From assembly GCA_035048485.1 (NCBI GenBank), contig CM068590.1, positions 9,723,329 through 9,787,328 on the forward strand: a stretch of 64,000 bases of DNA, written 5' to 3'. Numbering within the stretch: position 1 is the first letter of the stretch; the number at the start of each line of letters is the position of its first letter. This stretch comes from Pteria penguin (Eukaryota > Mollusca > Bivalvia > Pterioida > Pteriidae). The position numbers were made by a program, and so were the translations under genes. Positions 1 through 64,000 of the stretch are shown piece by piece. The notes beneath the pieces were generated by a model. That model saw nothing but the letters and a program-made list of their open reading frames with translations, was not told the origin of the DNA and searched no databases.

Positions 1-2390
1 AGATTTAATGTCCCCTCGCCAAAGTTAGGGAACAATAATTTCTGTATGTCTGAGATAGGGGAGTGTTAAAGGTCAACCTTTAAACAGACGCATAAAATGT
101 GAGAAATTTCAAAAGTGGAGAAGATCACGTTATCACGTCCAAAAAGCAAATTGTTGCAATGCAAAATGCCCATTGTATATAGAGTTGAACCTATAAGAAT
201 GCTTAGGTTTGGTACTGAAAGGGTTTTAGGACTCTGCATGTGTCTTAGACAGGACCTTCGGAATGGAAGTTTTCAACATCATAGCTACAAGATACACGTT
301 TCGTCATGACGAGACGTAATCTACATGTATGCGCAAGTACTCTCGCATTGTCCGTTTATTCTGTAAATGTATTCCTTCTACATGAAAAGAAAAAATGTGG
401 AAAGAAATAAAATATAACCTTGTAATAATAATTATATCATTTGGATGATTCACTTTAAAAATCTATAATTTATAAATCAAGAAAAAAAATATTCAAAAGA
501 CGAGGTCAGTGTCTATTCCAGTGTCTACTTCATTGGGTACTGTCTGGAAGGGGACACATGATAATTGTTTTAAACAGTGCGCCCCGCCCCCTCCCTGGAT
601 CTGCGCCTATAGGGCTTTCGTTTTTAAACTAGATGAGAACTATTCTAACCTTGGGACTAGTCATACAATCAGTGACATACACTACAATTAAATAATCGAA
701 ATATGCCTTTTGTCACTAACTTCATATTTTTTGTGTCACTGTCAGCCCATTTTTCAATAGCGGATCAAGAATCTTTCAACAGCTTAGTCAAATGTCTCTG
801 TCCAACTGTCGTCTCCTAGTAGTTGATAGACCGGAATGAAATTTCTGGACTAATATGCAGAGACGCCCCTGTTGAAATCTCCAATGTAAAGATAATTTTA
901 GTATATACGGGTAGTTGTTGGATAGTTTTTTTTTAGATTTGTTTTTGTTTGTGTCGTTATACTTGCTAAAATATTATAAATACTTATATAATGGCCGGAA
1001 TAAAATGTGACCTATATGTGGGTGGATCTATATCCCTCTTGACCACGTCCACCAAATTAAGGAGGCGCTCTCGTAATAGGTGATATCGCTAAATCAACTC
1101 CCTGTCATTCAGGGTGTCCAGCATTGAGTCCTGTCGTGAAATGCTCTCTCTTTTTTTCTTTGCTTGTCTGCTGCTGTATTAATTAAAACACAGCAACCAT
1201 ATTCATGGGAAAATAGCACTTGAGGAAATTCCTTAAGTAGTTACGACACCTTTTAGCTGTCCACAAAGTTACGGATTTTCCGTAACGAAAAATTTACGTA
1301 AGTCATGTTATGATTCTTTGTGAAACGGACTTAAGGAATTTTTTTGTACGTACGTAAAATATCGTACGTATGATTGTTTGTGAAACGGCCTGCAGGTCTT
1401 CTCTTTATCTTTCTACGGGTATATGTTATTACAAGGGAGTCTCTTTTCGAGAAAATTTGGAGAATAGCAAACCATTTGGGAATGGAGAGGCTGATTAGAA
1501 CCGATAGCAGGCAGAACATGTAATAGTTGAACGTCATTTTGATGACCAAGTAATCCACTACGGATATATTGGAATTTTCAATTATAACAGTGATAATACG
1601 TAAAATTATTCAGTGTTGAAAACAATTCTGTTTAAACGGTACAGAATTTCTATCAGTGGTGAATTAAGACGGTTCAACTGCCCGGCGAACGAGACCAATA
1701 TCAGCGCGAAGCGCCGAGGATGGAAGGGATATCTTCTCCTTCATTTGGAGTCCCGAGGGCTTCCCCTGAAAAACATTTTGAACATTTTATCCATTTACGT
1801 GTTCGGTTTTCCTCTTAAATTATCTAATTTAGCTACCAAAGCGCCGATGTCTTACTAAATTCGGGACTTTTCCTCTCCTACAAAGAGAAAGGAGTGTCTG
1901 GTAAAATGCATTCCCACTTACTTAACAAAGCAGAATGTTGGAAGGCAAAAGGGTTCCAATGCCTCAGGGAAGAGAGGCGAACTTTACCCTCTATCCGCCC
2001 CTTACTTTTGCCTCATTTCAAAGTTTGTGGTGAAATACAGTTGATTTATGATTTATTATCAGATTATGTGTTTTCAAATGGTATTGACTGTTCTATCAAA
2101 GGTAACTGGAAAAACATTTGACCTAGCCGTAGGACAGAAGCCATAGAGAAAACGCACAATAAAATAAGTAAATAATGCAATGGCATTGCAAAAATATTGT
2201 TAGTACGACAGATGCGATATTGACTTAAGTCGGTCAATTGAGTAACAAATTGAAAACAAACAAAATAAATGTGGATTACCCGTAAAATTATCAAAGAATT
2301 TGTATCATGAGCGTCACAGTATAATTGAATTAAGAATTTCTAAGCATGAAGATAGAACTGGCCTTTGGTTGCAATAATTTAAAGATTCTA
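1..2390. other. Non-coding stretch with no supported gene
   Basis: AT-rich sequence with only short ORFs, none of which resembles a known protein or has convincing splice flanks. The only structure I can point to is a perfect 13-bp inverted pair, aaattccttaagt at 1226-1238 and its complement at 1329-1341, about 90 bp apart. It may be a small MITE-like or hairpin element. The phrase 'gtgaaacgg' recurs just downstream at about 1320 and 1380. Confidence 0.5.
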
Positions 2391-2851
2391 AAGCCTGGGT
2401 TTCCAGGTGCCAACATGCCTAATATTTCCGCGTTTTGCTCTTGAATTAAAGCAAAAGTGAATTCTGGGCAAACCAAGACATCGTTTTTGATTCAACAATA
2501 TTATAAGAAGAAGGAAGAAGTATGCCATGTTTTACCATCTTTTCAAAAATATTGAGTTACGGAAAACTTCATATTTTCCTTTTTGTAACCTGTGCTCGGT
2601 TATATTTTTGGGTTAACAATACGTCATAATTTCAATTCAAAATGTCATTTTCAGCGTGAAAAATGAAAAAAAAGTTCGCCTAGGGGGCGGATTATTTTCC
2701 ACCGTGGATAATTTCAGGGCTGCAAACGTGTTAATGGAAACAGCAAAATTCAAATGACTGAAGTGGATTATTTTTTATTCGGCGTGTGTTCAGTGCCGAA
2801 TAATTACGCTCCGAAAACGCTTTATTTTACATTTTCATGGAAACCTGGCTT
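2391..2851. mobile_element. Candidate MITE with imperfect terminal inverted repeats
   Basis: The left end reads aagcctgggtttcca and the complement of the right end reads aagccaggtttcca. These form an imperfect terminal inverted pair about 460 bp apart. No transposase ORF lies inside, so this would be a non-autonomous DNA element. A clear target-site duplication is not visible, so the superfamily is unassigned. Confidence 0.35.
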
Positions 2852-3605
2852 ACTCCTTCGTGTACTGACGCTCGTCTAATGCCGCGGTCGTCACTCAACT
2901 GTACATTTTACGCCCGATTAGATAATTACTCGGGATTGTCGCCTACGCCTCTCTGCTTCTTAAAGTCTTTACTCTCAAGTGATCAGAAATGACCCGGGGG
3001 TGTGGTGGGGTGACGCTCCCTGTCCCCTTGAATCCGCCACTGTATGTTCAGTGTTATCAAACCAGTCTCTGATCAAGTGTAGTGATTTCCTCTATATATT
3101 GCCAATTTGCCCAGGCGCACAGTATTTCCTTTCCCTAGTCCATGATGATATGTGTTCTAAATGTAAATTGCATCTGCAATCTTGCAGTTTTATAACAATA
3201 AAATCCACTTAAAACGTTACACCTTCAAAGTACATGTAAATGTAGATATTGAAACCAAACGTCGACATCTCAAAGCACGGAACTTTTCTTACATTCGAAC
3301 TACCCCTCACTTATCTGTAGGATCAAGAATTTTTCCGAGGAGAGAAAACACAAGTGAATCAGTATTTTTTTCTCTCCATGGTATTACTTTCGCTATCTAA
3401 ATCTCCAAACTCAGGTCTATTTTCACCGAACTGTTTATCCATATCAGATTATAACACGTGATCGTTTTTATTCTACGTTAATTTAAAATTTATATATGAA
3501 AATTTAGAAATTATATTAACATCAAAATTCAATATGACATTGTAAAATATCCATACACCTGTAGTACTTTTGAAACGATCCCTCAGGTTTATCATGTTAA
3601 TACGT
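2852..3605. other. Non-coding stretch, nothing recognised
   Basis: Contains small ORFs of up to 77 codons without recognisable motifs or splice context. The phrase 'atccgccactg' near 3040 recurs near 52070 inside the family A DNA element. It probably marks repeat-derived sequence. Confidence 0.4.
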
Positions 3606-3889
3606 TATCGAGTACCGCTACTGGGTCCAAAAACCCCTGAGAATCCCGTTTTTCTCTGATACACTCTGTAAAACCCTGAAAAACTCAGGAAAACACTGCA
3701 ATCTACCTGAAAAACACTGAAAATCTCTGACGGCCTTGAGAAACACTGAAAAACTATGAAGTCTACACTGAAAAACACTGACGACACTGAAAAAATCTGC
3801 AAAACTCTGAAGCCACTGAAAAAAACATCTACCGCGATGCCCTTCGGCCGTGCGATCGCGGCCTTGTGTACTATACGGTCCCTTCTATA
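3606..3889 (+). repeat. Interspersed repeat with internal CTGAAAAACA-type minisatellite
   Basis: The left part (3606-3660) and right part (3872-3889, tatacggtcccttctata) match the complement of a shorter copy at 8950-9030. That defines a dispersed repeat family. Between the shared ends this copy has about 170 bp of degenerate repeats built on 'ctgaaaaacactg', which the 8950 copy lacks. The minus-strand ORF across it is only a translation of that repeat. Confidence 0.6.
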
Positions 3890-4239
3890 ATATAAGCACT
3901 ACTGGTTCACTGTTAACTGTTTTTGACCTTTAATATATATTAAATGTGATAACTTTTTAAGCGGGGAATTTGAAAAAAATCTCCTTTTTTTACCACATTT
4001 ACAAGAAATTATTTTAACGATTTTTAAAGATAATTTAACTAATATATTCCTCCTATTCTGACTTACCTTTGTAAGATGATCTTACATGATTATGCAATTT
4101 AAAAAATCACATAAATTACGTGCTCAACAAAAACAATTTTATGGACACAGGGTTTCCAGCGCGATGTCAATTGGGGGGTTTATTGATCGACTTAAAGAAA
4201 GAAGGAAGAATGAAACAAACAAATAAACTAACTACAGCA

Positions 4240-5665
4240 GTAACATGTTCATATAAATACTGGACTTGCAAGGAATTATGTAAAGCACTAGATTTTCTTT
4301 GTGCAATTTGATGGCAAGATATATCAACAAATAGTTGCGATTCCTATGGATACTAACTGCGCGCCTCTGATAGCAGATTTATTTCTTTATTGTTACGAGA
4401 GGGATTTTATGGTTTCTATTCAAAAATCAAAACGTTTTGACCTCATTGACAAATCTAATAATACTTGCAGATATCTGGATGACATTTTGGTTATCGACAA
4501 CCCTGAATTCGCACAATTTATATCAGAAATATATCCACCAGAGCTCACATTGAATAAAGCTAATACTTGAGATAAATCTACACCTTTCTTGGATTTAAAC
4601 ATCAAAATTATCAACCACCTAATATATACTAATATTTATGATAAACGTGAGGATTTTGGATTTCCTATTGTAAATTTCCCTTACTTGGATGGCGATGTCC
4701 CTCGACTCACATCATATGGTATCTACTATCTCAATTGATTCGATTTGTCAGAGGCTGCACCGAGTTTTTGGACTTTCATAAACGAAATTTACAAATTACT
4801 ACTAAACTTTTAACTCAGGGTTACAGATATCAAAAGCTAAGAAAAACATTCGGCAAATTCCTCAGATCTTATTCAGAACTTCTATCTAAATTTGGAAATA
4901 TTTCTTTTCAACAGTATGTATCCAATGGGATTTCCCATCCTAATTTTTACGGTGATCTCGTATATAAACTAAGGAAAGTAAAAGGCTCCGATAATGTTAT
5001 TTTATATTGTAATAAAATAGTCAAACGTCTTCTAAATAGACAATATGATAGTGAGATCATCAAAAAGACTATAGGTCTTGTATTTGGCCCCTCTACAGCC
5101 TTATGCAGACTTTTACTTGAACGTTGCGCGCTAACAGGGCGGTGGGGACTATATGACGGGCCTTGTCCAAACCTCTTTCAGAGAGACATGGTCCTGAACC
5201 TCGTCCTCTCTGACTGTTAGTCGGGACTCCTACAGATCTAGGGTCTTAGCTCGCTTTCAGACTGGCAGAGCACGGTTTATCATGTTGATGTCGCATGTAT
5301 TTTTATACCATTATGTGTTTTACAATACCTTACGTGTTTATATTTTTATGACCTCTCAATATGCGATACCTGTTGACCCTTGTTCTTTACATGGAGGATT
5401 ATTTATAAATTTTTAAATGTACGTCCTTTGATTGTTCTGCCGTTACGGTGAGTGGGAAGGTGGACCCGTAAACCGGTTAACCACACCATTTGTTTGGCTT
5501 TTGTCAAATTAAATGACCGTCCTAAGTCGGTATCGTAATTGCACTACAATCAAATATTTTTGTAATGTGTTATATGTTCTAGTATATTATTTATATTCAT
5601 GTATTGTATAGCTCCATGGTGACTTCTGCCACAAAACTGAGACAGTAACTCCTCTTGTTTCTTTA
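4240..5665 (+). pseudogene. Penelope-like retroelement copy 1 (RT fragment plus 3' tail, frameshifted)
   Basis: A reverse-transcriptase fragment is readable in more than one frame. It runs from a Tyr-Trp-rich stretch near 4255 through IPMDTNCAP (4343-4369) to the catalytic block RYLDDILVI (about 4471-4497). It continues in another frame through LTSYGIYYLN, the LTQGYRYQKLRKTFGKF region and FYGDLVYKLRKVKG (about 4945-4985). In PLE-type RTs this block normally reads PMGTNCAP, so the D is a substitution. A 3' tail follows from about 5150 to 5665, shared with copies at 27.7-28.25 kb and, antisense, at 43.5-44.8 kb. No GIY-YIG endonuclease is present. Stops and frameshifts make it dead. The assignment to the PLE class rests on remembered family motifs; the exact lineage is not established. 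Confidence 0.75.
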
Positions 5666-6391
5666 ACATGATTTAGAAAATATCGGAAAATGCAGAATTT
5701 TAATTGTAAATATATGAATAAATAAATAAATACAGAAAAAGGAATAATTGATAAATACAAATCATTTTAATAACACATTATGATTGATGTTTATTTTACA
5801 CCCCCTTTCGAGTTTAAAAGCATTCACGATTAATGTTAATAAATCAATATTGCATTCTTCATAAATTAGCAGCCATTCACCGATAAAAATCTGTGAACTT
5901 CTGTAAATTAAATTCCACCACACCCCTTGTCCAACTTAAGTAAACGAGCATGGCTTTGGGTGTGCGTATTTCCCTCTCGCTACAGGCTGTAATGCAGCTA
6001 CTTATTTAATTCGTATGTAAATCAACGGAACAGAATACCACTTTATATAACAGCTGTACAAACTCACATTTCGCATGAATTCCGTAATATTGCTATTATC
6101 AGAGGAAATACGGCAGAAATTGAACTTAAATTATGTCGTTTAGTTTATGATATAAAAATAAATAAATGATCGTGTGTAAAACAAATTGTTTTACTTTTGA
6201 AGTGTGAAAATCAATTTTTGTCCTAAACTTTATAAATCACTGTTAAAATGACACTTTAATTTTGCTAAGGTCTTGCTTATAAAGTTCTTAAATTTGCCAA
6301 TAACACAATTAAATTGAACTGTATCAACTGGATATGTTTTAACCTGTTACTAAATATATTATGTCCCCTCCTTATGTACGAAGGTACTGTT

Positions 6392-6445
<54 letters not shown>

Positions 6446-7710
6446 GATTGTATGGACTCAATTTAAATATATTATAATTTAAACATCCATTGCGACAATT
6501 TACGATTTGGATCCGCTGGTTGGGGCAGATCCAGGTATATGCTCTGGATATGACAATGTCTACTTGAATTAATATTGATATTGAATTTATCTTGAAAATA
6601 AAGGTAAAATACTTCGCTAGTTTTGATAGGACAGTGTTTTTTACGTAAGACTTCTATGTCCCAGTCATTTTATTGTATACAGTTACATGTAGATTAAGTA
6701 AATAGTTGTATAACAAAAGGCAGATACGTTGTTACACTGATATATTGAAACTTTTTCGATGCTTTTTCAAGCAACATTATTAAATATCAAGTGAATATGT
6801 AATCACTGAAATATTTTGTAGGACAAAATGTACGTATGTCATTCGAATGAAAGAACAACACGTAAACACGTAAAATTTTAAGTTAAAGAAATGTATTGTC
6901 CTCTGAACTTTGTTATATTACGCTATTATAATAAAAACAAAGTTAAATTAATATATCTTAATTTTGTGTGACAATTATCGGTAAAGATAAAAGCAGTGTG
7001 TGTGTGTTGGTTAGGGGGATGGGGGAGGGGGTTTAAACCTAAAGGTCATCACATGACAATACAAGGGCGCAGTCTCTGTAAAGGTTGCAATAGAAATTGA
7101 ATAGACTGCATTGTGTTATTTAAAATGAATGACAATCAATATCCTTTGTAGTCGATTCGTTATCAGTACTGTTGTATTAAATTTGCTTTTCGTATAAGAT
7201 TTATAGATACTGATCACATTCAAATATTATTTATTTATTTATTATTCATTTATTGTTTATTCATTCATTCATCATTCGATAATTTATTATTTATTCATTT
7301 ATATATAGTTCTAGAATTTTTTTACATTTTTAAAAATTTCTCCTTCACTATTTTAATACAGTTATGTAACAATAATATTTACCAGGAATATATGTACATA
7401 TATTTTAATTTGGAAAATCTCCAAATATAAATGTTTATATAAATCTCGGTAAGAAAGCCTTTGTATTGTAGTATGCTTCTGCTAGATTTGTTTTGTTTCG
7501 GTTGCCTCTTGTTTCTTTGGGGATTTTTTTTTGGGGGTTTTTTTTTTTATTTTGTCAATTGTTTTAGTTTTAATAATTCATGTTATCATACTGTGATTTT
7601 ACAAACGTAAGTCAGAACAGAAAAAATTTCAGAGAACCGTTAAAATAATTTCACTTTAAATGTCGTACAAAAATGCGAGATATGTTAATTTATTTCCTCT
7701 TCCCTTTTTA
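5666..7710. other. Non-coding stretch, AT-rich
   Basis: No supported gene. It contains an (AG)n tract, listed separately, and TTTA/TTCA-rich low-complexity sequence at about 7225-7310. A G-rich run lies at about 7010-7030 and poly-T runs near 7525-7550. Confidence 0.5.
6397..6440. repeat. (AG)n microsatellite
   Basis: Uninterrupted AG dinucleotides over about 44 bp. Confidence 0.95.
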
Positions 7711-8863
7711 TACGCCCGTCATTAGACGGGACATATTATGTTATGGCGCTGTTCGTCCGTCCGTCCGGGGTAATGTTTTCTGGACTTTTTTGCCGTCTTT
7801 CAAGATATTGAGTTGAAATTTAGTATATTGCTTTATTTCAAGCGGCATCAGTACCAGTTCGAGTTTTGTTACGATTGACCTACTTTTGACGGATTTATGG
7901 CCTTTGGACTTACAAATTTCAAAATTTGTTCAAAACATGAAATTTCTCATGAAACAAGTAAAGTGTACCAACTATCACATATGTTATGGTTTTTAATATC
8001 TTTTTCTTCATTTTTGAGAAATTTATAATTATAGGGAGGGGGGGGGGGGGGGTTGACCATATGTCCTAGGTGATGTTTTCCGGACTTTTTTTGCCGTCTT
8101 TCAAGATATTGAGTTGAAATTTGGTATATAGCTTTACATCAAGCGGCGTCAGTACCAGTTCGAGTTTTGTTACGATTGACTTACTTTTGACGAATTTATG
8201 GCCCTTGGACTTATAAATTTCAAGATTTTTTTCAGAACTTCATTAAAAATCTATTTTTTGTTCAAAACATTATGAAATTTAGCATGAAACAAGTAAAATG
8301 TACCAACTATCACATATGTTACGGTTTTTAATATTTTTTCTTCATTTTTGAGATATTTATAATTTTAGGGGGGGGGGAGTGACCATATGTCCAAGGTCAT
8401 GTTTTTCGGACTTTTTTTGACTGTCTTTCAATATATTGAGTTGACGGATTTATGGCCCTTGGACTTATAAATTTCAAGATTTTGTTTTGAAAATTCATTA
8501 AAAATCTAATTTTTGTAAAAACATTATGAAATTTATCATGAAAGAAGTAAAATGTACCAACTTCCACATATTTTACAGGTATTGATATCTTTTTCTTTAT
8601 TTTTGAGAAATTTAAAATTTTGGAGGGGGGGGGGAGGTGTTAGGGGGGGGGGGGGGCTTATACTAAAAAATTTCAAGTTTTTTTTTGCAGGTCAAGTTCC
8701 AAGATGGGTTGGATAGGACCATTTCTGTAGGAGTTATTGCCCCTTGACTTATTCCTATGATAAAATGCTATGAAACGCAATTAACTTTAGTAAACGTCAG
8801 ATGTTTTTGATGAAAATCATGCCAAATGCGAATTGATCCTGTCCGAATTAAGCGACGGGCGTA
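7711..8863. mobile_element. TACGCCCGTC-ended repeat with internal tandem copies
   Basis: The left end TACGCCCGTC (7711-7720) is matched by its exact complement at 8854-8863. Inside, a roughly 300-bp block recurs three times. Each has 'ggactttttttg', 'ccgtctttcaagatattgag' and 'gacttataaatttcaag' (near 7780, 8085 and 8405), separated by G-homopolymers near 8037-8052, 8368-8378 and 8640-8658. A short palindrome cccgtc-atta-gacggg sits just inside the left end. There is no transposase. I associate CCGTCCGTCCG-type repeats with molluscs, but the class of this element is unknown to me. Confidence 0.55.
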
Positions 8864-8949
8864 TTATGCCACGCTAGGCGTTGCTCTTGTTTCAAATTCA
8901 CCACTAAATAACTCATCACATTTTATATACATTAATGCTCATAGGGCTT

Positions 8950-9030
8950 ATAGAAGGGACCGTATAGAAGTTTATCAGAGGAAAACGGGATTCTCAGGGG
9001 TTTTTCGGTCCAGTAGCGTACCCTATCGAG
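8950..9030 (-). repeat. Short copy of the 3606-3889 repeat family
   Basis: Read on the minus strand, this 81-bp block joins the left and right portions of the 3606-3889 repeat directly. It lacks the internal CTGAAAAACA-type minisatellite. Confidence 0.6.
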
Positions 9031-9074
9031 AACAATGACGCCACACACTGAAGATGTCAATAAGTGGTACTCAG

Positions 9075-12000
9075 GGTCATACTCAGGGACAAAGTACCTA
9101 GAATGTCGGTCACGATATATATTTACAATTTGTAATACAGAAAAACAAAATTATGATAATAAATCAGCATATACACGGTGACTGCGATAGAGGCAGTTTT
9201 AATGATAAAGGTTCTTTAGATTAATGACATTTTGAGAGAGGATATCATCTGAAATATTAAGAAATGATTAATTGTAAAACTGGGATGATCTATATCACAA
9301 ATGGCAGTGTGTCAGGTGAAATTTACTTTGATATTGTACCACAATAAAATGATTCAATATTGTGCAATTCACATATCATCGATTGGTGTGTAACATAAGT
9401 CGTTAGCTGTATATTGAAAAAAAAATCATTCATTCTGTTTCTAAGATTTCATAATCCTGTCATGAAATGTATTTCCTTTTTATGAATGATTTACTGTATT
9501 ATGTATATTGTCAAGTCGATTTCTCAAGCATAATCTATCGATGAATAGAAGTGTATGATATCCAATATCTCGAAAATATCTAGAGAAAATATGCTAGAAT
9601 ACTATTTTCCATCGTAAGATATATGAATTTCGGCATCTCTCCTTGGCTGTAAAGATAGCTATCCCGATAATCTCTACACATGTCTACCGTGAATGTATAT
9701 TTGACACCTCTCACAATAGATTTAATCGGTTACTAAATCCCATGGCATCACGCCTCGCTTGACTGATTTCAGCGAAGAAAATGATCATACAGTCTGATAA
9801 CCAAATGACACTTTTTCACTTCTGTCAATGCAAGAATATGTAAAAATGACTTACCAAAATGATTCCAGAAAATAAAAAGAGTTTCATGGAGAAAATTTGT
9901 TTTACTTTTGATTATTAACGCTTTTAAATACTGACTTTTACTTCTTTTTGCAACTTTGATGCTAGACAATTTTTAATGTATTTTCATTGTTTATGCAATT
10001 TTAGTATCAGGCTCGTGATTTTACTCAACAAGAGAGATAACTCGTAAAAGAACTCAACTGTTACATGTTCCCATTCAGAACTCGAGGGATTGATAGTTTG
10101 ATGGTTTTTCTTTAGCAAAAGCCGATATTTCGGATCTATTGTATATTTTGGACAGATGACATACATGTAGAATGACAAATTTGTTGGGTTAATTTATTGA
10201 TCAAGATAATTGTTCGAGGTGTCAAGTATAAACTTGTTCCGCGTGATTTGCTATACTCACTTGGTAACTCGAAACTATTCTCTAACCTCGCGGTACTGCA
10301 TTTTTATAATGCAATTAGATCGTCCTCAAGGACAAAACATAGAAAAGTCGGTCATGATTTTACATTTAAAGCTTGTGAAATATAAGAGGAGTACACGGTG
10401 AATGCAATGGTTGCCATTCTTCAAAGGAAAAAATAGGTTAGTTTAATGATATTATGACAGAGAAAATCTATAATAATAAACTTGGATTAAATGTTTGGTT
10501 ATAAACCTGAAATAATGTGTGTCTCTTTTTGACAGGATATCAGATGAGAAGTTTTATACAGTGATGCTGTGCAGTTGTAGTATATTGTTTGTAATAAATA
10601 TAGCACATATAAATAGATTGAAACTTCTCACTCCCAGTTTACATATCATTTGGATATTATTGCGTATAAAGAAAAAGATGCTAAGGAATGTGTTCCTCTG
10701 AAGTTATTGACGTGTCAACTAGGAAAAACTAAGTACCTCCTCACTATCAATTCTCCTAGTGAATTATACTGATCCGTTAACTTTTAAAGGGAATAACTGA
10801 CTTTGTTAAATTATCCTACATCATTTTTCAATGTACTTTGTATATTGGCGAACGTATTTTATAGATAGGACATTGAAAACTTGTATTTTCCAAAGATCTA
10901 TAGATCTTGTCAAGTATAATCTATCGATTAATCAATTTAAGTTCGACGCAAGTTGTCCTGAATTTCTAGAGAATAGTAGTCTAAAATTCTATATGTAACA
11001 GTCGTTAAGTCGTTCTCAAGAACAAAATGTACAGAATGTCGGGCATGATCAGGGTATCGTGACGTCATATAGAAAACTGCAGGGTATTGTGAATACCCGT
11101 GCAGGCTTTAAATCGGACAGCAATATATGAGATCGCGTGTTACATTCAAAATGTATTATAATACCTCTTCATTATCAGTCCTCCTAGCCTATTGCACTGA
11201 TCCATTAATTTCTAACGGGACTAACTGCATGTATTCTATTGTCCTACACCAATCTTTTAAATGTTTTTGTATATTGCCAAACGTATTGTATAAAAAGGAT
11301 ATGGACGAGGTGCATTTTCGCAAGATCTATAGATCTCGTCAAGCATGATCTATCGATTAATCAATTTAAGTTTTACGCAAGGTGTCCTGAATTTCTGGAG
11401 ATCATATGTCTGATTTCTATATGTAACAGTCGTTAGCTGTATATTGATGAAAATTATATAGATGATATGCTAGAATTATATTTTCTACAGTCTGATCAAT
11501 GCACTCTGGTCTCTGTCCTTGGTTGTACACATACCTATCCTGGGAATCCCTTCGCATGTCTACCTGCCGAATACAGTATTTGTCATAATGTAATTAAATA
11601 AGTCGTTCTCAAGAACAAAATGTAGAGAATGTCGGTCATGATTATACATTTAAAGCTTGTGACATATAAAAAGAGTACGCGATGAATGCGATGGAAGCCA
11701 TTCTTCAAAGGAAAAAAAAAGGTTTAGTTTAATGACGTTATGAGAGAGAAAATCAATATGAACTTGGAGAAAATGATTGGTTATGAACCTGAAATAACCT
11801 GTATCTGCCAGTGATAGTATATCTGTGGTGATTTATTATACTTTTATAGTTGTAGTATGTTGTTTGTTAACAAATTAGACCTTCTCATTCCCAATTTACA
11901 TGTCATTTGGACATACCCGCACGTTAAGAAAAAGAACGTGAACACTTTGTTTTACTGAAGTTATTGACTAGACAACTACACAAAGATAATTATATTGACG

Positions 12001-12240
12001 CATTAATTTCTAACGGGACTAACTGCCTTTGCTTTATTGACCTACACGAATCTTTTTAATGTACTTTGTATATTGCCAAACGTATTGTATAAATAGTATA
12101 TGGTAGAGGTGCATTTTCTCAAGATCTATGGATTTTGTCAAGCATGATCTATTGATTAATCATTTTAAGTTCGACGCAAGTTGTCCTGAATGTCAGGAGA
12201 ACATATGCCTGATTTCTATATTCAACAGTAAAATACAGGT
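9075..12240. repeat. Clustered copies of an unclassified interspersed repeat
   Basis: Two blocks recur here in the same orientation. Block one has the core 'ggtcatgatt.tacatttaaagcttgtga' followed by 'ggtgaatgcaatgg' and 'ccattcttcaaaggaaa'. It occurs at about 10320-10480 and 11603-11770, with more diverged forms at 9075-9250 and 14296-14450. Block two has 'gatctatagatct', 'atctatcgattaatcaattt' and 'cctgaatttct'. It occurs at about 10897-11010, 11323-11440 and 12124-12235. Spacing is irregular (426 and 801 bp for block two), so this is serial duplication or insertion rather than a simple satellite. No coding capacity is evident. Confidence 0.6.
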
Positions 12241-13628
12241 ACTTAGATATCCGCCCTTGGCTTGTTTGATATGTTGTCTTCTGTGCCAAGGCATAATAAT
12301 TCTATACTTCCAGAATCAGTTTATATTTTGTTGTGAAAACAAGTGTCATACACAGTGAAAAAATAATACAGTAGTTACTCATGGCACACCCATATCTCCA
12401 GTCTTAAAATGTAATACTAGCCTCTAAAAAGATTTGTTTTGATATAATAGTTAATTGTTGAATGACTCTGTTTTATACTTGACATAAGTATTTTCCATGA
12501 CACAAGAATTTGTTATCAATTGGTGTCAAAATTCTTGGGTCAAGGTCAAGTGTTTACTTACCAATACCAAATAAGAAAATACGTTTTGTTGCATGATTAT
12601 GACTTGATGACTATGTACCACATCAGACATTACTGAGCCTCTGTTAATAAGAGGTGGGACCTGGTCCTTATTCTTTTCTTCTGCGCATTTAGTCCTAGAT
12701 TCTCTGCCCTTTTCCCACCAAACCCATATCAAAAGTGGGAGAAGGGCAGAAAATTCCGGACTACTGTGTATCTTACAATTGCCCATCGGTACTTTTTCAT
12801 ACAGAAGATAGTGCACGCGTTTGATTATACGATGTCCTGTGATGCTAGCAGGAAGTACACTAATGAAGTTATGTATATCCAATTTATTTGAATAAAACAT
12901 GTAAAACCATTCAAAAGAAATCGTTAATCAACTACGAACCGCGTAAAACCCAGCTGCTCCATTTTATCAGAAAAAGTGTTTTGTTCACATATTCACAATT
13001 ATAATACGCATGACCTACATGATTGAAATTAAACTGTGATTAAATGAACGACAATGTAGTCTACTTCTTCTATTGCCAGTGTTAGTGTCCACGTCCGAGC
13101 ATGCCGAGTTCTTTATTATTCTTTATATCCGTACGTTTTACGCCGTTTGTCTTTTTTTTTTTGTTAAGATTGTCTTGCAAGTTTAAAATCCTGTTACTTT
13201 GGCCTATATCTTGTACATGTAACGCGTCATACTCTGATTGATCCACTTTCGTCGAATGTCAAGCACTTTAGCGCAAAATAGACTTTGTTGACATCAAGCA
13301 AGGTTGGCGAGGACGGACATTTCATTATGAAGTCAGAAGCATAACTGTAAAAAATCGCCTGGTATGCTGCAACGTGGATCGGTGTATCGACGTCCGGTCG
13401 AGCTGCAAATGTAACACAAAACAGAGACAATATTTAAAGGAAAAGTCGTTAGCCGTGGATGGGATACGCTCATTCTATCAGTTTGAAGATTCTCACCCGA
13501 AATTTGGAAATCATTGGAAATCGACTCAAATAACATTAACAAATTCTTTCAACTTTAGCTATTGACTTGTCGACTCAACAAAATTATTAGCGTTTTAATT
13601 CTCATTCTACTATCTATTTTGCTAGTTA
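12241..13628. other. Non-coding stretch with one small hairpin repeat
   Basis: No supported gene. A minus-strand ORF at 12526-12900 covers the hairpin repeat at 12703-12750, and part of its translation resembles the translation of the unrelated-looking foldback at 46.1-46.6 kb. It is therefore repeat-derived rather than an independent gene. Confidence 0.45.
12703..12750. repeat. Short inverted repeat related to the end of the 46.1-kb foldback
   Basis: tctgcccttttcccac is followed by a loop and gtgggagaagggcaga, giving a near-perfect 16-bp stem. The complement of the whole block aligns with the outer end of the left foldback arm at 46123-46175, which shares 'cccttctcccacttttga'. The two are members of one dispersed family. 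Confidence 0.6.
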
Positions 13629-13999
13629 GTTATAATAAATATAAAACATATATACCTTTGATTTTTTGCACCATATGCGCATTTCGACAAGTTATGTCTC
13701 TTCAGTGATGCTCGTGGCCGAATGATTGGATTCTCAAATTATATAAAAATATGAAGAGCAGTGTTGAATGACCGAAAAGTGAACCAAAGAATCTATCTAA
13801 GGACAGAGCTATGCATGAGGGAGATACTCCTTAGTTTTCGAGTGATTTACTTAATTTGATGACTGAAAATATGAAGTATATATATTTAATGTCAGTACAA
13901 AAGCACTGATACCTAGACTTATGATGCCCTCGGGGACTATCAGTCCACCAGCAGTGACACCGGCCTTGTGGTTATAATAAATATAAAACATATATACCT
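13629..13999. repeat. PLE-associated terminal repeat bounded by 29-bp direct repeats
   Basis: An identical 29-bp sequence starting gttataataaatataaaac stands at 13629-13657 and 13971-13999. Between them is a roughly 310-bp block with 'gcgcatttcgacaagttatg', 'cttcagtgatgctcg' and 'ctatcagtccaccagcagt'. The same block, diverged, lies at 44870-45160 immediately before a PLE C-terminal coding fragment. I infer a partial tandem terminal repeat (pLTR-like) of a PLE, left here as a solo remnant. Confidence 0.5.
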
Positions 14000-14295
14000 A
14001 CTAGCCCATTTATAAAGTACGGGTATAACTGGTTGTGTAAACTTTCTCTATATGAATACTCAATGTCGTTTTATTTTCTAATTCTGCGAATAAAACATTG
14101 TAAACATGCTCTTGTGACTAGATCTTTGTCAAATATGATCTTTCGCGCTGTATTATGCCTAAGATGCCGAAAATGCAAAATTCTTATATTCCAAAAATAC
14201 ATACACTTGTGTCTATACCCTGCCCTGTAAACATATCCCGTAATCCATACAGGTGTTAATTGGCAAGCAATCACAATACTGCTTTTGTTTGCAGT

Positions 14296-14730
14296 GACAA
14301 ACTATCGAGGATCTCGGTTATAATTACACATTGAATGCAAGTGACCGAAAAACAGGATTGTCATAATAAATCAACAGACACATGGTGAATGCAATGGAAG
14401 TCCTTTTCAAAGGAAATAATTTTGATTTAATGGCGTTATGAGAGGTAATATATATACAAATATCACAGAGGCAGTATATCTGGTGCAATTTACTATGATA
14501 AACTATTCGCACACCTCGGTTCAACTTTACATTGGTAACAATCAATAACCTCAAGATATTAAGATCACCTCAACATCATATATTCAAAGCAATTTGAAAT
14601 AAAAGATATGACTGAGAGTGAATCTGATGCCACTATATACTTCTATCAATAAATAATGATGGTTCGTTCATTACTTCTCTTTTTTACAAACGTGACGCCG
14701 TTTTCAATTTCATTAATACCAACCTCCATT
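14296..14730 (+). repeat. Diverged interspersed repeat shared with 9-12 kb and 20.6-20.8 kb
   Basis: The first half (14296-14450) matches the 'ggtgaatgcaatgg...caaaggaaa' block of the 9-12 kb cluster. The second half (14510-14730) shares 'tcggtt.aactttacat', 'gatcacctca', 'atgatggttcgtt' and 'acgtgacg..tttcaatttcatt' with 20600-20810. No protein is encoded. Confidence 0.5.
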
Positions 14731-15580
14731 TCCTGAGTTGCAACGTAACTTCCTGTCCCGCACACGGCGTCTTCACAACTTATATGCTATGGCAGCGCAT
14801 GGTCTAAATGTCAAAATTTCTCTGAGAGGAAGGCTTCATGCCACGAAACTCATATCACAAGGCAATCTGATTAAAACCATACCTTTATTCTGCTTCTCGT
14901 GTGTACACGATATTATTCTTTGTTACATGAACTTCAAATTGCGGTTAACACTTTGGTATTTCTTCGTTTTAATAAAAAGTTGTCTTTTGTGCCACAATAA
15001 AATGCTGTACAATTAACATCTAATTGATGAAAGGGTAAGGTCAGGCAAGTGCACATCCGGATGTATTTGGAAACTGATGCATATACAAATACTATAACAC
15101 AATCCAATTAATTAAGAATCCCTTTGTAAAGATAAAACAATGTATTTATTATCACGTTTTCTAATATTACGTCCGCGCAGCCATTTTGACCTCTCGAAAG
15201 ATAAAGAGGTGGCTATGTTTCGTAGCCTCCAGATGTATACCAAATGGATCTGATATCAGAACTACGGTTTCCATTCTGTATTTAACACGGCGGACGCTTA
15301 TAATGTAATCACTACAAGCAAAGTTCTTAAATGTTGTTGACATGTATTTTATTGAAAATGCCTTCCTGTCAAGCTTTTAACTGTAATGAAAGGACTGTCT
15401 GTAAATTTAGACAAATATAACAGAAACATATATATGCTATATGCTGTGCAATAGGACAAATAGCGAGGCATAATATAAATGTGGTTTTAATCAGATTGTT
15501 GAAATTCGTATCATCTTTATATTTTGAATTTATGTTTTATATTCAAAATGTGGTATGTATTTCCATAATAGACCATGTCA
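14731..15580. other. Non-coding stretch; possible third exon of the P2X7-like pseudogene at about 15400
   Basis: On the minus strand a good acceptor (ctaaatttacag) ends near 15404. It is followed by a few codons (SFHY, then a stop or frameshift, then KSLTGRHF in another frame) that weakly resemble the AYRQ-region exon expected downstream of the P2X7-like exon 2. Nothing else is recognised. Confidence 0.25.
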
Positions 15581-15591
15581 AGTAATGTTTA

Positions 15592-15766
15592 GTTGGTTGG
15601 TTGGTTGATTGGTGTTTTACGTCGCTTTCAACAATATTTCACTTATATCGCGACATGGAAGCAGGAGGTTACCAACCTCTTAAACATAGTGGCGCAACCC
15701 GGGAATCGAACCCTGATCGTCGGCGCCGCAAGCCAAGCGCTTAACCACTACACCACGCCTGCCCCT
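15592..15766 (-). mobile_element. tRNA-derived SINE with perfect target-site duplication
   Basis: Read on the minus strand, the element starts with a tRNA-like head. It has a pol III A box (TGGTGTAGTGG) and a B box (GGTTCGATTCC) inside ...GATCAGGGTTCGATTCCCGG. A roughly 75-bp body and a CAAC-repeat tail (ttggttggttgg on the plus strand) follow. It is flanked by agtaatgttta at 15581-15591 and again at 15767-15777, an exact 11-bp target-site duplication. The element lies just downstream of the P2X7-like pseudogene exons. The body was not matched to a named SINE core. Confidence 0.9.
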
Positions 15767-15818
15767 AGTAATGTTTAGTAAACTGGGAAAGTTAACGTAT
15801 TATTTCTCTAACACTTAC

Positions 15819-16977
15819 TTGTTAGACAGTTGATCCCGAGCTCGACCCTATAGTAGTTTATATATCATGACTTGGATGAAAGCCACAGCAAGCACATCGT
15901 GACTAAATACAATTAAATGAAACGAAGGATGCTCTGTGATGCACGTATTATCTTCCATATTTGGTTGAACATATACTCGCATGCTGCACAGCAAATGCAT
16001 TCCTCTGGTGTACCCATTGTTTCACAATTTACACAAGAGCACCATTCTGATACTGGTAATTGTGAATGATTCACACCTGATTCTGATTCTTCCTTGTCAT
16101 CTGGGAGATTCTATAGTATATATAAGAGCACCATTCTGATACTGGTAATTGTGAATGATTTACACCTGATTCTGATTCTTCCTTGTCATCTGGGAGATTC
16201 TATAGTATATATAAGAGCACCATTCTGATACTGGTAATTGTGAATGATTTACACCCGATTCTGATTCTTCCTTGTCATCTGGGAGATTCTATAGTATATA
16301 TAAGAGCACCTTTCTGATACTAGTAATTGTGAATGATTTACACCTGATTCTGATTCTTCCTTGTCATCTGGGAGATTCTATAGTATATATAAGAGTACCT
16401 TTCTGATACTGGTAATTGTGAATGATTTACACCCGATTCTGATTCCTCCTTGTCATCTGGGAGATTCTATAGTATATATAAGATCACCATTCTGATACTG
16501 GTAATTGTGAATGATTTACACCCGATTCTGATTCTTCCTTGTCATCTGGGAGATTCTATAGTATATATAAGATCACCATTCTGATACTGGTAATTGTGAA
16601 TGATTTACACCCGATTCTGATTCTTCCTTGTCATCTGGGAGATTCTATAGTATATATAAGATCACCATTCTGATACTGGTAATTGTGAATGATTTACACC
16701 TGATTCTGATTCCTCCTTGTCATCTGGGAGATTCTATAGTATATATAAGAGCACCATTCTGATACTGGTAATTGTGAATGATTTACACCCGATTCTGATT
16801 CCTCCTTGTCATCTGGGAGATTCTATAGTACATATAAGAGCACCATTCTGATACTGGTAATTGTGAATGATTTACACCCGATTCTGATTCCTCCTTGTCA
16901 TCTGGGAGATTCTATAGTTCTACCACGGAATATTTTGGCTCGAATGCATCTAATCCTAAAATATCGTTTTCTGACAT
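15819..16977 (-). pseudogene. P2X7-C-terminal-domain-like gene, broken, with first exon expanded into a minisatellite
   Basis: On the minus strand an ATG at 16977 opens MSENDILGLDAFEPKYSVVEL, then hits TAG at 16914-16912. The same frame continues NLPDDKEESESG, and ten repeat units later the exon finishes with EWCSCVNC...MGTPEECICC (to 15977). This Cys-rich WCxCxxC...ECxCC motif, preceded by FEPxYSxxEL, is typical of P2X purinoceptor-7 C-terminus-like proteins of invertebrates, to my knowledge. A 74-bp intron (GTATAT...TTTAG, 15976-15903) joins in matching phase (GA+T) to exon 2 (15902-15819). Exon 2 has HDVLAVAFIQ and ARDQLSNK, a second in-frame TAG at 15850-15848, and a GTAAGT donor. Two stops plus the repeat expansion indicate a pseudogene. 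Later exons, including the AYRQ region, were not securely found. Confidence 0.75.
16036..16918. repeat. 89-bp minisatellite, ten units, derived from coding exon
   Basis: Units begin at 16035, 16124, 16213, 16302, 16391, 16480, 16569, 16658, 16747 and 16836, a strictly constant 89-bp step. They differ at only a few sites (c/t in 'acacccgattc', t/c in 'ttcctcc', g/t in 'agagcacc'). Nine extra units of 89 bp add 801 bp, a multiple of three. Each unit carries the complement of the stop-containing CTATAG followed by the NLPDDKEESESG...SEWCSC coding segment of the P2X7-like gene. The uniformity suggests recent amplification or homogenisation. Confidence 0.95.
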
Positions 16978-19153
<2,176 letters not shown>

Positions 19154-19879
19154 TGTTACCTAGCTTTACATATTCCATTACGGCATTATGAGCCTCTTCA
19201 GGTAAAGGAGCATGATAATACAACAAGCAATATAAACATAGTTTTAGATAATAATGGTAACACTAATAATAGAATATCAGATACAGTATACAGAAAGTAT
19301 TTAAAAAACGTATCTGATATAATCTCTCATTTCACTACGTGTATATATCATTTTCTGGTTGTTTGATTTTGATTCTGAGTGAACAAGAACAGAGTATCAA
19401 GTGTTTTCGTGTGCCACACACGATGAACCCAAATAATCTTTTTTGTTAATATTTTCTTTTGATTGATTGTAATAGAAATGTCTCACAATCATACAAAATT
19501 GAATGAGCCCTTAATTCCAATCTCACAGACAGATATATATTACCAGTTAACCGTCGGTTAGTAAATTTAGTACTCGAGTACTCGGTAAAAAATAAATTAA
19601 AAGATAAATAGAATGAAACTGTTATCCCGCTCCGTTTGTTTGTTTGTCTTGTTTTTGTTGCGCAACGGAACACTTTCCTCTATGAATGTTTTGACAATCA
19701 AACAATACACCGTCAGGTATTCACAAATATCGAATTATCAAACCATGAAAACCAGACGTCATGGAAATCACAGACATCAACAATTATTTTTATCAATATC
19801 TTATCACCGCCTGTATATTGCGTCTTCATATTTCAGTTAATACCTAATGCCAGAACGAATACAAAGTATAAAGTTTTTA

Positions 19880-20300
19880 TTCTAAGGTAAAGCGATCTTC
19901 AGATAAACTGTTCAGCCATGTGAGTGGTTTGACTTACAACCTCGCTGAGGATGTTCTGTGGGCGATTCAAGGCTCTGATAGAATAATCAATCATAACTTG
20001 GGTTGAGACCCATTCCGATCATCTTCAACATCGCATTTGACACCTATGCTTCGTATTCACCTGATTAGACAATTCCTGCTTATGCGACGGAGCAGCAGGA
20101 GATGCTTATTATCCATGAATACCTGATCTTACTCCCTTTTCGATTTTGGTATGCACCTTAGTAAATGTTCTTTAGTTTCTGTTTTATTTAATTTTTAAGT
20201 TTTGCATATTATGTATGCATTTCGACATGATTATTGGACCGCTGTATTGGTTTTATCCATTATCCATACATGATATCATTACTGTTCAATATAAACCATA
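19880..20300 (+). pseudogene. Degraded Penelope-like element tail (second subfamily)
   Basis: Scattered matches in the correct order align with the RT C-terminus and 3' tail of the copy at 40.7-41.9 kb. They are 'cgatcttcagataa', 'ttgagacccattccgatcat', 'gcatttgacacct', 'caggagatgctta', 'acctgatcttactcc' and a terminal 'tttatccat.atc..acat'. No open frame survives. This appears to be an old relic just upstream of the ankyrin gene. Confidence 0.5.
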
Positions 20301-20342
20301 AACCGATGTTTCAGATTCATTGAATCCATTCAACTCACAAAT

Positions 20343-20423
20343 ATGAGTGCTAAGCAAGAACGTCAAAACAGTGGAAATTGGCGCATTCCTACATGTAAGG
20401 GTGATTTTTGGCACACCATATGT
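20343..20423 (+). CDS. Ankyrin gene, probable first coding exon
   Basis: An ATG at 20343 opens 27 codons (MSAKQERQNSGNWRIPTC followed by KGDFWHTIC). The exon ends at a perfect GTAAGT donor at 20424 in phase 0. There is no signal peptide or membrane segment. It was chosen as the start because the frame, the exon length (81 bp, as in the next exon) and the donor all agree with the following exons. Upstream PLE debris leaves no obvious earlier exon. A promoter was not recognised. Confidence 0.55.
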
Positions 20424-21222
20424 GTAAGTATCAAAATTTGTCAATTTATCACTTCATTATCATCCATAATATAAATGAAATAATTAATAACAACGGATGT
20501 ACACGCTGTTTTTATTTCTGGGGCATCTTTAGATCGAAGACCATAATTATCTTAGGCGTTTCATTGTTTGTTTGGGTGTTTGTTTGGCAATATGCAATTA
20601 GCATCTCGGTTAAACTTTACATACAGAAACATCTATGACTTTTTGTCGATTAACAAGTCTGTACACAAAGATCACCTCAAAATTGAATATTATGTGAGAA
20701 CCAATGTTTTGTTTTATACCTCAATATACTCCTGTTAATTAGTGATGATGGTTCGTTAGTTATCTTTATGATAAACGTGACGATTTCAATTTCATTGTAT
20801 GCAAATAGGGAACGCTTACTCCTTCTGGTCACCTGGTCTCACTACAATTTCATTTACATTGTACACCATTTTGTCCTTTTATTCCATGGACTTCGGGATG
20901 TGGTTAACCCCTCGATACTTTTTCGGTATTTACTCTCGGTAAATGAGTCCACGTAGACTCATATATTCAATAGACCTTTGGATGCATTGAGGACAGATGA
21001 CTCGGTATAGTTCTTGTGTTCAATTGAACATTGGGGACAAACTTGAAAGAGTTCGATATGGGACCTTATGAAATTGTTTCTAAATTTGAACTATAAATGC
21101 GTTACATTACTATATAGAATTGTATCATTGTGCTGTATATCTTTGTTTTTGACGTTTGAAATGAATTAAATACAAAATTATGTGCATTTTATTAGTAATA
21201 GTACTTTATTTTCTATTTTTAG

Positions 21223-21303
21223 ATGTACATTGAAGGTCTTAATCGGAACGCCATCCTCTCAAAGATACAGAGTGGACATCTTCATTTAAATCAAGAAAAT
21301 GAG
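21223..21303 (+). CDS. Ankyrin gene exon 2
   Basis: The acceptor ttctatttttag precedes 27 codons starting MYIEGLNRNAILSKIQSG and ending NQENE, followed by donor gtacag. The helix-like ILSKIQSGHLHL segment and terminal Asn-rich turn resemble the second half of a diverged ankyrin repeat leading into exon 3. If exon 1 is wrong, this ATG could be the start. Confidence 0.6.
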
Positions 21304-22472
21304 GTACAGAAACAGAGTATTTGTTGTTCTGTGAAATCTTTTGTTTCAACGAATACTATACTGAGTATATTTAAAGCAAGGTCTTCAGCATATGATATAT
21401 ACTCCGCTAAAATTGAGTGCTCAATATCTGGATCTGTTCTTTTATTGATGATATATCCAATCAAATTTAAGCGTAAGAGTTGCTAAGGCGATGCTTGGTT
21501 TAGGGATAAGAAGGAGTTGACGTACTTTTACACCGTACTTCATTTCCCCTTGTCTTTCGAATGAGCAAAAATCAGAGGTCTGGTGTCTTGTTGATACGTA
21601 AAAGATCTTTCACTGTTTTGGTGGGTCCGTTGCATAGGTCGTTTGCTGATGGTAAGGCTAATGTAGTCAACATACAAGTGAATAACCTTGTAGTGATGTA
21701 AAACAACGAATAAACAAATATAAATGATATATAAAATAGACTGCAAATTTTCCAGATACTGTATAGACGTAGCAAATTCAGAGAATGGGCAATGTCTTAA
21801 ATTGAGAAATGTTGCACCACATCGGCATCAAATTATAAAATGAGAGATATTAATCCAACAGGGAACATTTTGCATGAGGTTGAGTGAAGTAACGCCTACA
21901 CACACCCACACATATATATTAGTTTTGATGATACTACATGTATATGTAGCTCCACAACCTGGTTAATTTACTAATATATAATGTTTTCTACACACTTCAT
22001 AGAATATTTCCTGGGAATATTAACACATCTAACTGGCATGTTATTTGTACCTTTCATTTGTTTCTTATTATATTATTTTTTATTTTGACACGACATAGTA
22101 TATTAAATGAAATTATCAAATTGTACAACATTGAATATTTACATAGAAATGCATTTACTTGTTGCACACCGGGAAAGCTTAATGTTTACGAGTTTTCTGT
22201 AAATCATTTAAAATTGTAATACATTATGAAAACATGTATTTAAATATTGGGTCTTTTTCGTTATTCAAAGTTATTTACCATTTGAGCAGATATCTGATGT
22301 CAAACCATTGATATGTCGACGAGTTCTATGGAAACTGGTATAAAAGTTGGGGAAACGATACAGAAAAATTGTAACAAATCACAATGGTATGACGTCGGAT
22401 ACCTACTCATATCGGAAATGATTAATGAAAAGACCAAACTTAAAAAGTTTTTTTTTTTTTGTTTTGTTTTAG

Positions 22473-22571
22473 GGTTGCTGTACTGCATTAATGTTGGCCG
22501 CTCTTATTGGAGATAGAGACCTCGTTGAGATTTTGATACGTAAAGGAGCTCATAAAAACTATGAAAATAAG
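22473..22571 (+). CDS. Ankyrin gene exon 3, one full ankyrin repeat
   Basis: A 99-bp exon (33 codons) between acceptor tttgttttag and donor gtatat. It reads GCC-TALMLAALIGDRDLVEIL-IRKGAHKNYENK. This is a textbook ankyrin repeat: xTALMxAA, a Gly-Asp turn, a second hydrophobic helix, and a GA..N tip. Confidence 0.85.
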
Positions 22572-22848
22572 GTATATAGCAAAACAACGTACCAAATAAT
22601 CAAATATTGTAGAATTGACGTCAAATGGATTTTTTAACGATGGGCTCATAAACATATATCATTTGTTTGTTGATTGAGATAGATAATTAGTTTGAACATC
22701 TAGGCAAATAGGCCATAAGTAAACAAGTATATTGAACCTTGTACTGCTAGGAATAATGAACACATAGGGCAGTTGTTCAATATTAATGTATTCAATATCA
22801 CAGGTAATATTAAAGTGCTTATTAAAAAGATATTATGTTATGTTTCAG

Positions 22849-22947
22849 CATAGTTACAGAGCGCTACACGTTGCTGTTGTATTTGGTAACACAGATTTAT
22901 TTCAAATTCTGACGGAAAATGACGATGATGTAAATTTTCAAGCGGAG
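22849..22947 (+). CDS. Ankyrin gene exon 4, one full ankyrin repeat
   Basis: A 99-bp exon between acceptor tatgtttcag and donor gtaaat, reading HSYR-ALHVAVVFGNTDLFQIL-TENDDDVNFQAE. It keeps the ALHxAxxFGN and VN landmarks. The DDD loop is unusual for the tip. The next exon is 15.7 kb downstream. Confidence 0.85.
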
Positions 22948-25764
22948 GTAAATGAATTAACTTACAAGTATGCAAAAACTTATTCATCCATGAATCTGCT
23001 TCTTTATAATAGTAATAAGATGGAGAAAACCAACTCACGAAACAAAAAATGAATTTGAAGTGTACACAAAAGAGATTTTTATGATCTCACTCTATTTTGG
23101 GGGCTTGCGTGAAACGGAAGGGCAAATAAAGTCAGCAAACCAACGAAGATCCATTCAGAAGCATTCGTGAAACCCCAAAAAGGGAATGGGTTTAGACGCT
23201 CGGAGAAAAAAAGGGTCTACTGCATGTAAACTACACCCATCACTTACGTACAGTAGAAATTATGGCATCGGATTAAATACAAAGTATAGAGAGTGTTATA
23301 GACGGTGTTAGATATGTTCGAAATTCCATTTCAGATTAATATTCAAAATTCCGAATAAAAACATTTTATGAAAAAAACCTTGTTTCTACCAAAGGACAAG
23401 AGATTGTGTGCATTTTAAATCTTACTAACTTGCTTTATTGCCAAACTTACTGAAAACTGATGTATGGTTGGCAAACACTTTCTTAAGGAGCCAAACATAC
23501 TTCTAGTTCTTTCAGGTTGTCAAAATTGTATGTCTGAACGCTTTATCAGCAGGTGTAATGATATAGTGCTTTCCAAGAAAGGCAAGCTTTTTCTATCGTA
23601 TCAGAACTGAATAAATAAAACAGATTCGAATTTCGTAGGAGCATTGTAACTTTTGATCAAAGCAGAATGGTTTTGGTACATTCTGAAAGAGTGTCTTACT
23701 GTACATCTTCTTTTCTTGCTCATCTTCTTGAATAATCTTTACATGATTTCAAATTGCATATATCTTGAAAATATTATTATGTTGGATTTTGGCTTTTGTA
23801 CTTGGACCCTATTGTAAAAATGGTCTGAAACTGGTGTTTTAATAATGCTTAGATTACAAGTATCAACATGGCCAAAGGGTGAATGTTTGAGAACAGATGA
23901 GGAGCATTCACAAATTAGTGCCTCTGTCGTTCACATATAGAATCATATGCCAGTGATAATCTATTATATCGGCAAGTTCCTTGTCTAAAGTATCATCTCA
24001 AAACACAATAACAATATAAAGTAGATTTTAGATTGTATACATATATAATACATGTTATCACCACTTTGAGCCAATCAAAAGCGACGTACTAGTTTTAATT
24101 ATTAAACTTTAAAATATTGAAGATAGATGAAGACATATGAAGCAATATAATCTGCCGGTCATATTGTGTGATGTAAAATTACATAATAGTTCTCATGCTT
24201 CGCAAATTTAAATGTAATTTTAAAACAGTAAAATTGATGAAATCTTTATTTGCGGCCAAATGTGGAAATTGCAATTTGACATATGTTTTCAACATGGAAC
24301 CTGTTTTTATTTTAGGTTGGTGTTTACTACTTTAAACGCGCACTCTTCGCCATACAGTATAAAACCAATAAGAAATCATCCTTTAAGGCAGTTGTGCCCC
24401 TCTCCTCAGTTCTTTGTGTGACATATACATTCATCATAAATTTAAAATGCTTATTGAACAGACAATTAAATACAATGAATTTATGAGGCAAATACAATAA
24501 CAGGTATGAAAATTGATAATAATCTTTTCATTTTAAAACAATTATATTCTTTTAATTTTTAATTTTAATGACTGTACCACTTGTCTTGTCTGTATCTGTA
24601 TAATGCAGTATTGTTCCCAAATTCACATTGTCATATTTGCTTGCACTGAATTTAGTCAGTTTTTGCTTTCTAAATGGAAAACGCAATGATCCCTTCAGTT
24701 CAACTTCACACACACACATTCACACTCACGCGCAGTTTTTTTATTTACACACACACGTGTTTTCCGTAATACCCGAGGTATAAATTTCTTGAGTAACTTT
24801 CCGAGGTATGGCATTTCGCAATGGTAAACTACAATTTCGTAAGTCTTTAGAAAAAAAAATTAAAGTTTTACTCAATAATAATGCAGTTTTCATTTATAAA
24901 CAGCAGCAATTGACAATACAGATAACAATTGATGTATTTATAATAGTAAGGAGATCATTCACATTGAAAATGCACTCATTACAATAACATATCATCACAC
25001 CGAGGTATGCTTTAGCTAGAGCGGACTAAAAGAATAGAGTAACAATTTTAAAACTTGTGATAATCTTTGATGCATTCATAATTTGAAAATATTTTGAAAT
25101 AATAAATATATTGACGAAACCTAGTTAGCCGGCTGTGTTTAGCAATCCTACTTATAATTAATTTATTACCATGTTAAAAAAATATTCAGTAAAACCAATT
25201 TTACCACTTTTATAATGTTACACTGGTCGTTGCTAATCGGAATAAAATATTTTTTCTCTGAGTTGAATTATTTTTCCAGAGTATCACCATTTTACTTTTA
25301 ATAAGATTATTTTAGCGCGATTAACATAGTAGACCATTTTACTCATAATTCGTATTTGAAATATTTTTACAAGGAGTAAATTAATTAAAATAATTTAATC
25401 TTACACTGGCCTACACTGCTAAAAATTAAATAATTTTCACTGGGATAGAATCAACCGATCACACTGTTACATGAAAAGTGAAAAGAGCACAGTCTGGAAA
25501 TTTAACCTCCGGAATAAAAATACAATATAAATATATAAAGTATTTTAATAATGACAATACAAATAAATCATGAAAGAAAAAAAAAGTATGAAATAATTGA
25601 ATTTCATTCTTATATCCAATTGTGAATGGTTGAAGCAACTCTTGTTTTATCTGATGATCTGGTCTGTTTAATCTTTTACACCAGCAGATAAAACTTCTAA
25701 TAAATACACATTTACTTGTAAGAAATATTTTTGACAGCCTAGTTTTTGACACAAATAAATTAAA
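22948..25764. other. Intron sequence, nothing recognised
   Basis: First part of the 15.7-kb ankyrin-gene intron. AT-rich with no ORF of interest. A short (AC)-rich patch lies near 24709-24760, and 'ccgaggtat' recurs near 24772, 24801 and 25001. Confidence 0.5.
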
Positions 25765-26931
25765 TTAGAATTTCCATATATGTACTGCATTCCAAAAATG
25801 CATAAAAATCCTTACAAACAACGCTTTATCGTTGGTTCCGCGAAGTTTTCCACAAAATCTGTATCGAAGGTACTCACAAAAATATTATCAGAAATTAAAT
25901 CTGGTCTTCATAGGTATTGCGAAACAGTGTATTCCAAAAGTTGAATGTATCAAATGTGGATCCTAAAAATTCAAAAGAGGTATTAGAAAAGTTTCACTAA
26001 AATTCACTCCATTATGTCCTTAGACTTTTCTACTCTTTACTCAACAATACCTCATCAGAAATTGTATTTACTAGTAAAACGGAAGGCGCAAATTCAAATA
26101 TGTAGTTATAGGCTATGGTAGAACTTACTTTGTCAGGGAAAATTCTTATTCCAAAAATAAATATACTGAAAAAGATGTCGTCCAAATGTTGAACTTTTTT
26201 ATCGATAACATTTTTGTGGTGTTTGGAGAATAGGTTTTTCAACAAATTGTCGGCATCCCAAAGGGTACTAACTGTGCCCCCCCCCCCCCCCTCTGACTGA
26301 CATATTTCTTCACTCATACGAAGCTGAATTCATTCAGTCTTTGCTTTCGCAAGGAAAGAAAGAATTGACTCTTGGCTTCAGTTTCACCTACAGAGATATA
26401 GATGACTTGCTTTCAATTAATAATCCGACATTCGCAAATTACCTTTGCAACATCTATCCAAGTGAACTGGAGGTTAAAGAAACCATAGAAAGTAGTAATT
26501 CTACTTCGTATTTAGAGATTATGTTCTCTCTCAACATTGATGGCCAATTGAACACCTCCCTTTATGATAAACGTGAAAATTTCAATTTCGCCATCACAAA
26601 CTTTCCTTTCATAAGTAGCAACATTCAATCATCGCCCGGATACGGCGTATTCATATCTCAGTTGACACGTTATTCCAGAGCATGTTCAAATTTACAATGA
26701 CTTTGTTCTGAGGGCTAGGCGACTTTCAGATAAGCTACTCAACCAGGGTTATATATGTGCTAAACTATGTTACAAGACTCTTGTTACACAATATGATATC
26801 TCTTTATCCTGACTTTTAAATGATATTCTGGACTGAGACCGAGTCCGATCATTTTACACAGATTTGACACTTTCTATACCAGAAGGTTACCTACTTTGAC
26901 TTCTCCATATATAAATATGTATGGAATTTAC
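25765..26931 (+). pseudogene. Penelope-like element copy 2 (second subfamily), upstream part, split by another PLE
   Basis: This is the longest PLE coding stretch here, in broken frames. It runs MHKNPYKQRFIVGSAKFSTK (about 25797), then YCETVYSKS and SLDFSTLYSTIPHQK (about 26014). Next come PKGTNCAP with a poly-C run (26277-26292), FTYRDIDDLLSINN (catalytic block, about 26381), SELEVKETIESSN and ITNFPFISSNIQSSPGYGV. The C-tract replaces the codons after NCA and shifts the frame. Another PLE copy occupies 26932-28258. The tail of this copy resumes at 28259. Confidence 0.8.
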
Positions 26932-28258
26932 ACGGTTTGACACTTATCAACAGATTTTCGGGATTCTTATGGGCACTAACTGCATTCCCCATATAGCAGA
27001 TTTATTTCCATACTGTTATGACAAAGACTTTATGCATTCTATTCAAACTTCTAAACGTTTCGACCTTATTGATAAGTACTATGACACCTCTAGATATCTT
27101 GATAATATTTTAGTTATCGAATTTGAAAACTATATAACTGACCTGAACTTCAATTAAACAAAGCCAATGCTTCCGATCAGGAAACACCTTTTTGGACTTA
27201 AATATTAAAACTATTAACAACAATATTGACACCACCATATATGATTAACGTGATGACTTTGGATTTCGTATTGTACATTTCCCTTATCTAAATGGTGATA
27301 TCACCAGACTCCCATCATATGGTATTTATATTAGTCAATTGGTTCGGTTTGCTAGAGCCTGCACTAACATTTTGGATTTTCACGAAAAGAAAATTCCCAA
27401 TTATTTTTAAACTTCTTACTCAGAGTTATAGATGTCATAACGAAAACCTTTTTGTAAATTTTGTAGATCTTATTACGATATTTTATCTTAATTCGGAAAT
27501 GTTACTTTTTCAACGATAGGTATCCAGAGGAATTTCGCATCCCAATTTCTACGGTGATCTATTGTACAAAGTACGGAGGGTCAAAGGTTCCGATAATTTC
27601 ATATCGGCTGTTTCTAAAATTATTAAACGCCCTCGACATCAACAATATGACCCCGAGATCATCGCTAAGACCATATGTCTTATATTGGGTCCCTCTACAA
27701 TCCAATGCAGACTTTTACTTGAGCATCGCACGCTGACTAACAGGGTGGTGGGGACTCTATGACGGATCTTGTCCAAACCTTTTCAGAGGAGACAAGGTCC
27801 TGATCTCCGTCCCCTCTGACTGTTAGTTGGGACTCCTATTGATCAAGGATCTGAGCTCGCTTACAGACGGGCAGAGCACAGTTTACTTATGTTGATTTTT
27901 CCTTACATATTTTTTATATTAACATATTATTTTATAAGTTTTTCGCGTGTAATAAATTTTTTGACCTGTTGATCCTAGTTCTCTATTTGGAGGATTATTT
28001 ATAAATTTTTTAAAGTGTGTCCTTGGATTGTGCTGCTTTTGCGGTTAGTGGGAAGTTGGGCGCCCGTAATCCGGTTAACTACAACAATCGATTGCCGTTT
28101 ATTCTTTCAATTGACCGTCCTAAGTCGGTATCCTAAGGGCAACACAATCAAATATTTTTGTAATGTTGTTCCCTGTATATTCTACTATTATTATTTTTGT
28201 GCGCAGGTCCTTGGTGATTTTTGTCATACAGCTTTGTCAGATGTCTTCTCTTTTCTCT
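26932..28258 (+). pseudogene. 5'-truncated Penelope-like element inserted into the tail of copy 2
   Basis: It begins abruptly mid-RT at about YQQIFGILMGTNC (26950) and continues through SRYLDNILVIE (about 27091; the usual DD is DN here). A frame change then leads to SYRCHNENL and FYGDL..KVRRVKGSDN (27550-27600). The 3' tail (27.7-28.25 kb) is shared with the copy at 4.2-5.7 kb. Abrupt 5' truncation fits target-primed reverse transcription. The substituted catalytic Asp plus stops and frameshifts mean it is inactive. Confidence 0.75.
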
Positions 28259-28500
28259 TTTCTACTGGGTATATGTGACGGGTGTTGCTAGCATGCAGGA
28301 GATGCTCACTCTTCCGGGGCACCTGATCTCACTCCATCAAGGGGGTTCATATATGCTCTTCAAGTAGAGATTTTCAGTTGGTTTCTATTTGATTTTCATT
28401 TTTTACTGATTTTGTATGTCCTTTGGATTTATGATTTTCAAACATATGGTTTGGATTTATCCATCATCTTTACATTTATTATTAGATAATAAGAATAACA
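28259..28500 (+). mobile_element. Remaining 3' tail of PLE copy 2 after the nested insertion
   Basis: The sequence ctactgggtatatgtgacgg at 28263-28282 and what follows (gatgctcact, cacctgatctcactccatc, tatgctcttcaagtagaga, tttggatttatccatcatct) is collinear with 41668-41885. In the uninterrupted copy it follows directly after 'cacgatttgact'. Here that point is at about 26932, 1.3 kb upstream. Confidence 0.8.
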
Positions 28501-28509
28501 TTTGGAGAA

Positions 28510-28815
28510 AAGGATGTGCATATCCTTGGTGATTTGTATCATGCAACTTGGTTAGATGTCTACTGTCTTTCTTTTGTCATAAATTAAACAGATGTGACTA
28601 ACATACCGTTTTTGACTACTGTGTATTGTATTGTTGTTTCGTCTGTGTGTAAGGACATTCGCGGCGAGTGTGGCTAGCCAAACAGGGGACGCTCACTCCT
28701 CCCGGGGACCTGGTCTCACCTCTGAATTTCAGGGGTCAATGAATGTCCACTGCGGTACATTGTTGTTAGTGCCATAGTCATGTGACACCAGTTACTTTCG
28801 TATTTTGCTTTAATG
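28510..28815 (+). mobile_element. Two further PLE 3'-tail fragments
   Basis: Positions 28517-28610 repeat the 'atccttggtgattt.t.tcat.ca' and 'agatgtct' ending of the subfamily 1 tail. Positions 28640-28815 carry another tail version: 'ggggacgctcactcctcccg', 'gacctggtctcacctctga', 'tttcaggggtc' and 'gtccactgcggtacattgtt'. The second block has an antisense partner at 31235-31345. No coding remains. Confidence 0.55.
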
Positions 28816-29496
28816 GAAATACAGACTCGGAACGATTTGGCACACTTTCTAACAGACTGATGGCTATGACTTATCATTATGATTTTCATGTATAAGTTCG
28901 GCTTCCTTTACATATCTAATTACATCTTCCAGTCTATAGTATGCACGTTTTCTTCGCGAAAAGAAAGGGAATTGATTAGCTTAGAAGAAAACTGTTGTAC
29001 ATGTAATTGCAAATTTACGTGAAAACATTTGTGTTATAAACTCTTTAAGATGTAGGGAAATAAAGGATGAATCCATTTCTTAATGGTACAAATGTGTACC
29101 TCTATAAAATTTGGAAATTTTATCTTTTTTTTTTTTACAGTGCGATGATTTTGTACTTATTTTATGGTGTGTTAATGGTGGTGGACCTAAAATATCCGAG
29201 GACACGTGAAGTCGAATTTTACAAATAATTGATTCGACTGTCAATAGCATTCAGAATTAAATCAGAATGTACATTCGCGTCATAAACCATCGGTGTTACA
29301 TTTACACTATACATGTATACCTAAATTTGTACGGTAGCTATCTCAACTGTTTCACTTTGCTATGTTTGGTCAAAAGAGAAAGGCAAATTATTAATAAATA
29401 ATCCAAGAGCTCACTAACAATCTAAAAAGCTCTTTATTTAACAGAAAATTTTAGAAATAATCAAAGAGCTTTTTAAGTGGATGAAGAGCTCCTTAA

Positions 29497-29556
29497 TTCT
29501 AAAAGAAAGCTCTTTAGTCGGGATTTACTGTGAGATTAAAGAGCTTTCTTTTAGAA
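29497..29556. repeat. Perfect 20-bp inverted repeat within an AAAGAGCT-rich cluster
   Basis: ttctaaaagaaagctcttta (29497-29516) and its exact complement (29537-29556) flank a 20-bp loop. The heptamer aagagct or its complement agctctt recurs about eight times between 29407 and 29545. The transcript could fold into a 20-bp stem, but nothing shows it is a functional RNA. Confidence 0.85.
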
Positions 29557-30617
29557 TCAAGCAGATTTTTAATCAATTATACGCCTCTATAATTTGTACT
29601 TATTCCTTTTACAAATACTATTTAAATGAAGCGTTGCCCTCATTATTGTTAATAAACATGATTTTGTCGTATTATAGTGATGAAAACTGTTTTGTTTTTA
29701 CAAATCTAAGCGCAAGAAAAATATAAGAATACAAAACAAAAAGAAAATACAACCCCCCCCCCCAAGAAAAGGAAAATGAAATGCAAAAGAAACCCCCCCC
29801 CCAAAAAAAACCCCCAAAAATAAACAAACAAACACACAACCAATAATAAGAAACGTAAGATGTACTGTTGTGGTCAAAGTCTCCTTACAATTTTCATAAT
29901 AGTAAATAATTATAGTGGCATTGAGGAAGAAATTGAGTTCATTGTAAACTTATTGAAGTCATTAGGAAACGGGAGCTTGTCTCAATCTATTTTTATTTCT
30001 GTCTTCGGTAGTGGCACTTAATAATGTCTTATCATTCATCCGAACCAGTCATATCTGCAGAGTTACGTTGAAGATATGCTCCTTCGCCCGTCTCTTTCAT
30101 AACGTGTGCTTAAGATGCGCTGAAGCGAATTCACATTTCTAAAATAATAAAGAGATCGAGATTTAATTTAGTAGCTTCTCTTTATGGCATCGAAACTTCG
30201 CTTTTTCATATTCCTGCACGGGAACTTAAAGCGCTCGTTAACTACCCATATATATATATATATAAAGATGCCGTTTTAGATCAGATGAATTATATATAAT
30301 TATCAATAGGAAATTAAGAACAATTTCATTTCCAGGTGGATTGTTTACATTAAATAAATCATTAAATCATGTATACTTATATAAACCTTAAATATATACC
30401 CAAGCAAATGTAACTTGATTGCTTTGAGGAAGGAAGGGTGGAAGATGACCCATTTCAAAATATTGCGGCGCCTTGATTATAATAATAATATTTTAATATT
30501 TTAAATTCAAGTCAAATATAAAATTCTATATACAAAGGTAACTTTTAGTTGCTGAAGAAAATTAAATGTAAGTTAATATTGAAGTACATATACATATGCA
30601 TATATATAAGAAAGAAA

Positions 30618-30676
30618 AAAGAGGAGTTACTGGCTCAGTTATGTGGCAGAAGTCACCATGGAGCTATACAATACAT
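30618..30676 (-). mobile_element. Antisense fragment of the PLE subfamily 1 3' tail
   Basis: The complement reads 'ttcatgtattgtatagctcc' and 'atggtgacttctgccaca', almost identical to 5597-5655 at the end of the PLE copy at 4.2 kb. This is a very short, 5'-truncated insertion in the opposite orientation. Confidence 0.7.
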
Positions 30677-31234
30677 GAAAGTGCATTGAGATGAAGAGAA
30701 ATTGACCCTTCCAATTACGTTCTAAAATTGTTAAATCTGATGACGTCACAAAGTTCAACATCTGGGTCATACAAAATAACAATAATCATAATAATAATAA
30801 TAATAATAATAATAACGTCACCAAATTCGACAAATATTCCGCAAAAGTGATTGGACAATTATATTGGAGAAAGACAACTCTTTCAATCCTGGACATGGGA
30901 CCGAGAAAGTTTCGTCGTAGGGGAATATAAGGAGAGGTTTTGTCGCATGAATCTCACTCTGAATTGCGATTTTTGATTTTGGACTAAGTCATTTTCATCA
31001 TCAAGTGGACAATCTACTCGTAATCTAAGTAAATCAAGTGGACTCTCTTAATCTCTTATTCTATTTTTGTTGTTTATAGGCTGGATCTGTCAGCAAAAAG
31101 TATATTTTGAATTAGTGATATTGTTCTCAGTTTGGTTTTAAAATAAATTTTAATTTATGATTTGAAAATGGGCATAGGTCTCATGTGATCGATATTTGGT
31201 CCTTATGTCTTTGGTTTAAAGATGTACTTATTGT

Positions 31235-31345
31235 AAAATACGAAAGTAAGTGGTGTCTCATGACTATAGCAACAATAACAATGTACCACAGTGGACATTC
31301 GCAGACCCCTGAAATTCAGACGTGAGACAAGGTGCCTGGGAGAAA
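31235..31345 (-). mobile_element. Antisense PLE 3'-tail fragment
   Basis: The complement matches 28690-28815, sharing 'gaatttcaggggtc', 'gaatgtccactg.ggtacattgtt' and 'catagtcatg.gacacc'. The two blocks are about 2.5 kb apart in inverted orientation. Confidence 0.65.
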
Positions 31346-31883
31346 CACACATTAATCAAATTGAAATTTAGATATGCAGCACCGTTTAAGTGACGTTATG
31401 TATTCGATCTTTTGAATATATTGTTGATTAAACAAGCAAGAAATTATCGTTCCACTGACGTATCGAGGTAAAGCTCAATTGGCAACAATAAAATATACTT
31501 TTACCGTCGCAGACCATTAATATGCAAGCATGTTTTCCCTAATCAAATTCGAGGATGCCTTTGTCGTAAACAATTTATTGTCAGTGTATCCTAAAATTAG
31601 TTTAATAAGTGAAGTTACTGAAAGATGAGTACAAAATATCCGGAGATATTTGTATACTAGTATATATTATTAGCTTCCAAAGAACACTCATATATAGTGA
31701 CACATATCACACATAAAATTTTAAAGACTGCGCACGGAGGTAATGACACACTAAAACGTCAAACCGATTTATTGACATATATACTTCAACTAGTAAAGTC
31801 GTACCGAGGTAATGACCTCTAAATCTTGCAAAACATATCGAAATATCAACACACACGAAAATTTATTAACACACAGACACATC

Positions 31884-31969
<86 letters not shown>

Positions 31970-34900
31970 CACACACACACCCCCACACATTGAGATATCG
32001 ACACACATTCTAGTGTCAAACTAAGTACATAAAGTTAAAACTTTTATATCCATTTGAATATCTCGAACTCTGTTTTACTACGAGAGTGAACAGGCTTACA
32101 CAGAAATTTTATTTCCTTTGTTAATGTTCATTATTGCTGCTAATACCGAGAACACAACGCTAAAGTAATCAGGAGGACACTACCTTGATATTGTATCCTT
32201 GTAAAATCCAATACTTATCAATCACATTCACATTCTAAATCATTATACATTGAAAGTAATGACGACAAGAAAATATTACGGGTTCTGTCCAAAGCTCGTC
32301 AGAGAAGACAGGGTCCGGGTGATAACCTCTGTATGCATTTAATATAGATTTCCATTTTTGTGTTTCTTTTATAGTCCATTCATTTAAAATTTGTGTCGCA
32401 GTCCGACAGTCAGGGACTTCCAGAGTCCTTCGTGTTTCAGCTCTAAAGATCAGTCTTGCACCCCCCCCCCTCCCTCCCTTGTAATCAATGCCCTAATGTG
32501 AAAAATAGAACGCCCAAATATGACCCTTAGAAGTAAATAATAAACCTACTTGACCTATAGTCAATAGATAATCGTAATTACTGCAGATAATATGTAACAC
32601 TGCAGTTGACGCTTATTTTCATGATAAACAAATGGATTGAAGTATTTTGTTGTTTCCGTTTTTGTCTGTGATGAGTTTTGTTATACGGCTGAGTCAGATG
32701 TCTTTATACTTTCCTTCAAAGAATCTTATTGCGAGAACACACTTTTGACAAACACTTCACTTCAGTGAATAAATATCAGGGGTATTGTAAAATTTTGAAC
32801 TGTTTTGACAACAAAGTAATTTTTACATTTTTCTTAACCTGGTCACTCAAACGGAAAATGCATCCAACATCCAATTCACCATCCCAGGATACATAATTAG
32901 TGCAAGTTTGGTTGAGACTTTGTCAAAAATGTTTAACCTGTTCACTCAAGCGGACAATTTATGTCACACTCAGCATCTGAGGCCTGCATCGAACATACCT
33001 AAACTAGTACACTAGCCCTTGTACTTTTGAGAAATTAACTATTAAACTTCTTCACCAGACAGACGGAGGGACAGGGTACCCCAAACTTCGTTTGCAGTTG
33101 TACAAGAAAAGGGTAACCACATGCCCATCGAGCACATCACTCACATGGGCATCTAACTAATTACAGAAAAAGCCGAAGTTTATGTATTATATTTGATCTT
33201 TGTTTACAAATAAACATTCATAGAATAAATGATAATATGTGGAAGTTTTTGTTGGAATTTAATTACTTTCAAAATACTATACCATTTGGAAAAAGTTTAA
33301 AGCAAGAAACTACTATAACACTTCTTTAGACAACCTCCCATATACATTCAGTTTGTTTATCTAAAGAGCTAGTCTGAAAAAGTCGTTTATCAAAAGTGAT
33401 ACCTTCTGAAGCCTATTTCCAAGTTTTGCCCTGTTGGATCAACTTCATACTTAGAAGAAATTGTCATTATGGGAAGGCAGTGTGATATGACTTTAAGCCA
33501 TACCTTCAAGGTCAAGGTCACAATATATTGGATGGGTATACAGTGAGGTGTAATCCTAACATAACATTATGTTAAGGTCGCGTTAACATGAAGTTTGCTT
33601 TCCTCGTGCGCTCAGGACTGCTGAGAACACGCGTATGCGTTAATGCAGATTTCCACGTGAACTTAATGTCGAGACCACTGTAACGCGCTTCACTGCCGCA
33701 TGAACGTGCTTCACAGCCACGTCCGTTTGTTTACAACTTAACACTTGTTTTAGCATATACATATTGTAGGATTTGAAGGAGAATCGATATATACATTGTA
33801 TATTTAAATATAAAAATATATTATTGTGTAAGTAAAATATTTAGAATTAAATAAAAACCTTCCGAGTTAAGAATAGTTAAGAATAGAATTGAACACAATT
33901 TCCGAACATTGACGTTAATGAAATTTATATCTATTTTACAAAAAAAAAAAAAAAAAAAATTCATATATTATAAAAATAGCTAAATTAAAAAATAATAATG
34001 ATAAATACACAAATAAGAAATAAATACATAAATAAGAAATAAACACATGAATAAGAAATAAATTCTAAATGAATAAACAATTAAGAACTAAATAAATAAA
34101 TAAATTAGAAAGTAATCATGCTAGTATAAACTGACGAAGTTTTTCCTAATACCTCATTGCATGTCTACGCGGTAATTTCCTTTGTTATATTATGTGTAAG
34201 TAATACATTTACTCATTTAACCCGTTAAATTCTTCATTTCTTTGTTTTATTGAAATACATTTACCGTGAAAAATGTCCAGTAGATTTAAATTTATTTGGA
34301 ATATGGCGATATTTGATAGGAATGTAAACGATAGATTTATGTTTTATACAAATGTGAAACATAATGGCTGAATTGAATTTCTGTTCTTCGTTATTATATA
34401 TTTATGAGCTTTATTCATTTGAATTATGTATGATTAATCAATTCATTCATCAAACATTTCTTTCATTACCGAATTCATATCTTCAGCTGATTACTATATC
34501 GATTCAACTAACTATCACAGTGTATGCACACCGAGATTTCCTTATATACACCCGATAACAGGGATGTACTTGGATATTGGGTCACTCGGTTCGGCTGATT
34601 GACCACACATACGTCACCATGCTCTACAGTTTATATTTAGTTGGGAACGGAGATTGCTAGATATATTTCTGGCAATTTCCGTTCCCCAAAATTTTTAATA
34701 AGTCATCCATGTTTAAATAATCAGAGCTCAGCTTTAAGATATGAACATCTAGATATAGTTGACTTTGAAATAATATATCACAGGCGTATCATGCTATGTT
34801 GGTATTGCTCTTGTTACTGACAAATTATGGATTTCTGGAAATAATCCTTAAAAAGTCAAGAATGAGGACATAAGAGTGAAGATGTGTATACGTAAATATT

Positions 34901-35434
34901 CTTATTTTGGTGCATGTAGTATTTATTGCAGAAAAAGAAATGACAGCTCTTCTAATAAAACAACATACATAAATCTCAGGGAAAAAAGCGATGGCAGTTT
35001 GGCCATGATGTCCTAAAGTAAATTAAGAAAATAAAATGTTAAAAATTTTATTTTGAAAAGTCCCTTTAATACGAATAGTTTTTTATTTCAAATTTGATTA
35101 AAACCATTCGCCATATCTTTATCCACAATGAAGCAAATAGATAAGCGGAATAATTATATAGTTTTAGTCAGATTGAAGCTTTCATTCCCCAGAAGATTTT
35201 TTAACGGTGGGTACACTTTGGGGTCTATGTCATCCAACCAGGATCAACCCATTGACTTATCTGAGTAAAATGATCAAGATTTGTAGGGGACCTCGAGTAC
35301 TTTATTCTTATTCATTTGAGTTGAGATCCATTCAGCATTTAATGAGAAAAATGTGAAAAGTTTTCGACGATGATTACGAAGAACAGACAATATAGATCAC
35401 CAAAGCTCACTCAAACCTTTGGCAGGTGAAAACG
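31346..35434. other. Intron sequence, repeats and unrecognised DNA
   Basis: No gene is supported. A (CA)n tract is listed separately. Positions 32285-32325 (gtccaaagctcgtcagagaa, ggtccgg) weakly echo the PLE subfamily 1 tail. Positions 32790-33110 hold two copies of an 'aacctggtcactcaa.cgga' repeat about 120 bp apart. Poly-A lies at 33940-33958, and an AAATAAG-rich low-complexity tract at 33985-34110. Confidence 0.45.
31884..31988. repeat. (CA)n microsatellite with CTCT interruption
   Basis: CA dinucleotides over about 100 bp, broken by ctctctc at 31916-31922. The Thr-His and Cys-Val frames across it are artefacts. Confidence 0.95.
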
Positions 35435-35671
35435 TCAAATTTCAGTAAAATCCCTGCGAGCTGTGCCCTTCGGATTTACTTTTGCTGGCGTTTTTAAACA
35501 TGCTTGAATAAAATGATATGAAAAGGGAAGACATTGTTTGACATGCTGGTCCTTTATCTTCCTTTCAACCTGTAGGAAATGCTGTTTCAAGCGGCCGCAT
35601 TCTGACTCATTTCCTGCCTTAGGAGAAATGGAACGAGACGATATAAGGGGATTTGAATAGTTATAAGGCAC
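35435..35671 (-). CDS. Unrecognised minus-strand ORF, doubtful
   Basis: 78 codons, starting MPYNYSNPLISSRS and ending GTARRDFTEI. The composition is mixed and not low-complexity, which is why it is listed. No motif, membrane segment or homologue is recognised. It lies inside an intron of the ankyrin gene on the opposite strand, and no splice partner was seen. It may be chance. Confidence 0.15.
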   Translation of the reverse strand: MPYNYSNPLISSRSISPKAGNESECGRLKQHFLQVERKIKDQHVKQCLPFSYHFIQACLKTPAKVNPKGTARRDFTEI

Positions 35672-38600
35672 TCGTCATGAAACGCAGTGCCTGTGATTTT
35701 AGTGATAAATGAGTTGTATATTTTTGTAGATATCAGAATAATGATACCTGATGTAATTCATATAACACTGAACATAAATAAATGTTACATATACTTCTGT
35801 AAAATTTAATGAAATTTATAAAATAAAATAAATTCTATCAATAAAGTCTAACCCTATGCATCTGTCATGTAGTTTCTGTAATGTCACATGATATATTTTG
35901 CTTTACCTTTTTTACATTTTCAAAATCAATAGGTAATATTAATGGAGACGCTTTTATTCAATAATTTATGGTTACAATGGTCTGACTCCTGACTATACAA
36001 CTGCTTTGAAAGAAATTATGGTTCATCGATTGAATATTGTTCCATGATTATTTCACGTATATGTTGAGGGCATTTGTCTGATGCATTGCACAGAAATTTA
36101 TGCCTTTGCAAAGGAACCCATTCAAAGCAGTGAGGGATTTTTACGTGCCACGCATACCGTGACAAAAGTGACCTCGATATTTACTGTCTCATCAGAAAGA
36201 ACACCGGTGTGCCTAGGGCGAGGGTCGAACCCGGGATCTCTCGGTGGCGAGCCGAGCACTTCGGCTTCGAAATTATGACATTTCATTTTAATACATCGTA
36301 TTAAAAATACATTTAGAATCACAATTCTGTTTTTAAGTAGATACGAATTTCCTATTCAGCTTTTACTTAATACATTAAGTTAAATGATGGTTTCATTTTA
36401 ATCTAAATTAATTTAACTTAACTTTTTCATGTACTCTGCAAGACCCAAGCAGGATTGTTTCACTTATCTAATAACAGTGATTAATTGAATACATTCTAAA
36501 GAAGAGGAAATGAATAAATATTTATCTCTCTAGATATGCCGAATATTTAAGAAAAAGTCAATAAAAAGAATAAATATTTGCCTCCAGCCGTTGGGAATTA
36601 AACCCACAGCCTAAGTTGGTCATTTGTCTTTGTGTAATTACAGTTCTTAGTGGAACCATCTGTTAATTGATCAAGATGAAAAATGACAACATTTTAGGTA
36701 CATTTGAGAATTTCATCCCCTAAAGACTTCAACCAAAATGAATTAAACATTTCTGAACATGAAGAAAAGGTGGAAATATCACACCCTTCCCAACCCTGCT
36801 GTCTTATTTAAAATCTAACACCATAGCTTTAATCTGATTAAAACATTACAAGACAATATCAGTAATCCTATTGTAGCCCTAACCATAAACAATGTATTTC
36901 AATTGCTAAAATCAAAGGTCAAGGCCAGAAAGTTATCATGCATTCAATTCCCTTCACCATGTATCGTCTTCAACAACATATATAAACATCATTCATCTAT
37001 TGCCTAGTTCAAATGGCGAGGTCAGAATGTAAATTTTCAATTAATTTTCTTCGCCATCTTCTATATCCATGTTAATATTTCAGCTTGTTTTTTCTACTAA
37101 AACCCTATCTATAAAGTGTACATTTCAACTGCCAAGGTCAGGTCAGAAAGTCATATTGTAATTAATACCTTATCATGTTCTATCTGCAAGTTATATTAGA
37201 AGTCAATATTTCCATTTGTAATATACTTATCTCCCTTTTCATAGACAATGTATTTCAATTGCTAAGGTCAATGTCAGAAAATTGTATTACATTTTATAGT
37301 ACTATTCATACACAAGATCAGGTTCAAAATGCAGTACTGCGTTTAATTCATCTCTCCATGTTCAATCGTTATCTGAAATGAAAATTCATTATGCTTAAAC
37401 GTTTTCACACGAGTTAAACACAGGAGCTAAACTAACAGAGTTGACACAGACAAACGGACATTGTCATTTCATAGAGCGTATTTTGCTTCATAATGTGGCC
37501 AGTAAGTCAAATTATTATCATACAAGGGAAAAAATGTAGGAAACTACAAACATATTAATAACATATTAAAAATTGATTTCAGAGGAAAACACAATACAAC
37601 AACACTACACAACTTTGTTGATCACTTTGATGCATTTTGCAGCTGATCTGAAGTAGTTTAAAAGGAGGTTATCTTCTGGGTCCTACTTTCTGATCTGGCT
37701 GTGCCAACTGAAGATAGATACGGATAAAAACATAGGGGACATTATTGAGTATTGTATCTGTATTAAGTTTCATTTATATTCTTCAAGTAGTTCCAAAGAA
37801 AAATGAAAAGAAATGCCCTCTTGGCTTAGCTAAAACTAAAAAGGGTAACATCAAGATGATCAATATCATTTAACAATATTATGAAAAGTAATGTAGTTCA
37901 CAATGACGTCTTCACATGACAAAAATAATTCTGATGGCTATACATTCAAAGTGAATCATTAGGACACAAAGAAAATAAAAAATAAAAGGTCAGAATTCAT
38001 TGTCCATCTAGAAACACCACTATCATGATAATGAGCAACCAGACATAGCTACACGTATTTTCATTATAATAAATAATGTGGTTTCAAAAGTACTACATGT
38101 ATTATGAATGCAGAAATAGTATTTCTGTTTGAATAAAAAAGTTTATGTCATTCGTATTAAAATGACATTGTTAAGCCAAATCCTATTATCTGCTATTTTT
38201 ATGACAATGGGATTGATCATAATAAAGTGGTAAACTAATGCACTTTTATGAAGTTTTATGAAAAAGTCCTCATTTCATTTCTACATCTTTTGCCCGCGAT
38301 TAGTATAGGCGGCTTTGTCCAATGATGTATGGTATTCTTTTCCAACCATGTCCTTGCAGACAGAGATTTTGAAGCTATGCCGCTAACAGTTTTTTGTTTT
38401 CTTGGAGAAAGTCGATGTTTTTCTTTTCTTTAAATTATTCTATCAAAGGCCTTGCAGACAGGGACTTTTGGTGGCATTGTAACTTTTTTCCCACTTTAAC
38501 TCTTTTCGAAGTAATATGTATTCATTACAATTCTTTTCATTCTAATAGAAAAAAACAGAGTCACCAGAAGTACAGAGACATGAAGTCTCTCTAAAATCAC

Positions 38601-38692
38601 TAATGAATAAATGTGAAACTTACTTTCTTTATTTGCATTTCTATATAGTATATTTCTTAATAAGTAATGCAGCTTTTTTTTTCCCTTTTTAG
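35672..38692. other. Intron sequence containing one SINE
   Basis: Nothing coding was recognised apart from the SINE at 36135-36278. 'atgtatttcaattgctaa' followed by 'atcaaaggtcaaggccagaa' or 'ggtcaatgtcagaa' recurs near 36890, 37118 and 37245, a weak tandem repeat of about 120-230 bp. Confidence 0.45.
36135..36278 (-). mobile_element. tRNA-derived SINE, same family as 57389-57545
   Basis: On the minus strand a tRNA-like head (GAAGCCGAAGTGCTCGGCTC, B box GGTTCGACCCT) is followed by a body. The body shares GGTGT.CTTTCT, GACAGTA.A, GAGG..C and GTCACGG.A.GC.TGGCAC with the plus-strand copy at 57.4 kb. A clean target-site duplication was not identified. Confidence 0.75.
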
Positions 38693-38791
38693 TACGGTAT
38701 CTCACCTTTACACTTGGCGGCAAAAGTAGGAAGGACCGAAAGTGTTACAAAACTACTGACACTAGGTGCTGATGCAACATTGAATGACATG
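38693..38791 (+). CDS. Ankyrin gene exon 5, one full ankyrin repeat
   Basis: A 99-bp exon between acceptor tttcccttttt-ag and donor gtaatt, reading YGI-SPLHLAAKVGRTESVTKLL-TLGADATLNDM. This is the best ankyrin match in the window (SPLHLAA, G, LL..GAD). It joins in frame to exon 4 across the 15.7-kb intron. Confidence 0.9.
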
Positions 38792-39484
38792 GTAATTTTC
38801 AAAAATAATATTTTCTAGTATGCTAATGGGGCTAGTTTGCAATATAATTACCAGCGGTTAAACTATATGACCTGGTAATTCATTAGAATTGAAATGCATA
38901 GGAATTTTAAAACGGATTTGTACTATATGCTATCAGCAGGTTATTTTAACAATGATATGTTCTATAGATATATCAAAAAGTTTTTTTTTTTTATCTATGC
39001 CGCGACTTTAAATCTTTTTGTTTGTATTCGAAACTTCAACAATTGCTTAGCTTAATATCTTACCCTGACGTATTAATGCTGACTTAAATTCTGTTTAACG
39101 TTATAAAATGATTTGCCTCAGCATTTGACTTTGAAATACGTTACAAATCTAAGAATATATGAAATATAAAAGTAATAAAGGTAATTGCTGTAATGGTAAT
39201 GTCGTTCTCACAATAAAGTCTTATGGAACTTGGGATATAAAAATTTTCCCGTGTTTCACTTGTCTTACCTACTAATAAAAAATCTCTAAAGTAAAACCAT
39301 TGAAAGTCTGCATTTGATGACACGAATTAATTAGAACTATGTAATAAGTGTCACACTTATAAATAACTAGTACAATATAAAAATATTTACCATTACTGTA
39401 AGTTTATTTTTACAATATTTTATACAATTAGAAAGTAATACTGATACATTCGTAATTTATTCGTACTTTCCCCTGATTTAACAG

Positions 39485-39565
39485 TGCGGACAGACACCGT
39501 TTCACTTCGCAGCTATTTATGGTCAACAGAGTGTGTTTGACAGAGGTATTAATTACAACATGAAG
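39485..39565 (+). CDS. Ankyrin gene exon 6, shortened ankyrin repeat
   Basis: An 81-bp exon between acceptor tgatttaacag and donor gtaaca, reading CGQTPFHFAAIYGQQSVFD then RGINYNMK. The first helix is canonical (TPFHFAA.YG). The second helix is shortened by about six residues compared with 33. Confidence 0.8.
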
Positions 39566-40227
39566 GTAACACATTTATAAACATAGCTTCATTTTAAGAT
39601 TGAAGACAAAAACTAAAATAGATAAATGAAATGAATATATAAAAAGAAATAAATAATGAAAATTAAAATCTCAAAGTATCATAGGGAAAATACATACATA
39701 CATACATACATATATATATATATATAAATATATATATATACATTCTGATTTTTTTGTTGTAGTTGCTTTCTTTCTTTCATTTTTCTTCTTCTGTTTTTTT
39801 TTTTCTTTGGTAGTGGAAAGGTTTTTGAATCTAATACATGTAAAATTTTCATGTGCTTTAAAAACTTTAGTGTCAAGCAATAATAAAATTTAAATTAAGG
39901 GTGGAGTTACTAATTCTTATCAAAAGACGTTCGCCGCCCTCAGAATCAAATGGTCATCCCCTTAAAATCATATCATTATTGCTAGAATATCGCTTTTGAT
40001 AATATTAATATCAGTTACATTTGATCAAGAAAAATTAATGTCAAGTCACGCAGAAAATCCAGTCATGAAATTTTCAAGCTCGAGTCTCGATCTTGGATTT
40101 ATCTACCCGGTATATCTCTATACTACATGGTTTACTTAAAACTGAGTTTTTGTCTCTTACTCATTGACGTTTCAAAAGAGAGTAAAAGACATACCCCTGT
40201 ATCTTGATTAATTGGATTTTTCTCCGC
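39566..40227. other. Intron sequence with (TA)/(CATA) tract
   Basis: Low-complexity catacata and tatata runs at 39693-39741. Otherwise nothing is recognised. Confidence 0.5.
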
Positions 40228-40470
40228 AAAATTACGATGCCTACAAATATTGGACTTGCAATCAGTTATGTAATGATTTTTCTGATTTACACTACTTATT
40301 TACAGATTATTGGAATGTCAATTGGTACCAACTGTGCTCCCCGTACCACAGGCTTGTTTTTTTTTAAGAAAAAGATTCCATGCATCAACTTCAGAAATCG
40401 AAACGTTTTGACCTAATTGACAGTATCGATGGATACTGAGATAATATATCAACAACTGAAAGACCCTTAA
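40228..40470 (+). pseudogene. Short PLE reverse-transcriptase fragment (subfamily 1)
   Basis: 'tattggacttgcaa' (40247) and the IGMSIGTNCAP block (40313-40345) are recognisable. 'cgaaacgttttgacctaatt' (40398) and a decayed Asp-box region follow, then homology stops. It is frameshifted and lies immediately before a second, longer PLE fragment. Confidence 0.6.
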
Positions 40471-40674
40471 TTTGAAAGATGTATATGTGACATTTTTTCA
40501 CCTCACTTTGACCTACATTTTTTGTGCTTATCAAACGCTTTCATGTTAAACGACCATAATGATGACATATAAATGTGTAATGTATAAATGGTAAACTTTC
40601 TCAACTCTGTATGTTAGGTTTTCATTAATAAATATTACCTATTCTTTGCTCCCTGAAATACTTTAGATCTATGT

Positions 40675-41885
40675 TTTAGAGAATGCAATCAAGTCTTTTG
40701 ACTTTTCGACTCTTTACACAACGATCCCTCATCAGAAATTAAAAGACAGATTAGCGGAAATTGTTCAAAATGCATTTACCAGTGAAGACGGAAGCTGCAA
40801 TTATAGTTATAGGCCATGATAAAACTTACTTTGTTAGGGAAAATTCTGATTCCAAAAATAAATATACTGAAACAGCTGTCATCCAGATGTTGAACTTTCT
40901 TATCGATAACATTTTTGTGGTGTTTGGAGGAAAGGTTTTTTCAACAAACTGTCGGCATTCCAATGGACACTAACTGTGCTCCGCTTCTGGCTGACATATT
41001 CCTTTACTCATACGAAGCTGAATTCATTCAGTCTTTGCTTTCGCAAGGAAAAATACAATTAGGTCTTGACTTCAATTTTACTTACAGATATATAGATGAC
41101 TTGCTTTCAATTAATACTCCTTCATTCGCGGATTACCTTGGCGCCATCTATCCAAGTGAACTGGAGGCCAAAGAAACCACAGAAAGTAGTAATTCTACTT
41201 CGTATTTAGATATTATGTTGTCTTTTGACATTAATGGTCAATTGAACACCTCACTCTATGACAAACGTGACGATTTCAATCTCGCTATCACAAACTTTCC
41301 TTTCATAAGTAGCAACATTCCATCATCGCCCGCATACGGCGTATTCATATCTCAGTTAATACGTTATTCCAGAGCATGTTCAAATTACAATGACTTTGTT
41401 CTGAGGGCTAGGCGACTTTCAGTTAAGCTGCTCAACCAGGGTTTTATATGTGCTAGACTAGCAAAGTCACTGAGGAAGTTCTATGGTCGTTACGAGACTC
41501 TTATTACTCCATATGATATCTCGTTATCCAGACTTTTGGATGATGTTCTGGACTGAGACCGATTTCGATCATTTTACACAGATTTGACACCTTCTGTACT
41601 AGAAGGTTACCTACTTTGACTTCTCCATATATAAATACATATGGTATTAACACGATTTGACTCTTTCTACTGGGTATATGTGACGGGTGTTGCTAGCAAG
41701 CAGAAGATGCTCACCCTCCCTGGGCACCTGATCTCACTCCATCACAGGGGTTTACATATGCTCTTCAAGTAGACATATTTTGTTATTTTCCACTTGTTTT
41801 TCATTTTCACTGATTTTGTATGTCCTCTGGTTTCATGATTTTTAGACTTATGGTTTGGATATATCCATCATCTTTACATGATAAT
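40675..41885 (+). pseudogene. Penelope-like element copy 3 (second subfamily), best preserved
   Basis: It is 5'-truncated at IKSFDFSTLYTTIPHQ (about 40688). A frameshift near 40795 leads to KTYFVREN and MLNFLIDNIFVVFGGKVF. One extra T in a T-run (about 40938) then shifts into the 213-codon frame 40915-41556. That frame has GIPMDTNCAPLLADIF, the catalytic YRYIDDLLSI, NFPFISSNIPSSPAYGVF and LRKFYGRYETL, with a natural stop at 41554-41556. The usual PMGTNCAP Gly is Asp. The tail (41557-41885) is collinear with the split tail of copy 2. No GIY-YIG domain is present. It lies in the ankyrin-gene intron, same strand. Confidence 0.8.
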
Positions 41886-42523
41886 GAGCAGAATAGAATA
41901 TTTCCGAGTTACATCCAACTTTCGCGATATTTTATTTTATGACGTAATAATCTTATCTTTGGATACATCAATGCTTCTACCAAGTATGATATCACAATCA
42001 GTTGTCCGTAGTCTGACAACTGAAAATGTAGGTTTTTGAAGGTTCTTTCACGGGTTACTTGAAAGTAGCCTATTTCATATAAGGGACATTATAAACAAAT
42101 ATACTCTTAACATAGAGAATGTATTCTCTTTTATAAACATGATGAGTTACACAAATATATCTAACTAAAATAGCTGACCTATGAAATAAGAAATCTATTG
42201 TTGCTGCTTTGGAAAACAAAATATTTTCAGAGACATTTGGGGTCTTTTCTAATGAACAAAGGTTTTTATATAAAATTTATTGAATTTAATAGATTAACCC
42301 TGATGTGTCTGAATTGGTGAGTTTTGATTGGTGTCATACTAAATATGATTATGTTGGTTTTAATGAATAGATGAAGAAGTAAAATGAATAGATAAATTAT
42401 AAATTCGGTATCATCTGAATGCAAGTTTTGTTGAAATAAGAGATTAAAACTTTATAAAGATAATAGAATGTAGCTTGTGTAATATGAGATTAGTCTTGCA
42501 CTACATATTTTTTTTTCAAATAG
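41886..42523. other. Intron sequence, nothing recognised
   Basis: AT-rich, with no ORF, repeat or motif that I can support. Confidence 0.5.
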
Positions 42524-42628
42524 ACTAACTTTTCACTGTCAAATTGTGAAGATGTCGAAATTATGGATTTTATGAAAAAGACACATCAGCTAACGAAATC
42601 AGTCTGTAATCCTGCTTTCAAAGACATG
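42524..42628 (+). CDS. Ankyrin gene exon 7, diverged repeat
   Basis: A 105-bp exon (35 codons) between acceptor ttttttcaaatag and donor gtaatg. It reads TNFSLSNCEDVEIMDFMKK and then THQLTKSVCNPAFKDM. The helix pattern fits a diverged ankyrin repeat. Phase and frame match the neighbours. Confidence 0.65.
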
Positions 42629-42800
42629 GTAATGTATAATATTGTTTATTGAATTTCAAATTGAAAAATGAAAGATTTTTGATAACTGTCGCTAAACAAG
42701 AGTTTAGCATGCTTTCATTTACATTATTTGACGATATATCCAAAAATGTAAGATATGTATAAAACATATATATATTATCACTCTCGTAATGTTTCGACAG

Positions 42801-42830
42801 AAATACGCAATTCCAGGTAAAGTGATTCAG
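42801..42830 (+). CDS. Ankyrin gene micro-exon 8 (30 bp)
   Basis: Ten codons, KYAIPGKVIQ, between acceptor gtttcgacag and donor gtaaat, phase 0 on both sides. It completes an ankyrin-like helix between exon 7 (...PAFKDM) and exon 9 (ILDMMLMYAP...). Exons 7 and 9 would also join in frame without it, so it could be alternatively spliced. Confidence 0.5.
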
Positions 42831-43173
42831 GTAAATTTAGAGTATATTTACTTTAATTTATTTGAAGTTGAACATTTGCATTTTATAAAAAATTTGGAAG
42901 TTTGGCGTATTATGAACAATTATGATATAAAGCCTCAAATTTCTTTTAATCTTTTAATGTCACGATATTCAAATTGGTTTTGGTTTTATGTGTCAACCTC
43001 CCTTTACGTTCTATATCGGGATACGTTAATTTGACTGACTTCATAATTTTCAAAACCTATTATTGATTTTTAATGTATACTATATATGTGCAAAAATGTC
43101 AGTTCCGCATTTCAATAATTTTATATATGTATGTGCTAACTATTTTTCTACTGAGATTGTTTTTATTTTTCAG

Positions 43174-43275
43174 ATTCTTGATATGATGTTAATGTACGCA
43201 CCGGCTGTGGATGGCCATCATGACTGCATTCAACTGAAGTTCACAGACGAAAAAGATGCCAATATTAAAACACCG
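43174..43275 (+). CDS. Ankyrin gene exon 9
   Basis: A 102-bp exon between acceptor tttatttttcag and donor gtaaca. It reads ILDMMLMYAPAVDGHHDC, then IQLKFTDEKDANIKTP. The ending (F.DEKDANIKTP) parallels that of exon 11 (KKMDANFRTQ), so exons 9 and 11 look like duplicates. The terminal DANIKTP flows directly into FGVFVAHA of exon 10. Confidence 0.75.
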
Positions 43276-43469
43276 GTAACATTTACTCATAAATGGAGAG
43301 TTCCTTAACAATTATTTTTACTCAAGAAAGCCGTCACTGCATGCAATAGATACAAGAGAAAGCAGAAGAAATCTGAAAAAGCTGTATGACACAATCACCA
43401 AGAACATGCATACAAAACATGATAATAGTAAAATATTACAACATATATTAAAATATATTAAAAAATATT

Positions 43470-43721
43470 AAAGCATTACAAAAATATTCGATTGTGCTGC
43501 GGATACAATACAGAATTAGGACGGTCAATTTTGAAGCAACAAACGTCACTCAACTGGCGTGTTAACCGGTTTACAGGAGCCCACCTTCCCACTCACTACA
43601 AAAGCAGCACAATCAAAGGACACACATTAAAAAATTATAAATAATCCTCCATATAGGATACTCCTCAAGAAGTAAGGCCATAAAAAAAAAACTTAATACA
43701 CGGAACGTTTATAGAATAATA
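43470..43721 (-). mobile_element. Antisense PLE 3' tail, part 1 (downstream part, split by a Tigger-like element)
   Basis: The complement is collinear with 27.93-28.15 kb and 5.35-5.57 kb, sharing 'ggaggattatttataa', 'gtgtcctt.gattgtgctgct', 'gtgggaaggtgggc', 'aaccggttaac' and 'ttgaccgtccta'. Part 2 is at 44469-44815, beyond the DNA element. Confidence 0.8.
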
Positions 43722-44466
43722 CAGTGAAACCTCGATATCTCGAAATAATTAATTTAAATCTCATCATACCTTTTATATTTTATGAATATATAAAGAGAAT
43801 ATACTCCAAAACTGAAAACGTCATGTATCCTTTTCAGTAATATCGTAGTTTAAATTCAAGACTGGCTATAACCGTTTTATACTATACATTAAACCGAAGA
43901 CGGGCTAACACAAGAAAAGACACACATCATAATTTTATTTTACTACTATTACCTTGTATAAAAATACATAGATATACAATACACATGGATTCGAAACAAA
44001 AATGAATTAATGAACAATGTAAAGAAATTCCTTTAAATGAATGCAGGTATGAAAAAGCACTAATTACAATTAACATTTTTTAATTGAAGGTTGAATTTGA
44101 TAAGCTATCATCATTTACTAATATTTGGTATAAATAACACGGTACGCACGAATGCGATTGATTATGTAAATACTGCGGCTTTGTACACCGACACGGTCAA
44201 TTTATCACACCACGCCAGCGACCTGTCATCTATGGTAAACGACACGGGAGATATTGTCAACAAGAAGCCAACTTCGAGACCGGGTAAATAAGAACTTCGG
44301 GAATTCAAAATGTATTCGAGATAAGCATGGTATTTGATATATCAGTGTTCGACACATCCGGGGTGATTTTAATCATAATATGAAGGATTTTTTCGGGACC
44401 GACGTTCAACTTCGAGATATCACGGGTATTCGAGATATCAGTGTTCGAGATATCAAAGTTCGATTG
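43722..44466. mobile_element. Tigger/pogo-like non-autonomous DNA transposon
   Basis: The left end CAGTGAAACCTCGATATCTC (43722) and the complement of the right end, CAATCGAACTTTGATATCTC (ending 44466), match at 18 of the first 23 positions. The element is flanked by TA at 43720-43721 and 44467-44468. The multiple 'atatctcgaa' subterminal copies, the ends and the TA duplication fit the Tc1/mariner-Tigger (pogo) group. The 745-bp interior has no transposase, and the 66-codon ORF at 44091 resembles nothing. It interrupts a PLE copy and so is younger than that copy. Confidence 0.85.
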
Positions 44467-44468
44467 TA

Positions 44469-44815
44469 TGTATCAATCAAAAATGTAATGCGACATTAAC
44501 ATAAGTAAACCGTGCTCTGCCCGTCTGTAAGCGAGCTCAGATCGTTGATCAATAGGAGTCGCGACTAACAGTCAGAGGGGACGAGAATCAGGACCTTGTC
44601 TTCTCTAAAGAGGTTTGTACAAGGCTTGGCACAGAGTCCCCATCGACCTGTTAGTCAGCGTGAAACGTTCAAGTAAAAATCTGTATAGGGTTGAAGAGAA
44701 ACCCAATACTAAACCTATGGTTTTAGCGATGACCTCGGGATCATACTGTCGATGTCGAAGGCTTTAAATGATTTTAGAACCCGCCGAAATGAAATTATGG
44801 GAACCTTCGACCCTT
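44469..44815 (-). pseudogene. Antisense PLE copy, part 2 (RT C-terminus and start of tail)
   Basis: The complement reads through the degraded 'gtcatcgctaaaaccatagg' region and 'cctctgactgttagtcgcga'. It continues into 'ctgagctcgcttacagacgg' and 'gcagagcacggtttactta', collinear with 27.62-27.89 kb. Frameshifts and stops are present throughout. Confidence 0.75.
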
Positions 44816-44867
44816 GTTAATCATTTGTACACTAGATGACCAAAGTGCAAGTAAGACAAACAGTATA

Positions 44868-45165
44868 TATAAATATCCGAACATATATACCTACATTGAT
44901 TTGCTGCACCAAATGCGTATTTCGACAACTTGTGTCTCTAGTGATGCTCAAATCCAGAACTATGGAAATCAAAAGTATAAATATTTAATGAGCAAATTTA
45001 TTAACAAATAGACCTAAAGGTAATAGCAAAATAGCCCAACGCATATATTACGGTCAGTACAGAGGCACCGAGAACTGGGTTTATGACATCTTCTGGGAAT
45101 AACTGTCCACCTTCAGCAATATAGACTAAATGGTAATAATAAATATAAGAATAAACATACATGTC
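44868..45165 (+). repeat. PLE-associated terminal repeat, second copy
   Basis: Diverged copy of the 13629-13999 block: 'aacatatatacctac', 'gcaccaaatgcgtatttcga', 'ctagtgatgctcaa', 'aactgtccaccttcagcaa' and 'gtaataataaatata'. It lies just upstream of the GIY-YIG coding remnant, which supports its being part of that element. Confidence 0.5.
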
Positions 45166-45219
45166 TTAATTTGGCATGAAAAAAAAGATTTTTTCCTATT
45201 TTGGAACAATCTGATAACA

Positions 45220-45700
45220 TGAAAAAATTAGTGAAGGAATCGGATATCATCAAAAGCCGCCGTCAAACACCAAGTCTAAAACGTTTACTGACAAGAGCTA
45301 AATTTGAGATCACACGCTCGAGATGTGTAAAAAATGCGGGACATGTGAGATAATAGAGGAAGGGGATAAGAAAATTCTCATTACAGGTCAGGTATTACGC
45401 CCAAATGAATGTATGGACTTCAAATCCCAAAATGGTATCTATTGTGCGAGCTGTCCGACATGAAGGGAGTTTTATATCGGACAAACCAATAGACTAATAG
45501 ACATGGTCCGTGTCCACAAACAGCAAATTAAGGATCCCTCTATAAGGAATACTACCTGCTCAAAGCACTTGGAGGAATACGGAAAAGGGAAATTCAAAAT
45601 ATTCCCCTTTTATAAAGTCAGGGATAGCAATGAAAATCTTAGCAGAGCGAAAGAAGATTACTTCATGGAACTATTCAAACCATCCTTGAATATGAAATGA
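45220..45700 (+). pseudogene. PLE C-terminus with zinc finger and GIY-YIG endonuclease, no RT
   Basis: The translation runs SLKRLLTRAKF (about 45279), then a frameshift near 45322. Next are MCKKCGTCEIIEEGDKKI (Cys cluster), NGIYCASCPT, a TGA at 45461-45463, and REFYIGQTNRLIDMVRVHKQ. It ends AKEDYFMELFKPSLN and a stop. GIY...YIG, the following Arg and His, and the PxLN ending fit the C-terminal GIY-YIG endonuclease of canonical Penelope-like elements, which nicks target DNA. The TGA sits where a Cys (TGT or TGC) would complete the second Cys pair. This remnant retains only the C-terminus; the RT part is absent upstream, replaced by terminal-repeat sequence. Confidence 0.8.
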
Positions 45701-46122
45701 TCTTACGCGAAATTACTTTATAACGAAATATAAGTAACTGTTGCGCAACATCACAATATTGTGACATCACAGTTTATCTTAACTACAATTATATTCAATT
45801 ATTCTGTCTGAAGAGCCATACGGCGAAAGCGCTCACAGAATAAACCAACGCAAAATGTGATATTTTCATAGTTATTTCTACATCTATATTTTCTGTACCA
45901 AGGAACTTTGATTTTTTTCTACATATATATACATAATATTATCACCGATCAGTGTTAATTATCGAAATAAACAAGAAATATCTTGAAAGCTTTATCTCTT
46001 GCAATTACAAAGGTTGTACATATATATGCTATAAAGCAATATTTTGGAATTAAAACTGTTTTGATTTAAAACAATAATAAATTCTGAATATATTATATGA
46101 ATGAAGAGTAAGTCGGAGATTC
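45701..46122. other. Intron sequence, nothing recognised
   Basis: AT-rich; no feature supported. Confidence 0.5.
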
Positions 46123-46559
46123 TGTACCCTTCTCCCACTTTTGAGATCGGCGGTTTGTTGGAGAGGGTCAGAGAGATTTTGTTCATCAAAATTCTCAATA
46201 TCAGCGATACCAGCCGGTATCGGGATGTCTGGCGACATATAGACGTTTACGCAACGAACTTACAACCTATAATCCAATAAATGAACATTAAATTACTCGA
46301 TCATAGCGATATCTTTTCCAAAATAATGTCTATTATCTCTGCTAGCAGAGGTTCTAAAAGATATCGCTATGATCAAGTACGTTAAATGTTCATTTACTGG
46401 ATTATAGGTTGCAAGTTCTCTGTTCATGCGTTCATTTGTCGCCAGAGGCTTGTACATCCCGATACCGACTGAAATCGCTAAAATTTCAGCTTTTTCATGA
46501 ACAAAGTCTCTCTGACCCTCCTCACAAACCGCTGATATCAAAAGCGGGAGAAGGACAGA
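46123..46559. mobile_element. Foldback element with arms of about 200 bp
   Basis: The left arm (46123-46317) and right arm (46356-46559) are imperfect complements. Shared blocks include 'ggtcagagaga.tttgttcat', 'cggtatcgggatgt', 'acctataatcca.taaatgaa' and 'gatcatagcgatatctttt'. The 38-bp spacer contains the perfect palindrome ctctgctagcagag. The outer ends match the hairpin repeat at 12703-12750. There is no transposase. The 122-codon minus-strand ORF over it is a by-product. It ends 77 bp before ankyrin exon 10. Confidence 0.85.
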
Positions 46560-46636
46560 AAACGGCGGACTATATAAGTGTATAACTTGCCATAAGTTTT
46601 GTGTCTTTATATCAAATTTTCTGTTTCTATATATAG

Positions 46637-46735
46637 TTTGGCGTATTTGTTGCTCATGCAATAATATTAACAGGAGATATTGATACAGTCGAAGAGCTAT
46701 GGCGAATTAGTGATGATGATAGTTTGAAAGACAAG
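46637..46735 (+). CDS. Ankyrin gene exon 10, one full repeat
   Basis: A 99-bp exon between acceptor tttctatatatag and donor gtaata. It reads FG-VFVAHAIILTGDIDTVEEL-WRISDDDSLKDK. The 33-codon length and GD turn are ankyrin-like. An alternative acceptor at 46673 (attaacag) would give a frame with a stop, so the upstream acceptor is preferred. Confidence 0.75.
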
Positions 46736-47928
46736 GTAATATATAATAATAACAATGATTAAACCTCTCTGCAGGACTTCTTATCATTTCTCTAATATAC
46801 AATAGCTTTTGGATACCTCATTTTAATTTGGTAAATATCAGGTCAGGAAAAATATCCGATGTAAAACCTGATAATCCTAATAATAAATAAAACCTAATAA
46901 TATGAAAATATATATGAAACATCTCATGAAAATATAACAAACGTTCTGATTTCAAGAGAAGCTATTCAATTCTTTTTATATTGTATAGAATTTTTATTTG
47001 ATTGAAGTTATAGCAATTTCAATTGATAGAAAATAAGCATGGTGTGCTCTGAAATATAGTGGTATTAAACCCCAGTTTGCCATAATAATAGCATGATACC
47101 ATATATACTTGTTTTCTGTGTGAACTATCATGTTCTGCTTAAAACAGACAATTATTTTTTTCTATTTTTGTTGCATTATGTTGTTGGTCGTCATACTTCA
47201 ATGCAATGTATTAAACGGACCAAATACTGTCCATATTAAAATATCAAATAAATTGTTGGCACTGATTTGTCGGTAAAAGGCAGTAATCAAACTCTGTGTT
47301 AACTTTATCGACATGCTGGTTTGCTATGTGTTCTAGTGAGTTTCTCGTTGTAAAAACAAGATAATGAAGAAGAACTAGCTAAAACTGCTTGTATTTGTTA
47401 GCTTAATGATTTACTCTACGATATATATCAGTATAAAGATCTAAGGGTTTCCGACAACATTAGCTATTTATCGACGTAGAAACACTTAATACATAGGCAC
47501 ATATATGAACTGGACTATATATTCGTCAGTGTACTGTCGCAAAGTCATCAGAAACGTTACAAAATTAAGGTAAACTCATTCACTGGTGAGTGATAAGATT
47601 TTTAACCAGGTACAATGGAGAAGTAGAATGTGCTCTGATTTATCACACTTACTGTTATTCTTTACTTAAGTTTAATAGAAACAATTTTGTCTGCAATTAA
47701 AGTTAGTATTAACGGTTTAATCAGCATTTACATTAGTACTCACAAGAGGTGTGGATGCCACATCGTCTCACTAGGAAGTACATGGAATTAAATCCTATTA
47801 TTATTAGATTTTGTTTGCTTTTATTTCGTTTATGATATATGTTGTACATGTATGTGCACCTTTGCATTTAATTTTATTATGCCGTGTGTGTTCTAAATAG
47901 TGAATATAAAAATATGTTTTAATTTTAG
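46736..47928. other. Intron sequence, nothing recognised
   Basis: AT-rich; no supported exon or repeat. Confidence 0.5.
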
Positions 47929-48018
47929 GTGATACCATCTTTATCTGTCAGTGATTTGGAGAATGAGCATTTTTCTCTTGTAATTACAAAGAAAATGGAT
48001 GCCAATTTTAGAACACAG
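47929..48018 (+). CDS. Ankyrin gene exon 11 (last one placed)
   Basis: A 90-bp exon between acceptor gttttaattttag and donor gtaaca. It reads VIPSLSVSDLENEHFSLV then ITKKMDANFRTQ. The ending parallels exon 9. The expected next exon, beginning with an FG or YG ankyrin start, was not found downstream, where mobile elements dominate. Confidence 0.65.
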
Positions 48019-48277
48019 GTAACACATATTCATTTAAAAAGAGTCTTTAATTCCTGAACAATAAATCAAAAAATTCTTCGGGTGGCAACAAAAACCTCAT
48101 CTGTATGATAAAAGTCGACATGGAAATATTCATAATCACAGCAACAAGAAAAAAGTAAAATAGAGACTTCTAAGTAAAATCAATTTTGACGTCACAAGCA
48201 AATAATGCTGATTACAGATGTCAAAATGACACAGTTGCATACATTGCTGTTGGAATACCGCTGAATAGCCTCTACAC

Positions 48278-49596
48278 AGACCATTCTATCGCGTTATATA
48301 CGGACACGACCATCTTTAGATCACGTGACTATCCGCCATTAAGGTGCTGAATATGGCTATCATCTGCCTAGTCTCGTATCATCAATAAAGACTTTTAAAC
48401 AAGTTTACAAGCCCTTGCATCAGGTGATACTACCTGCTGTTTTTGTTTTGTTTTGTTTTGTTTTTCATTTGTTTGGGTTGTTTTTTTTTTTTTTTTATTA
48501 TTATTATTTATTAAGTTGTTTTTGCGGTTTTGACAGTGATTATAACTGAAATAGAGACTATTTGTCATGGGTTGCCTTAGTAACATTACTTTACAAAACC
48601 TAAAACAAACGGAGATAGATTCAATTTTATCGCTTATAATGCGAGATTTTATGAATAATTGACTGTTTAGTACTGATCTATTAGAATTAAATTATTTCAG
48701 AGACATAAGTCTCTAATTAATTCCATAATTGTTATTTCGATTCATGTCCCAATGTCGAGTTGTAGCTTGCACTAAAAGAAAATGGATTATGTAACAGGTG
48801 TAAAACCAGGTTACCACCTGTGGTCAGTCATATCTCAGCATAGCTATCCTTGGCAAAAGTGAAAGCGACATTCCAGAAATTGTCGTCCGTATTACGCAAT
48901 AAACCTACTGGATTTAAGTCGGCCCCATCATCCGTAAGACTATTATTGATACACGTGTATGTTGATTGAAGCAAATTAATTAACATTGCATACACGAGGG
49001 AAGTAATGCAGTGAATTGATGTTCTTTTTTTATCCAATGGCGGATCCAGTGCCACCTTTGCGAGTGGGGGGAGGGGGGGGGCGAGATGCGAATTTTGTCA
49101 ATTTTAACAGAAAATGGGCCAAGATACAAGGTTTTGGTAAAACTTTTGGGTCACTGCCGGAGTGGGGCGAGCGACCCCTCCGCTCCCCCTAAATGTTTAT
49201 CTAGGTTATTTTTGACAAGTTGATTTCGGTACTTGGGAAGTATCGTCTCTGTAGAGTTGTATTCCATTTTCATAGAACTGCAGGTCATTTTCCAAAAGAT
49301 CATATACGAATTCTTTTTAAGGATTTTCCGAAACTTTCAACCCCAGGTTTTGCAAATACGGATAGTCTGAATTTGGAAATAGTTAAATAGATGATATTTC
49401 TCATCCCCGAATACAACAATTCATCTGCATACTGAAATTTAGTGATAATCTATCTGAGTAAAAGTTACGAAAACTCTTCGTTTGTGAAATGGTCCGGGTG
49501 TTGATTTTGGTATTTGCCGGAACATAGACAATGATTTGAAAGTAGTCTATGTCTCTGATATGTATTTAATAAGTTTTATTATTATTTAATAATCAT
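48278..49596 (+). mobile_element. Family A TIR element, copy 1, left part
   Basis: It starts agaccattctatcgcg and is collinear with copy 2 (51190 onward) for about 1.3 kb. Shared blocks include 'catctttagatcacgtgact', 'atcaataaagacttttaaac', 'ggattatgtaacaggtgtaa', 'ggggcgagcgacccctccgc' and 'catatacgaa'. It stops at 49596, exactly where CAGAGA begins. Its right part is at 61658-62041, and the two parts together (about 1.70 kb) match copy 2 in length. No transposase is recognised, so it is probably non-autonomous. Confidence 0.85.
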
Positions 49597-49601
49597 CAGA
49601 G

Positions 49602-49602
<1 letters not shown>

Positions 49603-49673
<71 letters not shown>

Positions 49674-49674
49674 C

Positions 49675-49750
<76 letters not shown>
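49603..49750. repeat. (TA)n followed by (TG)n microsatellite
   Basis: TA repeats to about 49691 with two small interruptions, then TG repeats to about 49748, ending in cgcgcgcac. Long ORFs here on both strands are artefacts. Confidence 0.97.
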
Positions 49751-49754
<4 letters not shown>

Positions 49755-50631
49755 CACGGTGTCAATTGGGGACAATAGTATGAATACACACCTTCGTACC
49801 GGGGACACACTCCAATCGGGGACGTCCCCGTTTGTCAAAACCATTAAAATCGTGCTCAGAGGCAAAAAATTAACGGGATCGGTATTAAAAATATTATTTT
49901 TGGATGTTTTGAAAAATGTCCCCATTTGAATAGTTTACATTGGTTTCGTGTGTTCTTACATTTATTTGATCGCGCCAAATTGTGTTTTATACACTTTTGA
50001 GATGTCCCCGTTTGTTCGTTATGCTACACAGTCACGGACACGGTGAGATAGTAATGGCGGCATTTTGAATTTAACACTGTTTAAAACACAGCACAGGCCT
50101 GCAGCGGATATAAGCAAGGTAATTATTGAAATAGAATCATTTAGTTCTAATTGAAAAGCTCATTTTTAATTTGTAGTCGGTTAAAGATCTCCTGAGAGCT
50201 CATGTTTATTGTTTATAATGTACAAAATGCCGACTTTAAATAAAGCTTACTTACTTAATTAATAAGTTACTTACTTTAGAGTTTAGTCTTTAGATCTACT
50301 TAATTACAGAAAATTTTGCATTTTCAATATAATACGGTTACATACATATAAAAATCTAATAATTTGAGCTATCGACCAAGATTAACTGTTGAAGAGTCGG
50401 AGGAAGTTCAAAGTAAATGTTTGGTGTTTTTCACATGTTGACTAGATCTATTTTGTAACTTAGGCAGAATTCAATGAAAATTTACATGCTTGTTCCTCAC
50501 CATATTATGCACAAAATTTGAGCTTCGTTTTTGATCGGAGAGAAAACATTGCCGCTGTTGCTAGAGATAGAATTTAACATCTTCGACTCCTTCTCTGAAA
50601 CTACTGGGCAGAATTTAATGAAAATGGGGTG
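49751..50631. other. Unassigned sequence within the 12-kb segment
   Basis: Several 'gtccc(c)' phrases occur near 49825, 49918 and 50005. Positions 50473-50585 match 53098-53210 as a direct repeat, sharing 'atattatgcacaaa', 'gccgctgttgct' and 'atagaattt'. No gene is supported. Confidence 0.5.
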
Positions 50632-51189
50632 CAGGACATTTCGGTACAAACACTTTCGGTACACAAAAATAGGTCGTTTCGGTACATGACTTTGGTCGTT
50701 TCGATACAGGTACCTAAATATCGGTTCAGAAGCAAATTGAAATGGATATTATAACAATCTATCATGAAAAAAGTAAAAAGATCAGTACTAGCAAACTGTT
50801 AGGGAAATGTACGTGCCATGCTGTATGTCCCATTGGTACTTCAGGATATGCGATATGTGTGACCTTATTTAGAAAACAATAATGAAGACTATATACAGTG
50901 TATATATGTTTATTTATTTATTTTTTTTACTCATATGTCTTATTTACCTCGCATACTTGTGATCATGCATACTTAAAAATACATGTACCTGTAAAGACCG
51001 TAAGCTGAACAGTAGACATATAGACATAAACTTTTTAACTTTTGTATGGAAGTACACTGCGTTTTTCTTGAAGTGCCTAAAGTTTGTTAAGGAACTTTTT
51101 AGCGTGGATGCAAAGTGTTACTTGATTAAGTTTATGTATACATATACGTTTGGGCCTATGTCCTGTAGTAAAATTAACCCATGTGTCTG

Positions 51190-52874
51190 TAGACCATTCT
51201 ATCGCGTAATACACGGGCGCGGCCATCTTTAGATCACGTGACTATCTGCCATTAAGGTACTGAATATGGCTATCATCAGCCTAGTCTTGTATCATCAGTA
51301 AAGGACTTTTAAACAAGTTTACAAGTCCTTGCATCAGCTGATACTACCTAATGTTTTTTTTTTTTTTGTTTATTTTTGTTTTTTATTAAGTTGTTTTTGC
51401 AGTTTGGACAGTGATTATAAGTGAAATACATGTACAGACTATTTGCCATGGGTTGCCTTAATAACATTACTTTACAAAACCTAAAGCAAATGGAGGTAGA
51501 CTCAATCTTATCGCTTATAATGCTAGTTTTTATGAATAATATACTGTTTAGTACTGATCTATTAAAATTAAATTATTTCAGGGACATAAATCTCTGATTA
51601 GTCCCATGATTGTTACCTCGATCCATGTCCCAATGTCACGTTGTAGCTTGTACTAACAGAAAATGGATTATGTAACAGGTGTAAAACCAGGTTATCACCT
51701 GGGGTCAGTAATATCTCAGCATAGGTATCCTTGGCAAAACTTAAAGCTACATTCCAGAAACTGTCGTCCGTATTAGGCAATAAACTTACTGGATTTATTT
51801 TGGCTGTTTAACCCCATCATCCGTAAGACTATTATTGATACATGTGTATGTTGATTGAAGCAAATTAATTAACATTGCATACATGAGGGAAGTAATGCAG
51901 TGAAATGATGTTCGTTTTTATCCATTGGCAGATCTAGCGCCTCCTTTGAGGGGGGGGTCGAGGGGCGATTTTAGTCAATTTTAACAGAAAATTGGCCAAA
52001 ATACAGGGTTTTGGTAAAATTTTGGGTCAATGCCGGGGGTGGGGCGAGCGACCCCTCCGCTCCCCCTAAATCCGCCACTGCTTATCTAAGTTATTTTGGA
52101 CTAGTTGATTTCGGTACTTGCGAATTCAATTTTCATAAAACTGCAGGTCATGTTCCAAAGGATCATATACGAAATTTTTTAAAGGATTTTCCAAAACTTT
52201 CAACGCCAGGTTCTGCAAATACGGAATGCCTGAATTTAGAAATAGTTAAGTAGATGATATTTCTCATCCCCGAATACAACAATTAATCTGCATACTGAAA
52301 GCAGAGATATATATACACATATGTATATATGTCTCTGCTGAAAGTTAGTGATAATCTTTCCGAGTAAAAGTTACGAAAAAAATCTTCGTTTGCGAAATGG
52401 TCTAGGTGTTGATATTGGTATTTGCCGAGACATACTAGACTATGTTTTGAAAGTAGTCTATGTCTATGATATGTATTTAATAAGTTTTATTATTATCTAA
52501 TAATTATCTAATTAATCTGTAATACATAAATACAACATTCATTACTGAATAAATAACTTAGCTTGGTGACCAACATTTTTGGTAAGGCCGGAGAAAGGTT
52601 CCTTTTCATTTTCTGTTTTTTTTTATATTTAAATTTTAAACTGAAATTTATAATGGACTATAAAAACAAACACGTTTATGAATTTTCAGTCCTAGTCACC
52701 GATGAGACCATTCAATTAAACATTGATAAACACAAATATTGTTTTAACCACTACGCTCATAGGTCATTTTACTATCTTGATAGCTTTTTTCAGTACCGTA
52801 ATGGCGGATACGACCACGACACCTATTGGTGAAGGGCAGATAACTATTGAGTAACTGCCCAATAGAATGGTCTA
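51190..52874 (+). mobile_element. Family A TIR element, copy 2
   Basis: Starts tagaccattcta (51190) and ends with its exact complement (52863-52874). The match continues imperfectly inward. It is 1685 bp including a 36-bp insertion at 52302. The largest internal frame (52563-52832, ending in HDTYW) has no recognised motif. It is nested between the two halves of family C. Confidence 0.85.
52302..52337. mobile_element. 36-bp near-palindromic mini element (family B) with 7-bp target duplication
   Basis: A near-perfect palindrome with ends CAGAGATATATA...TATATGTCTCTG. It is flanked by ctgaaag at 52295-52301 and at 52338-52344, and is absent from the matching position of family A copy 1 (about 49435). 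The empty site in copy 1 (catactgaaatttagtg) confirms that it is an insertion. Confidence 0.8.
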
Positions 52875-53065
52875 TAGGAGTAAGCGTCACCTGTTTGACT
52901 AGTCACACTTGCTGTCTCATGTCACACACAGACTAAAATATAGTGAATAAATCACCCAAACATATGTACCGAAACATCTTTTTAGTGTACCGAAATGTCC
53001 TTTTCATTGTACCGAAACTTCTTTGCTTGTACCGAAATGTCTTTCTTATGTACCGAAATGTCCTG

Positions 53066-53901
53066 TACTGAAACATCCTTGTACCAAAACGTCTAGCATT
53101 CTGAAAATGTACATGCTAGGTCCTCATCATATTATGCACAAATTTTTTGTTCCTTTTTTGGATCAGACAAAAAACATGGCCGCTGTTGCTAAAAATAGAA
53201 TTTGACATTTCTGAAGTAACAGAGATTCACCGAAATAACACTACAAATTACCGATATAACTGTTTTATGGTCACAATTTATTATTTTCATAAGAAAGAAT
53301 AATACATTTCAGTAGAATATGACATATGAAATAATAAAATTGTCGGGTAATATATCATGATGAATAGAGAAAACTCTGACATTTATGGAGCTCACTTTCT
53401 CTTTATTTTTTCTTTTTTTTATATTTCTTCTTCTTCTATCCATCAAAGGAGTAATACTTATTGAACAAATGTCAAGACTCCTGTGCGCATGGTAGCTAAC
53501 GGCTATGTACAGGTTAAAAATAATTAAAAGCCAGACAGTTTCAGTATTCTTGATCAAAGAGATAATTTCTGATGATTACATATTTGATACTTCTATAGAT
53601 TGTGTTGTTTTATATGTTTCAGTACATATTCTATACATTGTCACTTTTTGGCGCTTCTAAGTTCTGTTCATCTTATATTCTGAATAGTTTGTTTTTAATT
53701 TTTGTAGTTAAAACGGAGTCTGCAAAATCAGAATCTTTTGAATGTGAGTATAATTTTATTCTATTTTTTTTTATTCTATAATTTTATCCCATCAGTGTGA
53801 AAGGGTGTGAAGTAACTGATTTTAAATAGTTCATTGATATCTAACACACAATTTGCATAAGTTTTTGTTTTATAAACATATTATATCATTATAAGTAATT
53901 A
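53066..53901. other. Unassigned sequence
   Basis: Contains the second copy of the 50473-type direct repeat (53098-53210). A possible 36-bp exon at 53708-53743 (acceptor ttttgtag, donor gtgagt) was considered, but its phase does not fit the downstream frame. Confidence 0.4.
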
Positions 53902-54616
53902 ATCATTGATCTGTTGATGAAAATTTCATCTTTGTGTGGGGCTGAAGAAGCAGCTCTTTTGAGGTCAACAAAGTTGAGAAAAAAATTGCCACTCTTTCCC
54001 AGTTAGTAATTTTTAAAGAAAATGAGCTTGATCTACTAGAACTAGCCAGCTTTATGGGTTATGACATCCGTGCTCACCGTGAATATTATTGATTACCAGA
54101 TACTGTATTCAGCAGAAAAAGGGGAATCATGAGCAATATTGGACAAAGTCTTGATGAAATCCATGTAGATCCAGAAGGAGGTAAATATTTATTCTTAAAT
54201 TCAAATTTAGATTTTTCATAAAAGGCTGATAAATTATGTTATATGTTAATTGAGCGATTAGTTCAAAAGAGCTCCAAGCTTGAAAGAGACAATGATAGTA
54301 ATTTAGATTCAACTAACAAAAATTGGACCAATCATTTCAGAACAAATTAATATTAACCTTCTCTTGGACTTTTTAGCTCACCTTATCAATTTCAAGTAAA
54401 AGAGACATATATTGTCATAGTCTCATAGTGTCTTTTCTATCGTCATGCTTAAAATATGTTGATTTAACTTTGTTTGTTGGTTGCTTTTGTTGATCAAAGG
54501 TAGACCAGGTATCAAAAGGTGAGACATTTTTTAATTTTATTTTCTTTTGATGTTTTTTTTTAGAAATCCCGATCGTTGGAAGTGATGATGATGGCGGTGG
54601 TGATGATGATGATTAA
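53902..54616 (+). pseudogene. Tyrosine-recombinase-like C-terminal fragment, decayed, with one intron
   Basis: The frame reads LCGAEEAALLRSTKLRKK (about 53938-53990), then a one-base loss in an A-run (about 53983-53990). It continues IATLSQLVIFKENELDLLEL, ASFMGYDIRAHREYY, an in-frame TGA (54089-54091, fitting a CGA-to-TGA change of Arg) and LPDTVFSRKRG, then SLDEIHVDPEG. A phase-1 intron (54181-54563, gtaaat...ttttttttag) leads to EIPIVGSDDDGGGDDDD and TAA at 54614-54616. STKLRK...ELDLLA.FMGHD...HREYYRLP is a pattern I recall from uncharacterised invertebrate and fish proteins. Its lGHd...HxxYY block resembles the catalytic C-terminus of tyrosine recombinases. It is 5'-incomplete. The acidic tail partly comes from a (GAT)n run. 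Confidence 0.6.
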
Positions 54617-57388
54617 GATGGTGATGATAATGATAACACAGCAGAAAATAGACTTATCTTTGAAACATTCTTCTGATGGTAAGATATTTTAGTAATAATC
54701 TAGAAATCATTATAAAGTCTTATTATAGAAAACTTTTTGGAAATACACTGTTACTTGTCCAAACTGGATGCTAATGGGATTCTAATATTTGGACTTGGAC
54801 ATCAATAGTCCGTTGTGTCTTCCAGTACAGTAAAAATACTGCGGGATCATGTGAAATTCCAGCTATCATTGTATAAATTAACAAAAAGAATGTACCGGTA
54901 TGTCATACCAGAAAACGGCCTTTTTGCGATCTATTATATGTTAATGTCCAGTTGTTTTCTGTTATATCACGATCCCACAGCATTTTCCTTGTAGGAAATG
55001 TCATCAACTTTTCATATATCACAAGATTTTTATGATCATTTGTCGTTAAGAGGGGGATGCTTTTGGTTTATCTTCAAGGTTGTTCTGTTTTGTTCTATTT
55101 TTAGAACTTAAGTCACGTGAAAATTACATAGTATTGAACGCATTAAGGATCATGTGTTCAATTAAAAACTAAAAAGTCTTGTAAAGATGATAGCTAAATT
55201 GTGACAATATGTGACATGAAATAGTAATATTCGTTTTTATTAGGAAAAAAACGAAATCGGCCTTAATTGTGCTGCATATCATGCATGTGTGAAGTTTCAA
55301 GTCTCTATGCCTCTTGGTTTAAAAGTGCTAGCCTTAGGTTAAAGTTTTTGAAAAGTAGGTCTAACATCAAGGTCAAAGGTCATGGTCCCAAATGAAAGGG
55401 CCTTTCACAAGGTATGCATGTGTGAAGTTTCAAGTCAATCAAGACTCTACCCCTCTGGGTTCAAAAGTTATAGACCAGGTTAAAGTTTTTGAAAAGTAGG
55501 TCAAACTCTAAGGTCAAGATTAAAGGTCATTGTCCCAAATGAAAGAGATTTACAGAAGGTAAATATGTGTGAAGTTTCAAGACTCTACCCCTCTTAGTAC
55601 AGAAGTTATAGCCAAGGTTAAAGTTTTTGTGTCAAGCCTCTGGTGCTGACACTAAGGCTATGACATTAGCTCCCCGGACATTCGTCCCAGCTCACTAAAA
55701 ATTACTCTTAAAAAACTAATATACAATGTCAATTGTCGTCAAATCAGCTATCACAAATTTGCAAACTATCTAAAGTGTTTATCGTGAAGATACATGTATA
55801 TGCCTTGCCACGTTTTTTTATGCGCCCCCAAAACTTTTCGGGGGAACAAATAGTCGCTGTCATATTTGAATTTGATATTTCACACAATTGTACATTAGGA
55901 TACATGCTCTATGACAAAGGTCATTCAAAGTCACTCGGTAAAGGTGAAGGTCATTTTTGGTGAAAATATGTTTAAAAAAATTCACATTTTCCAGATTATC
56001 GAGTTCCTGGATTAACGAGACATCACTGTAAATGACAGCCTATGATCTTATTTTGATTTTAATCTTGCACCCTTTAACCAATAATATATCGCCTCAGACA
56101 CAAAGGTCAAAAACCTTGTTAGATTACAGGTTGTCATTTGTTATTTCTTCATTAGTAAATATTTAAACTTTGTCTGAAATAATCTCCCCTTGTCTATGAT
56201 ATAATCATCAAATTTCAGGATGTATTGAGGAATGTCATGCTACAGAATATGGAATGTATTCCTGTTTGTCTATTTATCTCTTTGTTAATTTGCCACACTT
56301 TCAACTTGGCTATAACTTTGGAACCATATGGATAGGCTTTGATAATTCATGTGTATTCACTTGTAGAAGAATGTTTCAACTTATACCACAGTTTTAACCT
56401 ATTGGTCATTGACATCTTTGACATTGACATCATGACATCTTTAATCTCCTTTCATTAATTTTTATCCTTTGTCTTGTCTTTAAACATAAGCATTCAAAGA
56501 GCATTATTCTTTTTACATAGCAACGAAAATTCCATGGAATGAAGGGGAGAAGAATGCAGTGAGAAAACATTTTGGAAAAACTTTATTTCCATGAAACTCC
56601 CTGGAAAAGCAGAAATTGAAAAGTGCTTGAAAGTAGAGAAAGTTCTGAAAAACAGAAGTTGGAAAATTGTAAAGGACTTTATCGGCAACACTTTTACATC
56701 CAAAAAACGTACATGAATCATACCTTTAAGACATCATATTGAACTTTCAAGCTCATGCCATACCCTGTCATCTGCCGTCAGTCTGTCCATCCAGCTTTCT
56801 GTCGATCGAGACATCCAGCTGTAAACAATTGCTAGTTACCCTTATAGTCTATTCATAGCAGAAAAATATTTATTGGTTATCTTGTTTCCCTTATGTTCTT
56901 GCTGTGCATGTTCATTTTGAAGATCCTCCCCCAGAGGCTGAGAAATGGTCATGGTCAGTTTCCAAGTTGCCAGCTAAACATAACAGCACATAGGGATCAC
57001 TGTCCAGCATCTATTTGTCTGTCTGTCCGCTAGTCACACTTTATGTGGTAGTCATGTTCATGCTTAGCAGGAGACACACTGTTCCTTGAACATTTGGTTC
57101 CTATATAAGCCTAAGTAAATCATGTTATCCTATATCTTCACAAATTATTCATGCCAGAAACCTCTATATGATCCATAATTGTTTTCCTTAGGGTCTAGTT
57201 GTGTATGCGTGTTTTTGATGAAAATCATTCCCAAGGGGATTGAGAAATTGGTGTGGTTATTTTATTTTTACATATATAAGACTTTTTAAATCATTTAACC
57301 CTATCTTCTCATTCGCTATTCATGCCAATGTCTTTCCTTTAGGGTCAAGATATGCCTTTGTGATTTCTGCAAAGATTCTCCCCAAGGA
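54617..57388. other. Repeat-rich non-coding stretch
   Basis: No gene is supported. Positions 55280-55640 hold three copies, about 130-150 bp apart, of a block with 'gtgtgaagtttcaagtc', 'agactctacccctct' and 'aggttaaagtttttg'. Positions 55820-56400 and 56700-57350 are similar to receptor-like 'cctat..cttca' repeats and carry no conserved frame. Confidence 0.45.
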
Positions 57389-57545
57389 GGAAGCCGGCAT
57401 GGCCTAGTAGTAGCCGGCTCGACTTTACATGTAGATCAGGAGGTCCGGGGGTTCGAGTCCTGTTCTGGTCATGTGGGTGTCCTTTCTTTCGGATGCGACA
57501 GTATAAACCGAGGCCCCGTGTCACGGAAGGCATGGCACATTAATC
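57389..57545 (+). mobile_element. tRNA-derived SINE, same family as 36135-36278
   Basis: The tRNA-like head has an A-box-like TGGCCTAGTAGT and B box GGTTCGAGTCC. A body with GGTGTCCTTTCTTTCGGATG, GACAGTATAAACCGAGG and GTGTCACGGAAGGCATGGCA follows. The minus-strand ORF at 57345-57533 is its antisense reading. No clear target duplication. Confidence 0.8.
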
Positions 57546-57554
57546 CAATTTGTA

Positions 57555-57990
57555 ATCAAAGATGGCCGCTATGGGCCCTGATTGGTTGACACATTTTCGA
57601 CTTCTTCTCCAAAACCACTTCACAGAATTTCACCAAACCTTATAAGAAGTAAGTACTCAAGATCCTCTACAAAGTTTGTGTTTTTCGAGCTGATCCGTAA
57701 TCAAAGATGGCCGCCATGGGCCCTGATTGGTTGACACATTTTCGACTTCTCCTCCAAAACCACTGCACGCAATTTCACCTAACTTTATAGGAAGCAAGTA
57801 CTCAAATCCCTCTACCAAGTATGTATTTTTCGAGCCAATCCGTAAATCAAGATGGCTGCCATGGACCATGATTGGTTGACACATTTTCGATTTCTTCTCC
57901 AAAAGTGCTGCACAGAATTTCACCAAACCTTATTGGAAGTAAGTGCTTAAAGTCCTCTACCAAGTTTGTGTTTTTATGACCCAAATAACA
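57555..57990. repeat. 145-bp tandem monomers, array 1 (about 3 units)
   Basis: 'aagatgg' phase points at 57559, 57704 and 57849 give a 145-bp period. Each unit has 'aagatggc.gccatggg', 'ttggttgacacattttcga', 'cttctccaaaa', 'cacagaatttcaccaaacct' and 'aagtactcaa'. The period is close to nucleosome-core length. The minus-strand 89-codon ORF is an artefact of the repeat. Confidence 0.9.
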
Positions 57991-59909
57991 TTGGAATCAT
58001 GAATTTGATGTATATAAGGACATGCATTCCTACTGATGTATAACAGAACTCCACTTCGTCAATGTAAAATTTTCTTTATAAGATTTTTATTATTATGCTT
58101 TCTTTGCAATGGTAAACTTGAGATTTCATATTTTGACTTTTGCTGAATAAAATTTTGTCTATATTGTTATGTTCTTTGAAAATGATTTAGTTTTAAGTCT
58201 ATTTAAAAACGAAAAATGATAAAAATTGTTAAAAATCACCAAGCACTTGATTGATTGATGATGTCTGCCTGTCTGTCCATCTGTCAACATTTTTGTTATT
58301 GTTTCTGATTGATGCAGTATTTAAGGAAATTTGTTAGTTGAGTTATGAAGGTTATCCTTGACAAGATCTTTAAGATTTTGTGGCAACATTTGACCTCAAA
58401 GGATTTATTTTCTATTTATTTTTGGTCTATGATGAATCCAATTAAGTTGATTTATTTAACTTTTGGCCTCTGATTATTGGAGAGCACATAGGACCTGTTC
58501 CTTTGTCTGCTTCTCTGTAAAATTTAAGCTTCGTTGTGAATGTTTTATGATAAAAGTGATAGGGCTTTGATATATCACAGATGTATAACTTAAGACATGA
58601 TCTTTCTATTGACACAAAGATTTCATCATTATGACCTTAGATTTTGGCCTACATTTAAAAAACTTTTACTTTGGCCTTATGTCATGACTGGTATATGTTA
58701 TGATTGATATTTAACATGTGTATTCCTTGAGACAAGACCTTTAATTTGGTTAATTTTGGTACCACAATTGTTCACTTAATGACCTTCTTATTTGAGTTTT
58801 AACATTTTTGGATTACAACTTTATTTACTGAAACAAAATCGTAGGCATCTGTGTATAACAAACGAACATTATGTATATATGAAAATATATTTATTTCTTG
58901 ATTTAAGAGTTTAACCAACTCTTTAAGAGAAAATTTAATGCAACTTTATATCAATCTTTCGACATAATGATACTTTTAGTTTAAAAAGTGTTACTATTTA
59001 GGCATCAAGGTCTTCAACTTAACTGTGCGTGAATACTTACATTTTAATTAATATTGTAACATTTTAATAATTACAAATATAGTTTGTATAACAGAATCAT
59101 GGAGTTAATAAATATGAATAAAATTTAATGGTATTGCTTGATATATTTATCTTTATGCACCCGGCTTGAAAGGTCCGAGGGCTTATAGTTTTTGGATCAT
59201 ATGTCTGTGTGTCCATAATTCTGTCCCGCTTTACACAAAATGCAATATGCAATAACTTTGACGTAGAAACTTCATGTGGTATGAATTCTCAATAAATAAA
59301 ACCCTTTCAATTGACACCAAGGTCAATGACTTTGTAACCTTGAGCTTGACCTTTCTCATCAATATACTTCTTGTTCAATACTGTAAACAAAGTATCTGTC
59401 ATTGCAATGGCAGTTTCTATATGGTTATTGTTAGCCAAGACAATGTTTTGTCTTTCATGTTTTCAAATTTCATCAAGTATAGACAGCAAGTGTGGCAACC
59501 AAAATAGGAAATGACAGCTCTGCCCGGGCACCTAGTATCACTTCTAGCTCACAAGGTGTTTGTCTATACTCCCAATGGTACTCCATTGTAAGTACCATCA
59601 TGACACTTTGCTGGGATATCTTTAATTTTTGAATGACTCCCAAATTTTTAGCATGGGAATTTATTTTGAATATCTGAAAATTCACATTTTTATAGATAAG
59701 GATAGAATTTATGAATGAGCAGCTTGTGATGGTTTCGTAAAACGAAAGTTTCTTCTCTGTTTCTTGAACACAAGTTTTAGAAAAGAAAAAATAAGAAGAG
59801 TTACATGTAGCTATGCAATACAGAGACAAACTACTTTATAAAAAACAGAACATTAGACTTGTAAACTAAAGGTGATAATGAGAAATGAATAAGCAAGATA
59901 TCTTCATTA
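57991..59909. other. Non-coding stretch
   Basis: AT-rich. A block at about 59155-59470 (tttatgcacccgg, ggcttatagttttt) resembles 55815-55960 in layout. The minus-strand ORF 59473-59829 (118 codons) has no recognisable motif and no splice context. It was not accepted as a gene. Confidence 0.4.
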
Positions 59910-61265
59910 GACATAACTATACCTTTAATTATACACAATGTCCTCATTTGACATGATTGTACCTTTGATTAAACACAATGTCCTCATTTGACATGGTTGT
60001 ACCTTTGATTACACACAATGTCCTCATTTGACATGGTTGTACCTTTCATTACACACAATGTCCTCATTTGACATAATTGTACCTTTCATTACACACAATG
60101 TCCTCATTTGACATGATTGTACCTTTGATTACACACAATGTCCTCATTTGACATGATTGTACCTTTCATTACACACAATGTCCTCATTTGACATGGTTGT
60201 ACCTTTCATTACACACAATGTCATCATTTGACATGATTGTACCTTTGATTACACACAATGTCCTCATTTGACATGATTGTACCTTTCATTACACACAATG
60301 TCCTCATTTGACATGGTTGTACCTTTCATTACACACAGTGTCCTCATTTGACATGATTGTACCTTTGATTACACACAGTGTCCTGGTTTGACATGTTCGT
60401 ACCTTCAATTACACACAATGTCCTCATTTAAAATGACTAAACCTTTGGTTATACCCAATGTTCTCATTTGGTATGATTGTACTGTCGTTTATACACAATG
60501 TCCTCATTTGACATGATTGTACCTTTGATTATACATAATGTCCTCATTTGACATGATTGTACCTTTGATTATACACAATGTCCAGGTTTGACATGTTTGT
60601 ACCTTCGATTATACACAGTACCCTTATTTGACATGACTCTACCTTTGATTATACACAGTGTCCTCATTTAAGATAACTAACCTTTGATTTTACACAATGT
60701 TCCCATTTGGTATGATGTACCTCCGATTATTCACACAATGTCCTCATTTGACATGATTGTACCTTTAATTATACATAATTTCCTGATTTGACATGACTAT
60801 ACCTTTGATTATACACAATGTCCTCATTTGGTACGATTGTAACTTTGATTATACACAATATCCTGGTTTGACATGTTTCATATGACATGACTATACCTCT
60901 GATTATACACAATGTCCTCATTTAAGATAACTAAACCTTTGATTTTACACAATGTTCTCATTTGGTATGATTGTTCCTCCGATTATACATAATGTCCTCA
61001 TTTGACATGATTGTACCTTTAATTAAACATAATGTCCTCATTTGACATGACTATACCTTTGATTATACACAATGTCCTCATTTGGTATTATTGTACCTCC
61101 AATTATACACAATGCCCTCATTTGACATGATTGTACCTTTGATTATACATAATGTCCTCATTTGACATGACTATACCTTCGATTATACACAATGTCCTCA
61201 TTTGACATGGTTGTACCTTTGTGTATACACAATGTCCTGATTGGACGTGTTTGTACCTTTGCATT
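59910..61265. repeat. 40-bp tandem array, about 33 units
   Basis: Unit: 'tgtcctcatttgacatgatt' followed by 'gtacctttgattacacacaa'. The 40-bp step is exact and nearly homogeneous to about 60410. It becomes degenerate, with indels and 'ggtatga' or 'aagataa' variants, toward 61265. There is no coding frame. Confidence 0.92.
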
Positions 61266-61591
61266 TTGCATGTGTGTACCTTCCATTACACAATGTTTAT
61301 TTTGATAACTTGTAAATTTTTTCTCGATTAGTTTGTGATTGAAGCTAACAAAAACATTAGTTCCCGATTGACATGCATAAACTCACACACATGTGTATAC
61401 CCCTGTCCCCACTTGGTATGCACAGAACACATTAGGGTTTTTTGAAGATAGGGAAAAATTAAGACCAGATAAGAAATGGGGTATTTTCAGAACATATGTC
61501 TATAAAATTTTGTTTTGATCAAGCTAAAAACAAAGGTGTCCCCTGTTGGCTGGTTACTACATTTGTCCTCATTTGACATGGTAGACACGTA

Positions 61592-61648
<57 letters not shown>
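61592..61648. repeat. (TG)n microsatellite
   Basis: TG dinucleotides directly before the TATATCTCTG right end of the 12-kb segment. It pairs with the (TG)n at its left end. Confidence 0.97.
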
Positions 61649-61652
<4 letters not shown>

Positions 61653-61657
61653 CTCTG

Positions 61658-62041
61658 TAATTATCTAATTAATCTGTAATATATAAGTAAATACATCAAT
61701 CATTACTGAATAAGTAACTTAGCTTGGTGACCAACATTTTTGTAAGGCCGGAGAAAGGTTCTGCCTTTTCTTTTTCTGTTTTTTTTTTTCATATTTAAAT
61801 TTTAAACTGAATCTCATAATAGACTATAAAAAGAAATACGTATATTAAATTTAAATCATATTCACCGATCAGATCATTCAATTAAACGTTAATAAACACA
61901 AATATTGTTTTAACCACTACGCTCAAAGATCATTTTGACTATCTCGATAACTTTTTTCAGTACCGTGATGGTGAATACGATCGCAACACCTATCGGTAAA
62001 GGGCAGATAACTATTGAGTAACTGCCCTGTAGAATGGTCTA
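61658..62041 (+). mobile_element. Family A TIR element, copy 1, right part
   Basis: Collinear with 52487-52873 of copy 2. Shared blocks include 'taattatctaattaatctgt', 'acttagcttggtgaccaaca', 'aggccggagaaaggttc', 'agggcagataactattgagt' and the terminal 'tagaatggtcta'. It joins to 48278-49596 across the 12-kb segment. Confidence 0.85.
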
Positions 62042-62639
62042 TAGTAAAACAGTATCATTTCGAGAAAAAATGTGTTACAAGAAGCTGGAAATTTCGATGT
62101 TAATCTTAACGCCAAAATGCAATTTCTTAAACATATTTGTTTTATTGTTTTGTAAGGATTACCTTAAGGCCTTCCATGACGCCATTGACACTGTAATCCA
62201 ATAAGAACTGCATTGATTGATTGATTAAAGATTATTTATGCAAAACGGTTTGTAGCTCTCTTGAGCTGAAGCTGAAGTTAAAGCGCGCCGTCCGTCGTAT
62301 ATTTTTTAGATCACCTGAGCCATAGGCTAAAGTGAGCTATTGTCATAGCGCGCTGTCCGTCGTCACTTTTTTTTTTTTACATTTTCGACATCTTCTCTAA
62401 AACGGCTTGAAGAAATTTGATCAAACTAAGCATACATAATGTACTCAAGATCCTCTATCAAAATTATGTTCATGATCTAGATCTGTTCAGGGGTGGTTCC
62501 TTAGTGGGCAAAGGGTACCCATCTTCAAAAATCTTCTCCGTCAAGTGCTGCATGGATTTGAAAACTAATTGCATCTAGACAATCTTTAAGAATAACTTAT
62601 TAAAAATTGTGTTCGGGGTAAATTTTCAACCCAATCTAT
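62042..62639. other. Unassigned sequence, likely start of a bivalve-type repeat
   Basis: Contains 'gatcacctgagccataggct' followed by 'aaagtgagct' (about 62310-62340) and 'gcgctgtccgtcgtc' twice, a phrase I associate with a common bivalve repeat that leads into the 145-bp monomers. No gene. Confidence 0.4.
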
Positions 62640-63430
62640 ATTCCAAGATGGCCGCTATTGGCTCTGATTGGTGAAAACATTTTCGACCTTTTCTTAAAAC
62701 ACGCTTTACAGAACTTCAAACTTAACAGGAAGTAAGGACTAAAAGTCCTCTATCAAGTTTGTATTTTTTTCCCCTGATCTGTAATCCAAGATGGCCGCCA
62801 TGGGCCCTGATTGGTTGACACATTTTCGTCTTCTTCTCCAAAACTGCTAAACAGAATTTCTCAAAAAGATACAGTAAGTAAGTACTCAAGGTCCTCTACC
62901 AAGTATGTGCTTTTCAACCCAATCCATAATCCAAGATCGACGCTATTGACTTTGATTAGTTGAAATATTTTCGGCTTCTCCAGTGCAACCACTTCATGAA
63001 ATTTTAACAAAATATAGAGGAAGTAAGTACTCAATGCCCATTATCAAGTTTGTGTATTTCGACTCGATCCGAAATCTAAGATGGCCGCCATGGACCCTGA
63101 TTGGTTCACATATGTTCAGCTTTAATCCATAACTCATTCATAAAATTTCAATAGATCTTAAAAGAAGTAAGTGATCGAGGTACTCTACCAAGTTTGTGTT
63201 TTTTCGACCCAATTTATCATCCAAGATGTTCGCCCAGGGCTATGATTGGATGACATGTACAGGATATAAAATATCATACGAAAATCGTATCTTTTGACCA
63301 AATCTGTCCTTAAAGATGGCTGTGAAAATCTATGATTGGCTGATATACTTTTTGACATCTTCTATTTAACCACTTCACATAATTTCACCAAGTCTTATAG
63401 AAAGTAAGTACTGAAAGTACTCAAAGTCTT
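62640..63430. repeat. 145-bp tandem monomers, array 2 (about 5 units)
   Basis: Phase points at 62645, 62788, 62933, 63078 and 63223 give steps of 143, 145, 145 and 145 bp. Units are diverged copies of those at 57555-57990. Confidence 0.9.
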
Positions 63431-64000
63431 CTACCAAAATTTTTGAATAAGCAATTTGTACTTGCGATAGGCGCAATTGGGCATCTTGTTATCAAGACGG
63501 CAATTTCTTGAACAAGTCTTAACGTCTGAAATACTTCCTTTCCATATTTTACTTTTATCCCTGGCTTTTGTAATCACGTAAACGCTATACAGAACGTATG
63601 TAACATCAACAACAAATATTCAAAAAGTGCAAAGACACGTCGCCCAATGTGGTAATCAGTTTTATTGTGAACAATAAATGGAAGACTGTTGATGATATTT
63701 ATAGCCGTGCCAAACTTATATTACAGGCGTGATTCTGTATAAATACTAGGATCAAATTGCGGAATGATGTGATTACCAAAAACTGTTCTAATTAACTATA
63801 AATTCTGTTGATATTCTTAAATCTGAAAGATCTGCCCAGCAAGAAGCATCTGAACTCAATTCATTGATAATTAAGAATATGTTTAAAATATAATACTTAT
63901 ATTACTTGTAGGCTCCCAATATACAGTAATTTAAGTTTTCATACAGAAATCTTATAAAGTAAATTGTCTCTCAAATTTTAACCACTGATTAGATTAACCA
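63431..64000. other. Non-coding end of window
   Basis: Nothing recognised. Confidence 0.5.

Follow-up and report, generated by a model that had tools for sequence, protein, structure and literature searches.

Two described systems of the P superfamily provide points of comparison for the palindromes reported here. The P transposase is described as cutting with a 17-nt stagger inside the inverted repeats (PMC7776569), and the account of Galileo, another member of the P superfamily, gives mostly 7-bp and some 8-bp target duplications, together with the sequence GTATTAC (PMC4168063). The window, that is the whole stretch of 64,000 nucleotides of Pteria penguin DNA that was analysed, contains a nest of elements whose smallest layer is best read as a scar-like palindrome brought in by family A.

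As proposed in the initial annotation, family A copy 1 (A1) is split at 49596/61658. Its left part (48278..49596, + strand) ends with the target copy TAATCAT (49590..49596, +) and its right part (61658..62041, +) begins with the target copy TAATTAT (61658..61664, +), which is also the sequence of copy 2 (A2; 51190..52874, +) at the uninterrupted site. The two parts aligned end to end with A2. Using BLAST, the left part was placed on A2 positions 51191-52507 and the right part on positions 52501-52874 (87.5%), the overlap corresponding to the duplicated bases only. Once rejoined, A1 is 89.1% identical to A2 over 1,646 ungapped columns. Both halves abut at the target copy, and the alignment does not favor two independent truncated copies.

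The intervening element, B12 (49597..61657, 12,061 bp), has the ends CAGAGACAAATA...TATCTCTG, with (TA)n(TG)n on the left and (GT)n on the right. The CAGAGA...TCTCTG ends and the 7-bp near-duplication attributed to it (TAATCAT/TAATTAT) were both found. Among the 193 CAGAGA/TCTCTG pairs of the window, a flanking 7-bp duplication with at most one mismatch was observed for two, 49597-61657 and 52302-52337. Short pairs (at most 60 bp, with at most one mismatch in the ends and in the duplication) were found twice in the window, and none of 20 dinucleotide shuffles yielded one. When the 40 CAGAGA sites of the two strands were ranked by their match to the genome-wide 18-nt end, the top four were the two insert ends and the two B12 ends, with scores of 17, 17, 15 and 15 of 18 as compared to 12 for the next site; because the 18-nt end was found via the 36-bp insert, only the rank of B12 is independent. 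A subterminal motif, TGTCAAATGGGGACA, picked after viewing both B12 ends and searched with up to three mismatches, gave 34 matches in the window, 33 of which are in the end zones of B12 and one at 10520. Three copies are on the left, at 49760 (+), 49823 (-) and 49917 (-), the first reading TGTCAATTGGGGACA (49760..49774, +). The right zone (59904..61578, -) contains 30 copies, all (-), most of them in a 40-bp tandem array at 59904-61261 and the last one at 61564-61578. Therefore, from the subterminal motif, the end matches and the A1 alignment, B12 is best read as one inserted element and not as two truncated copies. It appears to be a related element still in place, having ends of the same type as those of the palindrome. 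No Pfam match with E ≤ 0.1 was obtained in its six frames, and none of the 46 candidates that had words in common with a seemingly coding piece near 53946-54190 reached E ≤ 0.01.

Inside B12, the family C element (50627..53101) is 2,475 bp long, or 790 bp without A2. Its ends are set at 50627 and 53101 because of an 8-bp duplication, TGAAAATG, at 50619-50626 and 53102-53109. The 17-bp repeats first described as its terminal inverted repeats are indeed perfect, but with respect to these ends they are subterminal; TTTCGGTACA repeats are found in subterminal position at both ends. A2 lies within C and carries the 36-bp palindrome (52302..52337), with CAGAGA...TCTCTG ends and a perfect CTGAAAG duplication at 52295-52301 and 52338-52344, as was noted from the start. 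In A1, where the insert is absent, CTGAAAT is found at the place where A2 has CTGAAAG twice. An 18-bp piece common to A1 (CAGAGACATAAGTCTCTA, 48698..48715, flanks ATTATTT/ATTAATT) and A2 (CAGGGACATAAATCTCTG, 51579..51596) may be an older scar, and GAAAGTAGTCTATGTCTCTG, at 49538..49557 in A1 and 52449-52468 in A2, could represent one arm of a scar of a second type. No strand is assigned to B12, C, the palindrome or these pieces.

Overall, the nesting (B12 in A1, C in B12, A2 in C, the palindrome in A2) is supported. The order of events is not simply to be read from it, contrary to what had been proposed, since L012 and L013, two further copies of A, have the palindrome at an identical site. With a probe across the insert, all 40 scored places carried it at this site, the window being one and 39 being others; these were the best 40 of 451 candidates, a choice that favors insert-bearing copies. 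Therefore, family A already carried the insert when A2 entered C. For the entry of B12 into A1, before or after C entered B12, the nesting gives no order. The assignment of B12 and the insert to one "family B" holds for the end type, which is common to both, but not for a single kind, B12 being an inserted element and the insert being best read as a scar. Derivation of the insert from B12 by collapse between its (TG)n tracts, an idea based on the base at position 7, was rejected, this base being C in L012 and L013 and T in A2.

The palindrome pattern with a spacer of 0-30 was then found at 1305 + 1329 matches in the host genome (838 Mb), as compared to 0 with the reversed-pattern control; with a spacer of 31-60, 47 + 37 matches were obtained. 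By extrapolation, the genome would contain about 1,600 palindrome places, these counts not being independent events because some of the palindromes were multiplied within other repeats. Indeed, L012/L013 and L025/L052 share insertions. The 61 distinct places in the 100 matches listed were used as a sample. A perfect 7-bp duplication flanks 37 of the 61 palindromes, and 51 are flanked by one with at most one mismatch. A perfect 8-bp duplication was observed in 4 others, neither type in 6, and perfect duplications of 4, 5, 6, 9 or 10 bp in none. Random placement gave a mean of 0.067 of 61, with a maximum of 2 in 1,000 trials, and swapped flanks gave 3/3,660. The target sequences are varied; in the perfect 7-bp duplications, position 2 is T in 25/37 and position 6 is A in 23/37. 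Empty-site relatives carrying a single 7-mer without insert were observed, L054 for L047 and L024 for L019. The sample comprises 46 different sequences; the repeated forms include a 28-mer present three times and a 32-mer present four times.

The arms of the palindromes match a longer parental end, CAGAGACATATATACACAGAGACTGGAAACTC, that is found facing in an inverted-repeat element of about 1.93 kb, the inverted repeat being at least 32 nt long. With up to three mismatches, this 32-nt end gave 247 + 258 matches in the genome (control, 0). Facing pairs numbered 32 among the 100 places listed, 29 of them being 1,801-1,956 bp; one pair of 3,995 bp is at C1:77383687-77387681. Viral contigs scanned for the parental end or for the family A end gave 0 matches. 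An arm is identical to the parental end over exactly 18 nt in 45/122 cases, over 19 nt in 4/122 and over more in none, while 46/122 arms end at 14-16 nt. Because many arms are short of 18 nt, trimming must be common. Genome-wide, arm matches dropped from 663 + 640 (1303) at 18 nt or more to 42 + 37 (79) at 19 nt or more. Two 18-nt ends placed head to head (E18 + reverse E18, a 36-mer) were found at 127 exact places, and this form is the commonest in the sample (5/61).

The palindromes look like healed sites of a departed transposon, most of them retaining as many as 18 nt from either end. As judged from the sequence, the 36-bp palindrome is probably an excision scar of the inverted-repeat transposon of about 1.93 kb. 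This family would insert with presumed target duplications of 7 bp, sometimes 8 bp. On exit, the transposase would nick one strand at the border of the element and its partner some 18 nt further in, the cliff at nucleotide 18 being what such a stagger would leave. Each side of the donor gap would be left with an 18-nt single-stranded tail of the element, and end joining would probably fill in, trim or add letters before sealing both tails. The predicted product has a target copy on either side and, between them, filler flanked by as many as 18 nt from each element end. Full fill-in followed by blunt joining predicts E18 + reverse E18, so that the commonest form fits the scar reading, and the variety of the sample is as expected of repair junctions. 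A scar would be dead by itself; this one would have fallen in family A and multiplied with it, thereby reaching A2 and the nest.

A hAT element with 7-bp duplications, resembling hAT7, is an unlikely maker of the palindromes. The ends of hobo and Hermes may be similar to CAGAGA, and nTnnnAn, reflected in the T2/A6 bias of the duplications, may be similar to the hAT target. Duplications of hAT elements are 8 bp, or 5-7 bp in named subgroups, and those of the palindromes are mostly 7 bp. However, no CAGAGA end pair was found around the domain within 1.5 kb at 30 hAT loci of 150 scored matches, and hAT excision footprints are not known to retain the transposon ends. The hAT elements were rejected as the source on these 30 loci and retained as a rival, hAT7 of rust fungi being described with 7-bp duplications (PMC12730594). 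That the palindromes are themselves mobile, as ultrashort non-autonomous elements (24-50 bp) with a transposase recognising about 15-18 bp per end, is distinctly unlikely. Such elements would account for the duplications, the empty sites and the recurrent identical forms, including the 28-mers, the 32-mers and the 127 copies of one 36-mer. MITEs are expected as many copies of few identical elements, yet the recurrence of this 36-mer goes along with 46 different sequences among 61. This variety, the cliff at nucleotide 18 of a longer parental end and the exact head-to-head joint of the commonest form argue against mobility, and to pair ends separated by only 36 bp of the same duplex would be sterically hard. 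It is hardly probable that the palindromes are the smallest transposable elements known, made of two fused 14-18-nt ends moved in trans with 7-bp duplications to more than 1,000 copies in the genome of one animal. Another poor candidate is a process with no fixed stagger, either gap repair that was aborted or a deletion inside the inserted element: it would agree with the variable palindrome centres and with four listed matches of spacer 31-60 in which over 30 nt of the parental end are retained (exactly in three, with a single change in the fourth), but random deletion would give a broad range of arm lengths instead of 79 matches at nucleotide 19 vs 1303 at nucleotide 18, and spacers of 31-60 are rare. 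Finally, an ordinary nest, in which B12 and the insert are unrelated and share by chance a CAGAGA that is just 6 bp long, or in which the assembly was joined at (TG)n, is extremely improbable in spite of the one-base difference between the 7-bp copies of B12, since the B12 ends come next after those of the insert among the CAGAGA sites, the A1 halves abut and the window is free of N letters.

Coming back to the excision scar, we give by analogy about an even chance to a P-superfamily (Galileo-like) transposase. The duplications of 7 to 8 bp typical of this superfamily were found, with 37 perfect 7-bp and 4 perfect 8-bp cases among the 61 palindromes; the parental element has the terminal inverted repeats typical of the superfamily, and the cliff at nucleotide 18 in the arms is what a long stagger of about 17 nt would leave. 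A P-type RNase H domain gave 57 matches in the genome, some being two pieces of one copy, and L099 has an 813-aa open frame with this domain. The THAP domain that goes with RNase H in P-type transposases was not detected in the two P-type frames checked, and within 1.5 kb of 30 P-type loci no facing pair of CAGAGA-type ends was seen. Among L065-L124, the 60 loci of hAT and P type, other inverted repeats with duplications of 7 or 8 bp were found 6 times, all at hAT loci and none with CAGAGA. On C1-C3, no P-type (9), THAP (28) or hAT (39) match fell inside the 32 listed parental pairs, which reach C3 only to 23 Mb. Overall, these searches tied no transposase to the palindrome or parental ends. 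At the hAT locus L084, a 38-bp palindrome was observed beside the transposase domain. Dada was rejected as a source from its target and end structure, the palindromes having varied targets and facing terminal repeats.

If the scar reading is true, the many hundreds of times that a single transposon family left its sites can still be read in this genome, every scar marking the position of an excision and every junction telling how the break was repaired. The offset at which an unstudied transposase cleaves, 18 nt, would then follow from the letters alone, and a comparison of scars with the copies still present would give the frequency of departure. The nest also carries a warning, as scars inside another transposon would be copied along and imitate recent nesting.

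A literature search with CAGAGACATATATA gave no match, and the shorter CAGAGACATATA appeared only in an E. coli resistance context. Among the titles listed by the search with words, none dealt with scars of this kind as a genome-wide family, and the main text of a bivalve transposon survey (PMC10294476) contains neither "P element" nor "excision". Going by literature searches alone, a genome-wide family of such scars seems undescribed.

Like MITEs, the palindromes are short and palindromic and have target duplications; unlike them, most of their sequences are not shared between copies. Their size, 24-50 bp, is under the usual MITE size. Dada elements also have 6-7-bp duplications, and subterminal CAGAGAAGA is described in Dada-U6; they are however described as targeting small RNA genes and as devoid of terminal inverted repeats (PMC3706591), whereas terminal repeats and 61 varied targets are found here. 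The hAT7 elements share the 7-bp duplications, but they are described from fungi, with many families carrying a TET/JBP gene, and the available part of that description makes no mention of footprints keeping ends (PMC12730594). Galileo is described with 7-bp and a few 8-bp duplications having T at position 2 and A at position 6, as in the palindromes (PMC4168063). It differs by its long inverted repeats, as compared to at least 32 nt here, and by its known transposase in Drosophila. Actual P footprints keep the target copy on either side and roughly 17 nt of the element ends, with filler. For the Drosophila P element, whose superfamily includes the THAP9 relatives, the long staggered cut of 17 nt inside the inverted repeats (PMC7776569) predicts donor sites of this form, similar to the palindromes. 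In contrast with Drosophila P, the palindromes keep up to 18 nt, their duplication is mostly 7 bp and not 8, and, by extrapolation, about 1,600 of them are present in one genome.

The 36-bp insert with CAGAGA...TCTCTG ends at 52302-52337, in the second copy of family A (A2, 51190-52874), is a palindrome. The window is C11:9723329-9787328 of a host genome of 838 Mb in 49 contigs, with repeats that look molluscan in style. This genome was searched with the pattern CAGAGAYATATATA-N(0-30)-TATRTCTCTG. There were 1305 matches on the forward and 1329 on the reverse strand, against none for the reversed pattern used as a control. The 100 matches listed correspond to 61 distinct palindrome places, from which we extrapolate to about 1,600 overall, and sequence was taken for all 61. 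They represent 46 different sequences. At most 59 are independent, because loci L012 and L013 have one insertion in common, as do L025 and L052. A perfect 7-bp duplication was observed for 37 of the 61 palindromes, rising to 51 with up to one mismatch; four further palindromes had a perfect 8-bp duplication and six had neither type. Perfect duplications of 4, 5, 6, 9 or 10 bp were found at none of the 61. Random placement gave a mean of 0.067 and never more than 2 over 1,000 trials; with the flanks swapped, the count was 3/3,660. The duplications are biased, with T at position 2 in 25/37 and A at position 6 in 23/37. Insert-free relatives of two loci (L054 for L047, L024 for L019) carry the lone 7-mer and nothing more. 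Similarly, the first copy of family A (A1) reads CTGAAAT at the site where A2 has CTGAAAG twice.

When the spacer was set to 31-60 instead of 0-30, matches dropped to 47 + 37. At least four of those listed had a longer end, CAGAGACATATATACACAGAGACTGGAAACTC, in common (three exactly, one with one change). This end matched the genome 247 + 258 times at ≤3 mismatches (control, 0). Among 100 places listed, at least 32 facing pairs were observed, of which 29 measure 1,801-1,956 bp; two others are about 1.54 kb and one is 3,995 bp. Therefore, CAGAGACATATATACACAGAGACTGGAAACTC is the end of a family of inverted-repeat elements about 1.93 kb long. The palindrome arms follow this parental end for exactly 18 nt in 45 of 122 cases, for 19 nt in 4 and for longer in none, while 46 arms stop at 14-16 nt. 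Genome-wide, 663 + 640 arm matches extend to 18 nt as compared to 42 + 37 to 19 nt. The commonest single form, two 18-nt ends joined head to head, accounts for 5 of the 61 palindromes and occurs at 127 exact places in the genome. Breaks with an 18-nt overhang, followed by repair, would produce the cliff at 18 nt, the head-to-head joints and the varied sequences. Overall, the palindromes are likely excision scars.

Scars of a second type, whose end reads CAGAGACATAGACTACTTTC, were seen at L047 668-731, L054 487-540 and 49538-49557 of the window, suggesting a second parental family. The spacer 31-60 search also returned a 76-bp unit carrying two scar types about 15 bp apart (G000:C1:40956240-40956315 and other matches); this arrangement recurs at several places, showing that scars are multiplied as part of another repeat as well. 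A hAT transposase domain in L084 has a palindrome of this kind beside it, 38 bp long (415-453; flanks ACCATAC/ACCAGAC).

In the window, the initial annotation had proposed that A1 is split at 49596/61658 by a 12,061-bp insert (B12, 49597-61657). Alignment bore this out: the halves of A1 (48278-49596 and 61658-62041) match A2 at 51191-52507 and 52501-52874, and rejoined A1 is 89.1% identical to A2 over 1,646 ungapped columns. B12 has the CAGAGA...TCTCTG ends and 7-bp near-duplication (TAATCAT/TAATTAT) ascribed to it, and the uninterrupted site in A2 reads TAATTAT. Among 193 CAGAGA/TCTCTG pairs in the window, only B12 and the 36-bp insert have a 7-bp duplication with ≤1 mismatch. B12 is best read as a single element. 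The motif TGTCAAATGGGGACA, picked after the two ends of B12 had been compared, has 34 matches in the 64 kb (≤3 mismatches), 33 of which lie within the end zones of B12: three at the left (one +, two -) and 30 at the right, all -. The right-hand matches are not independent, since most sit in a 40-bp tandem array; the useful, informative pair is the inverted one closest to the ends, at 49760 and 61564. Six-frame Pfam scans of B12 gave no match at E ≤ 0.1, so that it is not classifiable by content. A coding-looking fragment within it (53946-54190; KENELDLLELASFMGYDIRAHREYY, a stop, LPDTVF...GQSLDEIHVDPE) resembles by eye a tyrosine-recombinase C-terminus; it had no Pfam match and no homolog in a homology search. 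When the 40 CAGAGA sites of the window were ranked against the first 18 nt of the parental end, the best four were the two ends of the scar and the two of B12 (17, 17, 15 and 15 matches; next site, 12). This makes it plausible that B12 is a relative that has stayed uncut, and its TA/CA-rich ends would have grown into microsatellites.

The family C element holding A2 within B12 is real, but it does not end at the perfect 17-bp repeats first taken as its termini. It spans 50627-53101, bounded by an 8-bp duplication, TGAAAATG (50619-50626 and 53102-53109), outside those repeats, which are inner members of a subterminal TTTCGGTACA repeat set. A 107-bp pair flanks it (50475-50580/53102-53208, 83%) and looks similar to repeats of about 145 bp (AAGATGGCCGCCATGGGCCCTGATTGG...) at 57545-57975, in B12, and 62377-63430, just beyond A1.

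As to the order of events, A1 before B12, C into B12 and A2 into C hold; the placing of the 36-bp insertion last does not. L012 and L013 both carry the scar at this site, and a 156-bp probe across it found the scar at each of the 40 best of 451 candidates, window included (93-100% identity), a scoring that favours scar-bearing copies. A family A lineage therefore already carried the scar by the time A2 inserted into C. A1 is without it. That C inserted in the interior of B12, before or after B12 moved, stands. Common to A1 and A2 are a piece of the CAGAGACATAAGTCTCTA type, 18 bp long, and what may be an arm of the second scar type.

Elsewhere in the window, SECIS_1 matches at 5145-5207 (36.1 bits) and 27751-27813 (44.3 bits; gathering score 35) both fall in copies of one repeat family with, by eye, a reverse-transcriptase-like frame (related stretches 4322-5592, 26059-28475, 40767-41879 and 43354-44841). 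An 89-bp tandem array of about 10 copies, 97% alike, occupies 16035-16918.

Footprints of P-type excision are already known; a literature search by title found no genome-wide scar record that combines 7-bp duplications with a measurable cliff at 18 nt. Matches to the P-type RNase H domain number 57 in the genome, some being two pieces of one copy, and L099 contains it in an 813-aa open frame. A THAP domain was not found in L099 or in L095, which also shows the RNase H domain, and at none of 30 P-type loci examined did these ends face each other within 1.5 kb. On contigs C1-C3, 0/9 P-type, 0/28 THAP and 0/39 hAT matches fell inside the 32 parental pairs listed, an overlap test that is weak because these parents are probably non-autonomous and reach only 23 Mb on C3. 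Overall, the chances that the transposase source belongs to the P superfamily are about even. In the excerpt of PMC7776569, P element transposase makes its second-strand cut 17 bp inside the inverted repeat, and the resulting 17-nt extensions are unusually long, similar to the 18-nt overhang read from the palindromes. The duplications made by Galileo, also of the P superfamily, are mostly 7 bp and in some cases 8 bp long and occur at GTATTAC (excerpt of PMC4168063), and the palindromes likewise have mostly perfect 7-bp and some perfect 8-bp duplications.
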